A stretch of 64,000 nucleotides of DNA from an uncultured Lachnospiraceae bacterium (GTDB lineage: Bacteria > Bacillota > Clostridia > Lachnospirales > Lachnospiraceae), in NCBI GenBank assembly GCA_947644545.1, contig CANRZW010000020.1:1-64000 (forward strand), in the 5' to 3' direction. This document shows, in pieces, positions 1 through 64,000 of this stretch (position 1 is its first letter; every line of letters begins with the position of its first letter). The position numbers were made by a program, and so were the translations under genes. The notes beneath the pieces were generated by a model, which was not told the origin of the DNA, ran no database searches, and saw nothing but the letters and a program-made list of their open reading frames with translations.

Positions 1-172
1 TATGCTGCTTGACTCCTGAGTACTAGGTTTTGAGAGAAACGACGGAAGTCAGGTTTCATTCTATCATGACGGGATGGATTTTCACAACATTTCTTTTTTT
101 GTCTTTTCATCAGGCAGGGATCCGGGTATTGAAAATACCTGTAAAAATACCATAGCAATCGCAAATAAAGTC

Positions 173-181
173 TGCTATAAT
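173..181 (+). promoter_or_regulatory. Extended -10 promoter of the HDOD gene
   Basis: TGC directly precedes TATAAT (176-181), an extended -10 element. The hexamer 17 nt upstream (153-158, TAGCAA) is a poor -35, as is usual for extended -10 promoters. It lies 61 nt before the first gene, and nothing else is recognisable in bases 1-172. Confidence 0.6.
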
Positions 182-242
182 ATAAGAAATTTGCAGAGAA
201 ACGGTGGCTGACCGTAATAATTTTGAAGGGAGACTATAGAGT

Positions 243-1463
243 ATGCTTGCTACGTTGATTCCTTTTTTTGATAAAAATATGAAAGTGTGCGCTTATTCGC
301 TTTTCTCACAGAAGGCGAATCTGCTGCTGAATCCGGCGCTCCAGAGTTCTGCCGTGAATGACGGCGCGGCACGGGTGGAAGGCCTTGATATTTTGCAGAG
401 TATCGGCATTGATACGTTGTCGCCGGGTACGGATGTATTTGTTCCGGTAGGTTCGATTGCGGTATTTTCGGATATCGAGTCTCAGAGTGATTCGATGCTG
501 GGCCGATTGGTCCTGCTTTTTGACAATTCGGTTACGAATACACCGGACTATCAGGAACGGTTCAGGCAGTTGAAACAGAAGGGCTATAAGCTGGCGATCC
601 GCAAACTGCCAGTGAAAGAGCTGGAGAACTATAAGGAAATCCTTACCTTGATGGATTACATCATTTTGGATTATAAGAAGGTGGATGTGTCCAAAGCCAA
701 GATTTATTTTGGACATCAATATCCGAATATCAAGATCTGTGTCGGCAATATCGAGAAGCAGGAGATCTTCGACGATATCAGGATGGACCATGCATTCCAT
801 CTGTTCGAGGGGGCGTTCTACCGGATTCCGGTGACCAAGGGGCAGACGGAGGTAGAGCCTCTTAAGGTTAACTACCTGGAGTTGATGAATATTGTCAACG
901 ATGTGGATTTTGAACTGACTAAGGCGGCTGACGTAATCGGCAGGGATACGGCGCTGGTGGTGTCGCTGCTTGAGATGGTGAACCGTACTGCGGTGAAGTC
1001 CGAGGTGACGTCGATCCGCCATGCGGCGGCGCTGTTGGGACAGCGGGAATTGAAGAAATGGATCAATACCGTGATCACCAAAGAGCTGTGTGCGGACAGA
1101 CCGAACGAGATTACAAGAGTTTCTCTTTTGCGGGCCAAATTTATGGAATGCCTGGCGCCTTCCTTTGGGATGGCGATGAAGGCGCCCGAATTATTTTTGA
1201 TGGGACTTTTCTCGGTGCTGGACATTATCCTCCGTATGCCTATGGCGGAGGCGCTTGATAAAGTCAATATTGCCAAGGAGATCAGAGAGGCGCTTCTCAG
1301 CCGCAAGGGTGAGTTTGCGGATGTCTATGATTTCATGACGGCATACGAGAATGCAGACTGGCAGGAGGTCAGCCGGAGACAGATTCTTAAGGGCATTGAC
1401 AACGATGCGGTGTTTAAGGCATATATTACGGCCGTACGTTGGTATAAGGAAATGTTCTTCTAG
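243..1463 (+). CDS. EAL-like/HDOD domain signalling protein (YuxH type)
   Basis: This 406-residue soluble protein has the layout of YuxH-type proteins: a degenerate EAL-like N-terminal half (about 1-200) and a C-terminal HDOD domain (about 205-400). The HDOD part shows the usual helical start (YLELMNIVNDVDFELTKAAD) and a SIRHAAALLGQRELKKW-like segment that matches the conserved ALLG block. The N-terminal half lacks the E-A-L signature and clear metal ligands, so c-di-GMP hydrolysis is not expected and a binding or scaffold role is more likely. The start is fixed by GGGAG 12 nt upstream. It is followed 79 nt later by adenosylhomocysteinase, with no evident terminator between. The family call is fairly sure; its partner and signal are unknown. 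Confidence 0.75.
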   Translation: MLATLIPFFDKNMKVCAYSLFSQKANLLLNPALQSSAVNDGAARVEGLDILQSIGIDTLSPGTDVFVPVGSIAVFSDIESQSDSMLGRLVLLFDNSVTNTPDYQERFRQLKQKGYKLAIRKLPVKELENYKEILTLMDYIILDYKKVDVSKAKIYFGHQYPNIKICVGNIEKQEIFDDIRMDHAFHLFEGAFYRIPVTKGQTEVEPLKVNYLELMNIVNDVDFELTKAADVIGRDTALVVSLLEMVNRTAVKSEVTSIRHAAALLGQRELKKWINTVITKELCADRPNEITRVSLLRAKFMECLAPSFGMAMKAPELFLMGLFSVLDIILRMPMAEALDKVNIAKEIREALLSRKGEFADVYDFMTAYENADWQEVSRRQILKGIDNDAVFKAYITAVRWYKEMFF

Positions 1464-1542
1464 GATAAAAGTGATGACAGGACAGACGACCATCACTATA
1501 ATAAAAATTCGGCTGATTAATTTTAAGGAGGAAACTATCAAA

Positions 1543-2790
1543 ATGAGTAGCGAAATCAGAGACATTAATCTTGCCGAATCCGGTGAGAGAAAAATCGAGT
1601 GGGTGAAAAGGAACTGTGACCTGCTGCGCACATTGGAGAAGGAATTTTCCGAGAGCAAGCCTTTTGCTGGCAAAAAGGTGACATTGTCCGTGCATCTGGA
1701 GGCGAAGACGGCGTATCTGTGTCTGGTACTGGCAGCAGGCGGCGCTGAGATGTATGTGACCGGTTCCAACCCTTTATCTACACAGGATGACGTGGCAGCA
1801 GCGCTTGTGAAGGCCGGATTGGAAGTGCACGCGTGGTACGGTGCAACGCCTGAAGAGTATGAGACCCATATCCGTCACGTATTGGAGGCAGAGCCGAACA
1901 TCATCATTGACGACGGCGGTGATCTGGTGACGATGGTGCATACGCAGATGCCGCATCTGATTCCGAATATCATCGGTGGATGCGAGGAGACAACTACAGG
2001 AATCATTCGTTTGGAGGCTATGAACAAGGCCGGCGAGTTGAAGTTCCCGATGGTGCGTGTTAACAATGCAGCGTGCAAGCATTTCTTTGATAACAGATAC
2101 GGTACGGGACAGTCGGTATTTGACGGTATTAACAGAACTACGAATCTGATCGTAGCCGGTAAGATCGTAGTTGTGGCCGGGTATGGCTGGTGCGGTAAAG
2201 GTACGGCTATGAGAGCTAAGGGACTGGGTGCGCGCGTGGTTGTGACAGAGATCGATCCGATCAAGGCGATCGAGGCAGTGATGGATGGTTTCGACGTGAT
2301 GCCCATGCAGGAAGCGGCCAAAGTGGGTGACTTCTTCATTACCGTGACAGGCTGTGACGGTGTTATTGACAAAGAAGACTTTGCGGTGATGAAAGAGGGC
2401 GCTATCCTTTGTAATGCCGGACACTTTGACTGCGAGATCGACATGGCATGGCTGAAAGCCAATGCAGTGGAAAAGAAGGAACAGCGAAAGAATATCATGG
2501 GTTATAAGCTGCCCACCGGTCAGTGGATCTTCGTGCTGGCAGAGGGACGTCTTGTAAACCTGGCGGCAGGCGACGGACATCCGGCGGAGATCATGGATAT
2601 GAGTTTTGCGATTCAGGCGCTGTCCGCGAAGTATCTTGTGGAGCATGCCAGCGAACTTACAGAGAAGCTGATTGATGTGCCGGAGGAAGTAGATAAAGAA
2701 GTGGCGAGGCGCAAGCTGGCCTTCCTTGGTAAAGAGATTGATGTGCTCACACCGGAGCAGGAGAAATATCTGAATAGTTATTCGGTTTAA
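1543..2790 (+). CDS. ahcY: Adenosylhomocysteinase
   Basis: S-adenosylhomocysteine hydrolase splits SAH into adenosine and homocysteine with a tightly bound NAD, clearing the by-product of SAM-dependent methylation. At 415 residues it is shorter than most bacterial enzymes (about 430-470). The NAD-binding Rossmann motif is clear (VVVAGYGWCGKGTAMRAKG), as are the substrate segments VHLEAKTAYL, NNAACKHFFDNRYGTGQS and NAGHFDCEIDM. The C-terminus ends in EQEKYLNSYSV rather than the usual K-Y dyad (..DHYRY), as in shorter bacterial forms. An upstream in-frame ATG at 1351 lies inside the HDOD gene. The start at 1543 has AAGGAGG 9 nt upstream and gives the normal N-terminus. Confidence 0.93.
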   Translation: MSSEIRDINLAESGERKIEWVKRNCDLLRTLEKEFSESKPFAGKKVTLSVHLEAKTAYLCLVLAAGGAEMYVTGSNPLSTQDDVAAALVKAGLEVHAWYGATPEEYETHIRHVLEAEPNIIIDDGGDLVTMVHTQMPHLIPNIIGGCEETTTGIIRLEAMNKAGELKFPMVRVNNAACKHFFDNRYGTGQSVFDGINRTTNLIVAGKIVVVAGYGWCGKGTAMRAKGLGARVVVTEIDPIKAIEAVMDGFDVMPMQEAAKVGDFFITVTGCDGVIDKEDFAVMKEGAILCNAGHFDCEIDMAWLKANAVEKKEQRKNIMGYKLPTGQWIFVLAEGRLVNLAAGDGHPAEIMDMSFAIQALSAKYLVEHASELTEKLIDVPEEVDKEVARRKLAFLGKEIDVLTPEQEKYLNSYSV

Positions 2791-2792
2791 TA

Positions 2793-2821
2793 TTGCATTT
2801 GTATTTGCTATAGTGTATAAT
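2793..2821 (+). promoter_or_regulatory. Sigma-A promoter of the coiled-coil gene
   Basis: TTGCAT (2793-2798) and TATAAT (2816-2821) are separated by exactly 17 nt, right after the ahcY stop codon. The promoter would drive the coiled-coil protein gene from a leader of about 110 nt. Confidence 0.65.
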
Positions 2822-2940
2822 AAGTCTTCCAAAAAGAGTTTGTGATAGTAACTGAGAGCTATATGAATTGAAGCGTAAAGACGTCATAAATGACAGCGTC
2901 GTGAATGGCAAAAAACAAACAATGATAAGGAGGGGACACT

Positions 2941-3444
2941 ATGGCATTAACAAAAGAAGATCTGCAGGCGATATCGAATCTGTTACAGCCGATTAAGGAA
3001 GAAGTGCGGGATGTGAAATCTGAAGTGCAGGGTATGAAGACCGAAATAAAAGATATGAAGACTGACATCCAGGGCATGAAGACCGAGATGAAGGATATGA
3101 AGACTGATATCCAGGGTATGAAGACCGAGATGAAGGATATGAAGACCGATATTCAGGGCATGAAGACCGAGATGAAAGGCATGAAAGCTGACATATGGGA
3201 TCTAAGGTTTGATGTGAAGAATCTTCAGCTTGATTTGAAGGAAGTAAAACATAAAGTGACAAAGATGGAATTGACAGTGGAGAATGAGATCCGCGTCAAT
3301 ATCCGGAGAGTTGCGGAAGGACATTTGGATCTTTATAGAAAGCTTAATGAATGTGTCAAGCTATCTTCCGATGTCATGGCCAAACAGGAAACACAGGATT
3401 TGTATATCACCATGCATGACATTAAGTTGAAAGCTATGGCATAA
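2941..3444 (+). CDS. Coiled-coil protein with 14-residue repeats
   Basis: This 167-residue, highly charged protein has no recognised catalytic domain. Residues 1-31 (MALTKEDLQAISNLLQPIKE...) lead into four consecutive copies of a 14-residue unit of the type MKTEMKDMKTDIQG (residues about 32-87), then a regular heptad stretch to about 110. The pattern predicts a long amphipathic coiled coil. The C-terminal part contains NIRRVAEGHLDLYRKLNE, which resembles small clostridial proteins of unknown function with the same helical tail. It has its own promoter, a strong SD (AAGGAGGGG) and a terminator, so it is a single-gene unit. There is no signal peptide. A structural or scaffolding role is only a guess. 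Confidence 0.7.
   Translation: MALTKEDLQAISNLLQPIKEEVRDVKSEVQGMKTEIKDMKTDIQGMKTEMKDMKTDIQGMKTEMKDMKTDIQGMKTEMKGMKADIWDLRFDVKNLQLDLKEVKHKVTKMELTVENEIRVNIRRVAEGHLDLYRKLNECVKLSSDVMAKQETQDLYITMHDIKLKAMA
3034..3201 (+). repeat. In-frame 42-bp tandem repeat (4 copies)
   Basis: Four consecutive 42-bp units (3034-3075, 3076-3117, 3118-3159, 3160-3201) each start with ATGAAGACCGA or a close variant. The central two are nearly identical and the last is degenerate. Since 42 is divisible by 3, copy number change would lengthen or shorten the coiled coil without breaking the frame. Confidence 0.9.
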
Positions 3445-3457
3445 GACAAATACCAGG

Positions 3458-3497
3458 ATCGGCGGTTTTTGCGACCGCCGATTTTAGTATTTTTCAA
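3458..3497 (+). terminator. Rho-independent terminator after the coiled-coil gene
   Basis: A 9-bp stem ATCGGCGGT / ACCGCCGAT (3458-3466 and 3474-3482) with a 7-nt loop is followed by a T-rich tract. It lies 13 nt past the stop codon. Confidence 0.85.
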
Positions 3498-3562
3498 TAG
3501 TAGTCTAAACAAAATCATAGAGGCTGTGTACATACCTTATCATGAAAAACAGGAGTATTATC

Positions 3563-5335
3563 ATGGAAATACAGAGTAACGTAAAAACATATAAATCGGG
3601 TGAACTGCTCAGGCGGTTTTTGCCTTACTATAGGAAATATTGGAAGATTGTTGTCATTGATCTGTTTTGCGCAGGGTTAACGACGATCTGCGAACTGGTA
3701 TTGCCAATGATCATCCGATTTATCACCAATACGGGGATGAATGATCTGGCATCGCTCACGGTGGCGGTAATTCTAAGGCTGGGTGCGTTGTATTTGATCC
3801 TTAGGGTCGTAGACTCGATGGCCAATTTCTATATGGCGTACACAGGTCACGTGATGGGAACACGTATAGAGACCGATATGCGGCGGGACGCTTACGCCCA
3901 CTTACAGAAATTGTCCAATACCTACTATAACAACACGAAGGTCGGCCAGATCATGGGCCGGATTACTAACGATTTGTTTGACGTGACGGAGTTCTCGCAT
4001 CATTGCCCGGAGGAATTTTTTATTGCGGGCATCAAGGCGGTCATCTCCTTCGTGATCCTGGCGCGGATCAGTCTGGGGCTGACGTTGATCCTCTTTGCGG
4101 TGATACCGGTCATGGTGGTGACCTGCACGATGATCAATCTGCGTATGCGGGAGGCGTTCAGAAAGCAGCGGGTGCAAATCGGTGAATTGAATGCCCGCAT
4201 CGAGGACAGCCTGCTTGGCCAGAAGGTGGTGAAGGCATTTACCAATGAAGAGAAGGAAAAGGCGAAGTTTGAAGAGGATAACATCAATTTCTTCCGCATT
4301 AAAAAGGAAACCTACAAGTTTATGGCCGCCTTCCACACGACGACCAGAGCCTTTGACGGCGTGATGTATCTGGTACTGCTGGTAGCCGGCGGCCTTTTTA
4401 TGATCCGGGGAAAGATCGTGCCCGGAGATTTGGTAGCCTATGTGATGTATGTGAGCACGCTGATCGCTACGATCCGCCGGATTATTGAGTTTGCAGAACA
4501 GTTTCAACGTGGTATGACGGGAATTGAACGTTTCGTGCAGATCATGGACAGTGATATCGAGATCTTTGATGAACCTGATGCGGTGCCCTGTGAGCATCCG
4601 CAGGGAAATATCGGTTTTCATAATGTGAGCTTCGAGTATCCGGACGACCATAACGTAGTTTTCCGGGATCTCAATCTGGAAATCCGTGCGGGCGAGAAGA
4701 TTGCTATCGTGGGACCTTCCGGCGGTGGTAAGACAACGCTGTGTAACCTGATCCCGCGGTTTTATGATATTGATCAGGGAGAAATCTTGCTGGATGGAAA
4801 GAATATTCATAAGTATACGATCAAGAGCCTGCGGCAGAACATCGGTATGGTACAGCAGGACGTCTACCTGTTTTCCGGTACGGTGTATGAGAATATTGCC
4901 TACGGTAGAGAGAATGCGACGAGGGACGAAGTGATCGAGGCAGCGAAACGTGCCGGAGCAGATGAATTTATCCGTGCACTGAAAGACGGCTATGATACCT
5001 ATGTCGGCGAGCGCGGCGTGAAGCTGTCCGGCGGACAGAAGCAGCGAATCAGCATTGCCAGAGTCTTCCTCAAGAACCCGCCCATACTGATCATGGATGA
5101 GGCTACTTCGGCGCTGGACAATGAGAGTGAATTCCAGGTGGCCAGATCTCTGGAGGCGCTGGCGAAAGGCAGGACTACCATCACGATCGCCCACAGGTTA
5201 TCCAGCATCCGTAACTCGGATCGGATTCTGGTGCTGACAGAGGAAGGCATCGTGGAGGAAGGCACTCACGAGAGTCTGCTTGCGCTTGGCGGTATTTATC
5301 ATCACTTCTATATGACTGCGAATGAACTGAAATAG
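3563..5335 (+). CDS. ABC exporter, fused permease-ATPase
   Basis: This 590-residue half-transporter of the MsbA/LmrA/BmrA class would act as a homodimer, or as a heterodimer with an unseen partner, and export lipophilic substrates, drugs or peptides. The N-terminal membrane domain (about 1-310) has six hydrophobic segments. The nucleotide-binding domain is intact: Walker A GPSGGGKT at 384-391, Q-loop ..MVQQDVYLFSGTVYENIAYG, signature LSGGQKQR, Walker B ILIMDEATSALD and H-loop TITIAHRLSS. An ATG at 3542 is in frame but has no SD. The ATG at 3563 has AGGAG 7 nt upstream and is preferred. There is no neighbouring exporter half, so homodimerisation is likely. Substrate is unknown. Confidence 0.9.
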   Translation: MEIQSNVKTYKSGELLRRFLPYYRKYWKIVVIDLFCAGLTTICELVLPMIIRFITNTGMNDLASLTVAVILRLGALYLILRVVDSMANFYMAYTGHVMGTRIETDMRRDAYAHLQKLSNTYYNNTKVGQIMGRITNDLFDVTEFSHHCPEEFFIAGIKAVISFVILARISLGLTLILFAVIPVMVVTCTMINLRMREAFRKQRVQIGELNARIEDSLLGQKVVKAFTNEEKEKAKFEEDNINFFRIKKETYKFMAAFHTTTRAFDGVMYLVLLVAGGLFMIRGKIVPGDLVAYVMYVSTLIATIRRIIEFAEQFQRGMTGIERFVQIMDSDIEIFDEPDAVPCEHPQGNIGFHNVSFEYPDDHNVVFRDLNLEIRAGEKIAIVGPSGGGKTTLCNLIPRFYDIDQGEILLDGKNIHKYTIKSLRQNIGMVQQDVYLFSGTVYENIAYGRENATRDEVIEAAKRAGADEFIRALKDGYDTYVGERGVKLSGGQKQRISIARVFLKNPPILIMDEATSALDNESEFQVARSLEALAKGRTTITIAHRLSSIRNSDRILVLTEEGIVEEGTHESLLALGGIYHHFYMTANELK

Positions 5336-5443
5336 ATTAAGGCAAATACATGCTTTGTGGCCATATGTCTGCAGTTTGAGAGGAATGGGTACCGGCATGA
5401 ATGACGGAAAGATCGAATTGGCAGTAAGGCAGCGGAGGGCCGC

Positions 5444-6151
5444 ATGGAAAAAGGGGACAGGAAGAAACATCACATTCTGATCGTGGAAGATGACAGGGCG
5501 CTGGCTGTCGGATTATGCCGTGCGCTGCAAAGTGACGAGATTGGCACAGACAGCTGCGCAACCTTAAAGGAAGCAGACAGATGTCTCAAAGAACGGACAG
5601 AATATACTCTAATACTGCTGGACGTGAATCTGCCGGATGGGAATGGACTCGATTTTCTGCAGAAGATTAAGAAAGAGTACGGCATATCCGTGATCGTTCT
5701 GACGGCTAATGATATGGAGATCGATATCGTCACAGGGTTGGAACTGGGCGCGGATGATTACATTACCAAACCGTTCAGTCTGGCAGTACTGCGGGCACGT
5801 GTGGCGACCCAGCTGCGCCGTGTGAGGGAGCGGGCTGAAGCGATGCGGGACAACAAATCGGAGCAGGTGATCGTGATTGATGATTATCGGTTTGATTTTA
5901 ACCGAATGGAATATTATTGTGGGAATACACAGGTCGAGTTGAGCAGGACAGAGCAGAAGCTGCTGCGTGTTCTGGTGGAGAACAGGGGTATCATATTGAC
6001 CCGAGAACGGCTTTTGGAGCGTATCTGGTCTTCGGAGGCGGAGTTCGTGGATGAGAATGCGCTGTCCGTCACGGTCAAGCGCCTGCGGGATAAGCTGGGA
6101 GCGCAGGACAGAATTAAGACGGTGTATGGGGTCGGATATCGGTTCGAGTAG
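5444..6151 (+). CDS. Response regulator, OmpR/PhoB family
   Basis: This 235-residue DNA-binding response regulator has a receiver domain at about 10-125 with acidic pair E15-D16-D17, phospho-acceptor D60 (LLDVNLPDGNGL), and the conserved lysine in ADDYITKPFSLAVL. A winged-helix Trans_reg_C domain at about 135-232 ends in the typical VKRLRDKL...IKTVYGVGYRFE. It is followed 44 nt later by a histidine kinase and then a BceAB-like ABC transporter. That arrangement is typical of peptide-antibiotic sensing and detoxification modules in Firmicutes, so it probably controls the transporter promoter. The SD GGAGG is 5-10 nt before the start. Confidence 0.92.
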   Translation: MEKGDRKKHHILIVEDDRALAVGLCRALQSDEIGTDSCATLKEADRCLKERTEYTLILLDVNLPDGNGLDFLQKIKKEYGISVIVLTANDMEIDIVTGLELGADDYITKPFSLAVLRARVATQLRRVRERAEAMRDNKSEQVIVIDDYRFDFNRMEYYCGNTQVELSRTEQKLLRVLVENRGIILTRERLLERIWSSEAEFVDENALSVTVKRLRDKLGAQDRIKTVYGVGYRFE

Positions 6152-6195
6152 GAGAATGGCAGGTTTGAACATGACGCAAAGACAGGAGACACCCG

Positions 6196-7128
6196 ATGAC
6201 AGATGACGGACATGCAATGATCATATTGATAACGGGGATCTTCTGCCTGTTCTGTGCAGTGGTTCTTGTAATCGTGGATCATTATAAGGTCAGACGCAGC
6301 CTGGAGCGGATGAAGCGTATGCTGGATGCCGCCATAGAAGGTACATTCCGGGAGAGTGTATTCGACGAATCTTTGTATTCTGCGCTGGAAAGCAGGTTGG
6401 CGGAGTATTTGAGTGCGTCGGAGATTTCGGCCAGAAGGACGGCAGAGGAGAAAGAGCGTATCAAAACGATGATTGCGGACATTTCCCACCAGACAAGGAC
6501 GCCGCTAGCCAATATCCTGCTTTATGCGGAGCTGCTGCAGGAGCAGATACAGTCCGAGTCTGATGAGAGCAGAGAGAATCTGGAACTTCTTGCGGATCAG
6601 GCGCAGAAGTTGAAATTTCTGATCAACTCTCTTGTCAAACTGTCCAGGCTGGAGACGGGAGTTCTTGTGTTGCAGCCGAAAAGGACTGCCGTTCTTCCGC
6701 TTCTGTCTGATGCGGAGAAGGAGTTTGCAGGCCGGGCGCGGGAGAAGGGACTGTATCTGCAGTTTCTGTTTGAAGAGACAGAGCAGACAACAGCCTGCTT
6801 TGACATGAAATGGACGAAAGAAGCGCTTGGCAATCTCATAGATAATGCCATCAAGTATACGGAGCAGGGCGGTATTACGGTCAGGATGAGATCGTACAAG
6901 CTTTTTGTCTGTATTGAGGTGGAAGATACCGGCAGTGGAATTCCGGAAGAGGAACAGGCGAAGATATTCGGACGCTTTTACCGTTCTTTGCAGGTCGCGG
7001 ATCAGGAAGGTGTGGGCATTGGGCTGTATCTGACGCGGGAGATCCTCAGGCAGCAGTCGGGTTATGTCAAAGTGTCATCCGGAAAAGGTAAGGGAGCGGT
7101 TTTTTCCATGTATCTGCCGGTGGATTGA
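6196..7128 (+). CDS. Sensor histidine kinase
   Basis: This 310-residue membrane kinase is the partner of the upstream regulator. It has one clear N-terminal transmembrane segment (about 8-28) and no extracytoplasmic sensor domain, so it probably senses through the membrane or through the neighbouring transporter. The phospho-acceptor H98 lies in ADISHQTRTPLANILLY. The ATPase domain shows the N box (ALGNLIDNAIKYT), G1 (EDTGSGIPEEE), F box (IFGRFYR) and G2 (GVGIGLYLTREIL). BceS-type intramembrane kinases usually have two transmembrane segments; only one is evident here. Confidence 0.9.
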   Translation: MTDDGHAMIILITGIFCLFCAVVLVIVDHYKVRRSLERMKRMLDAAIEGTFRESVFDESLYSALESRLAEYLSASEISARRTAEEKERIKTMIADISHQTRTPLANILLYAELLQEQIQSESDESRENLELLADQAQKLKFLINSLVKLSRLETGVLVLQPKRTAVLPLLSDAEKEFAGRAREKGLYLQFLFEETEQTTACFDMKWTKEALGNLIDNAIKYTEQGGITVRMRSYKLFVCIEVEDTGSGIPEEEQAKIFGRFYRSLQVADQEGVGIGLYLTREILRQQSGYVKVSSGKGKGAVFSMYLPVD

Positions 7129-7196
7129 GGAAATCTTTCAAAACTGTTAGATTTTATTTTGTTCTGGAAAGAAGACAGTAAGAATACTGTGCGATA

Positions 7197-7239
7197 ATCT
7201 GTATTGTGAAGGGAACTACTTCGCGATGCAGATTTTTTT
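7197..7239 (+). terminator. Terminator between kinase and ABC transporter
   Basis: A 15-bp stem with three G-U pairs (7197-7211 and 7219-7233), a 7-nt loop and a run of seven T. It separates the two-component genes from the transporter genes, which must therefore have their own promoter or be reached by read-through. Confidence 0.75.
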
Positions 7240-7328
7240 GTCATAAATCTTACAGGGAATACACGAAGCGGGATTCTGTTCTGTGGAGGAAAAGTCTGTG
7301 AAATATTGAAAGGAGTTTGGCTATAGGA

Positions 7329-8000
7329 ATGACAATATTATCAACAAAAAACTTACGCAAAAAGTATGGTACAGGAGAAAACGAAGTACACGCACTGGAC
7401 GGTGTGGATCTTGAAGTGAGTAAGGGAGAGTTCGTGGCTGTCGTAGGGACGTCAGGCAGTGGGAAGAGTACCCTGCTTCACATGCTGGGGGGATTGGATC
7501 GGCCGACAGCGGGAACGGTAACTGTGGACGGCAAGGATATTTTTACATTAAAAGATGAGGCGCTTACCATCTTCCGGCGCAGGAAGATTGGCTTCGTGTT
7601 TCAGAATTATAATCTGGTGCCGGTGCTCAATGTGTATGAGAATATTGTGCTGCCGGTGCAGCTGGACGGCAATGAGCCGGACAAAAAGTATATTGATTCC
7701 ATTATTGATATGCTGGGGTTGTCCGCGAAGCTGTCGAATCTGCCTAATAATCTGTCTGGCGGGCAGCAGCAGAGGGTAGCCATTGCCCGTGCGCTGGCGG
7801 CGAAACCGGCCATTATACTGGCGGATGAGCCGACCGGAAATCTGGATTCCCGGACCAGCCAGGATGTGTTGAGCCTCTTGAAGGTCAGCAGCCAGAAATT
7901 CTCTCAGACGATCGTTATGATCACTCATAATGAGGAACTTGCACAGCTTGCAGATCGTATTATCCGTATCGAGGATGGCAGGATTGTAGGCGGAAACTGA
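7329..8000 (+). CDS. ABC transporter ATPase (MacB/BceA-like)
   Basis: This ATPase of about 223 residues is of the LolD/MacB/BceA type and powers the FtsX-like permease encoded next. It has Walker A ([21 protein letters not shown]), a Q-loop ([19 protein letters not shown]), signature ([15 protein letters not shown]), Walker B ([14 protein letters not shown]) and an H-loop ([12 protein letters not shown]). The family-typical phrase RPTAGTV after Walker A is present. A TTG at 7317 opens the frame but lies one base from AGGAG. The ATG at 7329, 13 nt after that SD, gives a normal N-terminus ([14 protein letters not shown]). It sits downstream of a two-component system, which supports an antimicrobial-peptide response role. 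Confidence 0.9.
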
Positions 8001-8054
8001 TGGAAGTGACAGGCGGTATGCTTAATGCCGTGAAATCGATATGGCAGGCAGCGA

Positions 8055-8118
8055 TATAGTTCGATAGATCAGGCCGGCGGACAGTGGTATAGTTCGATAG
8101 ATCAGGCCGGCGGACAGT
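8055..8118 (+). repeat. Direct 33-bp-period repeat (2 copies)
   Basis: Two identical 31-bp copies (8055-8085 and 8088-8118), beginning TATAGTTCGATAGATC and separated by GG, lie in the short gap between the ATPase and permease genes. They could be a recent slippage duplication. No protein is encoded across them. Confidence 0.9.
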
Positions 8119-8165
8119 AGAATAAACGAAGATCTGCAAGCGGAGAGAAAGGAACAGATATTAAT

Positions 8166-10829
8166 ATGAAAGTGGCAAATAGGAAATGTATCTACAGACT
8201 CAGTATGGCGCATATGAAGTCTGTGAGAAACAGAAATATTATCACGATATTGGCGATTGTACTGACAACGGTATTGTTTACGGCGCTTTTTACAGCGGGA
8301 ATCTCCTTGAAGGAAGGGTTTGAGCAGTCCAATTTCCGGCAGGCGGGCGGGTATAATCATGCGGTGCTTAAGAACATTACACAGAAACAGTTCGACGAGT
8401 TGAAAGAGGATTCTCTGATTCGGGAGTATGGTGACAGGTTGTTCGTGGGAATGCCGTCGAAAGAACCTTTCAACAAGAGCCATGTGGAAGTGAATTACTA
8501 TGACGAAAATTCTGCAAAATGGTCTTTCTGTACACCGATCGAAGGAAGGCTGCCGACAGAGGGTACAAACGAGGCGGCTACGGACACGGCAGTACTTAAG
8601 CTGCTTGGTGTGGAACCGGTGATCGGTAATTCTTTTACGATGACTTTTGATGTGGATGGAACCGAGACGACGGAAACTTTTACGCTGAGCGGCTATTGGG
8701 AATATGATATAGCAGTGGTGGCAAATAACGTGGTGATTCCCAGAAGCCGGGCGGAAGAGATTTTCGAGAAACTAGGTACAAAAGGCAATAACGGGATGTG
8801 TACTTATCATACGATGAACCTGATGTTTGATAGTGCATCCGGGATCCAGGATAACCTGCGGGAGATTCTGGAAAGGCATGGATATCAGGACGAGAAACCG
8901 GGAGCAGATAACTATATTGCGACAGGAGTGAATTGGGGCTATGTTTCTACGCAAATGGGGGAAAATATGGATCCGGGCATGGTACTGGCTCTTATGGCGG
9001 CGGTACTTCTGATCATATTTACGGGTTATCTGATCATCAATAATATTTTCCGCATTGCAGTTTCCAATGACGTGCGGTTCTATGGCCTGCTCAAGACGAT
9101 TGGTACCACAGGGCGGCAGATTAAGCGAATTATTCTGCTGCAGGCAGCAGCTCTTTCCACGATCGGTATTCCGATGGGCGCTGTGGCCGGGTATCTGCTG
9201 GGAACGGCGATCGTACGGGTCACGGCGGCTAATATGGACGGTATCGATAAGGTAATATCCGTCAATCCGTTGATTTTTCTCGGAGCTTCTCTTTTCTCTT
9301 TAATCACGGTATTTTTATCCTGTGGAAAACCCCGCAGGATGGCGGCGAAGATATCGCCTATAGAGGCGCTGCGCTATACGGAAGGCACCCAGAGCAGGAA
9401 GAAGGAGAGAAAAGGAAGAACGGGAGCCTCGATCCCGAAGATGGCATGGGCGAATCTGGGCAGGAACAAGAGCAAGACGTTGATCAGTGTACTCTCCATG
9501 TCGTTGGCCGTCGTGATCCTGGATATGACCCATGTGTTTACGGGCGGGTTTGATATGGATAAATATCTGCGTGACGTGACACAGGATTTTCTGTTGGCAG
9601 AGGCCTCTTATTTCCAGGTAAGCCAGAAATGGATGAACAAAGAAGGTGGAAAAGAAGCGGCAGTATCGGAGGAGACAATCGCGCGCATTATGCAGCAGGA
9701 AGGCATAACCGGCGGCAGAGCTTACGGTACGATATCTGATATAGAGCAATTGGTTACGGCGGAGAGAGCCAGAGAGGAATACGGCAGTTGGCGAAAAGGA
9801 GGGCTTAGCGGAGAGGATCTTGACTTTATGGTTGATCATATTTTGGAGCATGTGGGGGATCAGCGGGCCATGGATACGCGACTGTATGGTATGGAAGATT
9901 TCCTTATTGATAAGCTGGAGGTCATAGACGGTGATCTCGGCAAATTGAAAGAGGGCGGCAACTACGTGGCTGCAGTATATGACACGGATGATTTTCATAA
10001 TCTCTATGAGGACTGGCACTGGGCGAAGGTGGGAGATCAGGTTACGCTGCGGTATGTGGATACGTATGAGTATTATAACCCGAAAACAGGAGAAGTCTAT
10101 CCGGAGAATGCAAGTCTTGGGAACCTTTTATGGGCGCAGCGGGCGAAAGAATATCGGGAAGAGAAGTATGAGGTAGTTGCTATCGTGCTTATGCCGAATA
10201 CGCTCACATATCGTTTTTACGGGGATGATGAATTTGTGATGAATGCAGACACTTTCAAGGAACATACGGGAACGGATAAGGTTTTGTATTATGCGTTCGA
10301 CTGTGTGGACGAACAGATCGAGAGCATGGAGCAGTATCTGAAAGAATATACGGAAGGGGAAGGGTCTTTCTATGACTATGAGAGCAAGATGACTCGTGCG
10401 AAGGAGTTCTATGAGTTGAAGAATATGTTTCTGTTTGTCGGGACGGCAGTCAGTCTGGTGGTGGGACTGATCGGTGTGTTGAACTTCCTCAATGCAATCC
10501 TCACCGGTATTATGACCCGGAAAAAGGAGTTTGCCGTGCTGCAGTCTGTTGGCATGACGGGAAAGCAGTTGAATTTCATGCTGATAACAGAAGGAATGTT
10601 ATTTGCGGGCAGTGCCATTATGGTCACACTTATGGTCAATCTTGTCATGGGGCCGGTGATCGGTCAGGCACTGGAAGGGATGTTCTGGTTTTTTACTTAC
10701 AGAATCAATATCATGCCCATTCTGGTGGTGTTGCCCTTCTTTTTGCTGCTGGGAGTGGTAGTGCCGCTTGCTTCCTACCGTTATGTTGCAAAACGGTCTG
10801 TGGTGGAACGACTGCGTGAGGCAGAGTGA
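8166..10829 (+). CDS. ABC transporter permease, FtsX family
   Basis: This 887-residue permease has two FtsX domains. After a first transmembrane helix (about 22-42) there is an extracytoplasmic region, then three helices at about 270-400, a second anchor near 440-460, a second large extracytoplasmic region (about 480-740) and three final helices. The cytoplasmic motif before the paired helices (VRFYGLLKTIGTTGRQIKR and KKEFAVLQSVGMTGKQLNF) occurs twice, as expected of two FtsX repeats. It is larger than BceB (about 650) because both outer domains are long. With the upstream ATPase and two-component system it forms a likely peptide-antibiotic resistance or sensing unit. The substrate cannot be read from the sequence. 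Confidence 0.88.
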   Translation: MKVANRKCIYRLSMAHMKSVRNRNIITILAIVLTTVLFTALFTAGISLKEGFEQSNFRQAGGYNHAVLKNITQKQFDELKEDSLIREYGDRLFVGMPSKEPFNKSHVEVNYYDENSAKWSFCTPIEGRLPTEGTNEAATDTAVLKLLGVEPVIGNSFTMTFDVDGTETTETFTLSGYWEYDIAVVANNVVIPRSRAEEIFEKLGTKGNNGMCTYHTMNLMFDSASGIQDNLREILERHGYQDEKPGADNYIATGVNWGYVSTQMGENMDPGMVLALMAAVLLIIFTGYLIINNIFRIAVSNDVRFYGLLKTIGTTGRQIKRIILLQAAALSTIGIPMGAVAGYLLGTAIVRVTAANMDGIDKVISVNPLIFLGASLFSLITVFLSCGKPRRMAAKISPIEALRYTEGTQSRKKERKGRTGASIPKMAWANLGRNKSKTLISVLSMSLAVVILDMTHVFTGGFDMDKYLRDVTQDFLLAEASYFQVSQKWMNKEGGKEAAVSEETIARIMQQEGITGGRAYGTISDIEQLVTAERAREEYGSWRKGGLSGEDLDFMVDHILEHVGDQRAMDTRLYGMEDFLIDKLEVIDGDLGKLKEGGNYVAAVYDTDDFHNLYEDWHWAKVGDQVTLRYVDTYEYYNPKTGEVYPENASLGNLLWAQRAKEYREEKYEVVAIVLMPNTLTYRFYGDDEFVMNADTFKEHTGTDKVLYYAFDCVDEQIESMEQYLKEYTEGEGSFYDYESKMTRAKEFYELKNMFLFVGTAVSLVVGLIGVLNFLNAILTGIMTRKKEFAVLQSVGMTGKQLNFMLITEGMLFAGSAIMVTLMVNLVMGPVIGQALEGMFWFFTYRINIMPILVVLPFFLLLGVVVPLASYRYVAKRSVVERLREAE

Positions 10830-10930
10830 GAAATGCCGGGAAAGTGGTATTTTGTCCGTCATTTTTCACAAAAAACGTCCGGATACTTGTCAGAAATATT
10901 GCCAAAGTTTAATGAATTTTCAGAAAATAC

Positions 10931-10959
10931 TTACAAACAGGACAAATTCATGTTATGAT
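10931..10959 (+). promoter_or_regulatory. Promoter of the CarD-like gene
   Basis: TTACAA (10931-10936), 17-nt spacer and TATGAT (10954-10959) with an extended TG at 10951-10952. The leader of about 120 nt downstream contains two hairpins: TTCATAGGA/TCCTATGAA (11028-11036, 11047-11055) and GTGAGC/GCTCAC (11056-11061, 11066-11071). The second ends 8 nt before the SD. Confidence 0.5.
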
Positions 10960-11088
10960 AATATATAGTAAGGAAATTGTCGGCGAAAATATGAGGGCAC
11001 GATAATGATGTCCGACAGTATTTTTCATTCATAGGACGATCTGGCATCCTATGAAGTGAGCTTGTGCTCACAGAAACATGGAGGGTCT

Positions 11089-11604
11089 ATGTTTGATAAG
11101 GATCAATTGATCATGTGTGGCGGGCATGGTGTCTGCCGCGTAGTTAATGTCATCGGGAATCCCTTTGACAGATTCGATAAAGTGCGTAAGTTTTATGTGC
11201 TGGAGCCGGTCTTTGAGAAGGCGAGCACTGTTTATATGCCGGTGGATAATGATAAGGTCGTTATGCGCAGGGTTATGAACAGGGATGAGGCGGAGGAGCT
11301 GATCGATAATATTATGGAGATCGAGACGGTATGGATTAAGGAGGAAAAGGGCAGAGAGCAGATGTATAAGGATGCAATCCGCACTTACGACTGTCAGAGT
11401 CTGGTACAGATCATCAAGACGCTTTACATGCGGAAACAAAGCCGCATCAAGGAGGGGAAGAAGGCGCTTTCCTCCGATGAACAGTATCTGCGCAAGGCAG
11501 AAGCGCTGCTTTACAGCGAGATGTCTGTTGCGCTGGATATTCCCAAGGAAGAGGTGCAGGAATATATCTCAGATACGGTCAGGAAGAAGAAAAGCCTCGT
11601 GTGA
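11089..11604 (+). CDS. CarD/CdnL-family transcription regulator
   Basis: This 171-residue protein has the CarD_TRCF RNA-polymerase-interacting domain at its N-terminus (MFDKDQLIMCGGHGVCRV..., about 1-70) and a helical DNA-binding C-terminal part (about 80-165). Family members bind the RNA polymerase beta subunit and stabilise open promoter complexes. In clostridia several paralogues occur, often small and single. The start at 11089 has GGAGGG 3-9 nt upstream; an earlier in-frame start (11056) lies in the leader hairpin. A terminator follows. The hairpin-rich leader suggests post-transcriptional control, but no known riboswitch is recognised. Confidence 0.85.
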   Translation: MFDKDQLIMCGGHGVCRVVNVIGNPFDRFDKVRKFYVLEPVFEKASTVYMPVDNDKVVMRRVMNRDEAEELIDNIMEIETVWIKEEKGREQMYKDAIRTYDCQSLVQIIKTLYMRKQSRIKEGKKALSSDEQYLRKAEALLYSEMSVALDIPKEEVQEYISDTVRKKKSLV

Positions 11605-11650
11605 TCTGCACCTAAAGCAGCATGAAAACAGTATAAAACACAGAATAAGA

Positions 11651-11677
11651 GTCAGGCCGCGGGGTCTGGCTTTTATT
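11651..11677 (+). terminator. Terminator after the CarD-like gene
   Basis: An 8-bp stem GTCAGGCC/GGTCTGGC (two G-U pairs) with a 4-nt loop is followed by TTTTATT. Confidence 0.65.
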
Positions 11678-11800
11678 ACTTATACTTGATACTTGCATTT
11701 TTCCCGATAAAAATGTATTCTAGAGAATAAAGTGATTTTGGCAATGACGCAGCAAGGGCGGACATTTCCGATAATAAACAGGAATTTTTGAGGGTTTTCG

Positions 11801-12646
11801 ATGATTATAGATGCAGTGACAGACAGTTTCATGGACAGCGTCAAGCTGCTGCCATTTCTGTTTCTGACTTATCTTGCGATGGAATATCTGGAGCATAAGG
11901 CAGGACAGAAGATGCAGGAGACCATACGCAGCGCGGGCAGAGGCGGTCCGGCGATCGGCAGTGTGTTGGGTATATTCCCCCAGTGCGGCTTTTCGACGGT
12001 GGCTTCTAATTTATATGCAGGTAGGATCATCACGACAGGAACGCTGCTGGCTATTTTTTGGTCTACGTCCGACGAGATGCTTCCGATTATGATTTCCGAA
12101 AGCGTGAGGATGTCAGTGATTCTTAAGATCCTGGCAGTGAAGGTGGTCGTCGCGCTGGCGGCCGGATTTGCGGTGGATTTTCTTTGCCGCAGAAAACAAA
12201 GAAAGATGCAGATCGAGCATCTGTGTGAGCAGCATCACTGCCATTGTGAAAACGGTATCTGGAAGTCGGCGCTGCATCATACGGTGGAGATTTTTCTTTA
12301 TATAATGGTGATCTCTCTTGCGTTGAATCTGCTGATCGGATGGATCGGAGAGGATGTGCTTGGCAGTCTGTTTCTCAACCGCCCGGTGGTCGGGGAGCTA
12401 GTGGCGGCATTGCTGGGGATGATTCCTAACTGTGCGTCTTCCGTGGCCATTACGCAGTTATATTTAAACGGCGTGCTGAGCGCAGGAGCGATGATTGCCG
12501 GACTGCTTTCTGGTTCCGGCGTAGGATTGCTGGTGCTGTTTCGGGTGAATGACGATCATTGGGAGAATTGCAGGATTCTTGGCCTGCTGTACGGAATCGG
12601 CGTCGCGGGAGGAATTGCAGTGAACTGGCTGGGAATTGTTTTTTGA
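11801..12646 (+). CDS. Putative metal exporter, ArsP_2 / manganese transporter-like
   Basis: This 281-residue polytopic membrane protein resembles the ArsP_2 family (putative heavy-metal exporter, sometimes annotated as a manganese transporter). An internal duplication is visible. GIFPQCGFSTVASNLYAGRI (58-77) and GMIPNCASSVAITQLYLNGV (206-225) share a G-x-x-P-x-C core, which may line the transport path. Between the halves is a Cys/His-rich cytoplasmic linker (HLCEQHHCHCE, 140-150) that looks suited to metal binding. Families of this type are about 280-350 residues, so this is near the short end. No metal regulator or other metal gene is adjacent. The substrate is not determined. Confidence 0.75.
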   Translation: MIIDAVTDSFMDSVKLLPFLFLTYLAMEYLEHKAGQKMQETIRSAGRGGPAIGSVLGIFPQCGFSTVASNLYAGRIITTGTLLAIFWSTSDEMLPIMISESVRMSVILKILAVKVVVALAAGFAVDFLCRRKQRKMQIEHLCEQHHCHCENGIWKSALHHTVEIFLYIMVISLALNLLIGWIGEDVLGSLFLNRPVVGELVAALLGMIPNCASSVAITQLYLNGVLSAGAMIAGLLSGSGVGLLVLFRVNDDHWENCRILGLLYGIGVAGGIAVNWLGIVF

Positions 12647-12718
12647 GCCGCACTCTGACAGAGACGAAAAAAGAACCGACCCCAGAGCATCTATATCTCC
12701 AAAATCAGTCCTTCAAAC

Positions 12719-12791
12719 TGCACCGCCAGGGGCTCGAACCCTGGACACCCTGATTAAGAGTCAGGTGCTCTACCAACTGAGCTAGCGGTGC
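12719..12791 (-). tRNA. tRNA-Lys (CTT)
   Basis: Reading the minus strand, acceptor GCACCGC pairs with GCGGTGC followed by discriminator A. The D arm is GCTC AGTTGGTA GAGC, the anticodon loop is CTCTTAA (anticodon CTT, Lys), and the T arm is CAGGG TTCGAGC CCCTG. It is 73 nt long with no encoded CCA. It is the only minus-strand gene in this neighbourhood. Confidence 0.95.
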
Positions 12792-12847
12792 ATATCTTAT
12801 GTGAGAAGCGGTGATAAATCTTTTTGATTACCTCACGCGCAAGTGTT

Positions 12848-12876
12848 ATTATAGTATAATGTTTTAGGCTTTGCAA
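12848..12876 (-). promoter_or_regulatory. Promoter of tRNA-Lys
   Basis: On the minus strand TTGCAA (12871-12876) and TATAAT (12848-12853) are 17 nt apart, about 57 nt upstream of the tRNA. Confidence 0.75.
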
Positions 12877-13022
12877 GTCTTTTTTTAAAGAAATTTAAGA
12901 AAAAATTATAAAAATATAAATTTTTGGAAAGAAATGGCAGGAAATAAGCGGAAAATACTGTGATCCGGCCTTTACAAAACAGGAAGAAAGACTGTAAAAA
13001 GATTAGAGGCGTTGAAAAAGAG

Positions 13023-13185
13023 GCGCAAAGCGCTTCGGAATGGAGGAAAGGTTGAATAAATTCTCTGATGAGCAATTTATTCAACCAAGAATTTGTGTCG
13101 AAGTGTCACAAATTCTATTGATCGCAGAGCAGAATCTGAAATTCTGCTCGCGTCCTCAGCGCAAAGCGCTTCGGAATGGAGGAAA
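13023..13185 (+). repeat. Hairpin-rich element flanked by 27-bp direct repeats
   Basis: Identical 27-bp copies (13023-13049 and 13159-13185, containing GCGCTTCGGAATGGAGG) flank a 109-bp block with three perfect inverted repeats. These are 13 bp (13050-13062/13074-13086, loop TCTCTGATGAGC), 10 bp (13088-13097/13107-13116) and 9 bp (13127-13135/13141-13149). The right direct repeat supplies the Shine-Dalgarno of tatD. The 15-bp core CGCTTCGGAATGGAG recurs at 15109-15123 before the TPR gene. The rest of the 12.65-13.19 kb gap holds only the tRNA and its promoter. Confidence 0.85.
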
Positions 13186-13187
13186 AA

Positions 13188-13982
13188 ATGATATTTGAGA
13201 GTCATGCACATTATGATGACGAGGTATTTGATGAGGACAGGGAGGAACTGCTCGCGTCGCTTGCCGGACACGGGATTGGCACGGTGATCAATGTGGGCGC
13301 AAGCCTGGCCGGTTGCAGGGCGACGCTGGAGCTGACAAAGAAGTATCCCTTTGTCTACGGGGCGATGGGCGTGCATCCTGGCGAGACGCAGGAACTTAGT
13401 GAGGACGGGGTGGTATGGCTTCGTGAGCAGTGCTCTCAGGATAAGATAGTGGCAGTGGGAGAAATCGGACTGGATTATTACTGGAAAGAGCCGGATCCTG
13501 TCGTACAGAAGAAGTGGTTTGAGAGACAGCTGGAACTGGCGAGGGAGGTCGGACTGCCGGTGATCATTCATTCCAGGGATGCGGCAAAGGATACTCTGGA
13601 TATGATGCGGGCGCTTCGTGCAGAGGAAATGGGCGGCGTTGTACACTGTTATTCCTATACGAAGGAGCTGGCAAGGGAATACCTGAATATGGATTTCTAC
13701 TTTGGCATCGGCGGGGTGATCACATTTAAGAATGCGAAGAAGTTGAAGGAGGCAGTGGCCTATATTCCTTTGGAAAAGATCCTTTTGGAAACGGACAGCC
13801 CCTATCTGTCGCCGGAACCGAATCGGGGGAAGCGCAATTCGTCGCTGAATCTTCCGTATGTTGCGGAGGCGGTGGCGGAGCTTAAAGGAGTCAGCAGTGA
13901 GGAAGTGGTGGAGGTTACACGGCAGAATGCAGAGCGGCTGTTTCATTTAGAAGAGGGGCATACCGACAAAACTTCGGACTAA
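13188..13982 (+). CDS. tatD: TatD family metal-dependent hydrolase
   Basis: This 264-residue TIM-barrel metallohydrolase is of the TatD DNase family. Metal ligands are visible: H6 and H8 in the first strand (ESHAHYDD, with E in place of the more usual D), E in VAVGEIGLDYYW, H in PVIIHSRDA, H in GVVHCYSYT and D in LLETDSPYLSPEP. Family members have 3'-5' exonuclease or phosphatase activity and may act in DNA repair or protein quality control. The start at 13188 lies 5 nt after GGAGG; the ATG at 13176 is inside the SD. In Firmicutes tatD often precedes rnmV and rsmA. Here rsmA follows at once and no rnmV is present. Confidence 0.92.
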   Translation: MIFESHAHYDDEVFDEDREELLASLAGHGIGTVINVGASLAGCRATLELTKKYPFVYGAMGVHPGETQELSEDGVVWLREQCSQDKIVAVGEIGLDYYWKEPDPVVQKKWFERQLELAREVGLPVIIHSRDAAKDTLDMMRALRAEEMGGVVHCYSYTKELAREYLNMDFYFGIGGVITFKNAKKLKEAVAYIPLEKILLETDSPYLSPEPNRGKRNSSLNLPYVAEAVAELKGVSSEEVVEVTRQNAERLFHLEEGHTDKTSD

Positions 13983-14054
13983 ATGTATAGATTTAGCCGA
14001 AGTATTACAAGCAGGATAGCAGATAAATACGAAGTAACAGGAATCGAGGATAAT

Positions 14055-14933
14055 ATGGCGACACTTGGCAACAGAAGAAGTACGGCAGAAGTTATAGAGA
14101 AATATCATTTCAGTTTCCAGAAAAAGTTCGGGCAGAATTTTCTGGTGGACAGCAGTATATTGGATAAAATCATCGAGTCGGCGCAGATCACGGAAGAGGA
14201 CTGTGTGTTGGAGATCGGGCCGGGTATCGGTACGATGACGCAGCGGCTGGCGGAGGAGGCGCGGGAAGTGGCGGCGGTGGAGATTGACAGGAATCTGATC
14301 CCGGTCCTGGAGGACACCCTCTCAGCCTATGAGAATGTGACGGTTATCAATGCGGATATCCTGAAACTGGATCTGAATCGGCTGGTGGAGGAACATAATG
14401 GCGGCAGGCCTATCAAGGTGGTGGCAAATCTGCCTTATTACATCACAACGCCGATCATCATGGCGCTTTTTGAGAAGCATGTGCCGCTGCAGAGTGTGAC
14501 GGTCATGGTACAAAAGGAAGTGGCGGATCGTATGCAGGTCGGGCCAGGCACCAAGGATTATGGGGCGTTGTCACTGGCGGTGCAGTATTACGCGAAACCG
14601 GAGGTCGTCACCAGGGTTCCGGCGTCTTGCTTTATGCCGAAGCCAAATGTGGACAGCACCGTGATTCGTCTTACGCGTTATGAGAAACCGCCTGTGGAGG
14701 CGTTGGATGAAGCATGGCTCTTTGCCGTGATCCGGGCTTCTTTTAACCAGAGAAGGAAAACGCTGGTAAATGGTCTGACGAATGCAGGTTTTCCGGGTAT
14801 CGGCAGGCAGCAGGTGGAGGAAGCATTGACCGGGATGGGACTTGCATTGACGGTGCGCGGAGAAACGTTGACATTAAAGCAGTTTGCCGAACTGTCGAAT
14901 TGCCTTTGGGAGAGGAAGAGGAACCCCGGATGA
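14055..14933 (+). CDS. rsmA: 16S rRNA dimethyladenosine transferase RsmA (KsgA)
   Basis: This 292-residue SAM-dependent enzyme dimethylates A1518 and A1519 near the 3' end of 16S rRNA. Motifs are FGQNFLVD (N-terminal signature), VLEIGPGIGTMT (SAM motif I), VAAVEIDRNLIPVL (motif II), NADILKLD (motif III), VANLPYYITTPII (catalytic NLPY) and a C-terminal helical domain with FNQRRKTL. The length is typical (270-300). The frame is open from 13983, but the ATG at 14055 has CGAGGA upstream and gives the normal N-terminus (MATLGNRRSTAEVIEKY). It lies 72 nt after tatD and is probably co-transcribed. Confidence 0.95.
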   Translation: MATLGNRRSTAEVIEKYHFSFQKKFGQNFLVDSSILDKIIESAQITEEDCVLEIGPGIGTMTQRLAEEAREVAAVEIDRNLIPVLEDTLSAYENVTVINADILKLDLNRLVEEHNGGRPIKVVANLPYYITTPIIMALFEKHVPLQSVTVMVQKEVADRMQVGPGTKDYGALSLAVQYYAKPEVVTRVPASCFMPKPNVDSTVIRLTRYEKPPVEALDEAWLFAVIRASFNQRRKTLVNGLTNAGFPGIGRQQVEEALTGMGLALTVRGETLTLKQFAELSNCLWERKRNPG

Positions 14934-15187
14934 TACAATATAGAGGGATTGTATATTGATTCGCTTCCATATATTGGTATATCATAAAGGAACATGCTGT
15001 AGAAGGTGCTTTTTTTCTATATCATTATTTACATTGATAGGAGGCTATGGTAAACTAAGACAGTAAAAATAGGGTTTATATGGCCATATGTCCGGCATGC
15101 GGCGTGGACGCTTCGGAATGGAGAAGAAGATGAAGTTAACCGGAAGGTATTTTCTGACGGTTAGAATACAATGATGAGGTGAGCACC

Positions 15188-18142
15188 TTGGATAAGTTTG
15201 AATATAAAGTACGTGCCGATGAGATTAAAGCATTGATCGCTGAGGGGGAGTTTGCGGAGGCTGTTAAGATTGCCGATTCGATTGACTGGCGCAGAGTCAA
15301 GAGCGTCATGATGTTGTGTACGATCAGCGACTTATATAAGATCAACAGAAGATATCAGGAGAGTAAGGATATACTGTTGCTTGCATATGAGAAGCATCCG
15401 ACCGGAAGACTGATTATTTATTCTCTGTGCGAGCTTTCTATTAAGATGGAGGAGTACGTACAGGCGCTTGAGTATTACAAGGAATATGTGCAGATCGCGC
15501 CGAAGGATACCGGAAGATATATTCTGCAGTACCGCCTTTACGAGGCACAGGATGTCAGTCTGGAAGAGAGAATAGCGGTTCTGGAAGAATTTAAGAAGAG
15601 GGATTATAGAGAAAAATGGGCTTATGAACTGGCATATTTGTACCACCGGATCGGGCTGTCGACCAAGTGTGTGGAGGAATGCGATGAGATGTTCCTCTGG
15701 TTCGGCGAGGGGAAATATGTTATTAAAGCACTGGAGTTAAAGAAACTGCATGAGCCGTTAAATGCCGATCAGCAGGATAAGTATGATCTTTGGATGCAGG
15801 CGAAGGAGTCCGAGGCCGAACCCTATGAGGAGGAAGCCGTCGAAGAGTCCGCTACTGTTTCTGAGGATATTTATGCGGCAGGCGAAAGCAGATATAGAGA
15901 AGAAGAAAGAGCGGCCATTGACAGCCTGCTGGCAGCGGAGGCGCCGACGACAGAGCTTCCAGAAGTGAAGACCGTGGATGTAGGCCAATATAACACAATC
16001 AATCTGCAGATGGCATTGGCTGAAAGTATGAGAGAGATCCTGAGTGAAGAGGAGACGGCGCAGCAGGCCCCGGATGTAGAGCCCCTGGAAGGATTTCATG
16101 AGGAGAAGGCCCTGGCTATGCAGGCCGGAGAAGAAGATTATGTGCAGGAAGCTCCTATGATGCAGGCCGCAGAAGAGAGTTATGTGCAGGAAGCCCCCAT
16201 GATGCAGGTCGTGGAAGAAAGTCCGGTACAGGAACCCTCAATAGAGGAGTCCTTAACGGTGCAGGCTCCCAAAACGGCCGTATCCGAAGGGGAATTCCAG
16301 GTGGAGCAGAACTCGATGCCGGAAACCATGGACATAGAGGAAGACAATGCGGTTGCAGAGGAACCGGCAGCAGAAGCGCCTATAGTTGATGATACGGCGA
16401 AGAAGCCGGTTACACCAATTGTAGAGACGAGTGTGGAGCAGCCGACAGAGGAAATGCAGGAAGAGGATACGGGAGAGTTGGATGACGATGCGATCACCAG
16501 ATCTCTGATCGCGCCGCTGCTGGAGGAAACGATCCGTCTGCCGGATTCTCGGGAAATAGAGAAGAGGCTGCACAAGACTTCCGTAACGTCGTTTCCACAG
16601 AAAGAGACAGTTCAGGAAGCTTCCGTAAAGAGAAAGCCGGTCGTGGAGGCCGATCATCTGCAGGAAATCAGTACACAGGTTTCACAGGAGGATATGGCGG
16701 CCTTTGATGCACAGAAGATTCTGGAGCAGATGAAGGAAGAGGTACTAAGAGGGCCGGATACATCTGATGAGACCCGGATACCCGGGGCAAGAACGGGTGT
16801 ACTGACGCCGTTAAATACAAAACCGTCGAAATATGACAATATACTTTCCCAGGAATACGACGGTCAGATCAGTCTGGTGATGCCGGAAGCGGAACGGATT
16901 GAGAAGCAGATCACCGGACAGCTCAGCATCGAGGATATTATGGCTGAGTGGGAAGAGATGAAAAAGACCAACGAGCAGAAGCGTATGGAGGATGTCAGAC
17001 AGAGGATTCTGGCACATACGGGTAATATTTTTGCAGATTTTGACGAAGCGACGAAGAATGGTCTGTTGGAAGAGCTGGAGCGGGCATTTGTGGCAGCGAT
17101 CATGAAGGAATCCGGCAGGAAGCCTGCGATCAAGAAGGTGATAATGCCGGATGATGCGGATAAGAAGCCGGAAACATTGAAGAAAGCTGAGCCGGAGCCG
17201 GAACCACTGATGGCAGAAGATGTGGAAGATTTTTCGGATGAACCGGATTTCAGGGAAGAGGCGGATGAACCGGAGATGCCTGAAGAAGAGCCGGCAATGG
17301 ATGTGTCATTACCGGAAGAGGAACCGGTGGAAGAATCTTTGGTTGAAACTGAGGAGGAACCGGAACTGCAGGAGAATGAAGGCATCAAAGAACGGGAGCT
17401 GACAGAAGAAGAGAAAGAACTCTTCGGAGAATTCATTCATCACCGCAAGACCGAAAGGCAGCTTATCCGGACACTGGATAATATGAGTCTTGCTCCTTAT
17501 ACGGGGAATGTTCTGATCACCGGAGAGGAAGAGGAGACTTCGCTGGCACTTGCGAAGGCATTGATCAAGGAGATGCAGCTGGGTGACAGTAATTTTTCGG
17601 GAAAAGTGGCCAAGATTTCGGCTGTCGTTTTAAATAAGAAAGACATCGAGGAAATTTTTGTCAAGCTTGATAACGGTGCGCTTGTCATAGAGAAGGCATC
17701 CCGCTTAAGGGCGGCGACCATTGCCAAAATGATCAAAGCGTTAGATAAGGACAACATGGGGCTTATCGTCCTTATGATTGATCAGAAACAGGATATGAAT
17801 CATTTTCTGGAAGAGAACCCGGCTTTGAGTGACCACTTCAATCTCCGCGTGGATGTGGAAGCGTTGGATGATGAAGCTTTGGTTGCCTATGCGAAGCAGT
17901 ATGCGGAAGAGATGGAATATTCTATTGACGAGTTCGGTATTCTGGCACTGCATACGAGGATTGCCGACAGACAGACGAGTGATCATGAGGTGAATCTGGC
18001 GGAAGTCAGAGATCTGGTGGATGAAGCGATCTATTATGCGAACAAGAAGACACCGGGACATTTTATGGATATTCTGTTAGCAAAAAGATATGATGAAGAC
18101 GATATGATCATATTGAGAGAGAAGGATTTCATGCATTATTAA
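15188..18142 (+). CDS. TPR protein with acidic linker and degenerate AAA+-like domain
   Basis: This protein of about 984 residues has an N-terminal region of TPR-like helical pairs (about 1-210, with [22 protein letters not shown] and [17 protein letters not shown]). A very acidic, low-complexity linker (about 215-720) is rich in E, P and V and contains near-repeats of the type [14 protein letters not shown]. The C-terminal domain (about 740-984) is folded like the AAA+ module of SpoVK/CbbX proteins. In it, [15 protein letters not shown] stands where Walker A should be, without the GKT, and LVIEKASRL where Walker B is expected, so ATP hydrolysis is doubtful. The likely start is TTG 15188, 6 nt after GAGGTG; a GTG at 15179 lies in that SD. 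It is cytoplasmic, with no signal peptide. Similar proteins occur in Lachnospiraceae, and I know of no assigned function. Confidence 0.75.
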
Positions 18143-18201
18143 TGACGGCTTTGTCTGCTCTTAAGAGACAACAATAAGAAAAATGTAATGGGGGAAGTGC
18201 T

Positions 18202-20163
18202 ATGGCGAGGAAAAAGGACACAAAGGCAGAAACAAAAACAGCGGTAAAAGCAGCAGCGAAAACGGACGAGAGACGGGTATTTATTTCAGAGGCGGATCAG
18301 TATGTGTTCGGACAGGGGACACATTATGATATTTATAAGAAGTTAGGGGCTCATCCCTCTGTGGAGGACGGCATCGAAGGGATGTTTTTTGCCGTGTGGG
18401 CGCCGAATGCTGCAAGCGTAAACGTGATCGGCACTTTTAACGGCTGGAATGAGGATCTGCATCAGATGGAGAAGATCGGGCCGATCGGTATTTATACACT
18501 GTTTATACCTGGTGTTGGTGAAAATGAGATGTACAAATATCTGATCCGTACGCCGGAAGGGGAGAAGCTGTACAAGGCGGATCCCTTTGCAAACTATGCG
18601 GAAATGCGTCCCGGTAACGCCTCCAAAACTTATGACATCACCAAATTTAAATGGACGGATGCCGCATGGATGACCGACAGGACGGGTAAGGATTATAATA
18701 AAGAGCCTGTGGCTATTTATGAATGCCATATCGGATCCTGGATGAAGCATCCCGACGGTACGAAGGAAGGCTTCTACAATTATCGCGAGTTTGCGGACAG
18801 GATCGTTGAATATCTGAAGGAAATGAAATATACACATATTGAGTTGATGGGTATCGCCGAGTATCCGTATGACGGTTCCTGGGGATATCAGGTGACGGGG
18901 TATTATGCTCCCACCTCAAGATACGGTACACCGGATGATTTTATGTATCTGATCAACATGCTGCATAAGAATAAGATCGGCGTTATCCTTGATTGGGTTC
19001 CGGCTCATTTTGCGACGGATGCACATGGACTGGGGCGCTTTGACGGGCAGTGCGTGTTTGAGCATCCGGATCCGAGGATTGGTGAACATCCGGATTGGGG
19101 CACCAAGATCTTTAATTATGGAAAGAACGAGGTCAGGAATTTCCTGATCGCAAATGCACTTTTCTGGATTAAGGAATACCATATTGACGGAATTCGTGTA
19201 GATGCCGTGGCATCCATGCTTTATCTGGATTATGGCAAGCAGGATGGCCAGTGGGTGCCGAATAAGTATGGCGGCAATGAGAATCTGGAAGCGATCGAAT
19301 TCTTTAAGCATTTAAATTCCGTTGTATGTGGTACATATCCGGGCTTTCTGACGATCGCAGAGGAATCCACAGCGTGGCCAAAGGTGACCGGTAAGGTGGA
19401 GGAAGACGGGCTGGGCTTCTGCTTTAAATGGAATATGGGCTGGATGCACGACTTCTGTGAATATATGAAGCTGGATCCTTATTTCCGTAAGAACAATCAT
19501 TATGCCATGACGTTTGCCATGACTTATAACAGCAGTGAGAATTATATTCTTCCGTTGTCTCATGACGAGGTAGTACACCTGAAATGTTCCATGGTGAATA
19601 AGATGCCGGGATATCCGGTGGATAAATACGCGAACCTGCGTCTGGGCTATACCTATATGTTCGGGCATTCCGGTAAGAAGCTTCTGTTTATGGGGCAGGA
19701 TTTCGGACAGGAGAGAGAGTGGAGCGAGGAGAGAGAACTGGATTGGTTCCTGCTTGCCGAGGAGCAGAATAAGGGAATGCACGAGTATGTCAAGGAACTT
19801 TTGAAGATGTACCGCAAATACCCGGCGCTTTATTCGATCGATAATGATTGGAGCGGTTTCGAGTGGCTCAATGCGGATGATGCGGACCGCAGCGTTTATA
19901 GCTTTTTCAGAAAAGATGAGACGGGCAAGAACAACATTATGTTCGTGATTAATATGACACCGATGATGTGGGAAGATTATAAGATCGGTGTGCCGAAGAA
20001 AAAGAAGTATAAGCTGTTGTTAAACAGTGATGATAAGCGTTTCGGCGGTAACGGGCATGAGATCCCGGCAGAGCTTAATGCGGTTAAGGGGGAGTGCAAC
20101 TTTAAGAAGAATATAATTTCCTTCGATCTTCCGCCCTTCACAGCGGCCGTGTTTATCTTCTGA
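18202..20163 (+). CDS. glgB: 1,4-alpha-glucan branching enzyme
   Basis: This 653-residue GH13 enzyme introduces alpha-1,6 branches in glycogen. After a short Lys/Ala-rich N-terminus (1-28) there is a CBM48 domain (FAVWAPNAASVNVIGTFNGW). The catalytic barrel then shows ELMGIAEYPYDGSWGYQ, the nucleophile in DGIRVDAVASMLYLDYG, the acid/base in TIAEESTAWP and the third acid in LPLSHDEVVH. A C-terminal beta domain ends in PPFTAAVFIF. All three catalytic acids are present. No other glycogen gene is adjacent, so it is a solitary glgB, as is common in clostridia with several branching enzymes. Confidence 0.95.
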   Translation: MARKKDTKAETKTAVKAAAKTDERRVFISEADQYVFGQGTHYDIYKKLGAHPSVEDGIEGMFFAVWAPNAASVNVIGTFNGWNEDLHQMEKIGPIGIYTLFIPGVGENEMYKYLIRTPEGEKLYKADPFANYAEMRPGNASKTYDITKFKWTDAAWMTDRTGKDYNKEPVAIYECHIGSWMKHPDGTKEGFYNYREFADRIVEYLKEMKYTHIELMGIAEYPYDGSWGYQVTGYYAPTSRYGTPDDFMYLINMLHKNKIGVILDWVPAHFATDAHGLGRFDGQCVFEHPDPRIGEHPDWGTKIFNYGKNEVRNFLIANALFWIKEYHIDGIRVDAVASMLYLDYGKQDGQWVPNKYGGNENLEAIEFFKHLNSVVCGTYPGFLTIAEESTAWPKVTGKVEEDGLGFCFKWNMGWMHDFCEYMKLDPYFRKNNHYAMTFAMTYNSSENYILPLSHDEVVHLKCSMVNKMPGYPVDKYANLRLGYTYMFGHSGKKLLFMGQDFGQEREWSEERELDWFLLAEEQNKGMHEYVKELLKMYRKYPALYSIDNDWSGFEWLNADDADRSVYSFFRKDETGKNNIMFVINMTPMMWEDYKIGVPKKKKYKLLLNSDDKRFGGNGHEIPAELNAVKGECNFKKNIISFDLPPFTAAVFIF

Positions 20164-20218
20164 TGGATCTGTTCTGGCGGTCGTGAGGCTGACTAAAGGT
20201 AAATAGAGAAAATTTTTG

Positions 20219-20270
20219 GACGGTTATTGCACAAATTGTTTTATTTTTAGTGCAATAATCGTCTTTTGTG
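20219..20270 (+). terminator. Terminator-like hairpin after glgB
   Basis: A 13-bp stem (20219-20231 and 20251-20263, one G-U pair) with a 19-nt AT-rich loop is followed by TTTT. The long loop makes it less typical, but it sits between glgB and the flagellin gene. Confidence 0.6.
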
Positions 20271-20294
20271 CTGTTCAGGGAGAAAAGAATAGGG

Positions 20295-20300
20295 TATAAT
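20295..20300 (+). promoter_or_regulatory. -10 element upstream of the first flagellin
   Basis: A perfect TATAAT lies 66 nt before the flagellin start. The hexamer 17 nt upstream (20272-20277, TGTTCA) is a weak -35. A sigma-28 pattern (TAAA-N15-GCCGATAA) was looked for; only an isolated CGATAA at 20314 is present. Confidence 0.4.
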
Positions 20301-20365
20301 GTAAAGAAATCTACGATAAATTTAGAAAGAATATTGAAATTGCGTTGTAACAGGAGGATATGGCC

Positions 20366-22471
20366 ATGATGTTCGTACAACATAATCTGCTTGCAGAAAA
20401 TGCGAATCGGCAACTGAAAGTAAGTACCGGTAAGAATGCAAAGATAACAGAGAAGCTTTCGTCCGGATATAAGATCAACAGGGCAGCGGATGATGCTGCA
20501 GGTCTGTCGATTTCGGAGAAGATGCGCAGGCAGGTACGCGGCCTGCACCAGACGGTAGATAATATTTCGGAAGGGATCGGATATGTCCAGACGGCAGAAG
20601 GCGCATTGAATGAAGTGCATGATATGCTTCAGCGTATGAATGAACTTGCAGTCAAGGCGGCTAACGGTACCAATACGGCGGAGGACCGGGCCTATATTGA
20701 CAGCGAGGTGCAGGCGTTGAAGGACGAGATGGACCGGATTTTCCGGACAACGACCTATAATGAGAAGAAGGTTTGGGAGCCGGGAGAACAGAGGCTGCTG
20801 GGGTATGAGCATAAGCAGGCGATGGAATTTACGAATACCAGTGAATATATACCGGTAACGAATGAGAATTGCGGTATAGTGGCTTATGGCAACTACAATA
20901 TTACAGCGGAGGAGAAGGACGGAGTAGTTATCAAGTGGACAGGATACGATGGAAAGCCATATCAGACAGTACCGATCAGCTGGGATGAATTAAGACAGAA
21001 TAATTTTAGTTTTGACATGGCGGACTATTTCGGGGATAAAGATCCAGCCAACAAATTGTATGATGCACAGGGCAATCCGGTTTTTCATCATCAGGTTTCG
21101 TTTTCACCAATGGAAACGGCTACGATTGAAGATATGGTAGCGTGTATTGACGGGAGATCGTTTTCCAGCGGTGCAGGAGCCGACATGTTAGCCAGGTTTG
21201 AGGATAACAAAGCAAACCCTGTAACGAAAAAAGAGAATAAGGATTTACCGAGCATTCCATCTGTGTCATTGAATTATAGTGCAGCATATGCATCTAATCA
21301 CAATACAGGTCAGGATAATTCGACAAGCACCAATATTCATGATTTTAACAATGCGGATGATAAGTTTCTGGAGCCGGTGAACAGCGCGGGGACATTGGTA
21401 CAAACGCTTCCATCGGGAGGGAATCTGACTTGGATACCGAGTAACGGAACCAGTGATATAGCCATAGCGCGGGAAAGTACGGAAACGTGGGAATTTTCCT
21501 TTTATATGGATGGTATTGGGATGGTGAAGGCTACTTCTTCCAGTATTTACTATGAGGCTACGTCTAAAGATTTGTCGGATGACGATATGGGTCAGAATAA
21601 GTGGTGGGAATGGAGAGAGCGCAGTTACTGGGTGAATGGGGTACTTCATAAAGAAAAGTATAAGCATCTCTTTGACAGACACTGTGATGCGAAGGGACGG
21701 GGGACACTAGGTTCTCTTATGGCAACGCTGACAGGTAAGAAGGGCGATACGTATCCCGGTCTGTTGAATTCTGGTGCGGGTGGAGATGCAGATGGTGGTG
21801 GACGCATTGAGATTAATTTTAGTTTGGTTGCGGAGAAACCCTATACATATGGCAATGGGCAGACAAGCTCAAATGTTGGCAGTTTCACGTTTCATTTCCA
21901 GGTTTTACCCACTGATACGGAACAGGATGTACTTAATCGGATCAATGGCGCGCTGAATAAGAATACGATATTAGATTTTTATACACCTTCGGGGAACACG
22001 ACTTCTTATGGAGATGCATATTTTGGATCGGCTACAGCGGCAAGAAGAATAATCGACGTCCCGATCTATGGCGGTATCTGTGGTTTCTACGTGCAGGCCG
22101 GCACAGAGGGAGGAGAGCATATCTCCGTGCAGTATGAGTCGTTGAGCACGCTTTTCCTGGGGCTGTATGATACGAATACGCTGACGACAGAAAGCGCAGG
22201 CCAGGCGATCGATGAGATCAAAGGCGCCCTGCAGATCGTTAGCGAGCAGCGTTCGGATTTCGGCGCTTATCAGAACCGTATCGAACATGCCGAGAATATC
22301 AATGCCAATGTGGAAGAGAATACACAGGCGGCGGAGTCCAGGATCCGGGATGCTGATATATCGGATCTGATGCTGGAATATTCGATCAATAATATTCTGA
22401 TGCAGGCCGGGACCAGTATGCTGACGCAGGCGAATCAGAGCAGCCAGTCTATTATGAGCCTGCTGCAGTAG
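20366..22471 (+). CDS. Flagellin with large variable domain
   Basis: This flagellin has 701 residues from the preferred start, more than twice the usual 270-400. Conserved D0/D1 helices occupy about 1-140 (KLSSGYKINRAADDAAGLSI, VQTAEGALNEVHDMLQRMNEL). The C-terminal 110 residues (AESRIRDADISDLMLEYSIN... ending SIMSLLQ) are equally canonical, so it should polymerise and use FliS. The 440-residue surface insert shows no family I recognise. It is rich in Asn, Thr, Gly and Trp/Tyr (KWWEWRERSYW) and lacks HExxH. SD AGGAGG is 2 nt from the ATG at 20360 but 8 nt from the ATG at 20366, so the latter is chosen. It sits in an island with two other flagellins. Confidence 0.9.
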   Translation: MMFVQHNLLAENANRQLKVSTGKNAKITEKLSSGYKINRAADDAAGLSISEKMRRQVRGLHQTVDNISEGIGYVQTAEGALNEVHDMLQRMNELAVKAANGTNTAEDRAYIDSEVQALKDEMDRIFRTTTYNEKKVWEPGEQRLLGYEHKQAMEFTNTSEYIPVTNENCGIVAYGNYNITAEEKDGVVIKWTGYDGKPYQTVPISWDELRQNNFSFDMADYFGDKDPANKLYDAQGNPVFHHQVSFSPMETATIEDMVACIDGRSFSSGAGADMLARFEDNKANPVTKKENKDLPSIPSVSLNYSAAYASNHNTGQDNSTSTNIHDFNNADDKFLEPVNSAGTLVQTLPSGGNLTWIPSNGTSDIAIARESTETWEFSFYMDGIGMVKATSSSIYYEATSKDLSDDDMGQNKWWEWRERSYWVNGVLHKEKYKHLFDRHCDAKGRGTLGSLMATLTGKKGDTYPGLLNSGAGGDADGGGRIEINFSLVAEKPYTYGNGQTSSNVGSFTFHFQVLPTDTEQDVLNRINGALNKNTILDFYTPSGNTTSYGDAYFGSATAARRIIDVPIYGGICGFYVQAGTEGGEHISVQYESLSTLFLGLYDTNTLTTESAGQAIDEIKGALQIVSEQRSDFGAYQNRIEHAENINANVEENTQAAESRIRDADISDLMLEYSINNILMQAGTSMLTQANQSSQSIMSLLQ

Positions 22472-22510
22472 AGGCATAAGTGTATTTATTAAGGATAGAG
22501 GGAGATCGAT

Positions 22511-22900
22511 ATGGGACAGAGAATATTGGCGGCATGTGATGTGTGCGGCATTAAGAAAGAGATGTCTGTGGGGGCCGGTCTGATGACGAATAACCCGGAT
22601 ATGATAGCTTCCTGTCTGAATGGGGAAGAGGCGGAAGCTTGGAAGAGCCTGTACAGTCAACGGAAAGTAGAATCTTTCCGTGCGTCACAGAAGGTATTTT
22701 GTTGTGATCACTGCAGGGATCTGCGCTGTCAGTTGACAGTAAGCGCCACGTTGACGGACGGCACAGAAGTTACATTTGGTGATAAATGTGCCAAGTGCCA
22801 CGGAGAATTGCAGGAAGTAAGTTTGGCGGCTCAGCATCAGATCTGCCCTGTCTGTGGAAAAGGGGACTTGAGTTGGAGGCAGACAGGATTCTGGGATTAA
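22511..22900 (+). CDS. Small zinc-ribbon protein between flagellins
   Basis: This 129-residue protein of unknown function has four CxxC pairs: CDVC near the N-terminus, CDHC in the middle, CAKC and CPVC near the end. They suggest one or two zinc ribbons. It has no signal peptide or membrane segment, so it is probably cytoplasmic. It begins 40 nt after one flagellin stop and ends 82 nt before the flagellinolysin-type flagellin, all on the same strand, with a good SD (GGGAGAT). The position points to a filament-related role, for example regulating or accompanying flagellin synthesis, but nothing in the sequence proves this. Confidence 0.75.
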   Translation: MGQRILAACDVCGIKKEMSVGAGLMTNNPDMIASCLNGEEAEAWKSLYSQRKVESFRASQKVFCCDHCRDLRCQLTVSATLTDGTEVTFGDKCAKCHGELQEVSLAAQHQICPVCGKGDLSWRQTGFWD

Positions 22901-22982
22901 CAGCCGATATCCGGTATTCGGAAGGATACCGCATAGAGAAGGCAGTAAGGGAAACGCGAAGACTATCCGGGAGGGATCATAA

Positions 22983-24938
22983 ATGGTCGTAAAGCATAAT
23001 CTAACGGCAGTCAATGCCGATCGTAATCTGAACACAATAACGGGACGACAGAAGAAGAATACGGAGAAGCTGTCATCGGGCTATAAGATCAACCGTGCGG
23101 CGGACGATGCGGCAGGACTGTCTATTTCGGAGAAGATGCGCAGACAGATCAGAGGGCTTACGCAGGCATCTTTGAATACGCAGGACGGTATTTCTTTTGT
23201 GCAGAGTGCGGAAGGCGCACTGAATGAGATCCATGATATTCTGCAGAGGGGCAATGAACTGGCAGTTAAGGCAGCAAATGATACGAATATGTCCGAGGAC
23301 CGGGAAGCCATTTACGCGGAGATCAAGCAGCTTAACAATGAGATTGACAGGATCTCGAGAGATTCCCGGTTTAACGAGATGAGCATGTTCGATTCGTCGA
23401 ATGCCTCTCCGGAGACGAAAAATGCCAGTTATTTGCCGGACGGGTATCCGGATGTTATCTTTCTGGATACGGATTATATATCCTATGATATGCAGGATTT
23501 TGCGGGTGCGATCAATGAAGCGGCAGCGGCGGGGAAGACTTTTACGCAGGCAGGACTGGCAGACTTTGCGAATAAGATCAAAGATACATATATGCCGACG
23601 TTGTTGGGAGATATTGTATCCGCATTGCCGCAATCTGCGAAGCCGACAGTCCAGGGTATGCAGATCAGCCTGAAGATGTATTATAGCAACGACTCTACGC
23701 TGGCCTATGTGTCTTCCAACGGCGTCTCCTTCCAGCTGGGGGTTAACATGAGCCATTTGGCAGAAAAAGGCGGTCAGATCGCTATGACGGCCGATCTGGC
23801 TACTACGATTGCCCATGAGATGACCCATGCGGTCATGTTTGACGGCGTGACGAATGGTATGTTGGGAATAAACGGCGCGGACCAGTTTCCTTCCTGGTTT
23901 GTGGAGGGGACTGCGCAGGCGGTGGGTGGCGCCATCAATTACTGTCAGGAGTTGACGGTCAATGTTATGCCGAAGGGAGACAAGGCGATTGAGAACTGGC
24001 TTTCAGAGCTTACTGATACGTCGGATCCTTATAACGCTTATGCGCAGGGTTATATTGCCAGTATGTATCTTGGTTATGTGGCGGGCGGTGGTGGAACGGT
24101 TACGGCGGGTACTATCGCCAGGGGATTGGATGCCATTCTGAAAGATGTTGAGGACGGCTATTCCCTTGGACAGGCCATTTCCAGACAGACCAACGGAAAA
24201 TACGGTGATCTGGCAGATTTCGAAGACAGTTTCCCTAAAGATGCGGTAGCTTTTACGAAGGATCTGGTGGGGGCAATTGGAGGCGGCACGGGTTCCATTG
24301 CATCGCCCAACGGTTTGTCCGGCACAAAGGATTCTTTACTGAATGGAACGAATAAGAGTAATTATTTTGTTCTGAATGTGGATCAGAGTGATCACTATGT
24401 CAATAATTTGGGAGGCAAGAACACCTATACCGGCGGCGGCGCGACCACTACCGGCGGTCTTGACAGGGATGGCAATGCCAATCCCGACGCGGCGGCCAAG
24501 TGGGGAAGCTCCTCGGATGCCAACCGCGGCACGGTGCAACGGTCCGGAAGCATGTTTGTCCAGGTCGGATCCGAGTCCGGTCAGCATATATCGTTCAGTA
24601 CATTCAAGTTATCGGCCAGGGATTTGGGCGTGGCGGACGTCAAGGTCGATTCCATGGAGAATGCCGGTAAAGCCATCGATAAATACAAGATGGCGATCCA
24701 GTGCGTTTCCACCATGCGTTCGGAATATGGTTCCGTACAGAACCGTCTGGAACATACAGGCGTTAATCTGGATAACATAGTGGAGAACACGCAGGCGGCG
24801 GAATCCCAGATAAGGGATACCGATGTAGCCGAGGAGATGCTGGAATATTCGGTTAATAATATACTGGCACAGGCAGGAACATCCATGCTGACACAGGCGA
24901 ACCAGAATCAACAGATGATTTTGAGTCTTTTACAGTAA
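22983..24938 (+). CDS. Flagellin with inserted metallopeptidase domain (flagellinolysin type)
   Basis: This 651-residue flagellin has a zinc metallopeptidase domain in the variable region. Flagellin D0/D1 parts lie at about 1-140 (KLSSGYKINRAADDAAGLSI) and 540-651 (AESQIRDTDVAEEMLEYSVN, ending MILSLLQ). Between them, residues about 155-460 include HEMTH at 278-282 (AHEMTHAVMFDG) and a glutamate at 308 (WFVEGTAQAVGG), matching the gluzincin HExxH...E zinc site. The spacing of 25 residues between the second His and this Glu is as expected. Known flagellinolysins are flagellins of this design that make the filament proteolytic. A Gly/Thr/Asn-rich stretch (about 440-520) follows. The SD GGGAGGG is well placed. 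Catalytic activity is inferred, not shown. Confidence 0.9.
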   Translation: MVVKHNLTAVNADRNLNTITGRQKKNTEKLSSGYKINRAADDAAGLSISEKMRRQIRGLTQASLNTQDGISFVQSAEGALNEIHDILQRGNELAVKAANDTNMSEDREAIYAEIKQLNNEIDRISRDSRFNEMSMFDSSNASPETKNASYLPDGYPDVIFLDTDYISYDMQDFAGAINEAAAAGKTFTQAGLADFANKIKDTYMPTLLGDIVSALPQSAKPTVQGMQISLKMYYSNDSTLAYVSSNGVSFQLGVNMSHLAEKGGQIAMTADLATTIAHEMTHAVMFDGVTNGMLGINGADQFPSWFVEGTAQAVGGAINYCQELTVNVMPKGDKAIENWLSELTDTSDPYNAYAQGYIASMYLGYVAGGGGTVTAGTIARGLDAILKDVEDGYSLGQAISRQTNGKYGDLADFEDSFPKDAVAFTKDLVGAIGGGTGSIASPNGLSGTKDSLLNGTNKSNYFVLNVDQSDHYVNNLGGKNTYTGGGATTTGGLDRDGNANPDAAAKWGSSSDANRGTVQRSGSMFVQVGSESGQHISFSTFKLSARDLGVADVKVDSMENAGKAIDKYKMAIQCVSTMRSEYGSVQNRLEHTGVNLDNIVENTQAAESQIRDTDVAEEMLEYSVNNILAQAGTSMLTQANQNQQMILSLLQ

Positions 24939-24967
24939 ACTTCCATCATGCTCAGCCTGCTGCTTAT

Positions 24968-25006
24968 GGGAGAACTTTTCTTATCAGAGGAGAGTTCTCC
25001 CGTTTT
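24968..25006 (+). terminator. Terminator after the metallopeptidase flagellin
   Basis: A perfect 9-bp stem GGGAGAACT/AGTTCTCCC (24968-24976 and 24993-25001) with a 16-nt loop, followed by GTTTT. Confidence 0.6.
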
Positions 25007-25062
25007 AAGAATGTACCGTTTTGCGTGCGTGTGGGGAATAGTATAGAAGGGTTAAGAAAACA

Positions 25063-25089
25063 AGCCATTGTGTCGAAATAAATGGCAAA
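25063..25089 (+). promoter_or_regulatory. Possible sigma-28-like promoter
   Basis: TAAG (25063-25066), 15 nt, then GTCGAAAT (25082-25089) resembles the flagellar sigma consensus TAAA-N15-GCCGATAA, 42 nt before the 1016-residue flagellar-island gene. The match is partial. Confidence 0.35.
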
Positions 25090-25130
25090 TATATTAATTG
25101 TAAAGTAGCCCTGTTGCATGGAGTGAGTGT

Positions 25131-28100
25131 ATGAAAATAACATTTGACAATAATAACACAAATCAAAATGTAGACAAGGTAGCGACAACTTCACATCGGG
25201 ATACTCGTACGGAGAAGACGAATCAGACGAGTGTATATGCATTAGACATTTCTGGCACAGTTATGGATAACACGGCTTACAAGGGTCAGGGAAAGACCAC
25301 AGAAGAGGTTATGCAGGATGCAGGGCAGATCGATGTTGCCACGCAGAGAGACTATATGACAGTTATGTCTAATACTATGTCTGCAGAAGATTACAATCGG
25401 ATGATGGAAGACGGTTACGATGTCGGAGATATGGATGTAGAAGAAGTCGTTACGATTGTTGACAAGATTAAGGCAGAACTTATCAAAGGTGGTACTCAGG
25501 TAGTCGGGTACACCGATCAGATAGATGCGGCCACATTGCGGGAGATTACGGGCAGTGAAGCCTTTGCGAGAGAACTGACGAAGCAGTTTGCCAGTCATGA
25601 CGTCCCTCTGACAGAGGAGAATGTCAGGAATGCAAAGAAGGCTTATGATAAGGCCATGGAGCTTCAGGAGCTGACCGAAGGCGCTGCAAAGTACATGATC
25701 GAGAATCATATGACGCCCACGATCGATAATCTATATCTGGCCGGTTACAGTTCCACGGCGGACGGCGACAGACAGGGAAGAGGGTATTATGCCGATGGAG
25801 CGGGTTATTATGCCAGGAAAGCGGAGGAGTTTAACTGGCAGCAACTGCAGCCGCAGATAGAAAAGGTGATAGAGGAAGCCGGTTTGGAGGTCAATGCAGA
25901 GACGATCGAAGACGCACAGTGGCTGATTGAGAAGGGGATTCCCCTGACACCGGAGGCAGTGACAGAGCTTTACAGATTGGATACTATGGAATGGCCCCAG
26001 AGTGAGGAACATATCTTATCGGCGATAGCGGCTGCGATCGCAGACGGGAAAAGCGCCGGGCAGGCTGATCTTGCGGACGGCAGGAGCAGTCTGGAGAAGG
26101 CTGCCGAGTATGTAGAGCGTTTTGAGCAGATCACGGAAGAAGCTGTCGATCAGACGGTAGCGGAGGGCAGGGATCTTACACTGGCGAATCTGGAGATGGC
26201 AGCGCGCGAGACGAACACGGACGACGGCAACGCAGACGGTAAAGTTCCGGCACAGACCGTGGTGGAGGAAGCACAGACAGAGAAAGCGGAAGATCATGCG
26301 GCAGCGGAGGTACCGGCCAATATTGCAGCCAGACGGCAGCTGGAAGAGATCCGTTTGATGATGACGGTGGAGGTGAACCGAAAGCTGTTGGCAAGCGGAT
26401 ATGCGATTGATACCACCGAGCTTGAGAAACTGGTAGAGACTTTAAGGCAGATAGAAGCGCAGCAGCGAAAGATTCTGTTTGGCGAAACAGATACCGACCG
26501 GGTTTCAGAAAAGGCGGCGCTGTATGCACAGACCCGCGATAAAGTAGCAGAAATTCCGTATCTGCCGATAGATATTGCCGGAAGATTTAAGGTGACGGAT
26601 GAAGATTTCACCTTGAATCAGGTGCACATAGCCGGTACGGCCTTAAGGAATCATTATGAGGAGGCCAGAGAGCGTTATGAGACGTGGATGACGACGACCA
26701 AGAGTGACCTGGGAGACTCCATCGATAAGGCTTTCCGGAATGTGGATAACATTTTGCAGGATATGGGACTGGAAACCAGTGAGGAGAATCGCCGGGCAGT
26801 GCGGATTCTGGGATATAATCGGATGGAATTGTCACCCGAGAATATAGAGACGGTGAAAGCATCCGATCTGCAGCTGCAGAGGGTAGTCGATAAGATGACA
26901 CCGGCAGCTGTCCTGCAGGCAATCCGTGACGGCCAGAATCCGCTGGAGATGACGCTGCCGCAGTTAGATGCCTATCTGGATTCCATACAATCCGGTAAAG
27001 AACAGGAGATGGAGAAATTCAGCAAATTCTTATATAAGCTGGATAAGAACAAAGCTATCACGGAGGAAGAACGAACGGCGTATATCGGTATTTACCGTAT
27101 GTTAAGGCAGTTTGAGAAGACGGATAATGCGGCGGTCGGAGCTCTGGTAAATATAGGGGCGGAAGTATCCTTTAAGAATATGCTCAGCGCGGTGCGCAGC
27201 CAGAAAAAAGCAGGCATGGATTTCATGATAGATGATGCTTTTGCCGGTGTGGAAGCGATCGAGAAGGGAATATCCATTACCAAGCAGATTGAGACCGGAT
27301 TTCCCAAGTACTACCGGGATATTGCCGGAGACATTGCGGATCGGATGGCGAAGCAGGATGCCGCTACGCAAAGAGAGTATCAGGCGGAACAGATGCAGGA
27401 CTGCCGGAAAGCGTGCGAAGCGGAAGATGCGGTAATCGAGGAGCTGCTGCATAACAGGCAGCCTGTGACGATCAATAATCTGGCAGCAGCAGACAGATTG
27501 ATGAACAGCAGGGGGGCTGTTTATAAGAAACTGCAGGAATATACGACACCTGAGAACAGAAGTAAGGTCAGATATGCGGCGGCCCATCTGCAGGAGGCGT
27601 TGACAGATAAGGATAGCGCACAGGAAGCTTACGGGGATATGCAGAGAGTTTATGAAGAGATACTGGAAGAGAAGCAGTATAGCGGCGATATTAGTTATAT
27701 CGATCTGAAGGCGATTCAAAGCTGTCATAAGCAGCTGACTCTGGCAGGTAATCTCGCTAAGGAAGAGAATTATCAGATTCCGGTTGAGATCCATGGAGAG
27801 ACTACGGCGATCAACTTAAGAGTCCTTCATGACCGGGAAAATGGCGGTAAGGTGAAAGCGACGTTTGAGACGGAAAGCCATGGCCAGGTGGCGGCCGAGT
27901 TCAGCATAAGAAACGGCCGGGTTTCAGGTTATGTTGCCTGCTCCACGCAGGAAGGAACCGCTGTGATAACGCAGAAATCAGAGAGCCTGCAGAAGGGATT
28001 ACAGGAGTTGTTTGCCGGAAAGCAGGGCAGCCCTGAGATTGGACACATTGGGGTAGTCCACAGTAGTGATCTGGATCTGAATGCTTTTGCGGCAGAGGAG

Positions 28101-28181
28101 CCGCAGGAAGAAGCGGCATCGGTTCAGACGGCTGATCTGTATCAGATCGCGAAAGTGTTTATTACAGCAGTTACAGCGTAG
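25131..28181 (+). CDS. Large DUF6240-like protein with FliK-like C-terminus
   Basis: This 1016-residue, mostly helical and very acidic protein resembles DUF6240 proteins that occur beside flagellar genes in Lachnospiraceae. A conserved opening (MKITFDNNNTNQN) is followed by many helices with repeated phrases of the type ITEENVRNAKKAY, VTINNLAAADRLM and LTPEAVTELYRL. These suggest a tandem repeat of a roughly 70-residue helical unit. The last 150 residues become beta-rich (QIPVEIHGETTAINLRVLHD ... VKATFETESHGQVAAEFSI) and resemble the C-terminal Flg_hook domain of FliK, which measures hook length and switches export specificity. There is no signal peptide. Size and context fit a secreted hook-length or filament-related ruler, which is an inference. 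Confidence 0.65.
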   Translation: MKITFDNNNTNQNVDKVATTSHRDTRTEKTNQTSVYALDISGTVMDNTAYKGQGKTTEEVMQDAGQIDVATQRDYMTVMSNTMSAEDYNRMMEDGYDVGDMDVEEVVTIVDKIKAELIKGGTQVVGYTDQIDAATLREITGSEAFARELTKQFASHDVPLTEENVRNAKKAYDKAMELQELTEGAAKYMIENHMTPTIDNLYLAGYSSTADGDRQGRGYYADGAGYYARKAEEFNWQQLQPQIEKVIEEAGLEVNAETIEDAQWLIEKGIPLTPEAVTELYRLDTMEWPQSEEHILSAIAAAIADGKSAGQADLADGRSSLEKAAEYVERFEQITEEAVDQTVAEGRDLTLANLEMAARETNTDDGNADGKVPAQTVVEEAQTEKAEDHAAAEVPANIAARRQLEEIRLMMTVEVNRKLLASGYAIDTTELEKLVETLRQIEAQQRKILFGETDTDRVSEKAALYAQTRDKVAEIPYLPIDIAGRFKVTDEDFTLNQVHIAGTALRNHYEEARERYETWMTTTKSDLGDSIDKAFRNVDNILQDMGLETSEENRRAVRILGYNRMELSPENIETVKASDLQLQRVVDKMTPAAVLQAIRDGQNPLEMTLPQLDAYLDSIQSGKEQEMEKFSKFLYKLDKNKAITEEERTAYIGIYRMLRQFEKTDNAAVGALVNIGAEVSFKNMLSAVRSQKKAGMDFMIDDAFAGVEAIEKGISITKQIETGFPKYYRDIAGDIADRMAKQDAATQREYQAEQMQDCRKACEAEDAVIEELLHNRQPVTINNLAAADRLMNSRGAVYKKLQEYTTPENRSKVRYAAAHLQEALTDKDSAQEAYGDMQRVYEEILEEKQYSGDISYIDLKAIQSCHKQLTLAGNLAKEENYQIPVEIHGETTAINLRVLHDRENGGKVKATFETESHGQVAAEFSIRNGRVSGYVACSTQEGTAVITQKSESLQKGLQELFAGKQGSPEIGHIGVVHSSDLDLNAFAAEEPQEEAASVQTADLYQIAKVFITAVTA

Positions 28182-28255
28182 AAGAACGATATGAATATTT
28201 ATGATTAAGAAATCAGCCTGCAGGACGGCAGACAGGATAACAGGAGGAATTTACT

Positions 28256-29434
28256 ATGAAGATCAGTTACAATGCGGCGGCAATGCGTGCTAACAATGCC
28301 TTGAATAAATCGGACCAGAGACTGACCAAGTCCCTGAAAAGGCTCTCTTCCGGGTTAAAAGTTACGGCGGCCAAGGAGAATCCGTCCGGCTATGCGATCG
28401 GACGCAGAATGAATGCGCAGATCGCAGGAGTATCGGTGGCAACACAGAGCGCCAATAACGGAATCTCCATTATTGAGACGGCAGACGGAGCTTTGTCAGA
28501 AGTTCATGATATGCTGCAGAGAATGAATGAGCTGGCGGTTAAGGGAGCGACGGGCACGCTTACCTCAGTGGATAGAGAGACGCTGAATAAGGAATTAATA
28601 CAGTTGAAGGAAGAAGTGACCAGAATTTCTACCGATACGGAGTTCAACGGTCAGCCGCTTCTGGATGGCAGCTTTGATTTGAAGGGCTATACCAACAGTC
28701 AGAAAGTGAATGTCGACTACTATGTAGATGAAGCATTGATGAAAGAATATACGATTGATGCGCTGGAAGTCTTCTATAATGATGACGGAACAATCGATCT
28801 GGATAAGACCAAAGCTTCTTTCGTTCCGGGGCCGGAATTTCCGAAAGGATCAGAGATTACGGGAGTGGGTCAGGATAAGATTACGATCAAGGGCAGTCAG
28901 GGATTCGAGCTTACGCTTTCGGTGAAACCCGATCCGGTAGTGGATGCTAACGGTAATATCACAGGATATAATTCCGTAAACTGCATTTCTCAGGATGCGA
29001 CAGGTGCAGATGTTCCGTTGAAGATTGACCTTACGGGAATCGGCGCTATGGATACACAGATCGGCGCCAATGAAGGACAGCAGCTGGATATCCGTATTCC
29101 GACGATCTCTCTGAACCATCTTGGTATTTCGCAGACGGAAGTAACGACTCAGGAAAGCAGCAGTGACGCTATTACGGAAATAAAAGGTGCGATTCAGTAT
29201 GTGTCGGATGTGCGCAGCCGTCTGGGAGCTTATCAGAACCGTTTGGAGCATACGATCAGCAGCCTGGATATTACGAAAGAGAACATGACAGCATCTTATT
29301 CCCGCATTATGGATGTGGATATGGCGGAGGAGATGACCAATTATACGACGGAACAGGTGATCTCGCAGGCATCGACTTCCATGTTGGCACAGGCAAATGA
29401 GAGACCGTCTCAGGTGCTGCAGCTGTTACAGTAG
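28256..29434 (+). CDS. Flagellin
   Basis: This 392-residue flagellin is of near-normal size. The N-terminal D0/D1 part (about 1-140: KRLSSGLKVTAAKENPSGYA, ADGALSEVHDMLQRMNEL) and C-terminal D1/D0 part (about 290-392: YQNRLEHTISSLDITKENMT, ending VLQLLQ) flank a short variable region of about 140 residues. The N-terminus (MKISYNAAAMRANNALNKSD) differs from the other two flagellins here (..VKHNLTAVNADRNLN), so it belongs to a separate paralogous group. It follows the DUF6240-like gene by 74 nt and precedes a FliS-like gene. SD AGGAGG is 8 nt upstream. Confidence 0.92.
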   Translation: MKISYNAAAMRANNALNKSDQRLTKSLKRLSSGLKVTAAKENPSGYAIGRRMNAQIAGVSVATQSANNGISIIETADGALSEVHDMLQRMNELAVKGATGTLTSVDRETLNKELIQLKEEVTRISTDTEFNGQPLLDGSFDLKGYTNSQKVNVDYYVDEALMKEYTIDALEVFYNDDGTIDLDKTKASFVPGPEFPKGSEITGVGQDKITIKGSQGFELTLSVKPDPVVDANGNITGYNSVNCISQDATGADVPLKIDLTGIGAMDTQIGANEGQQLDIRIPTISLNHLGISQTEVTTQESSSDAITEIKGAIQYVSDVRSRLGAYQNRLEHTISSLDITKENMTASYSRIMDVDMAEEMTNYTTEQVISQASTSMLAQANERPSQVLQLLQ

Positions 29435-29502
29435 GTGAAACTGCCAGTTACAATCACTCTTAAAGGTGCGAAAAATATGAGATTGGCAGGAAAGGAAGAT
29501 TA

Positions 29503-29985
29503 ATGGCTATGACCAGGGAATTGAAGCAGGAATTTACGCTGAGGATTACGCAGGCGAATAAGACACAGTTGATCACGATCTTGTATGAGATGGTGCTGCT
29601 CTATGTGGAAGAAGCCGAGGAGGCGCTGACCGCTGACGAAAAGGCTGCATTTAAAAGCGCGGTCCGGAAGATCCGTGGATGCATGAATGAGCTGATGTCA
29701 TCCTTACATCTTGAATATGAGCTGGCGCAGAATCTGTTGCAGCTGTATCTCTACGTGAACAGGGAACTTGTAAAGGCTTCTTCCCATTTCGAGAAGGAGA
29801 ACCTGGAACATGTTCGATTGGTAATCGGTAAGCTACACAAATCTTATGAGCAGATTGAGAATCAGGATGCATCGGGGCCTGTTATGGGCAACACGCAGGC
29901 GGTATATGCCGGACTTACTTACGGCAGGAATACGCTGACAGAGAACATTACAGACCCCGGCAGGAATCGCGGTTTTTGCGTATAA
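29503..29985 (+). CDS. FliS-like flagellar chaperone
   Basis: This 160-residue helical protein begins MAMTRELKQEFTLRITQANK, followed by LITILYEMVLLYVEEAEEAL. That resembles the four-helix FliS fold, in which a tyrosine-containing helix and the motif LI.xLYE.. bind the C-terminal D0 helix of flagellin and prevent early polymerisation. The position immediately after a flagellin gene supports this. Its C-terminal 30 residues (PVMGNTQAVYAGLTYGRNTL) extend beyond the usual FliS length of about 125. A second-copy or specialised chaperone for the unusual flagellins is possible. The family call is probable rather than certain. Confidence 0.7.
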   Translation: MAMTRELKQEFTLRITQANKTQLITILYEMVLLYVEEAEEALTADEKAAFKSAVRKIRGCMNELMSSLHLEYELAQNLLQLYLYVNRELVKASSHFEKENLEHVRLVIGKLHKSYEQIENQDASGPVMGNTQAVYAGLTYGRNTLTENITDPGRNRGFCV

Positions 29986-29998
29986 TGTATTAGTATTT

Positions 29999-30289
29999 TC
30001 AAGAGAATAGCGACAGAGCGCGATAAGCCTCGCCCTGTTTGGTTTCAGGCAGCAGATTCATTTCTGCTGCCTGTTCTAATAAGTATTTATAACGTTTCAT
30101 GACAGCGTTTACTTCATAGATGTAGCAATCGATCAGGTCAGGATCGGTCACATTGTCGAAGTTAGAATAGGCGATCTCCAAAGCAAACCGGGATTGTGCC
30201 AGTTCCTCCTGAATGGTCAGCTTATGGCCGTCAATGATAGAATTGCTTTCTGCGGGAACACAGGGTCGTCGATGAAAGAGTACTCTCAT
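29999..30289 (-). CDS. YaaL-like DUF2508 protein
   Basis: This 96-residue minus-strand protein has the helical DUF2508 pattern (ALEIAYSNFDNVTDPDLIDCY followed by YEVNAVMKRYKYLLEQA). Bacillus subtilis YaaL lies next to bofA, and here the BofA-like gene is divergent 160 nt away, so the association is conserved in altered orientation. Function is unknown in the family. It converges on the FliS-like gene with only 13 nt between stop codons. Confidence 0.75.
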   Translation of the reverse strand: MRVLFHRRPCVPAESNSIIDGHKLTIQEELAQSRFALEIAYSNFDNVTDPDLIDCYIYEVNAVMKRYKYLLEQAAEMNLLPETKQGEAYRALSLFS

Positions 30290-30449
30290 AGGGATACCAT
30301 GCCTTTCTGATATTGGATTACATCCTATTAGAGTATAGGTAATAACTGGAAAAAATATTCATGTAATTTCCAGAACATACCATGCATATACATTGCATGT
30401 AAGAAATTTGCAGTACAATTCACAGGTTAAGGAAGAACGGAGGATTCAA

Positions 30450-30722
30450 ATGGTAAATGCAAACGGTATGCTGGCGATATTGGGAGTATGTCTGATCGTG
30501 CTGCTTATCGGCGCCCTGGGAAGAAAAGTGGAGTGGCTGGTTAATTTTATCCTGCGGGCGGTAATGGGTACAGTGGGCATATATTTCATGAATTATTTTC
30601 TGGCATCACAGCAGTTATCCTTTGCGGTAGGGATTAATCCGCTGACGGTTTTGACATCCGGATTCCTTGGATTTCCGGGGGTTGTCGTACTTTACGGAAT
30701 TCATTTTTTCAAAATGTTGTAA
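30450..30722 (+). CDS. BofA-like sigma-K processing regulator
   Basis: This 90-residue integral membrane protein has two or three hydrophobic segments (about 8-25, 30-50 and 65-85) and the family ending (VGINPLTVLTSGFLGFPGVV). In Bacillus BofA inhibits the SpoIVFB protease that matures pro-sigma-K. Many clostridia keep the protein without a clear SpoIVFB, so its role there is open. The frame is open from 30393, but the ATG at 30450 has GGAGG upstream and gives a normal N-terminus. Confidence 0.85.
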   Translation: MVNANGMLAILGVCLIVLLIGALGRKVEWLVNFILRAVMGTVGIYFMNYFLASQQLSFAVGINPLTVLTSGFLGFPGVVVLYGIHFFKML

Positions 30723-30758
30723 GATTTTCACAAACTTGCTTTTTATGCAAAATATAAC

Positions 30759-30787
30759 TGGACAAGTAGTTTATATGTGAGTATAAT
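30759..30787 (+). promoter_or_regulatory. Promoter of the Tad pilus operon
   Basis: TGGACA (30759-30764), 17-nt spacer and perfect TATAAT (30782-30787). The leader is about 120 nt before the first Tad gene. Confidence 0.75.
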
Positions 30788-30797
30788 TCAGATTACA

Positions 30798-30880
30798 ACT
30801 CAAGAAATTCTATGTGAAGCAATGCTTCGCTCTATCGCCGTAATGGCATCGGGAACTTCATCCCATATATTTCATTGAGT
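30798..30880 (+). promoter_or_regulatory. Structured leader of the Tad operon
   Basis: An 11-bp closing stem (30798-30808 with 30869-30880, one bulged A) encloses a 60-nt region holding small internal hairpins (GAAGC AAT GCTTC and GCC GTAAT GGC). It ends 17 nt before the SD AGGGAGGTG. The layout looks like a regulatory RNA, but I do not recognise any riboswitch consensus. Confidence 0.4.
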
Positions 30881-30910
30881 CAGGTTAAGTTATGATAGGG
30901 AGGTGTTTTT

Positions 30911-31438
30911 ATTGGACTGAGTTACGATCAATCTCTGTTGCTTCTATTGCTGTTTCTTGCAGCGATGGCAGATCTTAAGACGGACCGGATCCCCAACGGA
31001 TTTATTGTGATTGGCATTCTGACAGGATTAATCAGCAGCCACTGGCACGGACCGGGACTTTCTTCTTCGATGGTGTCTATGCTTCTTGCATTTCTGCTCA
31101 TGTATCCCTTATTTAAGATCGGAACATTGGGAGCCGGTGATATCAAGACGCTTATCATGGCCGCATGTTTTCTGAGAGTCCGGGAGTTTTTGACAGTGTT
31201 GGCGGCCGCATTTGTGATCGGAGCAGCCATTTGCGCAGGTAAGCTGCTGGCGGAACATAACGGGAAGGAAAGGCTGCTCTATCTGCTGTCCTATGTATCT
31301 GAGGTTATAAGGAGCGGGCATTGGAAACTGTACGGGGAGGACTTAAAACAGGATCAGATGTTGTACCGTAGGAATAAGATACATTTCACGATTCCGGTAT
31401 TGCTTGGTGCGGCGCTAAGAATAGGAGGGATGATTTGA
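30911..31438 (+). CDS. Prepilin peptidase (A24, TadV/CpaA type), first copy
   Basis: This membrane aspartic peptidase cleaves prepilin leaders of Tad pili. The first catalytic aspartate is in AAMADLKTDRIPNG and the second in GAGDIKTLI (the GxGD motif). Five or six hydrophobic segments are predicted. The start is unusual. AGGGAGGTG (30897-30905) is ideally placed, 5 nt before an ATT codon (30911), and no ATG/GTG/TTG lies in frame until TTG 30938. The latter would leave the first transmembrane helix very short and has no SD. The ATT start is preferred but unproved. The stop overlaps the start of the next gene. Confidence 0.82.
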   Translation: MGLSYDQSLLLLLLFLAAMADLKTDRIPNGFIVIGILTGLISSHWHGPGLSSSMVSMLLAFLLMYPLFKIGTLGAGDIKTLIMAACFLRVREFLTVLAAAFVIGAAICAGKLLAEHNGKERLLYLLSYVSEVIRSGHWKLYGEDLKQDQMLYRRNKIHFTIPVLLGAALRIGGMI

Positions 31439-32496
31439 GGCAGAAGATATTTGCGATCTGTGATATGGAAGAGGCGTATGCGCTCAGAATGGCGGAATAT
31501 ATGCTGGAGAAGATCAGGATTCCATATGCATTGCATCTATTTACGAAGGTGGAGGAACTGGAGAGATTTCTGGAACAGGAGAAGATTGAGATACTGCTGA
31601 TTGCGGAGAGTGCATTGGAGCTGTTACGTATGGAATATGTCAGCCGGCAGGTGGCACAGGTGTTTGTCCTGCAGGAAAACGATATGCGGGAGGGCGGCGG
31701 ACAGGACAATGACAAACAGAAGCAGGATGGCCGGGAAAGGGAGGATACAACGCTGTATATCAGCAAATTCCAAAGTCCGGAGAGGATCGTGTCGATCCTG
31801 ATCGAATCGGCGAAGGGACTGGCAGACTGGCCGGCAGCCGGAACACAGATACAGGAGGATGTGAAGCTGATCGGTGTTTATTCTCCGATCAAACGATGCC
31901 TGCAGACTTCTTTCGCATTGACAATGGGCCAGATTCTGGCGAAGGAACACAAGGTATTATATTTCAATTTCGAGAATTATTCGGGGTTTGGGAAGATGCT
32001 GGGACGGGAATTTGGCACGGATGTATCCGATGTGCTGTATTATTTCCGCTGTGACCAGGAGAAGCTTGCGCTGCATCTGCCGGCGATCATACAGAATATT
32101 AACGGTTTGGACTATATACCACCAATGCAGTCACAGATGCAGCTGTGGGAGACGGAAGGCGGGCAGTGGCTGGAGCTATGCAGGAAGATTGCGCAGATCG
32201 GAGAGTATGATTATATCATTCTGGATCTGGATGACGGGATGAGCGGTCTGTTCGATCTGCTGCGGGAATGCTACAAAATCTATACGATTACGCGGGAGGA
32301 CAGCTTTGCAGTGGCCAAGCTGAACCAGTATGAGCAGATCCTGAAATTCCATGAGCTGGAAGATATTGTGGATAAGACGGTGAAATGCCGGTTTCCGATC
32401 TTCAAGGAAGTACCGGTGAACCTGGAACTTATGACGCACGGACAACTGGCAGGATATGTGAAGGCGATCATCAGAGAGGATCTGTATGGAAAGTAG
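31435..32496 (+). CDS. TadZ/CpaE-like pilus assembly protein
   Basis: This 353-residue protein has a receiver-like N-terminal domain (about 1-125) and a ParA/MinD-like domain (about 140-350). This is the layout of TadZ/CpaE, which positions the Tad machinery at a cell pole. The MinD-type P-loop is degenerate: the segment GVYSPIKRCLQTSFALTMG stands where GGxGKT is expected, though the Walker B-like strand IILDLDDG is kept. ATPase activity is therefore doubtful. Start is TTG 31435, 4 nt after AGGAGGG and overlapping the previous stop. The next gene begins inside its last 11 bases, so translational coupling is likely. Confidence 0.8.
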   Translation: MRQKIFAICDMEEAYALRMAEYMLEKIRIPYALHLFTKVEELERFLEQEKIEILLIAESALELLRMEYVSRQVAQVFVLQENDMREGGGQDNDKQKQDGREREDTTLYISKFQSPERIVSILIESAKGLADWPAAGTQIQEDVKLIGVYSPIKRCLQTSFALTMGQILAKEHKVLYFNFENYSGFGKMLGREFGTDVSDVLYYFRCDQEKLALHLPAIIQNINGLDYIPPMQSQMQLWETEGGQWLELCRKIAQIGEYDYIILDLDDGMSGLFDLLRECYKIYTITREDSFAVAKLNQYEQILKFHELEDIVDKTVKCRFPIFKEVPVNLELMTHGQLAGYVKAIIREDLYGK

Positions 32497-33706
32497 GGAA
32501 GAACGTAAGAGAAGACTGCGGGAGAGGCTGGCAGAGAATATTGATTATTCCACGGAGAAATCGGATGAGGAGATACAGGAACTGATCGATGAGATGCTGA
32601 CGAAGGAGAGTAAGAAAGCGCCTCTCGGATTGGCGGAACGGGAACAGCTCAGACGGGAATTGTTCTATGCGATCCGTAAGCTGGATGTACTGCAGGATCT
32701 GGTGGATGATCCGCATATTACGGAGATCATGATCAACGGGCCGGAGTATATTTTTATCGAAAAAGAGGGGCGGCTGCGTAGGAGCGAGCTTCGTTTCGAG
32801 AGCCGGGAGCAGCTGCAGAATGTGATACAGCATATCGTGGCCGACTGCAACAGAGTGGTCAATGAGGCTTCTCCGATCGTGGATGCAAGACTGCAGAACG
32901 GAGCACGTGTCAATGTGGTTCTGAATCCGGTGGCATTAAACGGCCCGATCGTGACCATACGCCGGTTCCCGGACAAGCCGATCCTGATGGAAGATCTGAT
33001 CGCCTATGGCTCCATCACGGAAGAAGTGAGCGAATGGTTACGGAAGCTTGTGCAGGCGAAATACAACATTATGATCAGCGGCGGAACGGGATCCGGTAAG
33101 ACAACGTTTCTGAATGCGCTGTCTTATTATATCCCGGCAGAGGAGCGCATCATTACGATAGAAGATAATGCGGAACTGCAGATTCTGGGGCTGCCCAATC
33201 TGGTTCGCATGGAGAAGAGAAATGCCAATGTGGAAGGATGCAGTGAGATCAGTATCCGGGATTTGATCAGGACATCCTTGCGGATGCGGCCGGATCGGAT
33301 TATCGTCGGCGAAGTCAGAGGTGGAGAGGCATTCGACATGATGCAGTGTCTCAATACCGGGCATGACGGATCCATGTCCACCGGACATGCCAACAGTTGT
33401 GAAGATATGTTGAGCAGGCTGGAGAATATGATACTGATGGGAATGGATATCCCGCTTACGGCCATTAAGCAACAGATTGCTTCCGGCGTGGACATTATCA
33501 TTCATCTGGGCCGTCTGCGGGATAAATCCCGGAAAGTGCTGGAGATTACGGAAGTATTGAGATTTGAGAATGGCAGAATCACAACAAGGCCTCTGTACCA
33601 ATTCACGGAGAACGGAGAAGATGCACAGGGCAGAGTTTTGGGCGTACTGCAGAAGAGAGGAGAGTTGTCTTATGTCGAGAAATTACGGGCTGCCGGATTA
33701 CAGTGA
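32486..33706 (+). CDS. tadA: TadA/CpaF secretion ATPase
   Basis: This 406-residue hexameric ATPase of the type II/IV secretion superfamily powers Tad pilus extrusion. It has an N-terminal domain (about 1-170) with EIMINGPEYIFIEKEG, then Walker A (SGGTGSGKTT, G199-K205 area), Asp box (TIEDNAELQI), Walker B region (RPDRIIVGEVRGGEAFDMMQ) and His box (STGHANSCEDML). All are intact. The start overlaps the TadZ gene and the end overlaps the TadB start. Confidence in the family is high. Confidence 0.95.
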   Translation: MESREERKRRLRERLAENIDYSTEKSDEEIQELIDEMLTKESKKAPLGLAEREQLRRELFYAIRKLDVLQDLVDDPHITEIMINGPEYIFIEKEGRLRRSELRFESREQLQNVIQHIVADCNRVVNEASPIVDARLQNGARVNVVLNPVALNGPIVTIRRFPDKPILMEDLIAYGSITEEVSEWLRKLVQAKYNIMISGGTGSGKTTFLNALSYYIPAEERIITIEDNAELQILGLPNLVRMEKRNANVEGCSEISIRDLIRTSLRMRPDRIIVGEVRGGEAFDMMQCLNTGHDGSMSTGHANSCEDMLSRLENMILMGMDIPLTAIKQQIASGVDIIIHLGRLRDKSRKVLEITEVLRFENGRITTRPLYQFTENGEDAQGRVLGVLQKRGELSYVEKLRAAGLQ

Positions 33707-34430
33707 ATATCATTTGCAGGGAAAAGAAGGGACTTTCTATGTTCTGGAAGGTGCGGCGGTAATCGCGATGATCGGGTATTTCTTCTATCATTCCTGGATT
33801 GCCTGTCTGGCACTTATTCCTGGACTGCTTCTTTTTTTAAAAGATAAGAAGAAGGAGCTGTCGAAGAAGAGACGTCAGGAACTGGGTATCCAGTTTAAGG
33901 ATATGATCCTTTCGGTGGCAGCTAACCAGAAGGCGGGATATTCCATTGAAAATGCGTTTCGAGAGTCTTACCGGGATATGGAAATGCTCTACGGGGCAAA
34001 GGCGCTGATCTGTAAGGAGATCAGGCATATTATGGCAGGACTTGACAACAACATGGTATTGGAGAAACTGCTGTATGATCTCGGGACACGAAGTCATGAG
34101 CCGGATATCATGCAGTTTGCGGATGTGTTCTATATAGCAAAAAGGAGCGGCGGAAATATGACGGATATCCTGGCCAAGACGGCGTCAGTAATAGAACAGA
34201 AGATGGAGACGGATAAGGAGATCCAGTTAATGATCAGTGCAAAGAAGATGGAACAGAAGATCATGAATGCGGTGCCTTTCCTGATCATCTTCTATGTAAG
34301 CGCGACATCCAGAGGATTCTTTGATGTGCTGTACCATAATCTGGTCGGAATTGCAGTAATGACAGCCTGTCTGGGATTCTACGCTGCGGCGTATCGATTG
34401 TCGAAGAGGATCGTGGAAATTGAGGTATAG
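33672..34430 (+). CDS. tadB: TadB-like inner membrane platform protein
   Basis: This 252-residue type II secretion F-domain protein has two N-terminal hydrophobic segments (about 22-56), a cytoplasmic helical F domain (about 65-200, with SIENAFRESYRDME and DIMQFADVFYIAKRSGGN), and two C-terminal helices (about 205-245). It pairs with TadC to form the membrane platform. The frame is open from 33564, but the ATG at 33672 has GGAGAG upstream and lies within the end of tadA. Confidence 0.88.
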   Translation: MSRNYGLPDYSEYHLQGKEGTFYVLEGAAVIAMIGYFFYHSWIACLALIPGLLLFLKDKKKELSKKRRQELGIQFKDMILSVAANQKAGYSIENAFRESYRDMEMLYGAKALICKEIRHIMAGLDNNMVLEKLLYDLGTRSHEPDIMQFADVFYIAKRSGGNMTDILAKTASVIEQKMETDKEIQLMISAKKMEQKIMNAVPFLIIFYVSATSRGFFDVLYHNLVGIAVMTACLGFYAAAYRLSKRIVEIEV

Positions 34431-34484
34431 AAGATAAATGGAAGAAAGGTTGAATGTCATGAAAGAAAGGAGGAAGGCGAAGGC

Positions 34485-35942
34485 ATGATCTATCTATATG
34501 GGGCAGTGCTATGTGGTTATCTGTTGCTGTGGATAGTGTCCCTACGGGAAGACGGGAAGGGCGCTTTTCGGAGAATGGCAATGTATTTCTGGCGGAGAGG
34601 GCAGAGTGCGCAACAGAAGAAGGCGGGACAGAAACGTAACTGGCAGAAGGACCTGTACCGGAAACAACTGGGAAATAAGTTGAAGACACTGCGGCCGGAA
34701 GTAGCGGCACAGGTACAGATACAGGAATATTATGTGTCGCTGTACAGCCTGTTGTTCATGGTCGTCTTTATGGGTACGACAGTGTGTCTGTGCATATGGA
34801 TTGCAGCTCATAGCAGCCCTGTGCTGTTGGAGGGAGGTTATCTTAAGAGAAAGTCTTATGGAGAGGGCAAGACGCCGGTATCGTTGGCGGCGAAAGTGGA
34901 AGGAAAGGAGGAGGAAATCTTCGATTATCTCGTGGAGGAGCGAAAATACACGACACAGGAGGCGGAGAAATTGTATGCGCAGGCCGTTAAAATCCTGCCA
35001 AAGGTGATCTGCGGACAGAATGAAAGTCTGGAAGATGTGCGCACACATTTAGACCTGGTAACACAGCTGGAAGGATACCCGTTCTCGATATCATGGGAGA
35101 GTGACAGCTATTCTATCGTGAATACGGACGGTACGGTGAACAATGAGGAGTTGAAGGAGGGTACGGTGATCGCCTTAACGGCACAGTTTCGATATGAAAA
35201 GCTGACCTGGGATTATCAGATGTATGTGCAGGTTAATCCGAAGAGGTATACCGGACAGGAACTGTTACGGAGACGAATAGAGGAGCTGCTGCGGCGGCAG
35301 GAGGAAAAGACGGGCGCTATGGATACGATGACCTTGCCGGATCGGGTGGACTCTGTGCCGATCATCTGGAAGGAGATCGTAGAGGACAGCAGCGGTTATC
35401 TTCTGTTACTGGTCTTATCTTCCGCGGTATTTCTATACTGGGCGAGAAGCAGGGAGCCGGACAGGCGGTTGGAGAATCGCAGAAAAGAGTTGTTGTTGGA
35501 TTACCCGGAGATCGTAAACAAACTGGCGCTGTATATGGGGGCCGGCATGACGATCAGGAACGCCTTCTTCAAGCTGGGAGAGGACTACAGAAAACATCAG
35601 AGGGAGAGAAAACGATATGCTTATGAAGAAATATTGATGACCTGTTATGAATTGCAAAGCGGCAGGCCGGAGAAGGAGGCGTATGACCATTTCGGCAAGC
35701 GCTGCCAGGTACAGGTCTATATGAAATTGAGCACGCTTTTGGCGCAGAATCTGCGTAAGGGCAGCAACGATTTACTGAAAGTTCTGCGCCAGGAAGCTGA
35801 TAATGCTTTTGCTGAGAGGAAGAACCTGGCAAAGAAGCTGGGTGAGGAAGCCGGCACAAAACTGCTTCTGCCAATGATGATGATGTTATGTATCGTGATG
35901 GTAATCATTATGGTACCGGCATATTTTTCATTCATGGTGTGA
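34485..35942 (+). CDS. tadC: TadC-like platform protein with large insert
   Basis: This 485-residue protein ends in a clear F domain (about 310-485: LLLDYPEIVNKLALYMGAGM, FAERKNLAKKLGEEAGTKLL, final hydrophobic helix). Unlike usual TadC (about 300 residues), it has a hydrophobic start (1-18), a basic cytoplasmic stretch, a second hydrophobic segment (about 83-108) and then a soluble insert of about 190 residues (about 110-300) before a third helix. The insert (KVEGKEEEIFDYLVEERKYT...) shows no family I recognise and should lie outside the membrane. An added sorting or binding role is possible. Confidence 0.82.
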   Translation: MIYLYGAVLCGYLLLWIVSLREDGKGAFRRMAMYFWRRGQSAQQKKAGQKRNWQKDLYRKQLGNKLKTLRPEVAAQVQIQEYYVSLYSLLFMVVFMGTTVCLCIWIAAHSSPVLLEGGYLKRKSYGEGKTPVSLAAKVEGKEEEIFDYLVEERKYTTQEAEKLYAQAVKILPKVICGQNESLEDVRTHLDLVTQLEGYPFSISWESDSYSIVNTDGTVNNEELKEGTVIALTAQFRYEKLTWDYQMYVQVNPKRYTGQELLRRRIEELLRRQEEKTGAMDTMTLPDRVDSVPIIWKEIVEDSSGYLLLLVLSSAVFLYWARSREPDRRLENRRKELLLDYPEIVNKLALYMGAGMTIRNAFFKLGEDYRKHQRERKRYAYEEILMTCYELQSGRPEKEAYDHFGKRCQVQVYMKLSTLLAQNLRKGSNDLLKVLRQEADNAFAERKNLAKKLGEEAGTKLLLPMMMMLCIVMVIIMVPAYFSFMV

Positions 35943-36013
35943 GTCGATTGAGACGGCGGCAGCGGTTTGATGCAGATAGATAGCAGAATAAAGGAAAACA
36001 GGAGGAAAACAAA

Positions 36014-36214
36014 ATGGCAAGAAGAAGAGAAAAGGGACAATTAAAAGGTCTGCGCGATTTCCTGCGGGAAGAGGAAGGTATGGGAACGGTAGAAATCATA
36101 CTGATCATCGTTGTACTGATCGGGTTGGTGATTATCTTTAAGAAACAACTGCGCGCCCTGGTGGAAAAGGTATTTGAGAAGATCACCAAGGACAGTAATA
36201 CCGTAATGTCATGA
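36014..36214 (+). CDS. Flp/Tad type IVb prepilin
   Basis: This 66-residue pilin has a basic leader followed by the cleavage site G22|MGTVE with glutamate at +5. A hydrophobic helix follows (EIILIIVVLIGLVIIFK) and then a short charged tail. It is the main pilus subunit of the operon and a substrate of one of the two prepilin peptidases. The gene has a strong SD (AGGAGG) and overlaps the next gene by ATGA. Confidence 0.93.
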   Translation: MARRREKGQLKGLRDFLREEEGMGTVEIILIIVVLIGLVIIFKKQLRALVEKVFEKITKDSNTVMS

Positions 36215-37647
36215 GAAAAGGGTATATGACCGTATTTCTTACATTATCCCTTACACTGATCCTGTCCCTTGTATTCACAGTGATAGAAGGGGCACGGATC
36301 AGTGCCATCCGCATGAAGTTTGAGTGCGTTGCGGATATCGGTATGAATTCCGTCCTTGCAGAATATCACAGAGAGTTGTTGGAACAATATGACCTGCTGT
36401 TCGTGGATATGTCATATGGCGGAGGTCATGCGGATATCGGGAATACAGAAGCGCATCTCAAGAACTATATGCAGAAGAATCTCAGGCCGGAAGGCGGGGC
36501 TTTGAATGCTCTGGGAGTCAGAGACTTTCTGGCCATGTCAACAGATAAAGTGCAGATCGGACAGTATTCTATCGCTTCAGATGAAGGAGGAGCCGTATTA
36601 AAAAGACAGGTTACGGATTATATGGCGGACTATCCCCTGGGAGCGGTCCTGGAGAAGATACATCTGGGGACATCGGAGATCGGTCAGTATGGCTTAGAGA
36701 CGAGAGATGTGGAGGCGGAACGGGGACGCTACGAAGCAGAAATTGATGAGATCGGGCTTCCCGTGGAAGAAGTGGAGGAAGGAGTCTTTGCGGAAGTACC
36801 GTTAAACAATCCCGCAGATGCGGCCAATGCGACAAGAAGCAGCGGTGTGCTGAATCTGGTGCTGGAAAATCCCTCGTCGGTTTCCGCAGTCAAGATTAAT
36901 GAGAAGGACTATCTTTCCCATCGAGCCAGGATACAGGGAAGCGGTATGTGTGCGGAAGCGGCAGTCATTTCGGGAAAGCCGGACGAACTGATCTTTCAGG
37001 TGTATCTGTTTGAGAAATGCGGGTATTACGGGGAGGAAATGGAGAAATCGTTGTTAAAGTATCAGATAGAATATATTCTGGCGGGTAAAGGCGTGGACTG
37101 GAAGAATCTGGAATATGTAGCTAAGCGTCTTCTGCGTTGGCGCGAAGTGGCCAATGTGATTTATATTCTGTCAGATGGTGCGAAGGTGGCCGAAGCGAAG
37201 GCAGCTGCCGGTGCATTGGCGGCAGTGCTTATGTGCCCGGCGCTGTTAGAGCCGGTTGCCTATACGATTCTGTTTGCATGGGCATATGTGGAGAGCCTGC
37301 AGGACGTGAAGACACTTCTTTCCGGGGGCAGGGTGCCGATCATCAAGACGGCAGCGGATTGGAAGACAGGGATTAACAGTCTGACCAACGTGAGAGGCAG
37401 TTTGTCGGCCGACAGTGGAGGCAGAGGTCTGAACTATAAGGAGTATTTGCAGATCATGCTTTATTTACAAAGCAGAGAGCAAAGGACATATCGTGCCATG
37501 GATATCATGGAGATGGATATCCGCAGGACGCCAGGCAATGCAAGATTCCGGATGGATGCCTGTTTTGACACTTATCAGGCGGATCTGTGCATATCGAGCC
37601 GGTTCGGATATGCGTATGAGATGACAAGAACGTATGGGTTTTATTAA
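36211..37647 (+). CDS. DUF5702 Tad-associated protein
   Basis: This 478-residue protein has a pseudopilin-like N-terminal helix (MRKGYMTVFLTLSLTLILSL) and a large outer domain, as in DUF5702 proteins encoded in clostridial Tad loci. They probably replace TadG or act as minor pilus or anchoring components. No signal cleavage box with +5 glutamate is present, since F occupies that place. The C-terminal domain (about 300-478) includes a hydrophobic stretch (VAEAKAAAGALAAVLMCPAL) suggesting a second membrane contact. Translation start overlaps the Flp stop. Confidence 0.78.
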   Translation: MRKGYMTVFLTLSLTLILSLVFTVIEGARISAIRMKFECVADIGMNSVLAEYHRELLEQYDLLFVDMSYGGGHADIGNTEAHLKNYMQKNLRPEGGALNALGVRDFLAMSTDKVQIGQYSIASDEGGAVLKRQVTDYMADYPLGAVLEKIHLGTSEIGQYGLETRDVEAERGRYEAEIDEIGLPVEEVEEGVFAEVPLNNPADAANATRSSGVLNLVLENPSSVSAVKINEKDYLSHRARIQGSGMCAEAAVISGKPDELIFQVYLFEKCGYYGEEMEKSLLKYQIEYILAGKGVDWKNLEYVAKRLLRWREVANVIYILSDGAKVAEAKAAAGALAAVLMCPALLEPVAYTILFAWAYVESLQDVKTLLSGGRVPIIKTAADWKTGINSLTNVRGSLSADSGGRGLNYKEYLQIMLYLQSREQRTYRAMDIMEMDIRRTPGNARFRMDACFDTYQADLCISSRFGYAYEMTRTYGFY

Positions 37648-37712
37648 GGGGTTGGCCATTGGGAAGTTATGGCAAGATATTTTGAGGCGATATTTTTGGG
37701 AGGTGATCAAAG

Positions 37713-38702
37713 ATGCCCTTTTGGCGGTCAAAGCAGGGTAACTCTAATAAATCGACAGCACATTCTCTCCGGGCATATCTTGATACCAGTCAAGGTAGTC
37801 AAAACATTCTATCATTCTGTGGACTGCTAAAGAGGGTGTCTTTGATCATCTCCCGGAAGAACCGGAGAGGGATCGCGTCTGGGAAGAGAAAAGAGGAGCG
37901 AAAATTATGGAAGGGCGCTAAGGGCTCCGTAACGTTGGAGGCGGCGTTCTCACTTCCGTTCTTTCTGTTTGCGGTGCTTAATCTGCTATTTGCCATCAAC
38001 ATGATCGGTACACAGAGCAGGTTGAATGCAGCATTGCATCAGACCGGTAATAAGATGGCCTTCTATGGCTATCTATATGAACATACGGTGGCAGGGGCGC
38101 TGCCGGAATCGCTGGCCGGCGTGGCGCTTACGAGTGTCTATGCCAGAAGCCAGATTCTGGAATATGCGGGCAGAAGCTATCTTGATCAGTCATGTATTGT
38201 GGACGGTGCCGGGGGCATCTCCATGGCAGGTTCTTCTGTCATGGGGGAGGGAGATATGATCGACCTGCAGGTTTCTTATAAGGTAAAGCCCTTTGTTTCA
38301 CTGATGGGATTTCAGGGATTTGCCATGCGGCAGCGCTATTACGGTAGAGCATGGACGGGATATGATGTGACAAGTCATGTAAGTGATACTAGGCAGGAGG
38401 ATCCGATGGTATATATCACGAGAACCGGGATCGTATATCACCTGGACCGAAATTGCACCTACTTAAATCCTTCTGTGGAGACGGTTTCCCGATCGGAGGC
38501 CGGCAGCAGGAGGAACCAGTCGGGAGGCAGGTACTATGCCTGTGAGATCTGTGACGGCGACAGGAGCCAGGGGCAGGTTTACATTACATCCCAGGGAAGC
38601 AGTTATCACAGTCGGATCCAGTGCTCAGGACTCAAACGTACAATTTATACGGTACCTCTATCGGAGGTGCAGGGGAGAGGGGTTTGTTCAAAATGTGGAT
38701 AG
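37713..38702 (+). CDS. TadE-like pseudopilin with Cys/His repeats
   Basis: This 329-residue pseudopilin has a long leader of 71 residues, then G71|SVTLE with +5 glutamate and the hydrophobic helix AAFSLPFFLFAVLNLLFAIN. The outer part carries two related C-terminal units (about 233-280 and 288-329): ITRTGIVYHLDRNCTYL..CEIC and ITSQGSSYHSRIQCSGL..CSKC. Each has Y-H-x(n)-C-x2-L followed by CxxC and may bind a metal or form disulphides. The start at 37713 has GGGAGGTG upstream, so the long leader appears real. Its last codons overlap the second prepilin peptidase gene. Confidence 0.78.
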   Translation: MPFWRSKQGNSNKSTAHSLRAYLDTSQGSQNILSFCGLLKRVSLIISRKNRRGIASGKRKEERKLWKGAKGSVTLEAAFSLPFFLFAVLNLLFAINMIGTQSRLNAALHQTGNKMAFYGYLYEHTVAGALPESLAGVALTSVYARSQILEYAGRSYLDQSCIVDGAGGISMAGSSVMGEGDMIDLQVSYKVKPFVSLMGFQGFAMRQRYYGRAWTGYDVTSHVSDTRQEDPMVYITRTGIVYHLDRNCTYLNPSVETVSRSEAGSRRNQSGGRYYACEICDGDRSQGQVYITSQGSSYHSRIQCSGLKRTIYTVPLSEVQGRGVCSKCG

Positions 38703-39115
38703 AGATAATATTGTTTCTTTTGCTGGCCATATGCGCTATATTTGACGGCGTAAGAAAGGAGATTCCCCTGGCGGTGGTGTGGATCGGAATCATGATAGCG
38801 ATTCTTTTGCATGTAAGAGGTGATCTGGGGGAAAACACATGGCGGGCGGTTCTGTTATCGACACTGCCAGGGACAGCTTTCTGGGCGCTCAGTCTGTTGA
38901 CAGGGGAGAAAGTAGGTTACGGGGACGGATGGATGTTGTTGATGACCGGGCTTTTTACAGGACTCGGACGCTGTTTCGTGATTCTGCTTGTAGGGTTGAT
39001 GCTGGAGTCCGCGCTCATATTGGTACTATTGGCTTTTCGTAAGATAACGACAGACAGGACAGTGCCCTTTGCGCCGTTTCTGCTGTTGGGAATGGGGGTA
39101 GTTGCATGGTTGTAG
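38693..39115 (+). CDS. Prepilin peptidase (A24), second copy
   Basis: This 140-residue membrane protein has four or five hydrophobic segments. The two catalytic aspartates are present in AICAIFDGVRKEIPL and GYGDGWML (GxGD). It is shorter than the first prepilin peptidase of the operon (175 residues) and divergent from it, so it may process the TadE-like proteins rather than Flp. The frame is open from 38621; the ATG at 38693 lies in the tail of the TadE-like gene. It overlaps the next gene by 10 bases. Confidence 0.82.
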   Translation: MWIEIILFLLLAICAIFDGVRKEIPLAVVWIGIMIAILLHVRGDLGENTWRAVLLSTLPGTAFWALSLLTGEKVGYGDGWMLLMTGLFTGLGRCFVILLVGLMLESALILVLLAFRKITTDRTVPFAPFLLLGMGVVAWL

Positions 39116-39597
39116 GAAAGAAGCGCTCCGCAAGAATGGTAAGTGGTCATATGGTAAGTGGCTATATGGCAGGCGGCTATATGTCAGTGGAGGCATCCTT
39201 TCTTATCACCTGGACGCTCTTTATCTTCGTATTGCTGATCTACTTATCCTTCTATACCTATGATAAATGTGTGCTATTCCAGGATGCTTACACAGTCTGT
39301 TTTCGGGGGAGTATTCAGAAGGATGAAGATCGTGTCGTCCCTTATATTAACGCGCACATACAGGAACAGTTCGGCCGGAAATATTTCGGGACGGGTGAAG
39401 TACACGGCAGTGTGGACAGAAATGGTCATGTCACGGACGTGTATGGTGAATGTCAGGTCAAGGTTCCGATCCGATCACTGTTCACCATGTATGATAAGAG
39501 CGGATGGAGAATTCGTACCCAGGCCAGGGCGCAGATCATCAATCCAACGCATATAATACAAAAGAGCAGGTGGATTGGAAATGTAATTATCCAATGA
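39106..39597 (+). CDS. TadE-like pseudopilin
   Basis: This 163-residue protein has a leader containing three 15-bp in-frame repeats (39136-39180, residues MVSGH, MVSGY, MAGGY), then a cleavage site G24|YMSVE with +5 glutamate and the helix ASFLITWTLFIFVLLIYLSF. The outer domain is about 110 residues with a single short fold (VHGSVDRNGHVTDVYGECQV). It is a minor pilin of the Tad apparatus. The start overlaps the second prepilin peptidase. Confidence 0.75.
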   Translation: MVVGKKRSARMVSGHMVSGYMAGGYMSVEASFLITWTLFIFVLLIYLSFYTYDKCVLFQDAYTVCFRGSIQKDEDRVVPYINAHIQEQFGRKYFGTGEVHGSVDRNGHVTDVYGECQVKVPIRSLFTMYDKSGWRIRTQARAQIINPTHIIQKSRWIGNVIIQ

Positions 39598-39684
39598 AAG
39601 AGGCTGACTGCTATTTATGGGAGGAGCAAAGGAAGCAGAACTACCTACGGAAGTATTTGAAAGAGAATATAACAGGGGGCAGAA

Positions 39685-41118
39685 ATGATAGAAGCAAAAT
39701 ATTTCAGAGATTACAGGCATAATTACATGATCTTGCAGTGCGGACAGGAAGCGGCGGTCAGAAGTTATCAGTATAAGATACTTACTTCGGATAAGATCAG
39801 GGAGATACTGCGATGTTCCGTAAGACATATTAATGGCACTACATATTATTATTATGATATCAGTTCCAGAACAACATTGCAGAATCTTTATCAGAGTACA
39901 AAGATGTCTTACGAGCAGGTAAGAGACCTGCTATGGCAGATTCGAGGGATCTGTGACAAGCTGGCGGGATTTTTTATGGAGGAATCCGGGCTTGTGCTGC
40001 TGCCGGAACATATTTATTATGATTTTTCCACAATGCGGTATATCGGCTTATATTATCCGGATTATCAAATGGTGGGAGCACAGGCGTATGAACCGCTGAT
40101 GAATTTTCTGATGGAGCATATTGATGCGGAGGATCGTCAACTGGCGGAAAATATATACCGTATCTGTGAAATGGCGGGGGAACCACATTTCCTGTTGGAG
40201 GATGCGTTACGAATCCTGGAGGAGAGGACGGAAGAAAGGATCGAGGAAAAAACAGAGGAATTGTGCGGGACGGCGCCGGATCTGACAGACGGCTTCGGTA
40301 TTATGGAGGAAACGGAGATGTCAATGATGGAACCGCCACCGGCAGAACTGCCCCAAAAGAGCCTTTTTTATCCGGTATTTGCGGTATTGTCGCTTCTGGG
40401 AATCGCAGGGGCAGCAGCCGTTTATGGTATGTATGATCTGGTTTGGGAAGAAGAGATTGCTTTATATGGCATAATGGCAGTATTGGGAGTCTGCCTGCTG
40501 TTTAGCCTATGGGGATGCTTTAAGGCGAACAGGAAGGGACGAACAGAAGGGAACAAAGAGAAGGAAGGTTCTGCCGGGAAATTGGAACAGTCAATTGAAT
40601 ACGGCAGCAGCCTGTATGATGAATCATGTCAGAAACAGGAAGCCAGACCCCTCACAATAAGCAGTGTGATCAGCAGGGACAGGAACTTTGAGACTATAAA
40701 CCCGGAAACCGCGTTTACACATGCCGGGATCATGCCGTCTGCCTCTCCCGTTTCATCTTCTGTATCTCCTGAACGGTTGATGGATCATTACAGTAATACC
40801 GTCTTTTTTGATGGAAGCAAAATAGCGGAGAATAAATTATATGCATTGGACAGGAAAAACAAACAGCATATTGAATTAAGACAGTTTCCCTGTACGGTAG
40901 GGAAGATGGCCGGCTGTGTCGATCATGTGCTTGCAGATAATTCGGTCAGCAGGATTCACGCCAGATTCGATTTTCAGGGAGATAAGGTTCTTCTTACCGA
41001 TATGAATTCCACTAACGGCACCTATAAGAACGGGCTTCGTATGAGTCCTCAGGAGACAGTGGAGATAGAACCGGGAGATGAGATCCGCTTTGGCAATCTG
41101 AATTATTGTTACAGATAG
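39685..41118 (+). CDS. DUF6382-FHA membrane protein
   Basis: This 477-residue protein has an N-terminal DUF6382 domain (about 1-185: SYQYKILTSDKIREIL, GTTYYYYDISSRTTLQNLY), two hydrophobic segments (about 228-250 and 258-275), an unstructured part, and a C-terminal FHA domain (about 375-477). The FHA residues are clear: VGKMAGCVDHVLADNSVSRI, HARF and TDMNSTNGTYKNG. FHA domains bind phosphothreonine, so a Ser/Thr kinase should control it, although none is in the window. DUF6382-FHA proteins often sit at the end of Tad loci in clostridia. Confidence 0.85.
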   Translation: MIEAKYFRDYRHNYMILQCGQEAAVRSYQYKILTSDKIREILRCSVRHINGTTYYYYDISSRTTLQNLYQSTKMSYEQVRDLLWQIRGICDKLAGFFMEESGLVLLPEHIYYDFSTMRYIGLYYPDYQMVGAQAYEPLMNFLMEHIDAEDRQLAENIYRICEMAGEPHFLLEDALRILEERTEERIEEKTEELCGTAPDLTDGFGIMEETEMSMMEPPPAELPQKSLFYPVFAVLSLLGIAGAAAVYGMYDLVWEEEIALYGIMAVLGVCLLFSLWGCFKANRKGRTEGNKEKEGSAGKLEQSIEYGSSLYDESCQKQEARPLTISSVISRDRNFETINPETAFTHAGIMPSASPVSSSVSPERLMDHYSNTVFFDGSKIAENKLYALDRKNKQHIELRQFPCTVGKMAGCVDHVLADNSVSRIHARFDFQGDKVLLTDMNSTNGTYKNGLRMSPQETVEIEPGDEIRFGNLNYCYR

Positions 41119-41210
41119 CGGCGGAGAGTCTGCAATGCTTCCATTTGACAGGACATACTGAAAATGATACCCTTTTGATGAAAGTCTTCATAAGAGTATT
41201 GGAGTGTGCC

Positions 41211-42308
41211 ATGATATCGGAACGGATGGAACAGCTTTTTGAAAGAAACGGATATAGTAAGGTTCCCTCGAATCTTCCTGAATTTACGTTTTATTACCGC
41301 AGGGAGAATCAAGGGACCGTTGTTATACATGTGATTGATTATAGACAGGGGCTCTATATTTCAGAGGATCAGTTTGACCATTTAAAGCAAAAGATCACGG
41401 AATTCATGCATAGCAAGGGAGAGCAGGAAGTACATCTTCTTTCTCTGATTCTATGTGATGATGTGGGCAAAGCAAAACAGCTCAGCATCAGAGAAAGCTT
41501 CTGCTGGATGATTGATACGGTAAATAGAAGATTGATTATTTATGAGAATCAGGTAGATGATTTCTATGGATGGAGGGGGATTCTGGAGGAGTTTCTGCTG
41601 CACCCGGAAGATGCCTGCGGAGAGGAAGCTGCCAACAGAGAAGAAAATATCGACAGGGAGGAACATGTAAGCAGCAAATTTGACAAGGTTCGGAACAGAG
41701 CATGGCTCAGGGAACTGCCATGGACGAATATTTGTCTGATCGGGGTCAATGTGATTGTATTTCTGATATGTACATTTACCGGGAGAATGTTATATAATAA
41801 AGGTGCACTGGGGGTTTTGATGGTAATAGAGGACAAGTCCTATTACCGCATCATAACATCTATGTTTTTACATGCGGATACAGGACATCTTTTCAGTAAT
41901 ATGATCATCCTGTATTACGCAGGGGAGATCGTGGAGAGGAAGATGGGACATTTCCTGTATGCCGTACTCTATTTTCTTTCGGGAATCGCGGGTGGCATGT
42001 TATCCATGGGATATGAACTCCTGTCAGGAGATTATGTCAGCTCTGTGGGAGCCAGCGGGGCGGTTTTTGGCGTGGAAGGAGCGCTGCTGCTTCTGATCAT
42101 TTTGCATCACGGCAAGCTGGAATCCGTGACGTTTGGCAGGATGATATTTGTCATTCTCTTTTCTCTTTATTGTGGATTTACGAGTACTGATGTCAATAAT
42201 GCCGCGCATATCGGCGGTGTTTTGATGGGATTTGCTCTGGCAGCGGTTTTCTGGCTGCTGCGCCCATATATGAGGGCAGGAAAGGATGGAGATTTCAATG
42301 AAAATTAA
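41211..42308 (+). CDS. Rhomboid intramembrane serine protease
   Basis: This protein of about 365 residues has a soluble N-terminal domain (about 1-165, unrecognised) and a six-helix rhomboid domain (about 170-360). Motifs are FLHADTGHLFSNMIILY, the serine box VGASGAVFG (S282), and the catalytic histidine in NNAAHIGGVLMG (H333). It could cut membrane-anchored proteins of the adjacent Tad apparatus. The frame is open from 41106, but GGAGTG lies 4 nt before the ATG at 41211, so this start is preferred; ATG 41226 is possible. The stop overlaps the next gene by 11 bases. Confidence 0.88.
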   Translation: MISERMEQLFERNGYSKVPSNLPEFTFYYRRENQGTVVIHVIDYRQGLYISEDQFDHLKQKITEFMHSKGEQEVHLLSLILCDDVGKAKQLSIRESFCWMIDTVNRRLIIYENQVDDFYGWRGILEEFLLHPEDACGEEAANREENIDREEHVSSKFDKVRNRAWLRELPWTNICLIGVNVIVFLICTFTGRMLYNKGALGVLMVIEDKSYYRIITSMFLHADTGHLFSNMIILYYAGEIVERKMGHFLYAVLYFLSGIAGGMLSMGYELLSGDYVSSVGASGAVFGVEGALLLLIILHHGKLESVTFGRMIFVILFSLYCGFTSTDVNNAAHIGGVLMGFALAAVFWLLRPYMRAGKDGDFNEN

Positions 42309-43305
42309 TATTTATTACGGTGGTCGGGGCCTGATGGACGATCCCACGCTTTTTGTTCTGAATAAAATGAAGGAAGTATTGGAAGAGCTGCGCGTTACGG
42401 TAGAGACCTTTTATCTGTATGATCTGAAAAACAGCATAACAACGCTGCCGCAGACTTTGAAGGAGGCAGACGGCGTTATTCTGGGCAGTACAGTGGAATG
42501 GTATGGGATTGGCGGATATATGTATCAGTTTCTGGATGCCTGCTGGCTCTATGGCGACAAGGAAGTGATCAGCCAGATCTATATGTGTCCGATCGTGATG
42601 TCCACCACTTATGGTGAGCGAGAAGGGAAATTGAATCTGGCAACGGCCTGGGAGATTCTCGGCGGACGCCCCTGCAGCGGTATTTGTGGTTACATAGCGG
42701 ATACTGCCATGATGGAGGACAATGAAGAGTACCTTCGCATTATAGAGAAAAAGGCGGAGAACCTGTATCGGACGATCAATCAGAAGCTGCCTTGTCTGCC
42801 GGCCAGCAATCAGGCTGTGAAGCAGAAGGTTGCCATTACCAAGAATATCAATTTCACACCACAGGAATCGGAGCAGCTGTCACAGTTTGTGGCGGATGAT
42901 ACTTATGTGCAGCGGCAGAAAGCGGATATCCAGGAACTGGCCAGCATGTTCAGGGATATGATGGGCAGCAGTGACAGAGATGACACGACGGAATTCCTGA
43001 AAGAGATACAGACGCATTTCAAGCCGCAGCCCGGACTGAATGCCTGCTATAAATTCGTGATAGAGGGGAAGAAGACACCGTTGATCATAGAGATTAAGGG
43101 AGGAGATCTGCAGTGTTATTATGGCAGTGCGAATCAGGTGAATGTGGAAGTACAGCTGGCACGTGAGATTCTTGAGAATATCATTGCCGGTAAGACTACA
43201 TTCCAGACTTCCTTTATGGCTGGTGATATGAGAATGAAAGGTGATTTCAAGATTCTCAGGGCGTTAGATCAGGTACTGACATTTGCTGCGAAGAAAGGCG
43301 AGTAG
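42298..43305 (+). CDS. Flavodoxin-like / SCP2 domain protein
   Basis: This 335-residue protein has an N-terminal flavodoxin-like NAD(P)H-dependent oxidoreductase fold (about 1-165; MKINIYYGGRGLMDDPT, ADGVILGSTVEWYGIGGYMY) and a C-terminal SCP2-like lipid-binding domain (about 235-335; NACYKFVIEGKKTPLIIEI ... FQTSFMAGDMRMKGDFKILR). The fusion is seen in Lachnospiraceae. Substrate and reaction are unknown. The ATG at 42286 is not favoured. The ATG at 42298 follows GGATGGAG by about 8 nt and gives the normal start. Confidence 0.8.
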   Translation: MKINIYYGGRGLMDDPTLFVLNKMKEVLEELRVTVETFYLYDLKNSITTLPQTLKEADGVILGSTVEWYGIGGYMYQFLDACWLYGDKEVISQIYMCPIVMSTTYGEREGKLNLATAWEILGGRPCSGICGYIADTAMMEDNEEYLRIIEKKAENLYRTINQKLPCLPASNQAVKQKVAITKNINFTPQESEQLSQFVADDTYVQRQKADIQELASMFRDMMGSSDRDDTTEFLKEIQTHFKPQPGLNACYKFVIEGKKTPLIIEIKGGDLQCYYGSANQVNVEVQLAREILENIIAGKTTFQTSFMAGDMRMKGDFKILRALDQVLTFAAKKGE

Positions 43306-43335
43306 CACATTTTATAGAGAGGAATGAGGATTACC

Positions 43336-43746
43336 ATGAAAGAAGAAAACTGCATTTTCTGTAAGATAGCAAACGGTGAAATACCGTCGAAAACATTATA
43401 TGAAGACGACAAATTCCGAGTGATTCTGGATTTGGGGCCGGCATCGAAGGGGCATGCATTGATTTTGCCTAAGGATCACTATGCGAACCTATATGAACTG
43501 CCGGATGAGACCGCAGGGGAAGTGATGAAGCTGGCGAAGAGAATGGCAGTGCAGATGACAGAGCGCCTGGGTTGCGAGGGATTTAATCTGGTGCAGAACA
43601 ATGGTGAGCTGGCGGGACAGACTGTCTTCCATTTCCATATGCATCTGATCCCCAGATACTGTGATGACGGACAGAAGATAGGATGGAAACCGCAGGAGAT
43701 CACACAAGAAGAACTGGAAGAGATCAGGAAGCAGATCACAGGGTAA
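43336..43746 (+). CDS. HIT family nucleotide hydrolase
   Basis: This 136-residue histidine-triad protein has an N-terminal CxxC (CIFCKIANGEIPS) and catalytic triad H99-x-H101-x-H103 in FHFHMHLIPRY. Family members hydrolyse AMP-lysine, AMP-amide or dinucleoside polyphosphates. In clostridia this HIT protein type often has a Zn-binding CxxC plus a distal His. It is probably co-transcribed with the fumarase genes. The start is ATG 43336, with GAGG 7 nt upstream, rather than the earlier ATG 43324. Confidence 0.9.
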   Translation: MKEENCIFCKIANGEIPSKTLYEDDKFRVILDLGPASKGHALILPKDHYANLYELPDETAGEVMKLAKRMAVQMTERLGCEGFNLVQNNGELAGQTVFHFHMHLIPRYCDDGQKIGWKPQEITQEELEEIRKQITG

Positions 43747-43809
43747 CATCTGTATCGAAGGCTGACAAAAGAACAGTTGCTGGAAGGCGTGAAAGAACGA
43801 GGTAGAGCC

Positions 43810-44652
43810 ATGCGAATGATCGACGTAGCGGATATTACGCGAAATATTAAAGAAATGTGCATTGAGGCGAACCATTTCCTCACGGAAGATATGGATAATG
43901 TGTTAAAGCAGGCATCAGAAAAGGAGCGGGCGCCGCTCGGAAGACAGATCCTGTGTCAGCTTCAGGAGAACCTTGAGATTGCAGGGGCGGATATGATACC
44001 GATCTGTCAGGATACCGGTATGGCAGTCATCTTCATGGAGGTCGGTCAGGATGTGCATTTTGAAGGAGGAGTCTTGGAAGACGCAGTCAATGAGGGCGTC
44101 AGACAGGGATATACCGAAGGATATCTGCGCAAATCTGTCGTAGGAGATCCGATACTCCGTCAGAATACAGGAGATAATACGCCGACGGTGATCCATTATG
44201 AGATGGTTTCCGGAGAGCAAGTCAGAATAACCGTTGCTCCTAAGGGATTTGGCAGCGAGAACATGAGCAGGGTCTTCATGTTAAAACCTGCGGACGGGAT
44301 TGAGGGCGTGAAGAAGGCGATCCTGACTGCGGTACAGGATGCCGGGCCTAACGCGTGTCCGCCGATGGTGGTGGGTGTGGGCATCGGAGGCACCTTCGAG
44401 AAGTGTGCACTGATGGCCAAGAAGGCCTTGACAAGGCCGGTGGATCAGCGTTCAGAGGTACCCTATGTGAAAGAACTTGAGGAGGAAATGCTTGGAATGA
44501 TCAACAGGACGGGAATCGGACCCGGCGGCCTGGGAGGGACGACAACCGCGCTGGCGGTCAATATCAATACATATCCGACACATATAGCCGGTCTGCCCGT
44601 GGCTGTCAATATCTGTTGTCATGTGAACAGGCATGCAGTGAGAGTATTGTAG
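43810..44652 (+). CDS. Fumarate hydratase, alpha subunit (class I)
   Basis: This 280-residue N-terminal subunit of an oxygen-sensitive iron-sulphur class I fumarase/tartrate dehydratase interconverts fumarate and malate. The cluster cysteines are seen in CQDTGMAVIFMEVG, DAGPNACPPMVVGVGIGGTF and the final VNICCHVNRHAVRVL. Family signatures ILRQNTGDNTPTVIHYE and KGFGSENMSR are present. The start at 43810 has GAGGTAG upstream; a longer frame opens at 43777. The beta subunit follows after a 146-nt gap. The products can also be a tartrate dehydratase, which the sequence does not decide. Confidence 0.93.
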   Translation: MRMIDVADITRNIKEMCIEANHFLTEDMDNVLKQASEKERAPLGRQILCQLQENLEIAGADMIPICQDTGMAVIFMEVGQDVHFEGGVLEDAVNEGVRQGYTEGYLRKSVVGDPILRQNTGDNTPTVIHYEMVSGEQVRITVAPKGFGSENMSRVFMLKPADGIEGVKKAILTAVQDAGPNACPPMVVGVGIGGTFEKCALMAKKALTRPVDQRSEVPYVKELEEEMLGMINRTGIGPGGLGGTTTALAVNINTYPTHIAGLPVAVNICCHVNRHAVRVL

Positions 44653-44798
44653 ATATTATATACTGTACGAAAGTTTATTCATATGAAATTGGCTCATGTA
44701 AAGGCAGGGCAGATTACGGACGAAAGCGGCACCGGGACAGAGAGTAGAGTAGAATAGAGAAATAAAGACATTGCAAACGGTATTACGGAGGTTTCGGC

Positions 44799-45356
44799 AT
44801 GGAACGACATATACAGGCGCCTATAAACAGGGAAGAGGTATCCGGCTTGAGAGCCGGTGATTATGTATATATAACGGGAACGATTTATACGGCAAGGGAC
44901 GCTGCGCATAAGCGGATGCAGGAAGCCCTGGATGCCGGCGCGCCGCTTCCGCTTGAGATGCTAAGTAACATCATATATTATATGGGGCCTTCTCCGGCAC
45001 GGGAGGGAAGACCAATTGGCTCTGCAGGCCCTACGACCGCCAGCCGTATGGACAAATACGCTCCGGCTTTACTGGACTTGGGATTGATCGGGATGATCGG
45101 CAAGGGAAAGCGCAGTGAGGCTGTGAAAGAAGCGATTGTCAGGAACGGTGCCGTATATTTTGCCGCGGTCGGCGGTGCAGGCGCATTATTATCAAGATCG
45201 ATCAAAAAGTCGGAGGTGATTGCTTATGAAGATCTGGGCACAGAAGCAATCCGCAGACTGCAAGTGGAAAATTTTCCGGTGATCGTCGTGATCGACTCGG
45301 AAGGAAATGATCTGTACGAGACAGCGAGAACAGAGTATTGTGATCTGTGCTCTTAA
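44799..45356 (+). CDS. Fumarate hydratase, beta subunit (class I)
   Basis: This 185-residue C-terminal subunit completes the fumarase with the upstream gene. Typical segments are GDYVYITGTIYTARDAAHKR, GPSPAREGRPIGSAGPTTAS and MIGKGKRSEAVKEAI. The catalytic region AVGGAGALLSRSIKKSEVIA is present. The SD ACGGAGGTT is 7 nt upstream. The gene ends in a long hairpin region that also faces the convergent minus-strand gene. Confidence 0.92.
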   Translation: MERHIQAPINREEVSGLRAGDYVYITGTIYTARDAAHKRMQEALDAGAPLPLEMLSNIIYYMGPSPAREGRPIGSAGPTTASRMDKYAPALLDLGLIGMIGKGKRSEAVKEAIVRNGAVYFAAVGGAGALLSRSIKKSEVIAYEDLGTEAIRRLQVENFPVIVVIDSEGNDLYETARTEYCDLCS

Positions 45357-45496
45357 TGATCCTTATGTCATTGATGATGATCATTGGCATGGCTATGCCG
45401 GTATCGATACAAACATTTCATAAAGAATGAGTTCAGGCTGCGGGATGCAGATATACTACGGTTTGTCAGACTATATATGGATCACATTAATACATA

Positions 45497-45555
45497 AAAT
45501 CGAGGAGACAGCCCTGCCAAAGGAGAACGATAAGGGTTTCCTGTTTCCTCGATTT
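45497..45555. terminator. Long hairpin between convergent genes
   Basis: A 15-bp stem (45497-45511 with 45541-45555, one G-U pair) carries an inner CCCT/AGGG pairing. It lies between the beta fumarase gene on + and the small gene on -, and 4 nt from the latter's stop. It may serve as a shared terminator, although there is no long T-run on the + strand; on the minus strand the AAAT end gives ATTT only. Processing or stability structures remain possible. Confidence 0.5.
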
Positions 45556-45559
45556 GAAA

Positions 45560-45909
45560 TTACTTGTATTGGTAAAGAAACCAGTTCAACGCTTTTAGAT
45601 TAGATAAAAAAGTTGTGCTTAAATGATTTCCAACGAAAATATCCGCATATATTTGCTCAATATTTACGATCATTAATGAGTAGTAGCTCGCATATGCTTC
45701 CCCAGTTAATTCCATTTTATCATTTAAAAACCAAGTCCGTTTTTTGAGTCCTGTTCTTCTCTTTTCATATCAAATACTTCATCATCACTCAAAATATCTA
45801 CAAATGAGGAGAAGTTTTGTACAAGCAATTTGGCCCCTCCCTGGTGCATATAGTTTGACAATTCCTGAATGACAGTATTTTCGTCTCCCTGTATGTTGAT
45901 ATAATCCAT
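45560..45909 (-). CDS. Small unknown protein with apparent -1 frameshift at A AAA AAC
   Basis: Minus-strand reading from ATG 45909 (GGAG 8 nt before it) gives 61 codons and stops at 45724. From the same region the -1 frame reads on to 45560 without a stop: ...KRTWFLNDKMELTGEAYASYY... ending NLKALNWFLYQYK. If the ribosome slips one base back on A AAA AAC (plus-strand 45739-45745), the two halves join into a 116-residue protein. The sum is exact in codons. The second half alone has a weak possible start (ATG 45715, 51 codons). An assembly or sequencing error in the run of six A, a real mutation or programmed frameshifting would all explain this. No family recognised. Confidence 0.6.
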
Positions 45910-45955
45910 AGCATTTCTCCGTTTTTTGAAATCAGGCAAAAAGAACTCTTTGTTT

Positions 45956-45964
45956 ATTGTACCA
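45956..45964 (-). promoter_or_regulatory. Extended -10 promoter of the small minus-strand gene
   Basis: On the minus strand TG at 45964-45963 precedes TACAAT (45961-45956), an extended -10, 47 nt upstream of ATG 45909. No good -35 is visible. The remaining part of the gap up to 46120 shows nothing else recognisable apart from a 6-bp GTTCCA/TGGAAC inverted repeat near 46010. Confidence 0.45.
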
Positions 45965-46125
45965 CGTTTTACGGAGAAAGGAAGAATCTTCTGCTGCTAA
46001 ATACGAAGGGTTCCACATTCTGTTATGATGGAACAGCTTTATTTTGAAAAATAACCGTCAAGTGTTAAAGCATTTCGGGATCAACCAAATCCACGTTTCT
46101 TTCTTACGGTACTATACAAAAGTAA

Positions 46126-46154
46126 TTGTCTGAAAATTATAAATCGTGTATAAT
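46126..46154 (+). promoter_or_regulatory. Promoter of the DUF969-DUF979-pcp operon
   Basis: TTGTCT (46126-46131), 17-nt spacer and TATAAT (46149-46154), with a leader of about 90 nt before the first gene. Confidence 0.7.
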
Positions 46155-46247
46155 AAAAAATCAGGGAAGGAGGAAGCGGAAACGTATAAGAGGTACGGTG
46201 TAATTACGTAATCAAGAAATCAAATTATTAACGAAGGGAGTTATAAA

Positions 46248-46922
46248 ATGGAATACATTAAATTAATAGGTATTTTGATCATTGTCTTAGGCTTTGCGCT
46301 GAAGCTGGACGTGCTGGCGGTGGTTTTAGTGGCAGGTATCGTCACGGGATTGGTTGCCGGGCTGGATTTTGTGTATATTCTGGAAATTATCGGAGAATCT
46401 TTTGTGAATAACAGGCTTATGTCTATATTCCTGATCATGTTCCCCGTGATCGCGATCATTGAGAGGTACGGCATGAAGGAGAGAGCGGCTTATCTGATCG
46501 GCAAGATCAGGAATGCGTCGGCAGGTAAGGTGCTGTCGATCTGGATGGTGATTCGTTCGATCGCTTCTGCGCTGAATATTCGTATCGGCGGTCATGTGCA
46601 GTTCATCCGTCCGCTGATCCTGCCGATGACGTCTGCGGCGGCGGAAGCTTCCAAGGGATGTCCCTTAAGTGATAAAGAGGAAGAGAAGGTCAAGGGACTT
46701 TCGGCGGCAACGGAGAATTTCGGTAATTTCTTTGCCCAGAACTGTTTTCCGGCTTCGGCCAGCGTAGTGCTGATCCAGTCGGGACTGGCGGTGGCAGGCT
46801 ATGAAGTTTCTCTGTCTGATATCGCATCATCGGCAATCTATGTGATGATCATTTCCATTATTCTGACAATTGTGCAAGTATTGTTGTTTGATAAGAAAGT
46901 GAAAGGGGGCAAAAAGTCATGA
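46248..46922 (+). CDS. DUF969 membrane protein
   Basis: This 224-residue polytopic membrane protein of the DUF969 family (signature ASALNIRIGGHVQFIRPLI, NFFAQNCFPASASVVL) is usually found with DUF979 and a pyroglutamyl peptidase. Six or seven hydrophobic segments are evident. The two DUF proteins resemble halves of an ion-coupled transporter. With pcp, uptake of pyroglutamate or pyroglutamyl peptides is a reasonable inference, though not proven. The gene overlaps the next by ATGA. Confidence 0.85.
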   Translation: MEYIKLIGILIIVLGFALKLDVLAVVLVAGIVTGLVAGLDFVYILEIIGESFVNNRLMSIFLIMFPVIAIIERYGMKERAAYLIGKIRNASAGKVLSIWMVIRSIASALNIRIGGHVQFIRPLILPMTSAAAEASKGCPLSDKEEEKVKGLSAATENFGNFFAQNCFPASASVVLIQSGLAVAGYEVSLSDIASSAIYVMIISIILTIVQVLLFDKKVKGGKKS

Positions 46923-47881
46923 CGAACTTTTTAGGCGTATACTTTCCGGAATTCTTCTATGTGCTCTGCGGGCTGGTATGTTTCCTGACGGCATTCCGTG
47001 CCAGGAGAAATGAATCTGCGAAACTGGGAACGATGTTATTTTGGACATTAACAGGCATCATCTTTATGTTCGGTAAAGTTCTGCCCTCGGCAGCAGTAGG
47101 GGCTATGCTGATCGCCATGGGCTGCCTGACGGTAACGAAGCAGGTGAAGATAGGCAAGTTTCAGGAATCCACACCGGAATTTCGTAAGGCATCCAGTGAA
47201 AGGATCGGATCGAAGATCTTTGTGCCGGCCGTTACCGTTGGTTTGATCGCACTGATTCTTTCTTTTGTAAAATACGATGTGGTGAAGGACGGTGTGGCGA
47301 CGCCGACAGCCTTAAACGGTGCAATCATGACGGGTGTTGCCTGCGTTATCGCGCTGGTGCTGGCTTTTGTGATCTGTAAGCCGAAGGTTTCCGATACGAA
47401 AGAGGATACTTCCCGTCTGCTGATGCAGGTGGGTGCTGCCTGCCTGTTACCTCAGCTTCTGGGGGCGCTGGGAAGTGTCTTTGCGGAAGCAGGTGTGGGA
47501 GAAGTGATATCCGGGATGATTTCCTCCGTCGTGCCGCAGGGTAATATCGTGGTCGGGGTTATCATCTATGTTATTGGTATGGTAGTCTTTACGATGATTA
47601 TGGGTAATGCTTTTGCGGCATTTACGGTGATTACGGCCGGAATCGGTGTGCCCTTTGTCATTTCCCAGGGAGGGAATCCGGCAATTATCGGCGTATTGGG
47701 CATGACGGCGGGGTATTGCGGTACCTTGATGACCCCGATGGCTGCGAATTTTAATATTGTGCCCTGTGCGGTTCTGGAGACGAAGGATCCCAAGTGGTCG
47801 GTGATCAGGGCGCAGATCCCGATGGCGTTGATGATGATCGTTGTGCATATTATTTTGATGCTTGTGATCGGTTTCAGGTAG
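46919..47881 (+). CDS. DUF979 membrane protein
   Basis: This 320-residue integral membrane protein has about nine hydrophobic segments. Family signatures include [36 protein letters not shown] and [19 protein letters not shown]; the last resembles re-entrant loops of transporters. It partners with the upstream DUF969 protein by overlapping genes (ATGA) and with the downstream peptidase. The two-subunit transporter role is inferred from this steady association. Substrate unproven. Confidence 0.85.
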
Positions 47882-47910
47882 TAAGCAATAATGGAAGGAG
47901 AAGAGCAGAG

Positions 47911-48552
47911 ATGAAAATATTAGTTACCGGGTTTGACCCGTTTGGCGGAGAGCCGATCAATCCTGCGATTGAGACGGTGAAGAGACTGCCGGACACGATT
48001 GGCGGAGCCGAGATCATTAAATTGGAGATTCCGACGGTATGTCATAAATCGCTTCATGTGATCGATGAGGCAATCGCGAAATACGATCCGGATGCGGTTC
48101 TGTCAATCGGACAGGCAGGAGGCAGGTCGGATATTACGGTGGAGCGTGTGGGAATTAACGTGGATGACTGTCGGATTCCCGATAATGAGGGGAACCAGAT
48201 TATTGATGAGCCTATCTATCCGGAAGGGCCGGATGCTTATTTCGTGACGGTGCCGATTAAGGCAATGGTAGAGCGGATCCGGGAGAAGAAAATTCCGGCA
48301 TCCGTTTCCAATACGGCGGGCACTTTCGTGTGCAATCATGTGACTTACGGGGTATGTCATCTGCTGGCGACCAAATATCCGGGGAAACGCAGTGGTTTTA
48401 TCCACATTCCCTTTCTGCCACAGCAGGTAATCGATAAGACAAATATGCCTTCCATGTCACAGGACGTGATGGTGGCGGCGATCACGGCGGCGATCGAAGC
48501 GATCGTGGATACAGAGAAGGATATTAAAGTAACGGGCGGTGCGACACATTAA
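47911..48552 (+). CDS. pcp: Pyroglutamyl-peptidase I
   Basis: This 213-residue cytoplasmic cysteine peptidase (family C15) removes N-terminal pyroglutamate from peptides. The triad is visible: E78 ([14 protein letters not shown]), C141 ([15 protein letters not shown]) and H165 ([13 protein letters not shown]). The opening [19 protein letters not shown] is typical. The frame is open from 47794 inside the DUF979 gene; the ATG at 47911, with AAGGAG 10 nt upstream, is correct. The operon context links the peptidase to import of its substrate. Confidence 0.96.
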
Positions 48553-48717
48553 TGAAAGTGATGGATTTATAAAGGTCATGGAATGAATGATACGTGGAAT
48601 CTTCCATGTCAGGAGATTTTGGCAGCATGATACGCGGTTGGGCACATCGATCGGTAGAAATGCTGCCAAATCAGAAAATTTTAGGCAATTTTCGATGAAT
48701 TTTAAGGCAATAAAAGA

Positions 48718-48746
48718 TTGACAAGTGGGAATACTTTAGGTATAAT
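48718..48746 (+). promoter_or_regulatory. Consensus promoter of tRNA-Ser
   Basis: A perfect TTGACA (48718-48723), 17-nt spacer and TATAAT (48741-48746) lie 58 nt before the tRNA. Confidence 0.9.
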
Positions 48747-48804
48747 AAATTTTGCGTTGTTGCAAACGCATAACTTCATATTGGTAGAGGATAGTTCAGA
48801 CTAT

Positions 48805-48892
48805 GGAGAAATACTCAAGAGGCTGAAGAGGCGCCCCTGCTAAGGGTGTAGGTCGTTTACGCGGCGCGAGGGTTCAAATCCCTCTTTCTCCG
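48805..48892 (+). tRNA. tRNA-Ser (GCT)
   Basis: An 88-nt tRNA with acceptor GGAGAAA/TTTCTCC plus discriminator G, anticodon loop CTGCTAA (GCT), a long variable arm as in class II tRNAs, and a T arm GAGGG TTCAAAT CCCTC. No CCA is encoded. Confidence 0.95.
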
Positions 48893-48913
48893 TTATACTA
48901 TCGTATGAAATGA

Positions 48914-48950
48914 GAAGTGTTGATCAGGTTCAGCACTTCTTTTTATTTTG
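48914..48950 (+). terminator. Terminator after tRNA-Ser
   Basis: A 10-bp stem GAAGTGTTGA/TCAGCACTTC (one G-U pair) with a 6-nt loop, followed by TTTTTATTTT. Confidence 0.85.
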
Positions 48951-49039
48951 TAAAAAGGTCGAAGCCTCTGCTCGATCAAGAATCCGTACTGATTGATGAT
49001 AGAAAGGTCCCGTGTATCAGGATAGAATCTTTTTTGGTA

Positions 49040-49068
49040 TTGACGATGGATAAATAAGGTGTTATATT
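49040..49068 (+). promoter_or_regulatory. Promoter of the GntR-ABC operon
   Basis: TTGACG (49040-49045), 17-nt spacer and TATATT (49063-49068). The -10 is the first part of the palindrome described next, and the operon starts 150 nt downstream. Confidence 0.75.
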
Positions 49069-49093
49069 GTACTTGTACAATAAGTACAATATA
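49063..49093. promoter_or_regulatory. Palindromic operator, probably for the GntR regulator
   Basis: A perfect 12-bp inverted repeat (49063-49074 TATATTGTACTT and 49082-49093) with a 7-nt centre overlaps the -10 and the start region. YtrA-type GntR repressors bind such palindromes to control their own operon, so binding would block transcription. Confidence 0.65.
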
Positions 49094-49118
49094 ATCGAAA
49101 AACATCTCGAAAAAGGTT

Positions 49119-49169
49119 AACTAAATTCTCTGATGAGTAATTTAGTTCAATAGACTGAACAAGTTCAGT
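49119..49169 (+). repeat. Second hairpin element with CTCTGATGAG loop
   Basis: A 9-bp stem AACTAAATT/AATTTAGTT (49119-49127, 49139-49147) encloses the loop CTCTGATGAGT, the same loop core as upstream of tatD (13063-13072). A small ACTGAAC/GTTCAGT repeat (49154-49169) follows. Together with the operator these fill the 320-nt gap after the tRNA. Confidence 0.6.
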
Positions 49170-49213
49170 TGGAATTGCGAGTGAAGCAGAAGGAATCAAG
49201 TTGAGGGGCAGCG

Positions 49214-49591
49214 ATGGAGATTATTATCAGTAATAACGTCAATAAGCCGATCTATGAGCAGATTACATCCCAGATCAAGGCGATGATTATGAGTGGTGAG
49301 CTGCAGCCCGGGGAAGGGATTCCGTCCATGCGGGCGCTTGCAAAATCGATTCATGTAAGTGTTATCACGGTGCAGAAGGCGTATGAAGATCTGCAGCGGG
49401 ACGGTTTTATCGAGACGACCGTAGGCCGGGGCAGCTTTGTGGCCGCTCAGAATAAGGAATTTTATCAGGAAGAACAGCAGCGCATTGCGGAACAGCATCT
49501 GCAGGCGGCAGCGGAGATTGGTCGCATGAACAATATTTCTCTGGAGAAGTTGACGAAGATCCTGCAGCTTTTCTATGAAGGGGAAGAGTAG
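49214..49591 (+). CDS. GntR-family regulator, YtrA type
   Basis: This 125-residue repressor has an N-terminal winged helix (about 8-78, IYEQITSQIKAMIMSGELQP, IPSMRALAKSIHVSVITVQK) and a short helical tail without a ligand-binding domain, which is the YtrA subfamily layout. YtrA-type proteins control adjacent ABC transporter genes, often in response to cell-wall antibiotics. The palindrome at 49063-49093 is a likely site. The next gene is the ATPase, 24 nt downstream. Confidence 0.92.
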   Translation: MEIIISNNVNKPIYEQITSQIKAMIMSGELQPGEGIPSMRALAKSIHVSVITVQKAYEDLQRDGFIETTVGRGSFVAAQNKEFYQEEQQRIAEQHLQAAAEIGRMNNISLEKLTKILQLFYEGEE

Positions 49592-49615
49592 CAGAAGGAA
49601 GAGGGGAGAGTGTCC

Positions 49616-50497
49616 ATGGACAATATTTTAGAATTAAAGCAGGTAACGAAACTATTTCCGGAATCGGAGTTCAAACTCGATAGCGTATCATTTTCCGTTC
49701 CTTATGGCAGTATCATGGGGATTGTGGGAGAAAACGGAGCGGGAAAGACCACGACCATTGGCTGTATTCTCAATACGGTTTTAAGGGACAGAGGCGATGT
49801 TCGTCTGTTCGGTAGAAGGATGCGGGATCCGGATACGGATCTGCGTGAAAAGATTGGGGTTGTCTATGATGGCAACAATTTTCCGGCTTATCTGACGGCG
49901 GATCGGCTTTCCAGAATTATGCAGGGAGTGTACCGCGCCTGGGACGAGCCTCTGTTCCGAAAGTATCTGGAAGATTTTGGGCTTCCTGCCGGGCAGAAGA
50001 TCAGGCATTATTCCAGAGGCATGACGATGAAACTGGCTATTGCCGTGGCGCTTTCTCATCATCCGCAGTTGTTGATTCTGGATGAAGCTACCGGAGGTTT
50101 GGATCCTGTGATGCGGGATGAGATGTTGGATGTGCTGCTGGAATTCGTGCAGGAGGAACAGCATTCCGTATTAATGTCCTCCCATATCACGAGCGATCTG
50201 GAGAAGATTGCCGACTATATCACTTTTATTCATAATGGCCAGGTGATCCTGACAGCGTCGAAAAATGATCTGGCATATCGTTATGCCGTTATGCGGTGCC
50301 GCGAAAGTGAGTTTCAGACATTGGATCCGCAGGATATCATTGCTTATCGGAAGCGGGATTATCAGACAGATGTGCTTGTGGCGGACGGACAAAGGATGCG
50401 GCATATGTATCGGGATGCAGTGGTGGATCATGTATCGTTGGATGAGATTATGATCCTGCTGATCAAGGGTGAAAAGGGCGGCAGTGCGCCGTGTTAA
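49616..50497 (+). CDS. ABC transporter ATPase (YtrB-like)
   Basis: This 293-residue ATPase has an intact domain: Walker A (GIVGENGAGKTTTIG), Q-loop region (IGVVYDGNNFPAYL), signature-like region HYSRGMTMKLAIAVALSHHP, Walker B (LLILDEATGGLDPV) and H-loop (VLMSSHITSDLEKIADYI). The signature SRGMTMKL departs from LSGGQ, as usual in YtrB-like ATPases. The C-terminal 70 residues form an extra domain. The ATG at 49616 is preferred over GTG 49610. It pairs with the membrane protein encoded next. Confidence 0.92.
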   Translation: MDNILELKQVTKLFPESEFKLDSVSFSVPYGSIMGIVGENGAGKTTTIGCILNTVLRDRGDVRLFGRRMRDPDTDLREKIGVVYDGNNFPAYLTADRLSRIMQGVYRAWDEPLFRKYLEDFGLPAGQKIRHYSRGMTMKLAIAVALSHHPQLLILDEATGGLDPVMRDEMLDVLLEFVQEEQHSVLMSSHITSDLEKIADYITFIHNGQVILTASKNDLAYRYAVMRCRESEFQTLDPQDIIAYRKRDYQTDVLVADGQRMRHMYRDAVVDHVSLDEIMILLIKGEKGGSAPC

Positions 50498-50541
50498 GGA
50501 TCCTGTCAAAAAGTCACAGGCAGATTATGGGAGGTTGTTAG

Positions 50542-51195
50542 ATGAAAGGACTACTCAGGGATAATTTTTATGCAGCTTATGCGAATGCGAAGGCGCTTAT
50601 GGGGATTCTGCTTCTGGCAGGAATTGCCGTTGCGATCTATCCGAAGGAGGGAATCTGGCTCAGGTATTATATGTTGTGCTGTCTGGTGGGGCTTAATTTC
50701 GTGACGTTACAGGACTTTCACAAGGGTGGCTTTAGCAGATGGGAACAGTACAAGCTGACGCTGCCGGTCACCAGAGCGGATATTGTGAGAAGTTGTTATG
50801 CGGGTCACCTTTTCTGGATGTTTGCAGGCGGCGTGTTTGCCAGTGTCACAGCGGGACTGGCCGTATTACTGCATGGTTTCGTCTTTGATCTGTGGACGGA
50901 TGTGCTGCTGATCTATATTATGGGAATGAGTATCAGTTTGTTTATGGGCGCGATCTTTTTCCCACTGCTATATGCGCGTGGGGAGGAGAGAAAAGAGGCT
51001 TCTCTGATGGGCAGCGCGCTCTTTGCGGTGGCGATTGTGCTCGGTCTGGCGTTATTGTGGAATTTCCTGTTTGGTCCCCGCATGACAACTGCACAGATCA
51101 TTGGGGGAGGAGTCATAATACTGTTCTGTGCGATCGCAGCGTATGGAGTATCTTACTTGCTGGCGGTAGAGATTTTTCATCACAAGGAATACTGA
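50542..51195 (+). CDS. ABC-2 type membrane permease
   Basis: This 217-residue membrane protein has six hydrophobic segments and a N-terminal amphipathic start (MKGLLRDNFYAAYANAKAL), in keeping with small ABC-2 permeases. The cytoplasmic loop RWEQYKLTLPVTRADIVRS is characteristic of that family. It completes the GntR-regulated exporter, with possible roles in cell-envelope stress or drug resistance. SD GGGAGG is well placed. Confidence 0.85.
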   Translation: MKGLLRDNFYAAYANAKALMGILLLAGIAVAIYPKEGIWLRYYMLCCLVGLNFVTLQDFHKGGFSRWEQYKLTLPVTRADIVRSCYAGHLFWMFAGGVFASVTAGLAVLLHGFVFDLWTDVLLIYIMGMSISLFMGAIFFPLLYARGEERKEASLMGSALFAVAIVLGLALLWNFLFGPRMTTAQIIGGGVIILFCAIAAYGVSYLLAVEIFHHKEY

Positions 51196-51272
51196 ATAGG
51201 GGCGCTGTATTGCGGTTCCTTGTCCTGCAGCGTAACTGCTGCGCAAAAGATGAATTTCGGGTCAACGTGAAC

Positions 51273-51301
51273 TTTACACGGTTTTAATAATCTGGTATGA
51301 T
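51273..51301 (+). promoter_or_regulatory. Promoter of the 39-residue peptide gene
   Basis: TTTACA (51273-51278), 17-nt spacer and TATGAT (51296-51301), 80 nt upstream of the small ORF. Confidence 0.6.
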
Positions 51302-51380
51302 ATTTCTGTAGCCGAAAACACAGGCGGCAGGTTTAATATTCTGGGTATTAACCTTACAGATAGTAGCAGGAGGTTTTGTT

Positions 51381-51500
51381 ATGGGATTTATGTTATTGGC
51401 CGGAGGATTTGTTGTTGTTCTGATTCCCGTTGTGATTGCGGTGGTGTCATCTGTCGTATCGGCAGTGGCGGCGTCACAGGATATCGGGGAAGACGAATAA
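51381..51500 (+). CDS. 39-residue single-span membrane peptide
   Basis: The reading frame ATG 51381 to TAA 51500 encodes 39 residues. A hydrophobic N-terminal helix (GFMLLAGGFVVVLIPVVIAV) is followed by small residues and an acidic tail (QDIGEDE). It has its own promoter, an AGGAGGT SD 6 nt before ATG and a strong terminator, so it is most likely a genuine single-gene unit. No homolog is recognised. A type I toxin is conceivable, but the acidic tail and the absence of an obvious antisense RNA argue against it. Confidence 0.65.
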   Translation: MGFMLLAGGFVVVLIPVVIAVVSSVVSAVAASQDIGEDE

Positions 51501-51543
51501 AGATTGCAGAGTGTGGGACAACGGATAAGATATGCCGGAGGAT

Positions 51544-51583
51544 AGGGCAGGGAAAAGGAGACTTTTCACTGTCCTTATTTTTT
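51544..51583 (+). terminator. Terminator after the 39-residue peptide gene
   Basis: A two-part stem (GAAAAG/CTTTTC at 51552-51557/51562-51567, a mismatch, then seven further pairs at 51544-51550/51569-51575) ends in TATTTTTT. Confidence 0.8.
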
Positions 51584-51732
51584 AGCAACTTCTTAACACC
51601 GCTTTTTATTTCTTTTTCACTGATTTTTCTGTAGGATAATGCATAGAGATAATTTAGTATATTGGGGAAGACGTGTGTCTTTGCCGTGAAACAGATATTT
51701 TGTGTAGAGGGAAGGGAGGATATAGATAACGG

Positions 51733-53235
51733 ATGAATGAAAAACTGAAAGAAAAGACGAAGGAATCCCTTTCGAGTGTGCTGCCGATCACGATGATCGT
51801 ACTGGTCTTAAGCGTTACGCTGGTGCCGCTGGAGGTCAGTACACTGGTATTGTTCCTGACAGGGGCCTTTCTTCTGATCATGGGTATGGGCCTTTTCCAG
51901 CTGGGTGCGGAGATGGCGATGACGCCGCTTGGACAGGGTGTGGGCGGCAAGCTGGTCAAGAGCAGCAGTATTGCACTGATGGCAGTGGTCTGCTTTATCA
52001 TGGGAGCAATCATCACGATCTCGGAGCCGGATCTGCAGGTGCTGGCCAATCAGGTGTCGGCGATCCCGAACATGGTGCTGATCCTGACCGTGGCGGTGGG
52101 CGTAGGTATCTTTATGGTGATCGCGCTGCTGCGTATCCTGTTTAAGGTAAGACTGTCAATGCTGTTGGCGATCCTGTACATATTGGTGTTTGTTCTTTCA
52201 TTCCTGACGCCGTCGGATTTTATCGCGGTAGCTTTCGATGCGGGCGGTGTGACGACCGGGCCGATGACGGTGCCTTTTATTATGTCGCTGGGCGTGGGAC
52301 TTTCCGCGGCGCGAAGCGATAAGGAGGGGAGCAACGACAGCTTCGGCCTGATTGCGCTGTGCAGTGTAGGACCGATCCTGATGGTGCTGCTTCTGGGTAT
52401 CTTCTATCATCCGACAGAGGCGATTTACACGGCGGTGGAGATTCCGGAGCTGGTGACGACGCAGGACGTGGTGCGGGAATTTGCAGCGGAGATCCCGGAT
52501 TATGTGCGGGAGGTACTGAGCAGCATTCTGCCGGTGATCGGTGTATTCCTGTTGTTTCAGCTGCGGGGGAAGATCTACCGGAAGCGTCAGGTACAGAGAA
52601 TGGCAGTCGGGTTTATCTATACGGTGCTGGGGCTGATTCTTTTCCTGACGGGCGTGAATGTGGGGTTTGCCCCTGTGGGGAGTCTGCTGGGCAGCGGTAT
52701 TGCGGACAGCAGTTATAAGTGGGCGCTTATTCCGGTGGGAATCATTATCGGTTACTATATTGTCAAGGCCGAGCCTGCGGTGCAGGTTCTGAATGAGCAG
52801 GTAGAGGAGATCACGGGCGGTAACGTGTCCTTTAAGATGATGAACGCGGCGCTCTCTGCCGGGGTAGCCTGTGCGGTGGCGCTCTCCATGGTGCGTGTGC
52901 TGACAGGGGTCAGCATCTACTGGATCATCATTCCCGGCTATACACTGGCCTTTATCTTAAGCAAATTGGTGCCGCCTGTTTTTGTCGGTATCGCTTTTGA
53001 CTCCGGCGGCGTTGCCAGCGGTCCTATGACTTCCACGTTCCTGCTGCCGCTGGCCATGGGAGCCTGTACGGCCGTGGGCGGTAATGTGGTGGCGGATGCC
53101 TTCGGTATCGTGGCGCTGGTGGCTCTGGCGCCGCTGATTGCGATCCAGTGTATGGGAGTCGTATCGGCCCGTAAGGCCAAGGTAGTGAAGCAGCCGATTC
53201 AGGCGATCGAGGATCTTATTGTGGATCTTGAATAA
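51733..53235 (+). CDS. DUF1538 membrane protein
   Basis: This 500-residue polytopic membrane protein consists of two homologous DUF1538 halves. The matching signatures are AFDAGGVTTGPMTVPFIMSL in the first half and AFDSGGVASGPMTSTFLLPL in the second. About 12 hydrophobic segments are present. The pattern of two inverted or repeated domains with a short GPMT loop suggests a transporter. It is followed by a tandem P-II-like protein, and DUF1538/P-II pairs suggest nucleotide-dependent control of transport. The substrate is unknown. Confidence 0.85.
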   Translation: MNEKLKEKTKESLSSVLPITMIVLVLSVTLVPLEVSTLVLFLTGAFLLIMGMGLFQLGAEMAMTPLGQGVGGKLVKSSSIALMAVVCFIMGAIITISEPDLQVLANQVSAIPNMVLILTVAVGVGIFMVIALLRILFKVRLSMLLAILYILVFVLSFLTPSDFIAVAFDAGGVTTGPMTVPFIMSLGVGLSAARSDKEGSNDSFGLIALCSVGPILMVLLLGIFYHPTEAIYTAVEIPELVTTQDVVREFAAEIPDYVREVLSSILPVIGVFLLFQLRGKIYRKRQVQRMAVGFIYTVLGLILFLTGVNVGFAPVGSLLGSGIADSSYKWALIPVGIIIGYYIVKAEPAVQVLNEQVEEITGGNVSFKMMNAALSAGVACAVALSMVRVLTGVSIYWIIIPGYTLAFILSKLVPPVFVGIAFDSGGVASGPMTSTFLLPLAMGACTAVGGNVVADAFGIVALVALAPLIAIQCMGVVSARKAKVVKQPIQAIEDLIVDLE

Positions 53236-53308
53236 AAAGATTTGCCAGGGCCTCTGCAAAGAAGATGAGCGGGGGATGGTATCATAGAGAGGAGGCACGG
53301 TTAGTAAC

Positions 53309-54031
53309 ATGACAGAGATTTTAAAGCCACAGGTAGTTCCAAGACTGCTCCTTACGATCACGAAGGAGGAGGATCAGCGGAAACTGGAGGAACTTTTTGA
53401 TTCCATGAATGTGCCGGTCTGCTTTCAGTTCAGGGGCAAAGGAACGGCTCCTTCGGAGATGATGGATATTTTCGGAATGCGGGGAACTACCAGGCTTCTT
53501 TCGGGAGCGGTACTGCCCAAAAGCCAGGTAAAGACCGTATTTGAGATGTTGTATAAGCAGCTTCATTTCCGTCATAAGGGCGGCGGCATCGCGATCACGA
53601 TTCCGCTGAATGCCCTGCAGAACCATATTTTGCAGGTGTTGGATGAAGAAGAACGGGCGTGGAAAGAGATCGAGGCGGCGAAGAAGGAAATGCCGAAGGG
53701 AGAGGAAGAGCAGATGGGCGAGAAGACGGAATATACGGTAATCTGGGTTTCTGTAGACGGCGGTTACAGCGATGACGTGGTGGATGCCGCGCGTAATGCA
53801 GGCGCCAAGGGCGGTACCGTCATGAAGGGGCGTCGGCGTAATTCCAAGAGTGTCAGCAGGCATTTCGGCATTAAGGTACAGGAAGAGCAGGACTTCGTCA
53901 TGATCGTGGTGCCCAAGGAGCGCAAGACGGAGGTCATGACGGCGATCGCTTCCGTATGCGGCCTCGGAACGGATGCGCACGGGGTAGTGTTGGCGCTGCC
54001 GGTGGAAGATGTTATGGGATTGACTAATTGA
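53309..54031 (+). CDS. Tandem P-II-like regulatory protein
   Basis: This 240-residue protein has two P-II-like ferredoxin-fold domains (about 1-112 and 142-240) joined by a charged helix (DEEERAWKEIEAAKKEMPK). The second half contains AARNAGAKGGTVMKGRRRN, corresponding to the GARGGTVxxGR element of P-II-like proteins, and ends VVLALPVEDVMGL. The first half has a weaker match (VVPRLLLTITKEEDQRKL). No T-loop Tyr is seen. P-II-like proteins bind nucleotides to regulate membrane partners; here the DUF1538 protein 73 nt upstream is the obvious partner. The SD GAGGAGG is 14 nt before the ATG, an unusually wide gap. Confidence 0.78.
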   Translation: MTEILKPQVVPRLLLTITKEEDQRKLEELFDSMNVPVCFQFRGKGTAPSEMMDIFGMRGTTRLLSGAVLPKSQVKTVFEMLYKQLHFRHKGGGIAITIPLNALQNHILQVLDEEERAWKEIEAAKKEMPKGEEEQMGEKTEYTVIWVSVDGGYSDDVVDAARNAGAKGGTVMKGRRRNSKSVSRHFGIKVQEEQDFVMIVVPKERKTEVMTAIASVCGLGTDAHGVVLALPVEDVMGLTN

Positions 54032-54066
54032 GTGAGTTTTATTTATAGCGGGAATGCAGAGACGAT

Positions 54067-54107
54067 GGGACGGCCATATAGGGCCGTCCCTGTTTTCTTT
54101 TTTTACA
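54067..54107. terminator. Terminator between convergent genes
   Basis: A 9-bp stem GGGACGGCC/GGCCGTCCC (54067-54075 and 54082-54090) with a 6-nt loop is followed by TGTTTTCTTTTTTT on the + strand. Confidence 0.92.
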
Positions 54108-54156
54108 ATAAGAGCTTTCCTGAGATAAAAGGGCAGAGAAAGCCAGATTGTCTGTG

Positions 54157-54774
54157 TCACCGTATGTAATGGGTATAAACACGTTCTTCCTTTTCCGGCA
54201 GTCCGAACTGCTCCTTCCCAAGCGCGATGCTCTTCATCAGGAAGGTCATATTTCTTGCCAGCACCCGCATTGTCTGCAGACCTTCGTCATCCTGCATTGC
54301 CTCACCGGCACCCCGCCCATGTACGCTGTTCCAGTACTGGCTGGAAGCCACCGGCATACCGGTGATGGTGAAGTATTTGTTCAATTCGTCGAAGGTGGCG
54401 GAACAGCCGCCGCGTCTTGCCACTGTCACGCTTGCACCAACTTTCATCGTCTTGTCGAAAGCGGTGCTGTAGAAGAGACGGTCCAGACAGGCGATCAGGG
54501 TAGCGTTGGCGGATGCGTAGTAGACCGGGCTGGCGATCACCAGGCCGTCGGCTGCCTCGAATTTGGGTGCGAGCCGGTTCACTTCGTCGTCAAAGACGCA
54601 GCGGCCTCTCTCCGCGCAGGAGCCGCAGGCGATACAGCCGCGGATTGGCTTATTGCCGATCTGTACGATCTCCGATTCGATACCGTTTTGTACGAAAATC
54701 TGTTCCATTTCTTTCAGGGCAATGGAAGTGTTACCGTTAACACGGGGACTTCCGTTGATCATTAGTACTTTCAT
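54157..54774 (-). CDS. NAD(P)H-dependent flavodoxin-like reductase
   Basis: This 205-residue flavoprotein is of the NADPH-dependent FMN reductase / iron-sulphur flavoprotein group. It begins with MKVLMINGSPRVNGNTSIAL (FMN phosphate loop) and has the cysteine cluster CIACGSCAERGRC typical of this subgroup, and an ADGLVIASPVYYASAN motif over the flavin. Minus-strand, with SD GGAGG a few nt from the ATG. It faces the P-II-like gene across a strong terminator. Substrate is unknown; relatives reduce quinones, metals or nitro compounds. Confidence 0.88.
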   Translation of the reverse strand: MKVLMINGSPRVNGNTSIALKEMEQIFVQNGIESEIVQIGNKPIRGCIACGSCAERGRCVFDDEVNRLAPKFEAADGLVIASPVYYASANATLIACLDRLFYSTAFDKTMKVGASVTVARRGGCSATFDELNKYFTITGMPVASSQYWNSVHGRGAGEAMQDDEGLQTMRVLARNMTFLMKSIALGKEQFGLPEKEERVYTHYIR

Positions 54775-54986
54775 TCTATGGTTCCTCCTTTTGTCTTTCC
54801 GATAATTTGAATTGGTTAATGATTCGATGTATTACTATGGTAACACAGATTACACAAAAAAGACACCTGCAAGGCAATCGGAATAGAGTACATTTCCCGA
54901 TCGCTAAAGTCGTGTCATCTCATTGTTGCGTTTCCGGAATGAATGCTACTATTTAAGCACAAAATAAAAAACTGGGAGGGGTTACA

Positions 54987-56756
54987 ATGAAGAGAAACAG
55001 ATATTGGGCATTGTTGCTGACAGCAGTGTTGACAACCGGTATGCTGGCAGGCTGCGGCGGTGGAAATGAGAACAGTACGCCGGGGACGGCGGAAAATGAT
55101 GCTCCGGAGCAACAGCCGGAAGGCGCTTTGGACGAGGAAACGGCAGAGAGTGTGGAGGGTACAGGAAGTGAATCGGAAAGCTCCGAAACGGATACAGCCG
55201 CCAGTGCTGCAGGAGCGTATGGAGCCGGAGAATGGAGAACCTACGATGAGGAGATTACGCTGACCTTCGGAGATCCGTATGATATCAACAATGAAGGATT
55301 TACGGCGATGGCAAATATCGGCGAACCCTATGATGACAATCGCTGGATCCGCTATTATCGGGAGGAAGTGGGAGTCAATGCCGAGTATTCACTGCTTGCA
55401 CCGAATACGGAGGATTATAAGCAGATGCTGACACTGGCTATGACATCGGGAGACCTGCCGGATGTATTCTGGGTGCCGGATATGATAACCTATCAGCAGC
55501 TGGTCGATGCGGAAGCGGTGGCGGACCTGACGACATTATACCGGACAGAGGCCAATCCGACCTTGAAAGAACTGATTGAGGGAGAAGGCGATAATTTCCT
55601 GGACAACTATAAAGTTGACGGAAAACTGTATTGTGTACCGGGGAAAATGCCTTCTACCAACGGTTACAGTTATCTGTGGCTTCGGAAAGACTGGCTGGAC
55701 AAGTTAGGGCTTGCGGTTCCGAAGACAATGGACGAGGTGGCGGATGTGGCGAGGGCTTTTGCCACACAGGACCCGGACGGAAACGGCAAGGATGATACGA
55801 TCGGACTAAGTATTGATTCTTCCTATACCAAAATGGGATCCATGGGTATCTTCTGGGCGTTTGGAGGAAAGCTGGCCAATAATAATTTCTGGTGTACGCA
55901 GGAGGACGGAACGGTCGGATTCTCCATGGTACAGCCGGAAGTGAAGGATGCCCTGAAATGGCTGAATACATTGTACGAGGAGGGTATTCTGAACCAGGAG
56001 TTTTCTACGTTTAACTTCGTGGATTATCCGGAATTGCTGGCTTCCAACCGATGCGGCATGTTCTATGGATGTCATTGGTATGCGATCTATATCAATGCGA
56101 TCAAAGATGAGATTCCCGATGCGGAATGGATACCGATCCTTGCACCGGGAACAGACGGAAATCCCGCGCCCGTTTATGCGAATGTGGATACGAACGGTCT
56201 GTATTGTGTGAATGCGGCGTGTGAGAATCCCGAGGCTGCCTTTGCCGTTTTCAATGCATACGTGGAGAAGCTGTTCGGTGAGCAGAATGATTTCGAGAAT
56301 TTCTTTGCCTGTGAAGTGGATTCCAACGTATGGCAGCGAGGGCCTGTCAGTATGCTTGCGGCGGATACGGACTTAAAACCTCATCGGGAGATGAAAGAAG
56401 CGCTTAAGAACGATGCGATGGACGAGCTGACAGGTGTGGGAGCGAGTTACTGGAAATATATCCAGGAGGGATCTTTGACTTATCAGCTGGAGTTTGGGCC
56501 GGAGGGTTCCTGCTTTAATCTGGTAGACGATACGTATCCGGATATTTTCAACTGGAATGCGTATCAGGGTGTTCCGACGCAGACACAGGCAGCCAGGGCC
56601 GGCGGTATGCAGGAGATCATCGACACCGCATATATCAAGATGATCAACGGTGAGCTGGAGATCGAAGAAGGATTTGACAAGATGGTATCCGACTGGATGG
56701 CGGCAGGCGGCGAACAGGTGACGCAGGAGGTCAATGAGATGATCGCGGCCAGATAA
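54987..56756 (+). CDS. Extracellular solute-binding lipoprotein (ABC importer)
   Basis: This 589-residue lipoprotein has signal peptide and lipobox LAGC (MKRNRYWALLLTAVLTTGML AGC), a Ser/Glu/Thr-rich linker (about 25-75) and a family 1 solute-binding domain. That part includes EDYKQMLTLAMTSGDLPDVF and DPDGNGKDDTIGLSI; the latter is typical of LplA/YtcQ-like receptors of oligosaccharide importers. It is followed directly by two permease genes. ATPase subunits are not encoded here, as in many such operons, and a shared MsmK-like ATPase would be needed. Confidence 0.93.
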   Translation: MKRNRYWALLLTAVLTTGMLAGCGGGNENSTPGTAENDAPEQQPEGALDEETAESVEGTGSESESSETDTAASAAGAYGAGEWRTYDEEITLTFGDPYDINNEGFTAMANIGEPYDDNRWIRYYREEVGVNAEYSLLAPNTEDYKQMLTLAMTSGDLPDVFWVPDMITYQQLVDAEAVADLTTLYRTEANPTLKELIEGEGDNFLDNYKVDGKLYCVPGKMPSTNGYSYLWLRKDWLDKLGLAVPKTMDEVADVARAFATQDPDGNGKDDTIGLSIDSSYTKMGSMGIFWAFGGKLANNNFWCTQEDGTVGFSMVQPEVKDALKWLNTLYEEGILNQEFSTFNFVDYPELLASNRCGMFYGCHWYAIYINAIKDEIPDAEWIPILAPGTDGNPAPVYANVDTNGLYCVNAACENPEAAFAVFNAYVEKLFGEQNDFENFFACEVDSNVWQRGPVSMLAADTDLKPHREMKEALKNDAMDELTGVGASYWKYIQEGSLTYQLEFGPEGSCFNLVDDTYPDIFNWNAYQGVPTQTQAARAGGMQEIIDTAYIKMINGELEIEEGFDKMVSDWMAAGGEQVTQEVNEMIAAR

Positions 56757-56791
56757 GGAGGATGGGCGTCAGAAGCATGAGGAGAGTCAAT

Positions 56792-57715
56792 ATGGAAGTA
56801 TGGAATGGAAAAGAAGGAAAGAAGTCCGGTAAAAAGAACCTGCAGCTACACGTAATGATGCTGCCGACGATTCTGTTCCTGATCGTATTTTCTTATGTAC
56901 CGATGGTCGGAATTATCATTGCCTTTCAGAAATTTAATCCGGCAAAGGGGCTGTTTGGTAAGAACAAATGGATCGGACTGGAAAATTTCAGATATATTTT
57001 TTCACTGCCCAATACAAGGCAGGTGGTGGTCAACACGCTGATCCTGTCTGTGTCGAAGATCGTGATCGGTACCCTGCTTGCCATTACTGTGGCACTGTTG
57101 TTAAACGAGTGCAGGAATCGTATCTTGAAGAAAAGTGTGCAGACCATCATCTATTTTCCGTATTTTATTTCATGGATCATTTTGGCGGGGATGATCGGGG
57201 ATATGTTGTCCCCGTCATCCGGTATCCTCAACCAGCTGATCACGGCGCTTGGCGGTAAACCGATCTATTTTCTGGGAGATAACCGCTATTTCAGGACAAC
57301 ATTGATCGTATCGGATCTCTGGAAAACATTCGGCTATAACAGTGTCATCTACCTGGCAGCGATTACCGGCATCGACAGTTCTCTGTATGAGGCGGCAGCC
57401 ATAGATGGAGCCGGCAGATGGAAGCAGATCCTGTATGTGACGCTTCCGGGTATGAGCATGATCATCATTTTGATGAGTGTGTTGAATATGGGCAATATTC
57501 TGAATGCGGGTTTTGATCAGGTGTATAATCTGTATTCGCCCGGGGTATATGAGAGCGGCGATATCATCGATACGATGGTGTACCGGATGGGAATTGAGCA
57601 GGGACAGCTGGCACCTTCGGCCGCGGTTGGTTTGCTGAAATCGGTGGTATCATTGCTGTTGATTGCGGGGTCTTATTATATCGCGGATAAAAAGTTTGAT
57701 TACAAGATCTTTTAG
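56792..57715 (+). CDS. Carbohydrate ABC permease (LplB-like)
   Basis: This permease of about 307 residues has six hydrophobic segments and the EAA-type cytoplasmic loop (DSSLYEAAAIDGAGRWKQIL) near the C-terminus. The N-terminus MEVWNGKEGKKSGKKNLQLH is basic. A frame opens at 56762, just after the solute-binding stop, but GGAGAG lies 5 nt before ATG 56792, so this start is preferred; the ATG at 56777 is possible. It forms a heterodimer with the next protein. Confidence 0.9.
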   Translation: MEVWNGKEGKKSGKKNLQLHVMMLPTILFLIVFSYVPMVGIIIAFQKFNPAKGLFGKNKWIGLENFRYIFSLPNTRQVVVNTLILSVSKIVIGTLLAITVALLLNECRNRILKKSVQTIIYFPYFISWIILAGMIGDMLSPSSGILNQLITALGGKPIYFLGDNRYFRTTLIVSDLWKTFGYNSVIYLAAITGIDSSLYEAAAIDGAGRWKQILYVTLPGMSMIIILMSVLNMGNILNAGFDQVYNLYSPGVYESGDIIDTMVYRMGIEQGQLAPSAAVGLLKSVVSLLLIAGSYYIADKKFDYKIF

Positions 57716-57724
57716 GAGGAACCT

Positions 57725-58627
57725 ATGAAGAAAGCGGAAGAACAGGAACTGCGGTTTGTGCAGTCTGCTTCTCAGAAGACGGGACAGGCGGTGATCAGCA
57801 TTTTGTTGGTTTTGACAGGGATGCTTTGTTTTGTTCCCTTCTGGTACATTGTCTGCCAGAGTTTCAGCTCCAATGAGGCGATATCGGCAGGGAAGGTGGG
57901 TCTGCTGCCGGTGGAGTTCCAGCTGGATTCCTATCTGTATGTGCTTAAGCGAGCTCCATTCTGGAAGGCGGCATGGATCACGGTTCTTCGCGTGGCGGTG
58001 GGTCTGCCGCTTGGCATGTTTCTGATGGTCACGGCGGCTTATCCGTTGTCTAAAGGGAAGCGGTTTCCGGGGAGAGATTTCTATGTGTGGTTTATTTTTT
58101 TCACAATGCTTTTTCATGGTGGTCTGATTCCCACTTATCTGGTGGTCAGGGAACTGGGAATGCTGAATACCGTCTGGGGAATGATCCTGCCGTGCGCCGT
58201 CAATGTTTTTAACATGCTGCTTGTTCTCAGCTTTTTCCGGCAGCTTCCGGTGGAGCTGGAGGAGTCGGCTTCGCTTGACGGGGCGGGACATTGGAGAATC
58301 CTGTGGAGTATCTTCCTGCCGGTCTCCAAACCGGTTCTGGCTACGGTGGCATTGTTTACGCTGGTGCAGCACTGGAACAGCTGGTTTGACGGCATGATTT
58401 ATATGAAAGCCGACCGATATCCGCTCCAGACATACTTAAGAAGCATTATCATAAGCTTTAATTTTTCAAATCTGACGCCTTTAGAGCAGATGCAGCTATC
58501 CAATTTTAATGAGAATGCATTGAAAAGTGCGCAGATGGTGATCGGCACGATACCGATTCTGCTTGTCTATCCGTTCCTGCAGAGATATTTTGTGTCGGGA
58601 ATAACGCTGGGGAGTGTCAAGGGATAA
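57725..58627 (+). CDS. Carbohydrate ABC permease (YtcP-like)
   Basis: This 300-residue second permease has six hydrophobic segments and the EAA loop EESASLDGAGHWRILWSIFL. The ending YFVSGITLGSVKG is characteristic of the YtcP family. It begins 9 nt after the previous stop with an AGGAGG SD, so co-translation is likely. Confidence 0.92.
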   Translation: MKKAEEQELRFVQSASQKTGQAVISILLVLTGMLCFVPFWYIVCQSFSSNEAISAGKVGLLPVEFQLDSYLYVLKRAPFWKAAWITVLRVAVGLPLGMFLMVTAAYPLSKGKRFPGRDFYVWFIFFTMLFHGGLIPTYLVVRELGMLNTVWGMILPCAVNVFNMLLVLSFFRQLPVELEESASLDGAGHWRILWSIFLPVSKPVLATVALFTLVQHWNSWFDGMIYMKADRYPLQTYLRSIIISFNFSNLTPLEQMQLSNFNENALKSAQMVIGTIPILLVYPFLQRYFVSGITLGSVKG

Positions 58628-58706
58628 AGGCAGAAGCTGTAAATCGTTGATGAAGTGAAGGGAAAGGGAATGGGCAGCAGAATGGACAGAAGGAGAGACA
58701 AAATAT

Positions 58707-59603
58707 ATGTTTAGTGTTCCGGAACAGAAGAGGGTACGCGTGATCATAGATGCGGATGCAAAAAACGAGGCGGACGATCAATATGCGATCGTACATGCGC
58801 TGTTGACGCCGAAGTTTGATGTAAAGGGGCTGATCGGGGCCCATTATGGCAGCAGGCAGTATGCCGATTCTATGAACAGAAGTTATGAAGAATGCAGGAA
58901 ACTGGTTTCCATGATGAAAAAAACACAGGAGGTGCCTGTGTATAGAGGTGCTTCGGAGGCGGTAAAGGACGAGGGATGTTTTGAGTATTCCGAGGGGGCA
59001 AAAGCCATCGTAGAGGAATGCATGGCTGAGGATGAAAGGCCCTTGTTTGTCGCTTTTACCGGACCGATCACGGATCTTGCCTGTGCGTGGCTGGCACATC
59101 CGGAGATTGCCGGAAGGATGACGGCGATCTGGATCGGAGGGGGCGCGTATCCCGACGGCGGGCAGGAGTTCAACCTTTCCAATGACGTGAAGGCGGCAAA
59201 TATCGTCTTTCAATCCGATATTGATTTGTGGCAGGTTCCGATCGATGTCTATAGTAAAATGATGGTCAGCCTGACAGAACTTGAAATGAAGGTGGCTGGC
59301 TGTGGAGAGGTGGGAGATTATCTGTTTCGTCAGCTGGTGGAGTTCAACGATTCCCTGGCGGAGCAGCTTTACTGGCCCAACGGGGAAAGCTGGTGTCTTG
59401 GAGATTCTCCGGTGGTAGGGCTGATGATGGACCAGATGCATTTCCGGGCAGGGGAACAGGAGGCGCCGGCGGTAGATCAGGATCTGAGATATCACTTTTC
59501 CGGAGGGGGCAGGAAAATCAGAGTGTATCACGATATCAATGACCGCTTTATTCTGGAAGATTTCTACGCCAAGATTAAGAAGTACGCACGGAAACATACA
59601 TAG
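58707..59603 (+). CDS. Nucleoside hydrolase-like enzyme
   Basis: This 298-residue protein is of the inosine-uridine preferring nucleoside hydrolase family. The N-terminal calcium-binding motif VIIDADAKNEADDQYAIVHA (DxD...DD) is intact, as is the ADDERPLFVAFTGPITDLAC region and AIWIGGGAYPDGGQEFNLSN. Members hydrolyse N-glycosidic bonds of nucleosides. In this operon, next to a carbohydrate-type importer, it could act on an imported nucleoside or glycosyl compound. The exact base specificity is not readable. Confidence 0.88.
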   Translation: MFSVPEQKRVRVIIDADAKNEADDQYAIVHALLTPKFDVKGLIGAHYGSRQYADSMNRSYEECRKLVSMMKKTQEVPVYRGASEAVKDEGCFEYSEGAKAIVEECMAEDERPLFVAFTGPITDLACAWLAHPEIAGRMTAIWIGGGAYPDGGQEFNLSNDVKAANIVFQSDIDLWQVPIDVYSKMMVSLTELEMKVAGCGEVGDYLFRQLVEFNDSLAEQLYWPNGESWCLGDSPVVGLMMDQMHFRAGEQEAPAVDQDLRYHFSGGGRKIRVYHDINDRFILEDFYAKIKKYARKHT

Positions 59604-59629
59604 GAATCAAACAGAGTATGGAGTGCATT

Positions 59630-60697
59630 ATGGAGAACGCTGAGGGAATCAAAGGCTTTGAACAATGGGAGAGATATGTCCGTGAGAATGAAGCGCGTCT
59701 GGCGGGTCAGGAACAGAGACATAATACGGTATATGTGAACGATGTCAATGTACTGCAGTATCCGTATCAGCGGATACCGAACGCGGGAATCTGGCTCCAG
59801 GACAGCCGCAAGCATATTCTAATCTATGCGTCCGGAGAAACGGGAGAGGTTGTCTTTCACAGGGATTTCCAGAAGGATACGGAGACAGGGCCCGTGCATA
59901 TGCACAGTAACATAGAGATCGGTTTTGTGGTCAGAGGATGTGCGAGACAGTCTTTCAACGGTAAGGAATACCGATTCAGGGCAGGAGATTTCTGGATTAC
60001 GAATCCGAACTGCTATCACTGTGACATTTATCATCTGGAGGAATTGTTTACGGTTTATTTTTCAATCTCGTTGGAGACTTTTGATTCCGCGATTCTGGGA
60101 TTTGTGGAAAATTCGGAGATTCAGCAGTTCTTGAGGACCTCGCTGATGCGGCAGAAGATGATCCGGCAGTTTCTGCATTTTACAAGAAAAAGCAATGGTG
60201 GGATTGAGGCACAGCGGATCTTGAATCAGATCCTTCAGGAGATCATTGAGAAGAAGACGGGCTATGAAGATGTGGTGAAAGGCCTGACAAAGCGTTTGGT
60301 GGAGGAATTGTCCGTCAGCTATGACTTCCTGGTGGAAATGGAAGAGAAGAGGCGGCTGCGGGATCTTCTGTATCAGGAAGTGGAGCAGTATCTGCAGAAG
60401 CATTACCATGATGCCAACATTGATAATCTTGTGCAGGAATTCCACTATAATGAGGATTATTACAACCGGCTGATCCGGGAATACAGCGGGCAGACTTACA
60501 GTGAGAGATTAAAGACGATACGGCTGCATAAGGCGGAGGAGCTGCTGCGGGATTCGGAGCGAAGCATCGAGGAGATTATCGCGCGGGTCGGTTATCAGAG
60601 CAGAAGCTATTTCTATGATATGTTCCGCAAGGAGTATGGGATCACGCCGGCTCAATATCGTAAAAGAATGCAGGCAGAGAAAGAGGGCGCCGAATAA
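59630..60697 (+). CDS. AraC-family transcription regulator
   Basis: This regulator of about 355 residues has an N-terminal cupin-type sensing domain (HMHSNIEIGFVVRGCARQSF, about 85-140) and a C-terminal pair of helix-turn-helix motifs (about 255-350: NIDNLVQEFHYNEDYYNRLI, YQSRSYFYDMFRKEYGITPA). It lies downstream in the same direction as the importer operon and probably activates it in response to its substrate. Two ATGs are possible. ATG 59630 has GGAG at 59620-59623, 6 nt upstream; ATG 59618 is 14 nt after the previous stop. Confidence 0.9.
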   Translation: MENAEGIKGFEQWERYVRENEARLAGQEQRHNTVYVNDVNVLQYPYQRIPNAGIWLQDSRKHILIYASGETGEVVFHRDFQKDTETGPVHMHSNIEIGFVVRGCARQSFNGKEYRFRAGDFWITNPNCYHCDIYHLEELFTVYFSISLETFDSAILGFVENSEIQQFLRTSLMRQKMIRQFLHFTRKSNGGIEAQRILNQILQEIIEKKTGYEDVVKGLTKRLVEELSVSYDFLVEMEEKRRLRDLLYQEVEQYLQKHYHDANIDNLVQEFHYNEDYYNRLIREYSGQTYSERLKTIRLHKAEELLRDSERSIEEIIARVGYQSRSYFYDMFRKEYGITPAQYRKRMQAEKEGAE

Positions 60698-60761
60698 AGG
60701 CAGTATCCCATAAGGAAACATTGAAAAACTTATGACTTATGTCAGGTAAACGGAAAAATAG

Positions 60762-60808
60762 AAAATGCTATGCAAAAGTTCCACAGATTGCATAGCATTT
60801 TTTATTTT
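60762..60808 (+). terminator. Terminator after the AraC-family gene
   Basis: A 13-bp stem AAAATGCTATGCA/TGCATAGCATTTT (60762-60774 and 60789-60801) leads into TTTTTATTTT. Confidence 0.9.
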
Positions 60809-60909
60809 GCAAAGATATTAGGTTTCAATTTTTCAGTGTTCCAACGGAACGCGCAGCCATCGCAGCAGGTGATGATCTCAGGGGTTTGGGGATATGTCAC
60901 CAACAAGTG

Positions 60910-60947
60910 TTTACGCAGGTTTTCCGGTTACGGAAAACCTGCGTAAA
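60910..60947. repeat. Perfect 17-bp inverted repeat upstream of lysR gene
   Basis: TTTACGCAGGTTTTCCG (60910-60926) and its exact complement (60931-60947) are separated by GTTA. A second inverted repeat, GCCTTCT/AGAAGGC, begins a few bases later (60951-60969). No T-run follows. They lie about 70-130 nt before the LysR start. The rest of the 340-nt gap holds the terminator and no gene. Confidence 0.85.
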
Positions 60948-61039
60948 TGAGCCTTCTGTACAAGAAGGCATTGCTTGCCAGTATGTATGTGTATATAATA
61001 TACGGAAGGAGAGCCGCTAGATTAAGGAGATGATTATAA

Positions 61040-61948
61040 ATGTATAACCCACAACTAGACACATTTATCCGTGTAGCAGATGCTGGGAGTTTTAATAAGG
61101 CAGCAGAACAATCCTATATTACTCCAACAGCAGTCATTAAGCAGATCAATCTTTTAGAGGATTCCCTGGGTATAAAATTATTTGAACGGACGCATAGGGG
61201 ACTGACTTTAACGAAAGCCGGAAAATCATTATATCAGGACACAAAATATATTATCCAGTATTGCCGCGACTCCATTACAAGGGCAAAAAACGCCATGCAG
61301 GATAATGTGAGTGTTATTCGGATTGGCAGCTCACCTATGACACCGGCCCAGCTCTTAATGCAGCTATGGCCGAAGATACAGGAACATTGCCCGGATTTGA
61401 AATTCCAGATTATTCCTTTTGAGAATACACCGGAAAATGCCAGAGAAATTCTGGCTAACCTCGGTAAAAATATAGACGTGGTTGCCGGGATTTTTGATGA
61501 AACCATGTTGGATTTGCGGCATTGTGCCGGGCTCCCATTATCTCGTGAGCCGTTCTGCTGTGCGGTTTCTATCCATCATCGGCTTGCGGTAAAGGATAAG
61601 CTCAAAATAAAAGACCTTTATGGAGAGAACCTGATGTTAATGCGCCGGGATTGGAGTAACTACGTTGACAGACTTCGGGATGATCTCTGGCAGAACCATA
61701 GTCAGATACATATTATAGATTTTGATTTTTACAGCATGGAGGCTTTCAATCGGTGCGAGAACAGCAATGACGTTTTGCTTGCTATTCCGGGATGGGCTAA
61801 CGTACATCCGCTTTTAAAGGTGATTCCGGTTGAATGGGAACACAGTATCCCGTTTGGACTGCTACATTCTCCAAAGCCATCGGAAACAGTAAAGAAATTA
61901 TTAGAAGCGGCACAAATGTCTGTGAGTAAAAAAGAAAAAGAGTTATAA
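61040..61948 (+). CDS. LysR-family transcription regulator
   Basis: This 302-residue regulator has the N-terminal LysR winged helix (about 1-60: LDTFIRVADAGSFNKAAEQS, ITPTAVIKQINLLEDSLGIK) and a substrate-binding domain (about 90-295). The SD AAGGAGATGAT is ideal. A terminator at 61973-62006 separates it from the hydrolase downstream, but both are in the same direction and the regulator may control the hydrolase-ADH unit. Confidence 0.92.
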   Translation: MYNPQLDTFIRVADAGSFNKAAEQSYITPTAVIKQINLLEDSLGIKLFERTHRGLTLTKAGKSLYQDTKYIIQYCRDSITRAKNAMQDNVSVIRIGSSPMTPAQLLMQLWPKIQEHCPDLKFQIIPFENTPENAREILANLGKNIDVVAGIFDETMLDLRHCAGLPLSREPFCCAVSIHHRLAVKDKLKIKDLYGENLMLMRRDWSNYVDRLRDDLWQNHSQIHIIDFDFYSMEAFNRCENSNDVLLAIPGWANVHPLLKVIPVEWEHSIPFGLLHSPKPSETVKKLLEAAQMSVSKKEKEL

Positions 61949-61972
61949 CTATTGGGTATAAACTGATGAACA

Positions 61973-62006
61973 AAGCGAGACTTCTCCCCGGGTCTTGCTT
62001 TTTTTA
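61973..62006 (+). terminator. Terminator after lysR-family gene
   Basis: A 9-bp stem AAGCGAGAC/GTCTTGCTT (one G-U pair) with a 10-nt loop is followed by a T-run. Confidence 0.8.
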
Positions 62007-62043
62007 TAATGTGATTAGCAAGAGAAAAACGGAGGTGATGGAA

Positions 62044-63090
62044 TTGAAAAAAGCTGCTTGTACTGCTGCATTTATTTGTCTGTTTTTTAGTTTGGCAGGG
62101 TGTGGTGCAGATAATGCCTCCGGTAATGTTGCGGATATAGAAACTGGGAAGGATATGGAAGAAAGCCTATTGCAGCAAACCGAAGGAGCAGAAAATATTG
62201 TGCAGACAGAAGAACAGATAAATAAACCGTATACGACAGATACAAAGATAGCCGAGGTTATATTTGATCCGGTTTTCGGAGAGCATGGCAGGCTGATTTT
62301 TCCGATAGACAGTGGTTATTACAGCGGAAACACTTTGGGAACATTGCGGCTCACATGGTATAGCAATATTGACCCGGAAAAAACGGTAGAGATTGCAAAC
62401 TATCTGAGAGATCATGCGGCAGCGGGTGAAACCTATTTTTATGATATTTACACTGACGAGGAAAAGGCGGCAGACCCGGCAAAAGAGGATACAGGGCTGT
62501 TCTTTTTCAAAGGAAATCCCGGAGAAAAATTTGCTGTCTGTAATGCAGGCGGGGGATTCGCATATGTGGGAGCAATGCAGGACAGCTTTCCCCATGCACT
62601 GGAATTATCCAAAATGGGATATAACGCCTTTGCCTTGATTTACCGACCCGGAGCGCAGACAGCCTGTGAAGATTTAGCAAGGGCGGTCAGTTTCATTTTT
62701 GAACATTCAGAGGAACTTGAAATAGATACCGACAGCTACTCTGTGTGGGGCGGTTCTGCAGGCGCAAGGATGGCGGCATGGCTTGGCTCTTATGGTCCGG
62801 CTGCTTTTGGGGGAAATGAACTGCCCAGGCCAGGAGCGGTTATCATGCAATATACAGGTCACAGTGACTATACAGAAAGTGATCCGCCAACTTTTGCGTG
62901 TGTCGGAGAAAATGATGGAATTGCAAGCTGGTGGACAATGGAAAACCGCCTGCGCTATCTGGATTCGTTGGGAATCCCTACAGAGTTCCACAAATATCTG
63001 GGGCTCGGTCACGGTTTTGGAATAGGAACCGGAACGGCTGCAGAAGGATGGATAAATGAGGCAGCAGCATTTTGGGAAAAGCAAATGTAG
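62044..63090 (+). CDS. Alpha/beta hydrolase lipoprotein
   Basis: This protein of about 348 residues is an alpha/beta hydrolase of the BD-FAE/acetyl-esterase type with a lipoprotein signal peptide (ICLFFSLAGCGADN). The nucleophile elbow is GGSAGARM, the oxyanion-type strand AVCNAGGGFAYVGAMQ, the acid is probably in CVGENDGIA and the catalytic histidine in GLGHGFGIG. It is exported and anchored by lipid. Start: GGAGGTG (62031-62037) touches ATG 62038 but lies 6 nt before TTG 62044, which then gives a signal peptide starting MKKAACTAAF; TTG is preferred. Substrate is unknown, though the neighbouring iron-type alcohol dehydrogenase may use its product. Confidence 0.82.
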   Translation: MKKAACTAAFICLFFSLAGCGADNASGNVADIETGKDMEESLLQQTEGAENIVQTEEQINKPYTTDTKIAEVIFDPVFGEHGRLIFPIDSGYYSGNTLGTLRLTWYSNIDPEKTVEIANYLRDHAAAGETYFYDIYTDEEKAADPAKEDTGLFFFKGNPGEKFAVCNAGGGFAYVGAMQDSFPHALELSKMGYNAFALIYRPGAQTACEDLARAVSFIFEHSEELEIDTDSYSVWGGSAGARMAAWLGSYGPAAFGGNELPRPGAVIMQYTGHSDYTESDPPTFACVGENDGIASWWTMENRLRYLDSLGIPTEFHKYLGLGHGFGIGTGTAAEGWINEAAAFWEKQM

Positions 63091-63105
63091 AGGAGAAAAA
63101 ACAAA

Positions 63106-63258
63106 ATGAAAAGAAAAGTAATTGTGATTGCAGGAGTAATAGCAGTGGCAGCTATTGCCATTACGGTTTTTATGAAAATGATGAGCGGTTCCGGCGTAGG
63201 AGTTGATAATAACCCTGAGTTGGAAGTAAAAGATTGGGTAAAAAATTTCAGCAAATAA
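63106..63258 (+). CDS. 50-residue anchored peptide
   Basis: ATG 63106 to TAA 63258 encodes 50 residues: a positively charged start (MKRKVIVIAGVIAVAAIAIT), one hydrophobic helix and a short hydrophilic tail ending VKDWVKNFSK. SD AGGAG is 8-10 nt upstream, and the gene lies tightly between the lipoprotein and the dehydrogenase, so it is likely part of that operon. The helix is about 17-20 residues and could be a membrane anchor or signal sequence. No family recognised. Confidence 0.6.
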   Translation: MKRKVIVIAGVIAVAAIAITVFMKMMSGSGVGVDNNPELEVKDWVKNFSK

Positions 63259-63274
63259 TGCAGGAGGAAATGTG

Positions 63275-64000
63275 ATGAACAATTTTATTTTTGAAAACGC
63301 TACAAAGGTGTTTTTCGGGAAAGGGTGTGTAAAGGAATACTTATGCTGTCTGACAAAAGGGCATGGAGATACAGTCATGCTGGCATATGGCGGCGGTTCC
63401 ATCAAACGCAACGGTGTTTATGACGAGGTAACGGCTATCCTGAAAGCAGGTGGAAAGAATATTGTTGAGTTTTCGGGTATTATGGCAAATCCCACTTATG
63501 CGAAAGTGCTGGAAGGCGCAAAGCTGGCAAAGGAAAACAATGTGGGGCTGATCCTCGGTGTCGGCGGCGGTTCGGTTATGGACTGCTGCAAGGCGGTATC
63601 CATTGCTGCCCGGTATCAGGGGGATATATGGGCGGATTTCCTCGCGCGTCCCGGTATCTTTGATTTTGAGCCGCTGCCTCTCGGTGTGATTGTCACAGTA
63701 GCGGGAACCGGGAGCGAGTGCAATGGCGGGGCTGTGATTACTAACGAAGAACTGAGAATAAAGACCGGGCGTGATTATCCGAAATGCAATCCGAGGTTTG
63801 CCCTGCTTGATCCGACTTATACCTACAGCGTCCCGAAATTCCAGATGGTATCCGGCAGCTTTGACATTCTTTCACACATCATGGAGATTTATTTCAGCGA
63901 GCCGGACGAGGATAATGTTTCCGATGACATTGCCGAAGCGCTTATGCGGAATGTGATTCGTAATCTGCGTGCGGCGATTAAGAACCCGGAGGATTATACA
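63275..64000 (+). CDS. Iron-containing alcohol dehydrogenase (3' end outside window)
   Basis: This partial gene gives 242 codons with no stop before the window end. The enzyme is of the butanol-dehydrogenase-like (iron-type) family, which normally has about 385-390 residues. The N-terminus MNNFIFENATKVFFGKG is family-typical. The NAD-binding glycines are in MLAYGGGSIKRNGVYD and LGVGGGSVMDCCKAVSI, followed by GTGSECNGGAVITNEEL and the metal-binding region VSGSFDILSHIMEIYF, with aspartate and the first histidine visible. SD AGGAGG is 9 nt upstream. It would interconvert aldehydes and alcohols with NAD(P)H, in the same operon as the esterase-like protein. Confidence 0.92.
   Translation, partial: MNNFIFENATKVFFGKGCVKEYLCCLTKGHGDTVMLAYGGGSIKRNGVYDEVTAILKAGGKNIVEFSGIMANPTYAKVLEGAKLAKENNVGLILGVGGGSVMDCCKAVSIAARYQGDIWADFLARPGIFDFEPLPLGVIVTVAGTGSECNGGAVITNEELRIKTGRDYPKCNPRFALLDPTYTYSVPKFQMVSGSFDILSHIMEIYFSEPDEDNVSDDIAEALMRNVIRNLRAAIKNPEDYT

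Follow-up and report, generated by a model that had tools for sequence, protein, structure and literature searches.

A divergent flagellinolysin-type flagellin gene adjoining a small CxxC protein gene in a gut Lachnospiraceae genus

Does the flagellin cluster of an uncultured Lachnospiraceae bacterium include a proteolytic flagellin and, if it does, which neighbouring gene belongs with it? We addressed this question in a 64,000-nucleotide stretch of DNA (hereafter the window), in which a gene at 22983..24938 encodes a 651-aa protein from an ATG start preceded by GGGAGGG at 22969-22975; this gene, its parts and its neighbours between 20360 and 29985 all lie on the forward strand. The initial annotation had read the product as a flagellin with complete D0/D1 ends around an inserted gluzincin metallopeptidase domain, that is, a flagellinolysin. 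The ends are borne out by Pfam matches to Flagellin_N (PF00669, E 2e-38) at residues 3-140 (22989..23402) and to Flagellin_C (PF00700, E 2.5e-23) at residues 566-650 (24678..24932). Between them lies a peptidase insert at about residues 160-450 (23460..24332), which a flagellinolysin profile matches at residues 193-458. Translation confirms the HEMTH zinc-binding and catalytic motif at residues 278-282 (23814..23828) as well as the downstream Glu308 (23904..23906), which lies within WFVEGTA, is the next glutamate 3' of the motif at 30 residues after its first histidine, and is predicted by sequence alignment to be the third zinc ligand. The predicted zinc site thus comprises His278, His282 and Glu308, and Ala311, three residues further on, aligns with the 'basement' residue of known members.

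HEMTH is the sole HExxH in the window (stop-to-stop frames of at least 150 aa; 28,612 aa examined). A chance occurrence of the motif in a 651-aa flagellin was ruled out because the insert alone (residues 141-480) matches the NCBIfam flagellinolysin model NF033876 with 110.6 bits (E 1.2e-31), whereas the centre of a neighbouring 703-aa flagellin, used as a control, scores 15.1 bits (E 0.012). The insert has no Pfam match at E up to 10, so a collagenase-type M9 or other Pfam peptidase was rejected as its identity; the M9 domain of clostridial collagenase, to which flagellinolysin peptidase domains are most closely related according to the main text of PMC5595980, is among the families lacking a match. 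Measured against the definition of flagellinolysins (Eckhard 2017), the 651-aa protein has flagellin N- and C-terminal domains, a central HExxH with distal glutamate and basement alanine, and an insert homologous to known members; it differs in carrying Asn255 where the studied enzyme has an acidic calcium ligand, Asp206, the position having been placed from sequence alone by counting 27 residues before the first histidine in a Clostridium relative (L066). The whole protein scores 149.3 bits against NF033876, under the curated cut-off of 205 bits, and we therefore call its group, type B, a divergent sister group rather than a member of the equivalog.

Flagellinolysin genes occur in 30 of 77 genomes of the genus, with type B in 9 and a second kind, type A, which passes the NF033876 cut-off in all 23 of its cases, in 23; two genomes (G000 and G032) have both, and the window's own genome is one of the two. 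Its type-A enzyme (C9:71728-73605) shares the domain order of type B and likewise lies beside the small CxxC protein described below as ZnR, but differs in having HEFMH, Asp at the calcium position and ZnR downstream, and in passing the NCBI cut-off at 208.8 bits (neighbours in frame included). The initial annotation's placement of the DNA in a gut Lachnospiraceae agrees with its nearest relatives, most of which are recorded as Lachnospiraceae, one from a water deer cecum. When 93 peptidase domains were placed in a tree, the 8 type-B rows and the 22 type-A rows each fell on one side of a branch with support of 100/99 or better, and the two types together on one side of a branch with support of 100/98; as the tree is rooted at its midpoint, the term 'sister' assumes that the root lies outside types A and B. 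The tree was built from an alignment of 95 domains, some of them non-flagellin relatives, that remained after dropping seven fragments or repeats and six identical rows, and it additionally leaves out L032, which a stop interrupts, and L043, which has masked letters. Selenomonas has tandem flagellinolysin genes (L051 4492-8190; L053 5989-11212), one L051 copy having Ala in place of the third zinc ligand Glu. Proteins from Desulfovibrio and Selenomonadaceae (L105 5554-7620, L106 1634-5490, L112 2938-5022) have the peptidase domain without flagellin ends and, by eye, a common C-terminal DGS-aromatic tail; two of them stand in tandem in L106.

Across the fetched loci, duplicates included, 106 of 108 profile matches keep HExxH and the other two are ORF fragments. 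Because the 95-row alignment was anchored on HExxH, its H/E/H columns agree in 95/95 rows by construction, but the glutamate and alanine columns were free to vary: the Glu308 column is Glu in 94/95 domains, the exception being one Selenomonas row, and the Ala311 column is Ala in all 95. Selection on the insert is purifying, with dN/dS of 0.05-0.14 in five pairs; in three close pairs the insert values are 0.07, 0.07 and 0.14, beside 0.004-0.08 for D0/D1 and 0.06-0.12 for ZnR. The insert is also 90% identical to its nearest relative, as compared with 65% for the variable region of the 703-aa flagellin in the same two genomes, and we conclude that it is under strong constraint, unlike that variable region. 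These features, with the insert-only profile match, support at the level of sequence the flagellinolysin-type gluzincin domain proposed at the outset.

They also bear on the alternative that the insert has kept its fold but lost its activity and now has a structural or antigenic role as a variable region. The Asn at the calcium-site position and the low score to the curated model speak for this idea, as do broken relatives, namely one that has lost the insert (G049), one with HGLMH and split frames (G413) and two with in-frame stops (G162 and G031). Set against them, HExxH, Glu and Ala are kept in 9/9 type-B genes, and dN/dS in the close pairs is low. The calcium position, moreover, is Asn in 8/9 type-B proteins (the ninth is masked) and Asp in 23/23 of type A, while the 63 rows outside both types divide into Asn 32, Asp 30 and Ser 1; with Asn in 40/95 aligned domains overall, Asp is not a strict feature of the family. 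We accordingly regard an inactive insert as very improbable.

We then considered the genes around the enzyme. A 703-aa flagellin with a large unrelated central region (20360..22471) and the 129-aa ZnR (22511..22900) lie upstream, while a 1016-aa DUF6240 protein with a weak FliK-like C-terminal match (25131..28181; E 0.098), a 392-aa flagellin (28256..29434) and the flagellin export chaperone FliS (29503..29985) lie downstream. The initial annotation was thus right that two more flagellins are close by, but they are not immediate neighbours, since ZnR and the DUF6240 protein intervene. The central region of the 703-aa flagellin matches no Pfam family, and its slot is highly variable, relatives having frames of 1259 aa (L126 1554-5333) and at least 1134 aa (L117 2-3406). 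The DUF6240 protein was present in 12 of 13 flagellin-locus stretches taken from the genus. Directly after the flagellin cluster, a prepilin peptidase, a T2SSE ATPase, two T2SSF proteins and DUF5702 (30938-38702) together resemble a Tad/Flp-type pilus locus. The sigma-D pattern TAAA-N13-17-CCGATA has no match within the window, and sigma-70 sites (10 versus 13.1) and terminators (3 versus 6.3) are fewer than in shuffled sequence, so we claim no promoter.

ZnR is found immediately 5' of the enzyme gene at every one of the eight other type-B loci. The DUF6240 gene and a 390-aa flagellin gene follow 3' in seven, the eighth (G075) being represented by only 2.2 kb on that side, and FliS is found in six, the G045 stretch stopping short of its position. 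A 700-aa flagellin precedes the enzyme in five, with the G075 copy 3.9 kb away; it was not seen there in G021 or G007, and in G056 its place is taken by a frame of at least 1134 aa. Five loci without type B have the same gene row closed up, and ZnR is absent from four of them and present in G053. When neighbours were compared with those at five type-A loci, setting aside the flagellin ends of the enzyme itself, ZnR was the sole match; GlgB, the two flagellins, DUF6240, FliS, P987 and orf30393 had no counterpart and were rejected as partners.

The linkage holds throughout the genus. ZnR adjoins the enzyme at 9/9 type-B loci, always upstream, and at 22/23 type-A loci, downstream, the exception being G053. 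A profile search of the 77 genomes, in which nearly all first-look candidates were scored, found 34 full-length copies and one fragment (G034), and 31 of the 34 lie next to a flagellinolysin, that of G031 being interrupted by an in-frame stop; most seeds of the profiles were enzyme-adjacent copies, but the genome-wide searches were free to find others. The window's own genome yields exactly two matches, one beside each of its two flagellinolysins. By genome, ZnR is present in 30/30 flagellinolysin-positive and 3/47 negative members (G009, G049 and G034; Fisher test, 2.6e-18, uncorrected for kinship among genomes of one genus, which are not independent). In the enzyme-negative G009, ZnR is at the very start of a contig, and in G049 an intact copy lies beside a type-A-like flagellin that has lost its insert and whose halves are in different frames. 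G053 has a type-B-like ZnR (L122 2621-3046) at a type-B site whose enzyme was lost or never present, together with a type-A flagellinolysin without a ZnR of its own (L135 6149-8158). The decayed sites in G049 and G034 indicate that what is left of the small gene can persist after the enzyme has gone.

ZnR itself is a small protein with four CxxC pairs that runs from MG to WD. Alignment of 16 homologues of both kinds gives 17 invariant positions (M1, G2, C9, C12, G21, G23, C65, C68, V77, C93, C96, C112, P113, C115, G126, W128 and D129). Attempts to name it from Pfam, NCBIfam or PDB sequences returned weak zinc-ribbon matches alone: the window copy reaches at best 14 bits in Pfam (cut-off 34.4) and 16.8 bits in NCBIfam (cut-off 31.3) and thus no curated zinc-ribbon cut-off, and the other 15 rows, judged by E-value, reach 4.5e-05 at best, against Zn_ribbon_8, which 12/16 rows weakly resemble. 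Other weak matches were to the metallochaperone HypA (6/16 rows, best E 0.011), RNA polymerase subunit P and L37Ae. Longer CxxC relatives with frames of 167-194 aa (L167 5822-6337, L168 1745-2329 and L205-L207), four of the five ending in WD, suggest by sequence a wider unnamed family; no flagellinolysin lies near them, and their neighbours show no theme by eye.

To determine how far the pairing extends, we searched more distant genomes, scoring up to 14 ZnR candidates per genome for the family and up to 11 for the class, which makes absence less firm than in the genus. Among 299 Lachnospiraceae genomes (298 genera, the window's included), nine near-full-length ZnR genes were found in nine other genera, along with seven weaker partial matches. 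Seven of the nine adjoin a flagellinolysin (L158-L161 and L163-L165), one of which has an in-frame stop (G162) and another HGLMH and split frames (G413); the other two lie at a contig edge (G371) and beside an ABC transporter (G178). Counted from the enzyme, nine genomes of other Lachnospiraceae genera have a flagellin-embedded peptidase and ZnR is beside it in seven, none having been found beside those of G408 and G406. By contrast, none of five Sec-type relatives has a ZnR neighbour (G222, two in G323, G210 and G423; the G222 contig is only 3.7 kb, and a weak match, G080, was left out of the count). These relatives (L188-L190, L192 and L193) are non-flagellin frames, 711-813 aa long, that contain this peptidase domain and show, by eye, Sec signal-like N-termini and, in L188, dockerin-like repeats; they may be kin to the donor from which the flagellin insert came. 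A class-wide sample of 391 genomes gave two strong matches beyond the window's own, G702, whose ZnR adjoins a flagellinolysin, and G714, whose ZnR adjoins an incomplete flagellinolysin-type gene without HExxH; of five weaker matches, the three examined are longer proteins with no flagellinolysin near. XBB2008 (G449) also has the pair.

A shorter partner is found in Acetobacterium, where a 106-109-aa protein is encoded directly downstream of the enzyme. Its first 26 residues share MG, C9, C12, G21 and G23 with ZnR, and a comparison with the ZnR profile gives E 8.8e-6 (probability 83%) over 26 columns, which supports homology for that part. In the family of A. wieringae (NCBI: Eubacteriaceae; 40 genomes), enzyme and full-length short form occur in the same seven genomes and are adjacent in 7/7, no intact short form is present in the 33 genomes without the enzyme, and in G460 the enzyme is absent and only a remnant of the small gene is left. 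Five stretches (L209-L213) share a left neighbour by eye, so this pair was probably inherited at one site. Other lineages differ: a model of type-B and Acetobacterium sequences found no ZnR below E 0.001 (lowest 0.0087) in 17 flagellinolysin genomes drawn from Clostridium, Selenomonas, Anaerovibrio, Colwellia and kin, Pseudomonas, Bacillus, Rummeliibacillus, Paenibacillus, Povalibacter and a Chloroflexi, nor was a ZnR-type CxxC protein seen within 1.5 kb of the enzymes of such lineages. A conserved small CxxC partner was sought beside the Selenomonas, Clostridium, Colwellia and Bacillus enzymes and none was seen; these share few other small neighbours. As ZnR is lacking in G408, G406 and 17/17 of these genomes, the flagellinolysin family as a whole does not need it, and the ZnR partner is a trait of some flagellinolysin lineages. 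Where it occurs, the gene for ZnR and that for the enzyme mostly share one pattern of presence and absence, the pair being found at several genomic sites and in both orders.

What might ZnR do? A protease synthesised in the cytosol and exported by the flagellar route confronts the cell with a difficulty that does not arise for Sec-type relatives, and the presence of ZnR beside flagellin-embedded (7/9) and not Sec-type (0/5) peptidases fits a cytosolic guard or an export chaperone. ZnR would then act on the peptidase domain in the cytosol before export, as inhibitor or chaperone; this is our preferred account of a function that we infer at every point, and we hold it tentatively, at somewhat less than an even chance. 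ZnR could instead load the active site, as a zinc donor or folding factor, an idea to which its four CxxC pairs and its resemblance to zinc ribbons and HypA lend support. Flagellins cross the export channel unfolded, however, and metal loaded in the cytosol would be lost on the way; a loading factor would also be hard to square with the lack of a ZnR neighbour at the Sec-type relatives examined and of any ZnR in the 17 other flagellinolysin genomes, and we consider this role unlikely. We give a similarly low probability to a dedicated transcriptional or translational regulator of the flagellinolysin gene that never touches the protein. CxxC zinc ribbons are common among nucleic-acid-binding proteins, and the weak RNA polymerase subunit P and L37Ae matches point the same way; the downstream position of ZnR in type A and the Acetobacterium family, and the persistence of a type-B-kind ZnR in G053, whose sole flagellinolysin is type A, count against regulation while still being compatible with it. 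Some further role is less probable again.

Returning to a guard or chaperone, recombinant H. gracilis flagellinolysin is described in the main text of PMC7643111 as active, self-cleaving and found in inclusion bodies, behaviour that by analogy would suit a need for help, albeit in another host and from a lineage without a demonstrated ZnR. A fuller version of the guard idea, which we regard as doubtful, posits an enzyme-and-guard system in Lachnospiraceae and the Acetobacterium family, in which ZnR binds the insert in the cytosol and is removed at the flagellar export gate, leaving the enzyme to become active only outside the cell. The conserved C-terminal aromatic-Asp end of ZnR might then sit in the active-site cleft, which in the studied flagellinolysins is reported to prefer large hydrophobic P1' residues.

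From the observed domain make-up, residue conservation, selection on the insert and linkage to ZnR, we consider it likely that 22983-24938 encodes a proteolytic flagellin belonging to a divergent clade of flagellinolysins, in a two-gene module with ZnR. The protein would be exported by the flagellar secretion system and form a minority subunit of the filament beside ordinary flagellins, displaying a zinc metallopeptidase on the filament surface; both its proteolytic activity and its incorporation are suggested by sequence. Counting against this explanation are the score of 149.3 against 205 bits, Asn255 for Asp206 and the ZnR-free relatives, and several ZnR-linked enzymes are broken (G031, G162, G413 and G714). 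In an alternative account, display on the filament is secondary, and the protein either leaves the cell as a secreted monomer or cleaves its own variable region. Self-cleavage of the H. gracilis enzyme, for which the main text proposes both release routes (PMC7643111), is in line with this, but D0/D1 is intact at both ends of the 651-aa protein and the C. haemolyticum flagellinolysin is the second most abundant filament protein according to the main text of PMC5595980, and we judge release or self-clipping to be quite unlikely. The same text estimates up to 10% of subunits and 1000-2000 sites per filament for the C. haemolyticum enzyme. The thousands of active sites per filament that the initial annotation envisaged for the 651-aa protein may follow if it is incorporated.

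Flagellinolysins as such are known, as the initial annotation recognised: the C. haemolyticum enzyme was described in 2017 with 86 sequences from 74 species (PMC5595980, main text) and that of Hylemonella gracilis in 2020 (PMC7643111, main text). As presented there, the former, FliA(H)/FlaMP, shares with type B the flagellin ends, the HExxH gluzincin insert and the Ala three residues after the third ligand, which follows the first histidine by 29 residues instead of 30; type B differs in being a divergent clade under the NCBI cut-off, with Asn255 for Asp206 and linkage to ZnR. H. gracilis has the same architecture, although its gene is described as lying away from flagellar genes, unlike that of type B. 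The main text of PMC5595980 has no match to ribbon or chaperone and that of PMC7643111 none to ribbon, although the supplements might show a partner. A literature search joining flagellin with a metalloprotease domain or a zinc ribbon protein found none, and PMC13269764, in the part available, merely cites the H. gracilis paper. The kind of protein is therefore known and rare; what looks new is its ZnR neighbour.

The genus, with 30/77 genomes positive, adds an animal-gut setting to the pathogen C. haemolyticum and the pond bacterium H. gracilis. How a cell survives a broad-specificity protease flagellin in its cytosol does not appear to be discussed in the main text of either characterisation paper, in which the word cytoplasm has no match (PMC5595980, PMC7643111). 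As a gene that goes with the enzyme in two families, at several sites and in both gene orders, ZnR is a candidate that can be tested directly, and if it does act as a guard, flagellinolysin lineages without ZnR would need another route of silencing.
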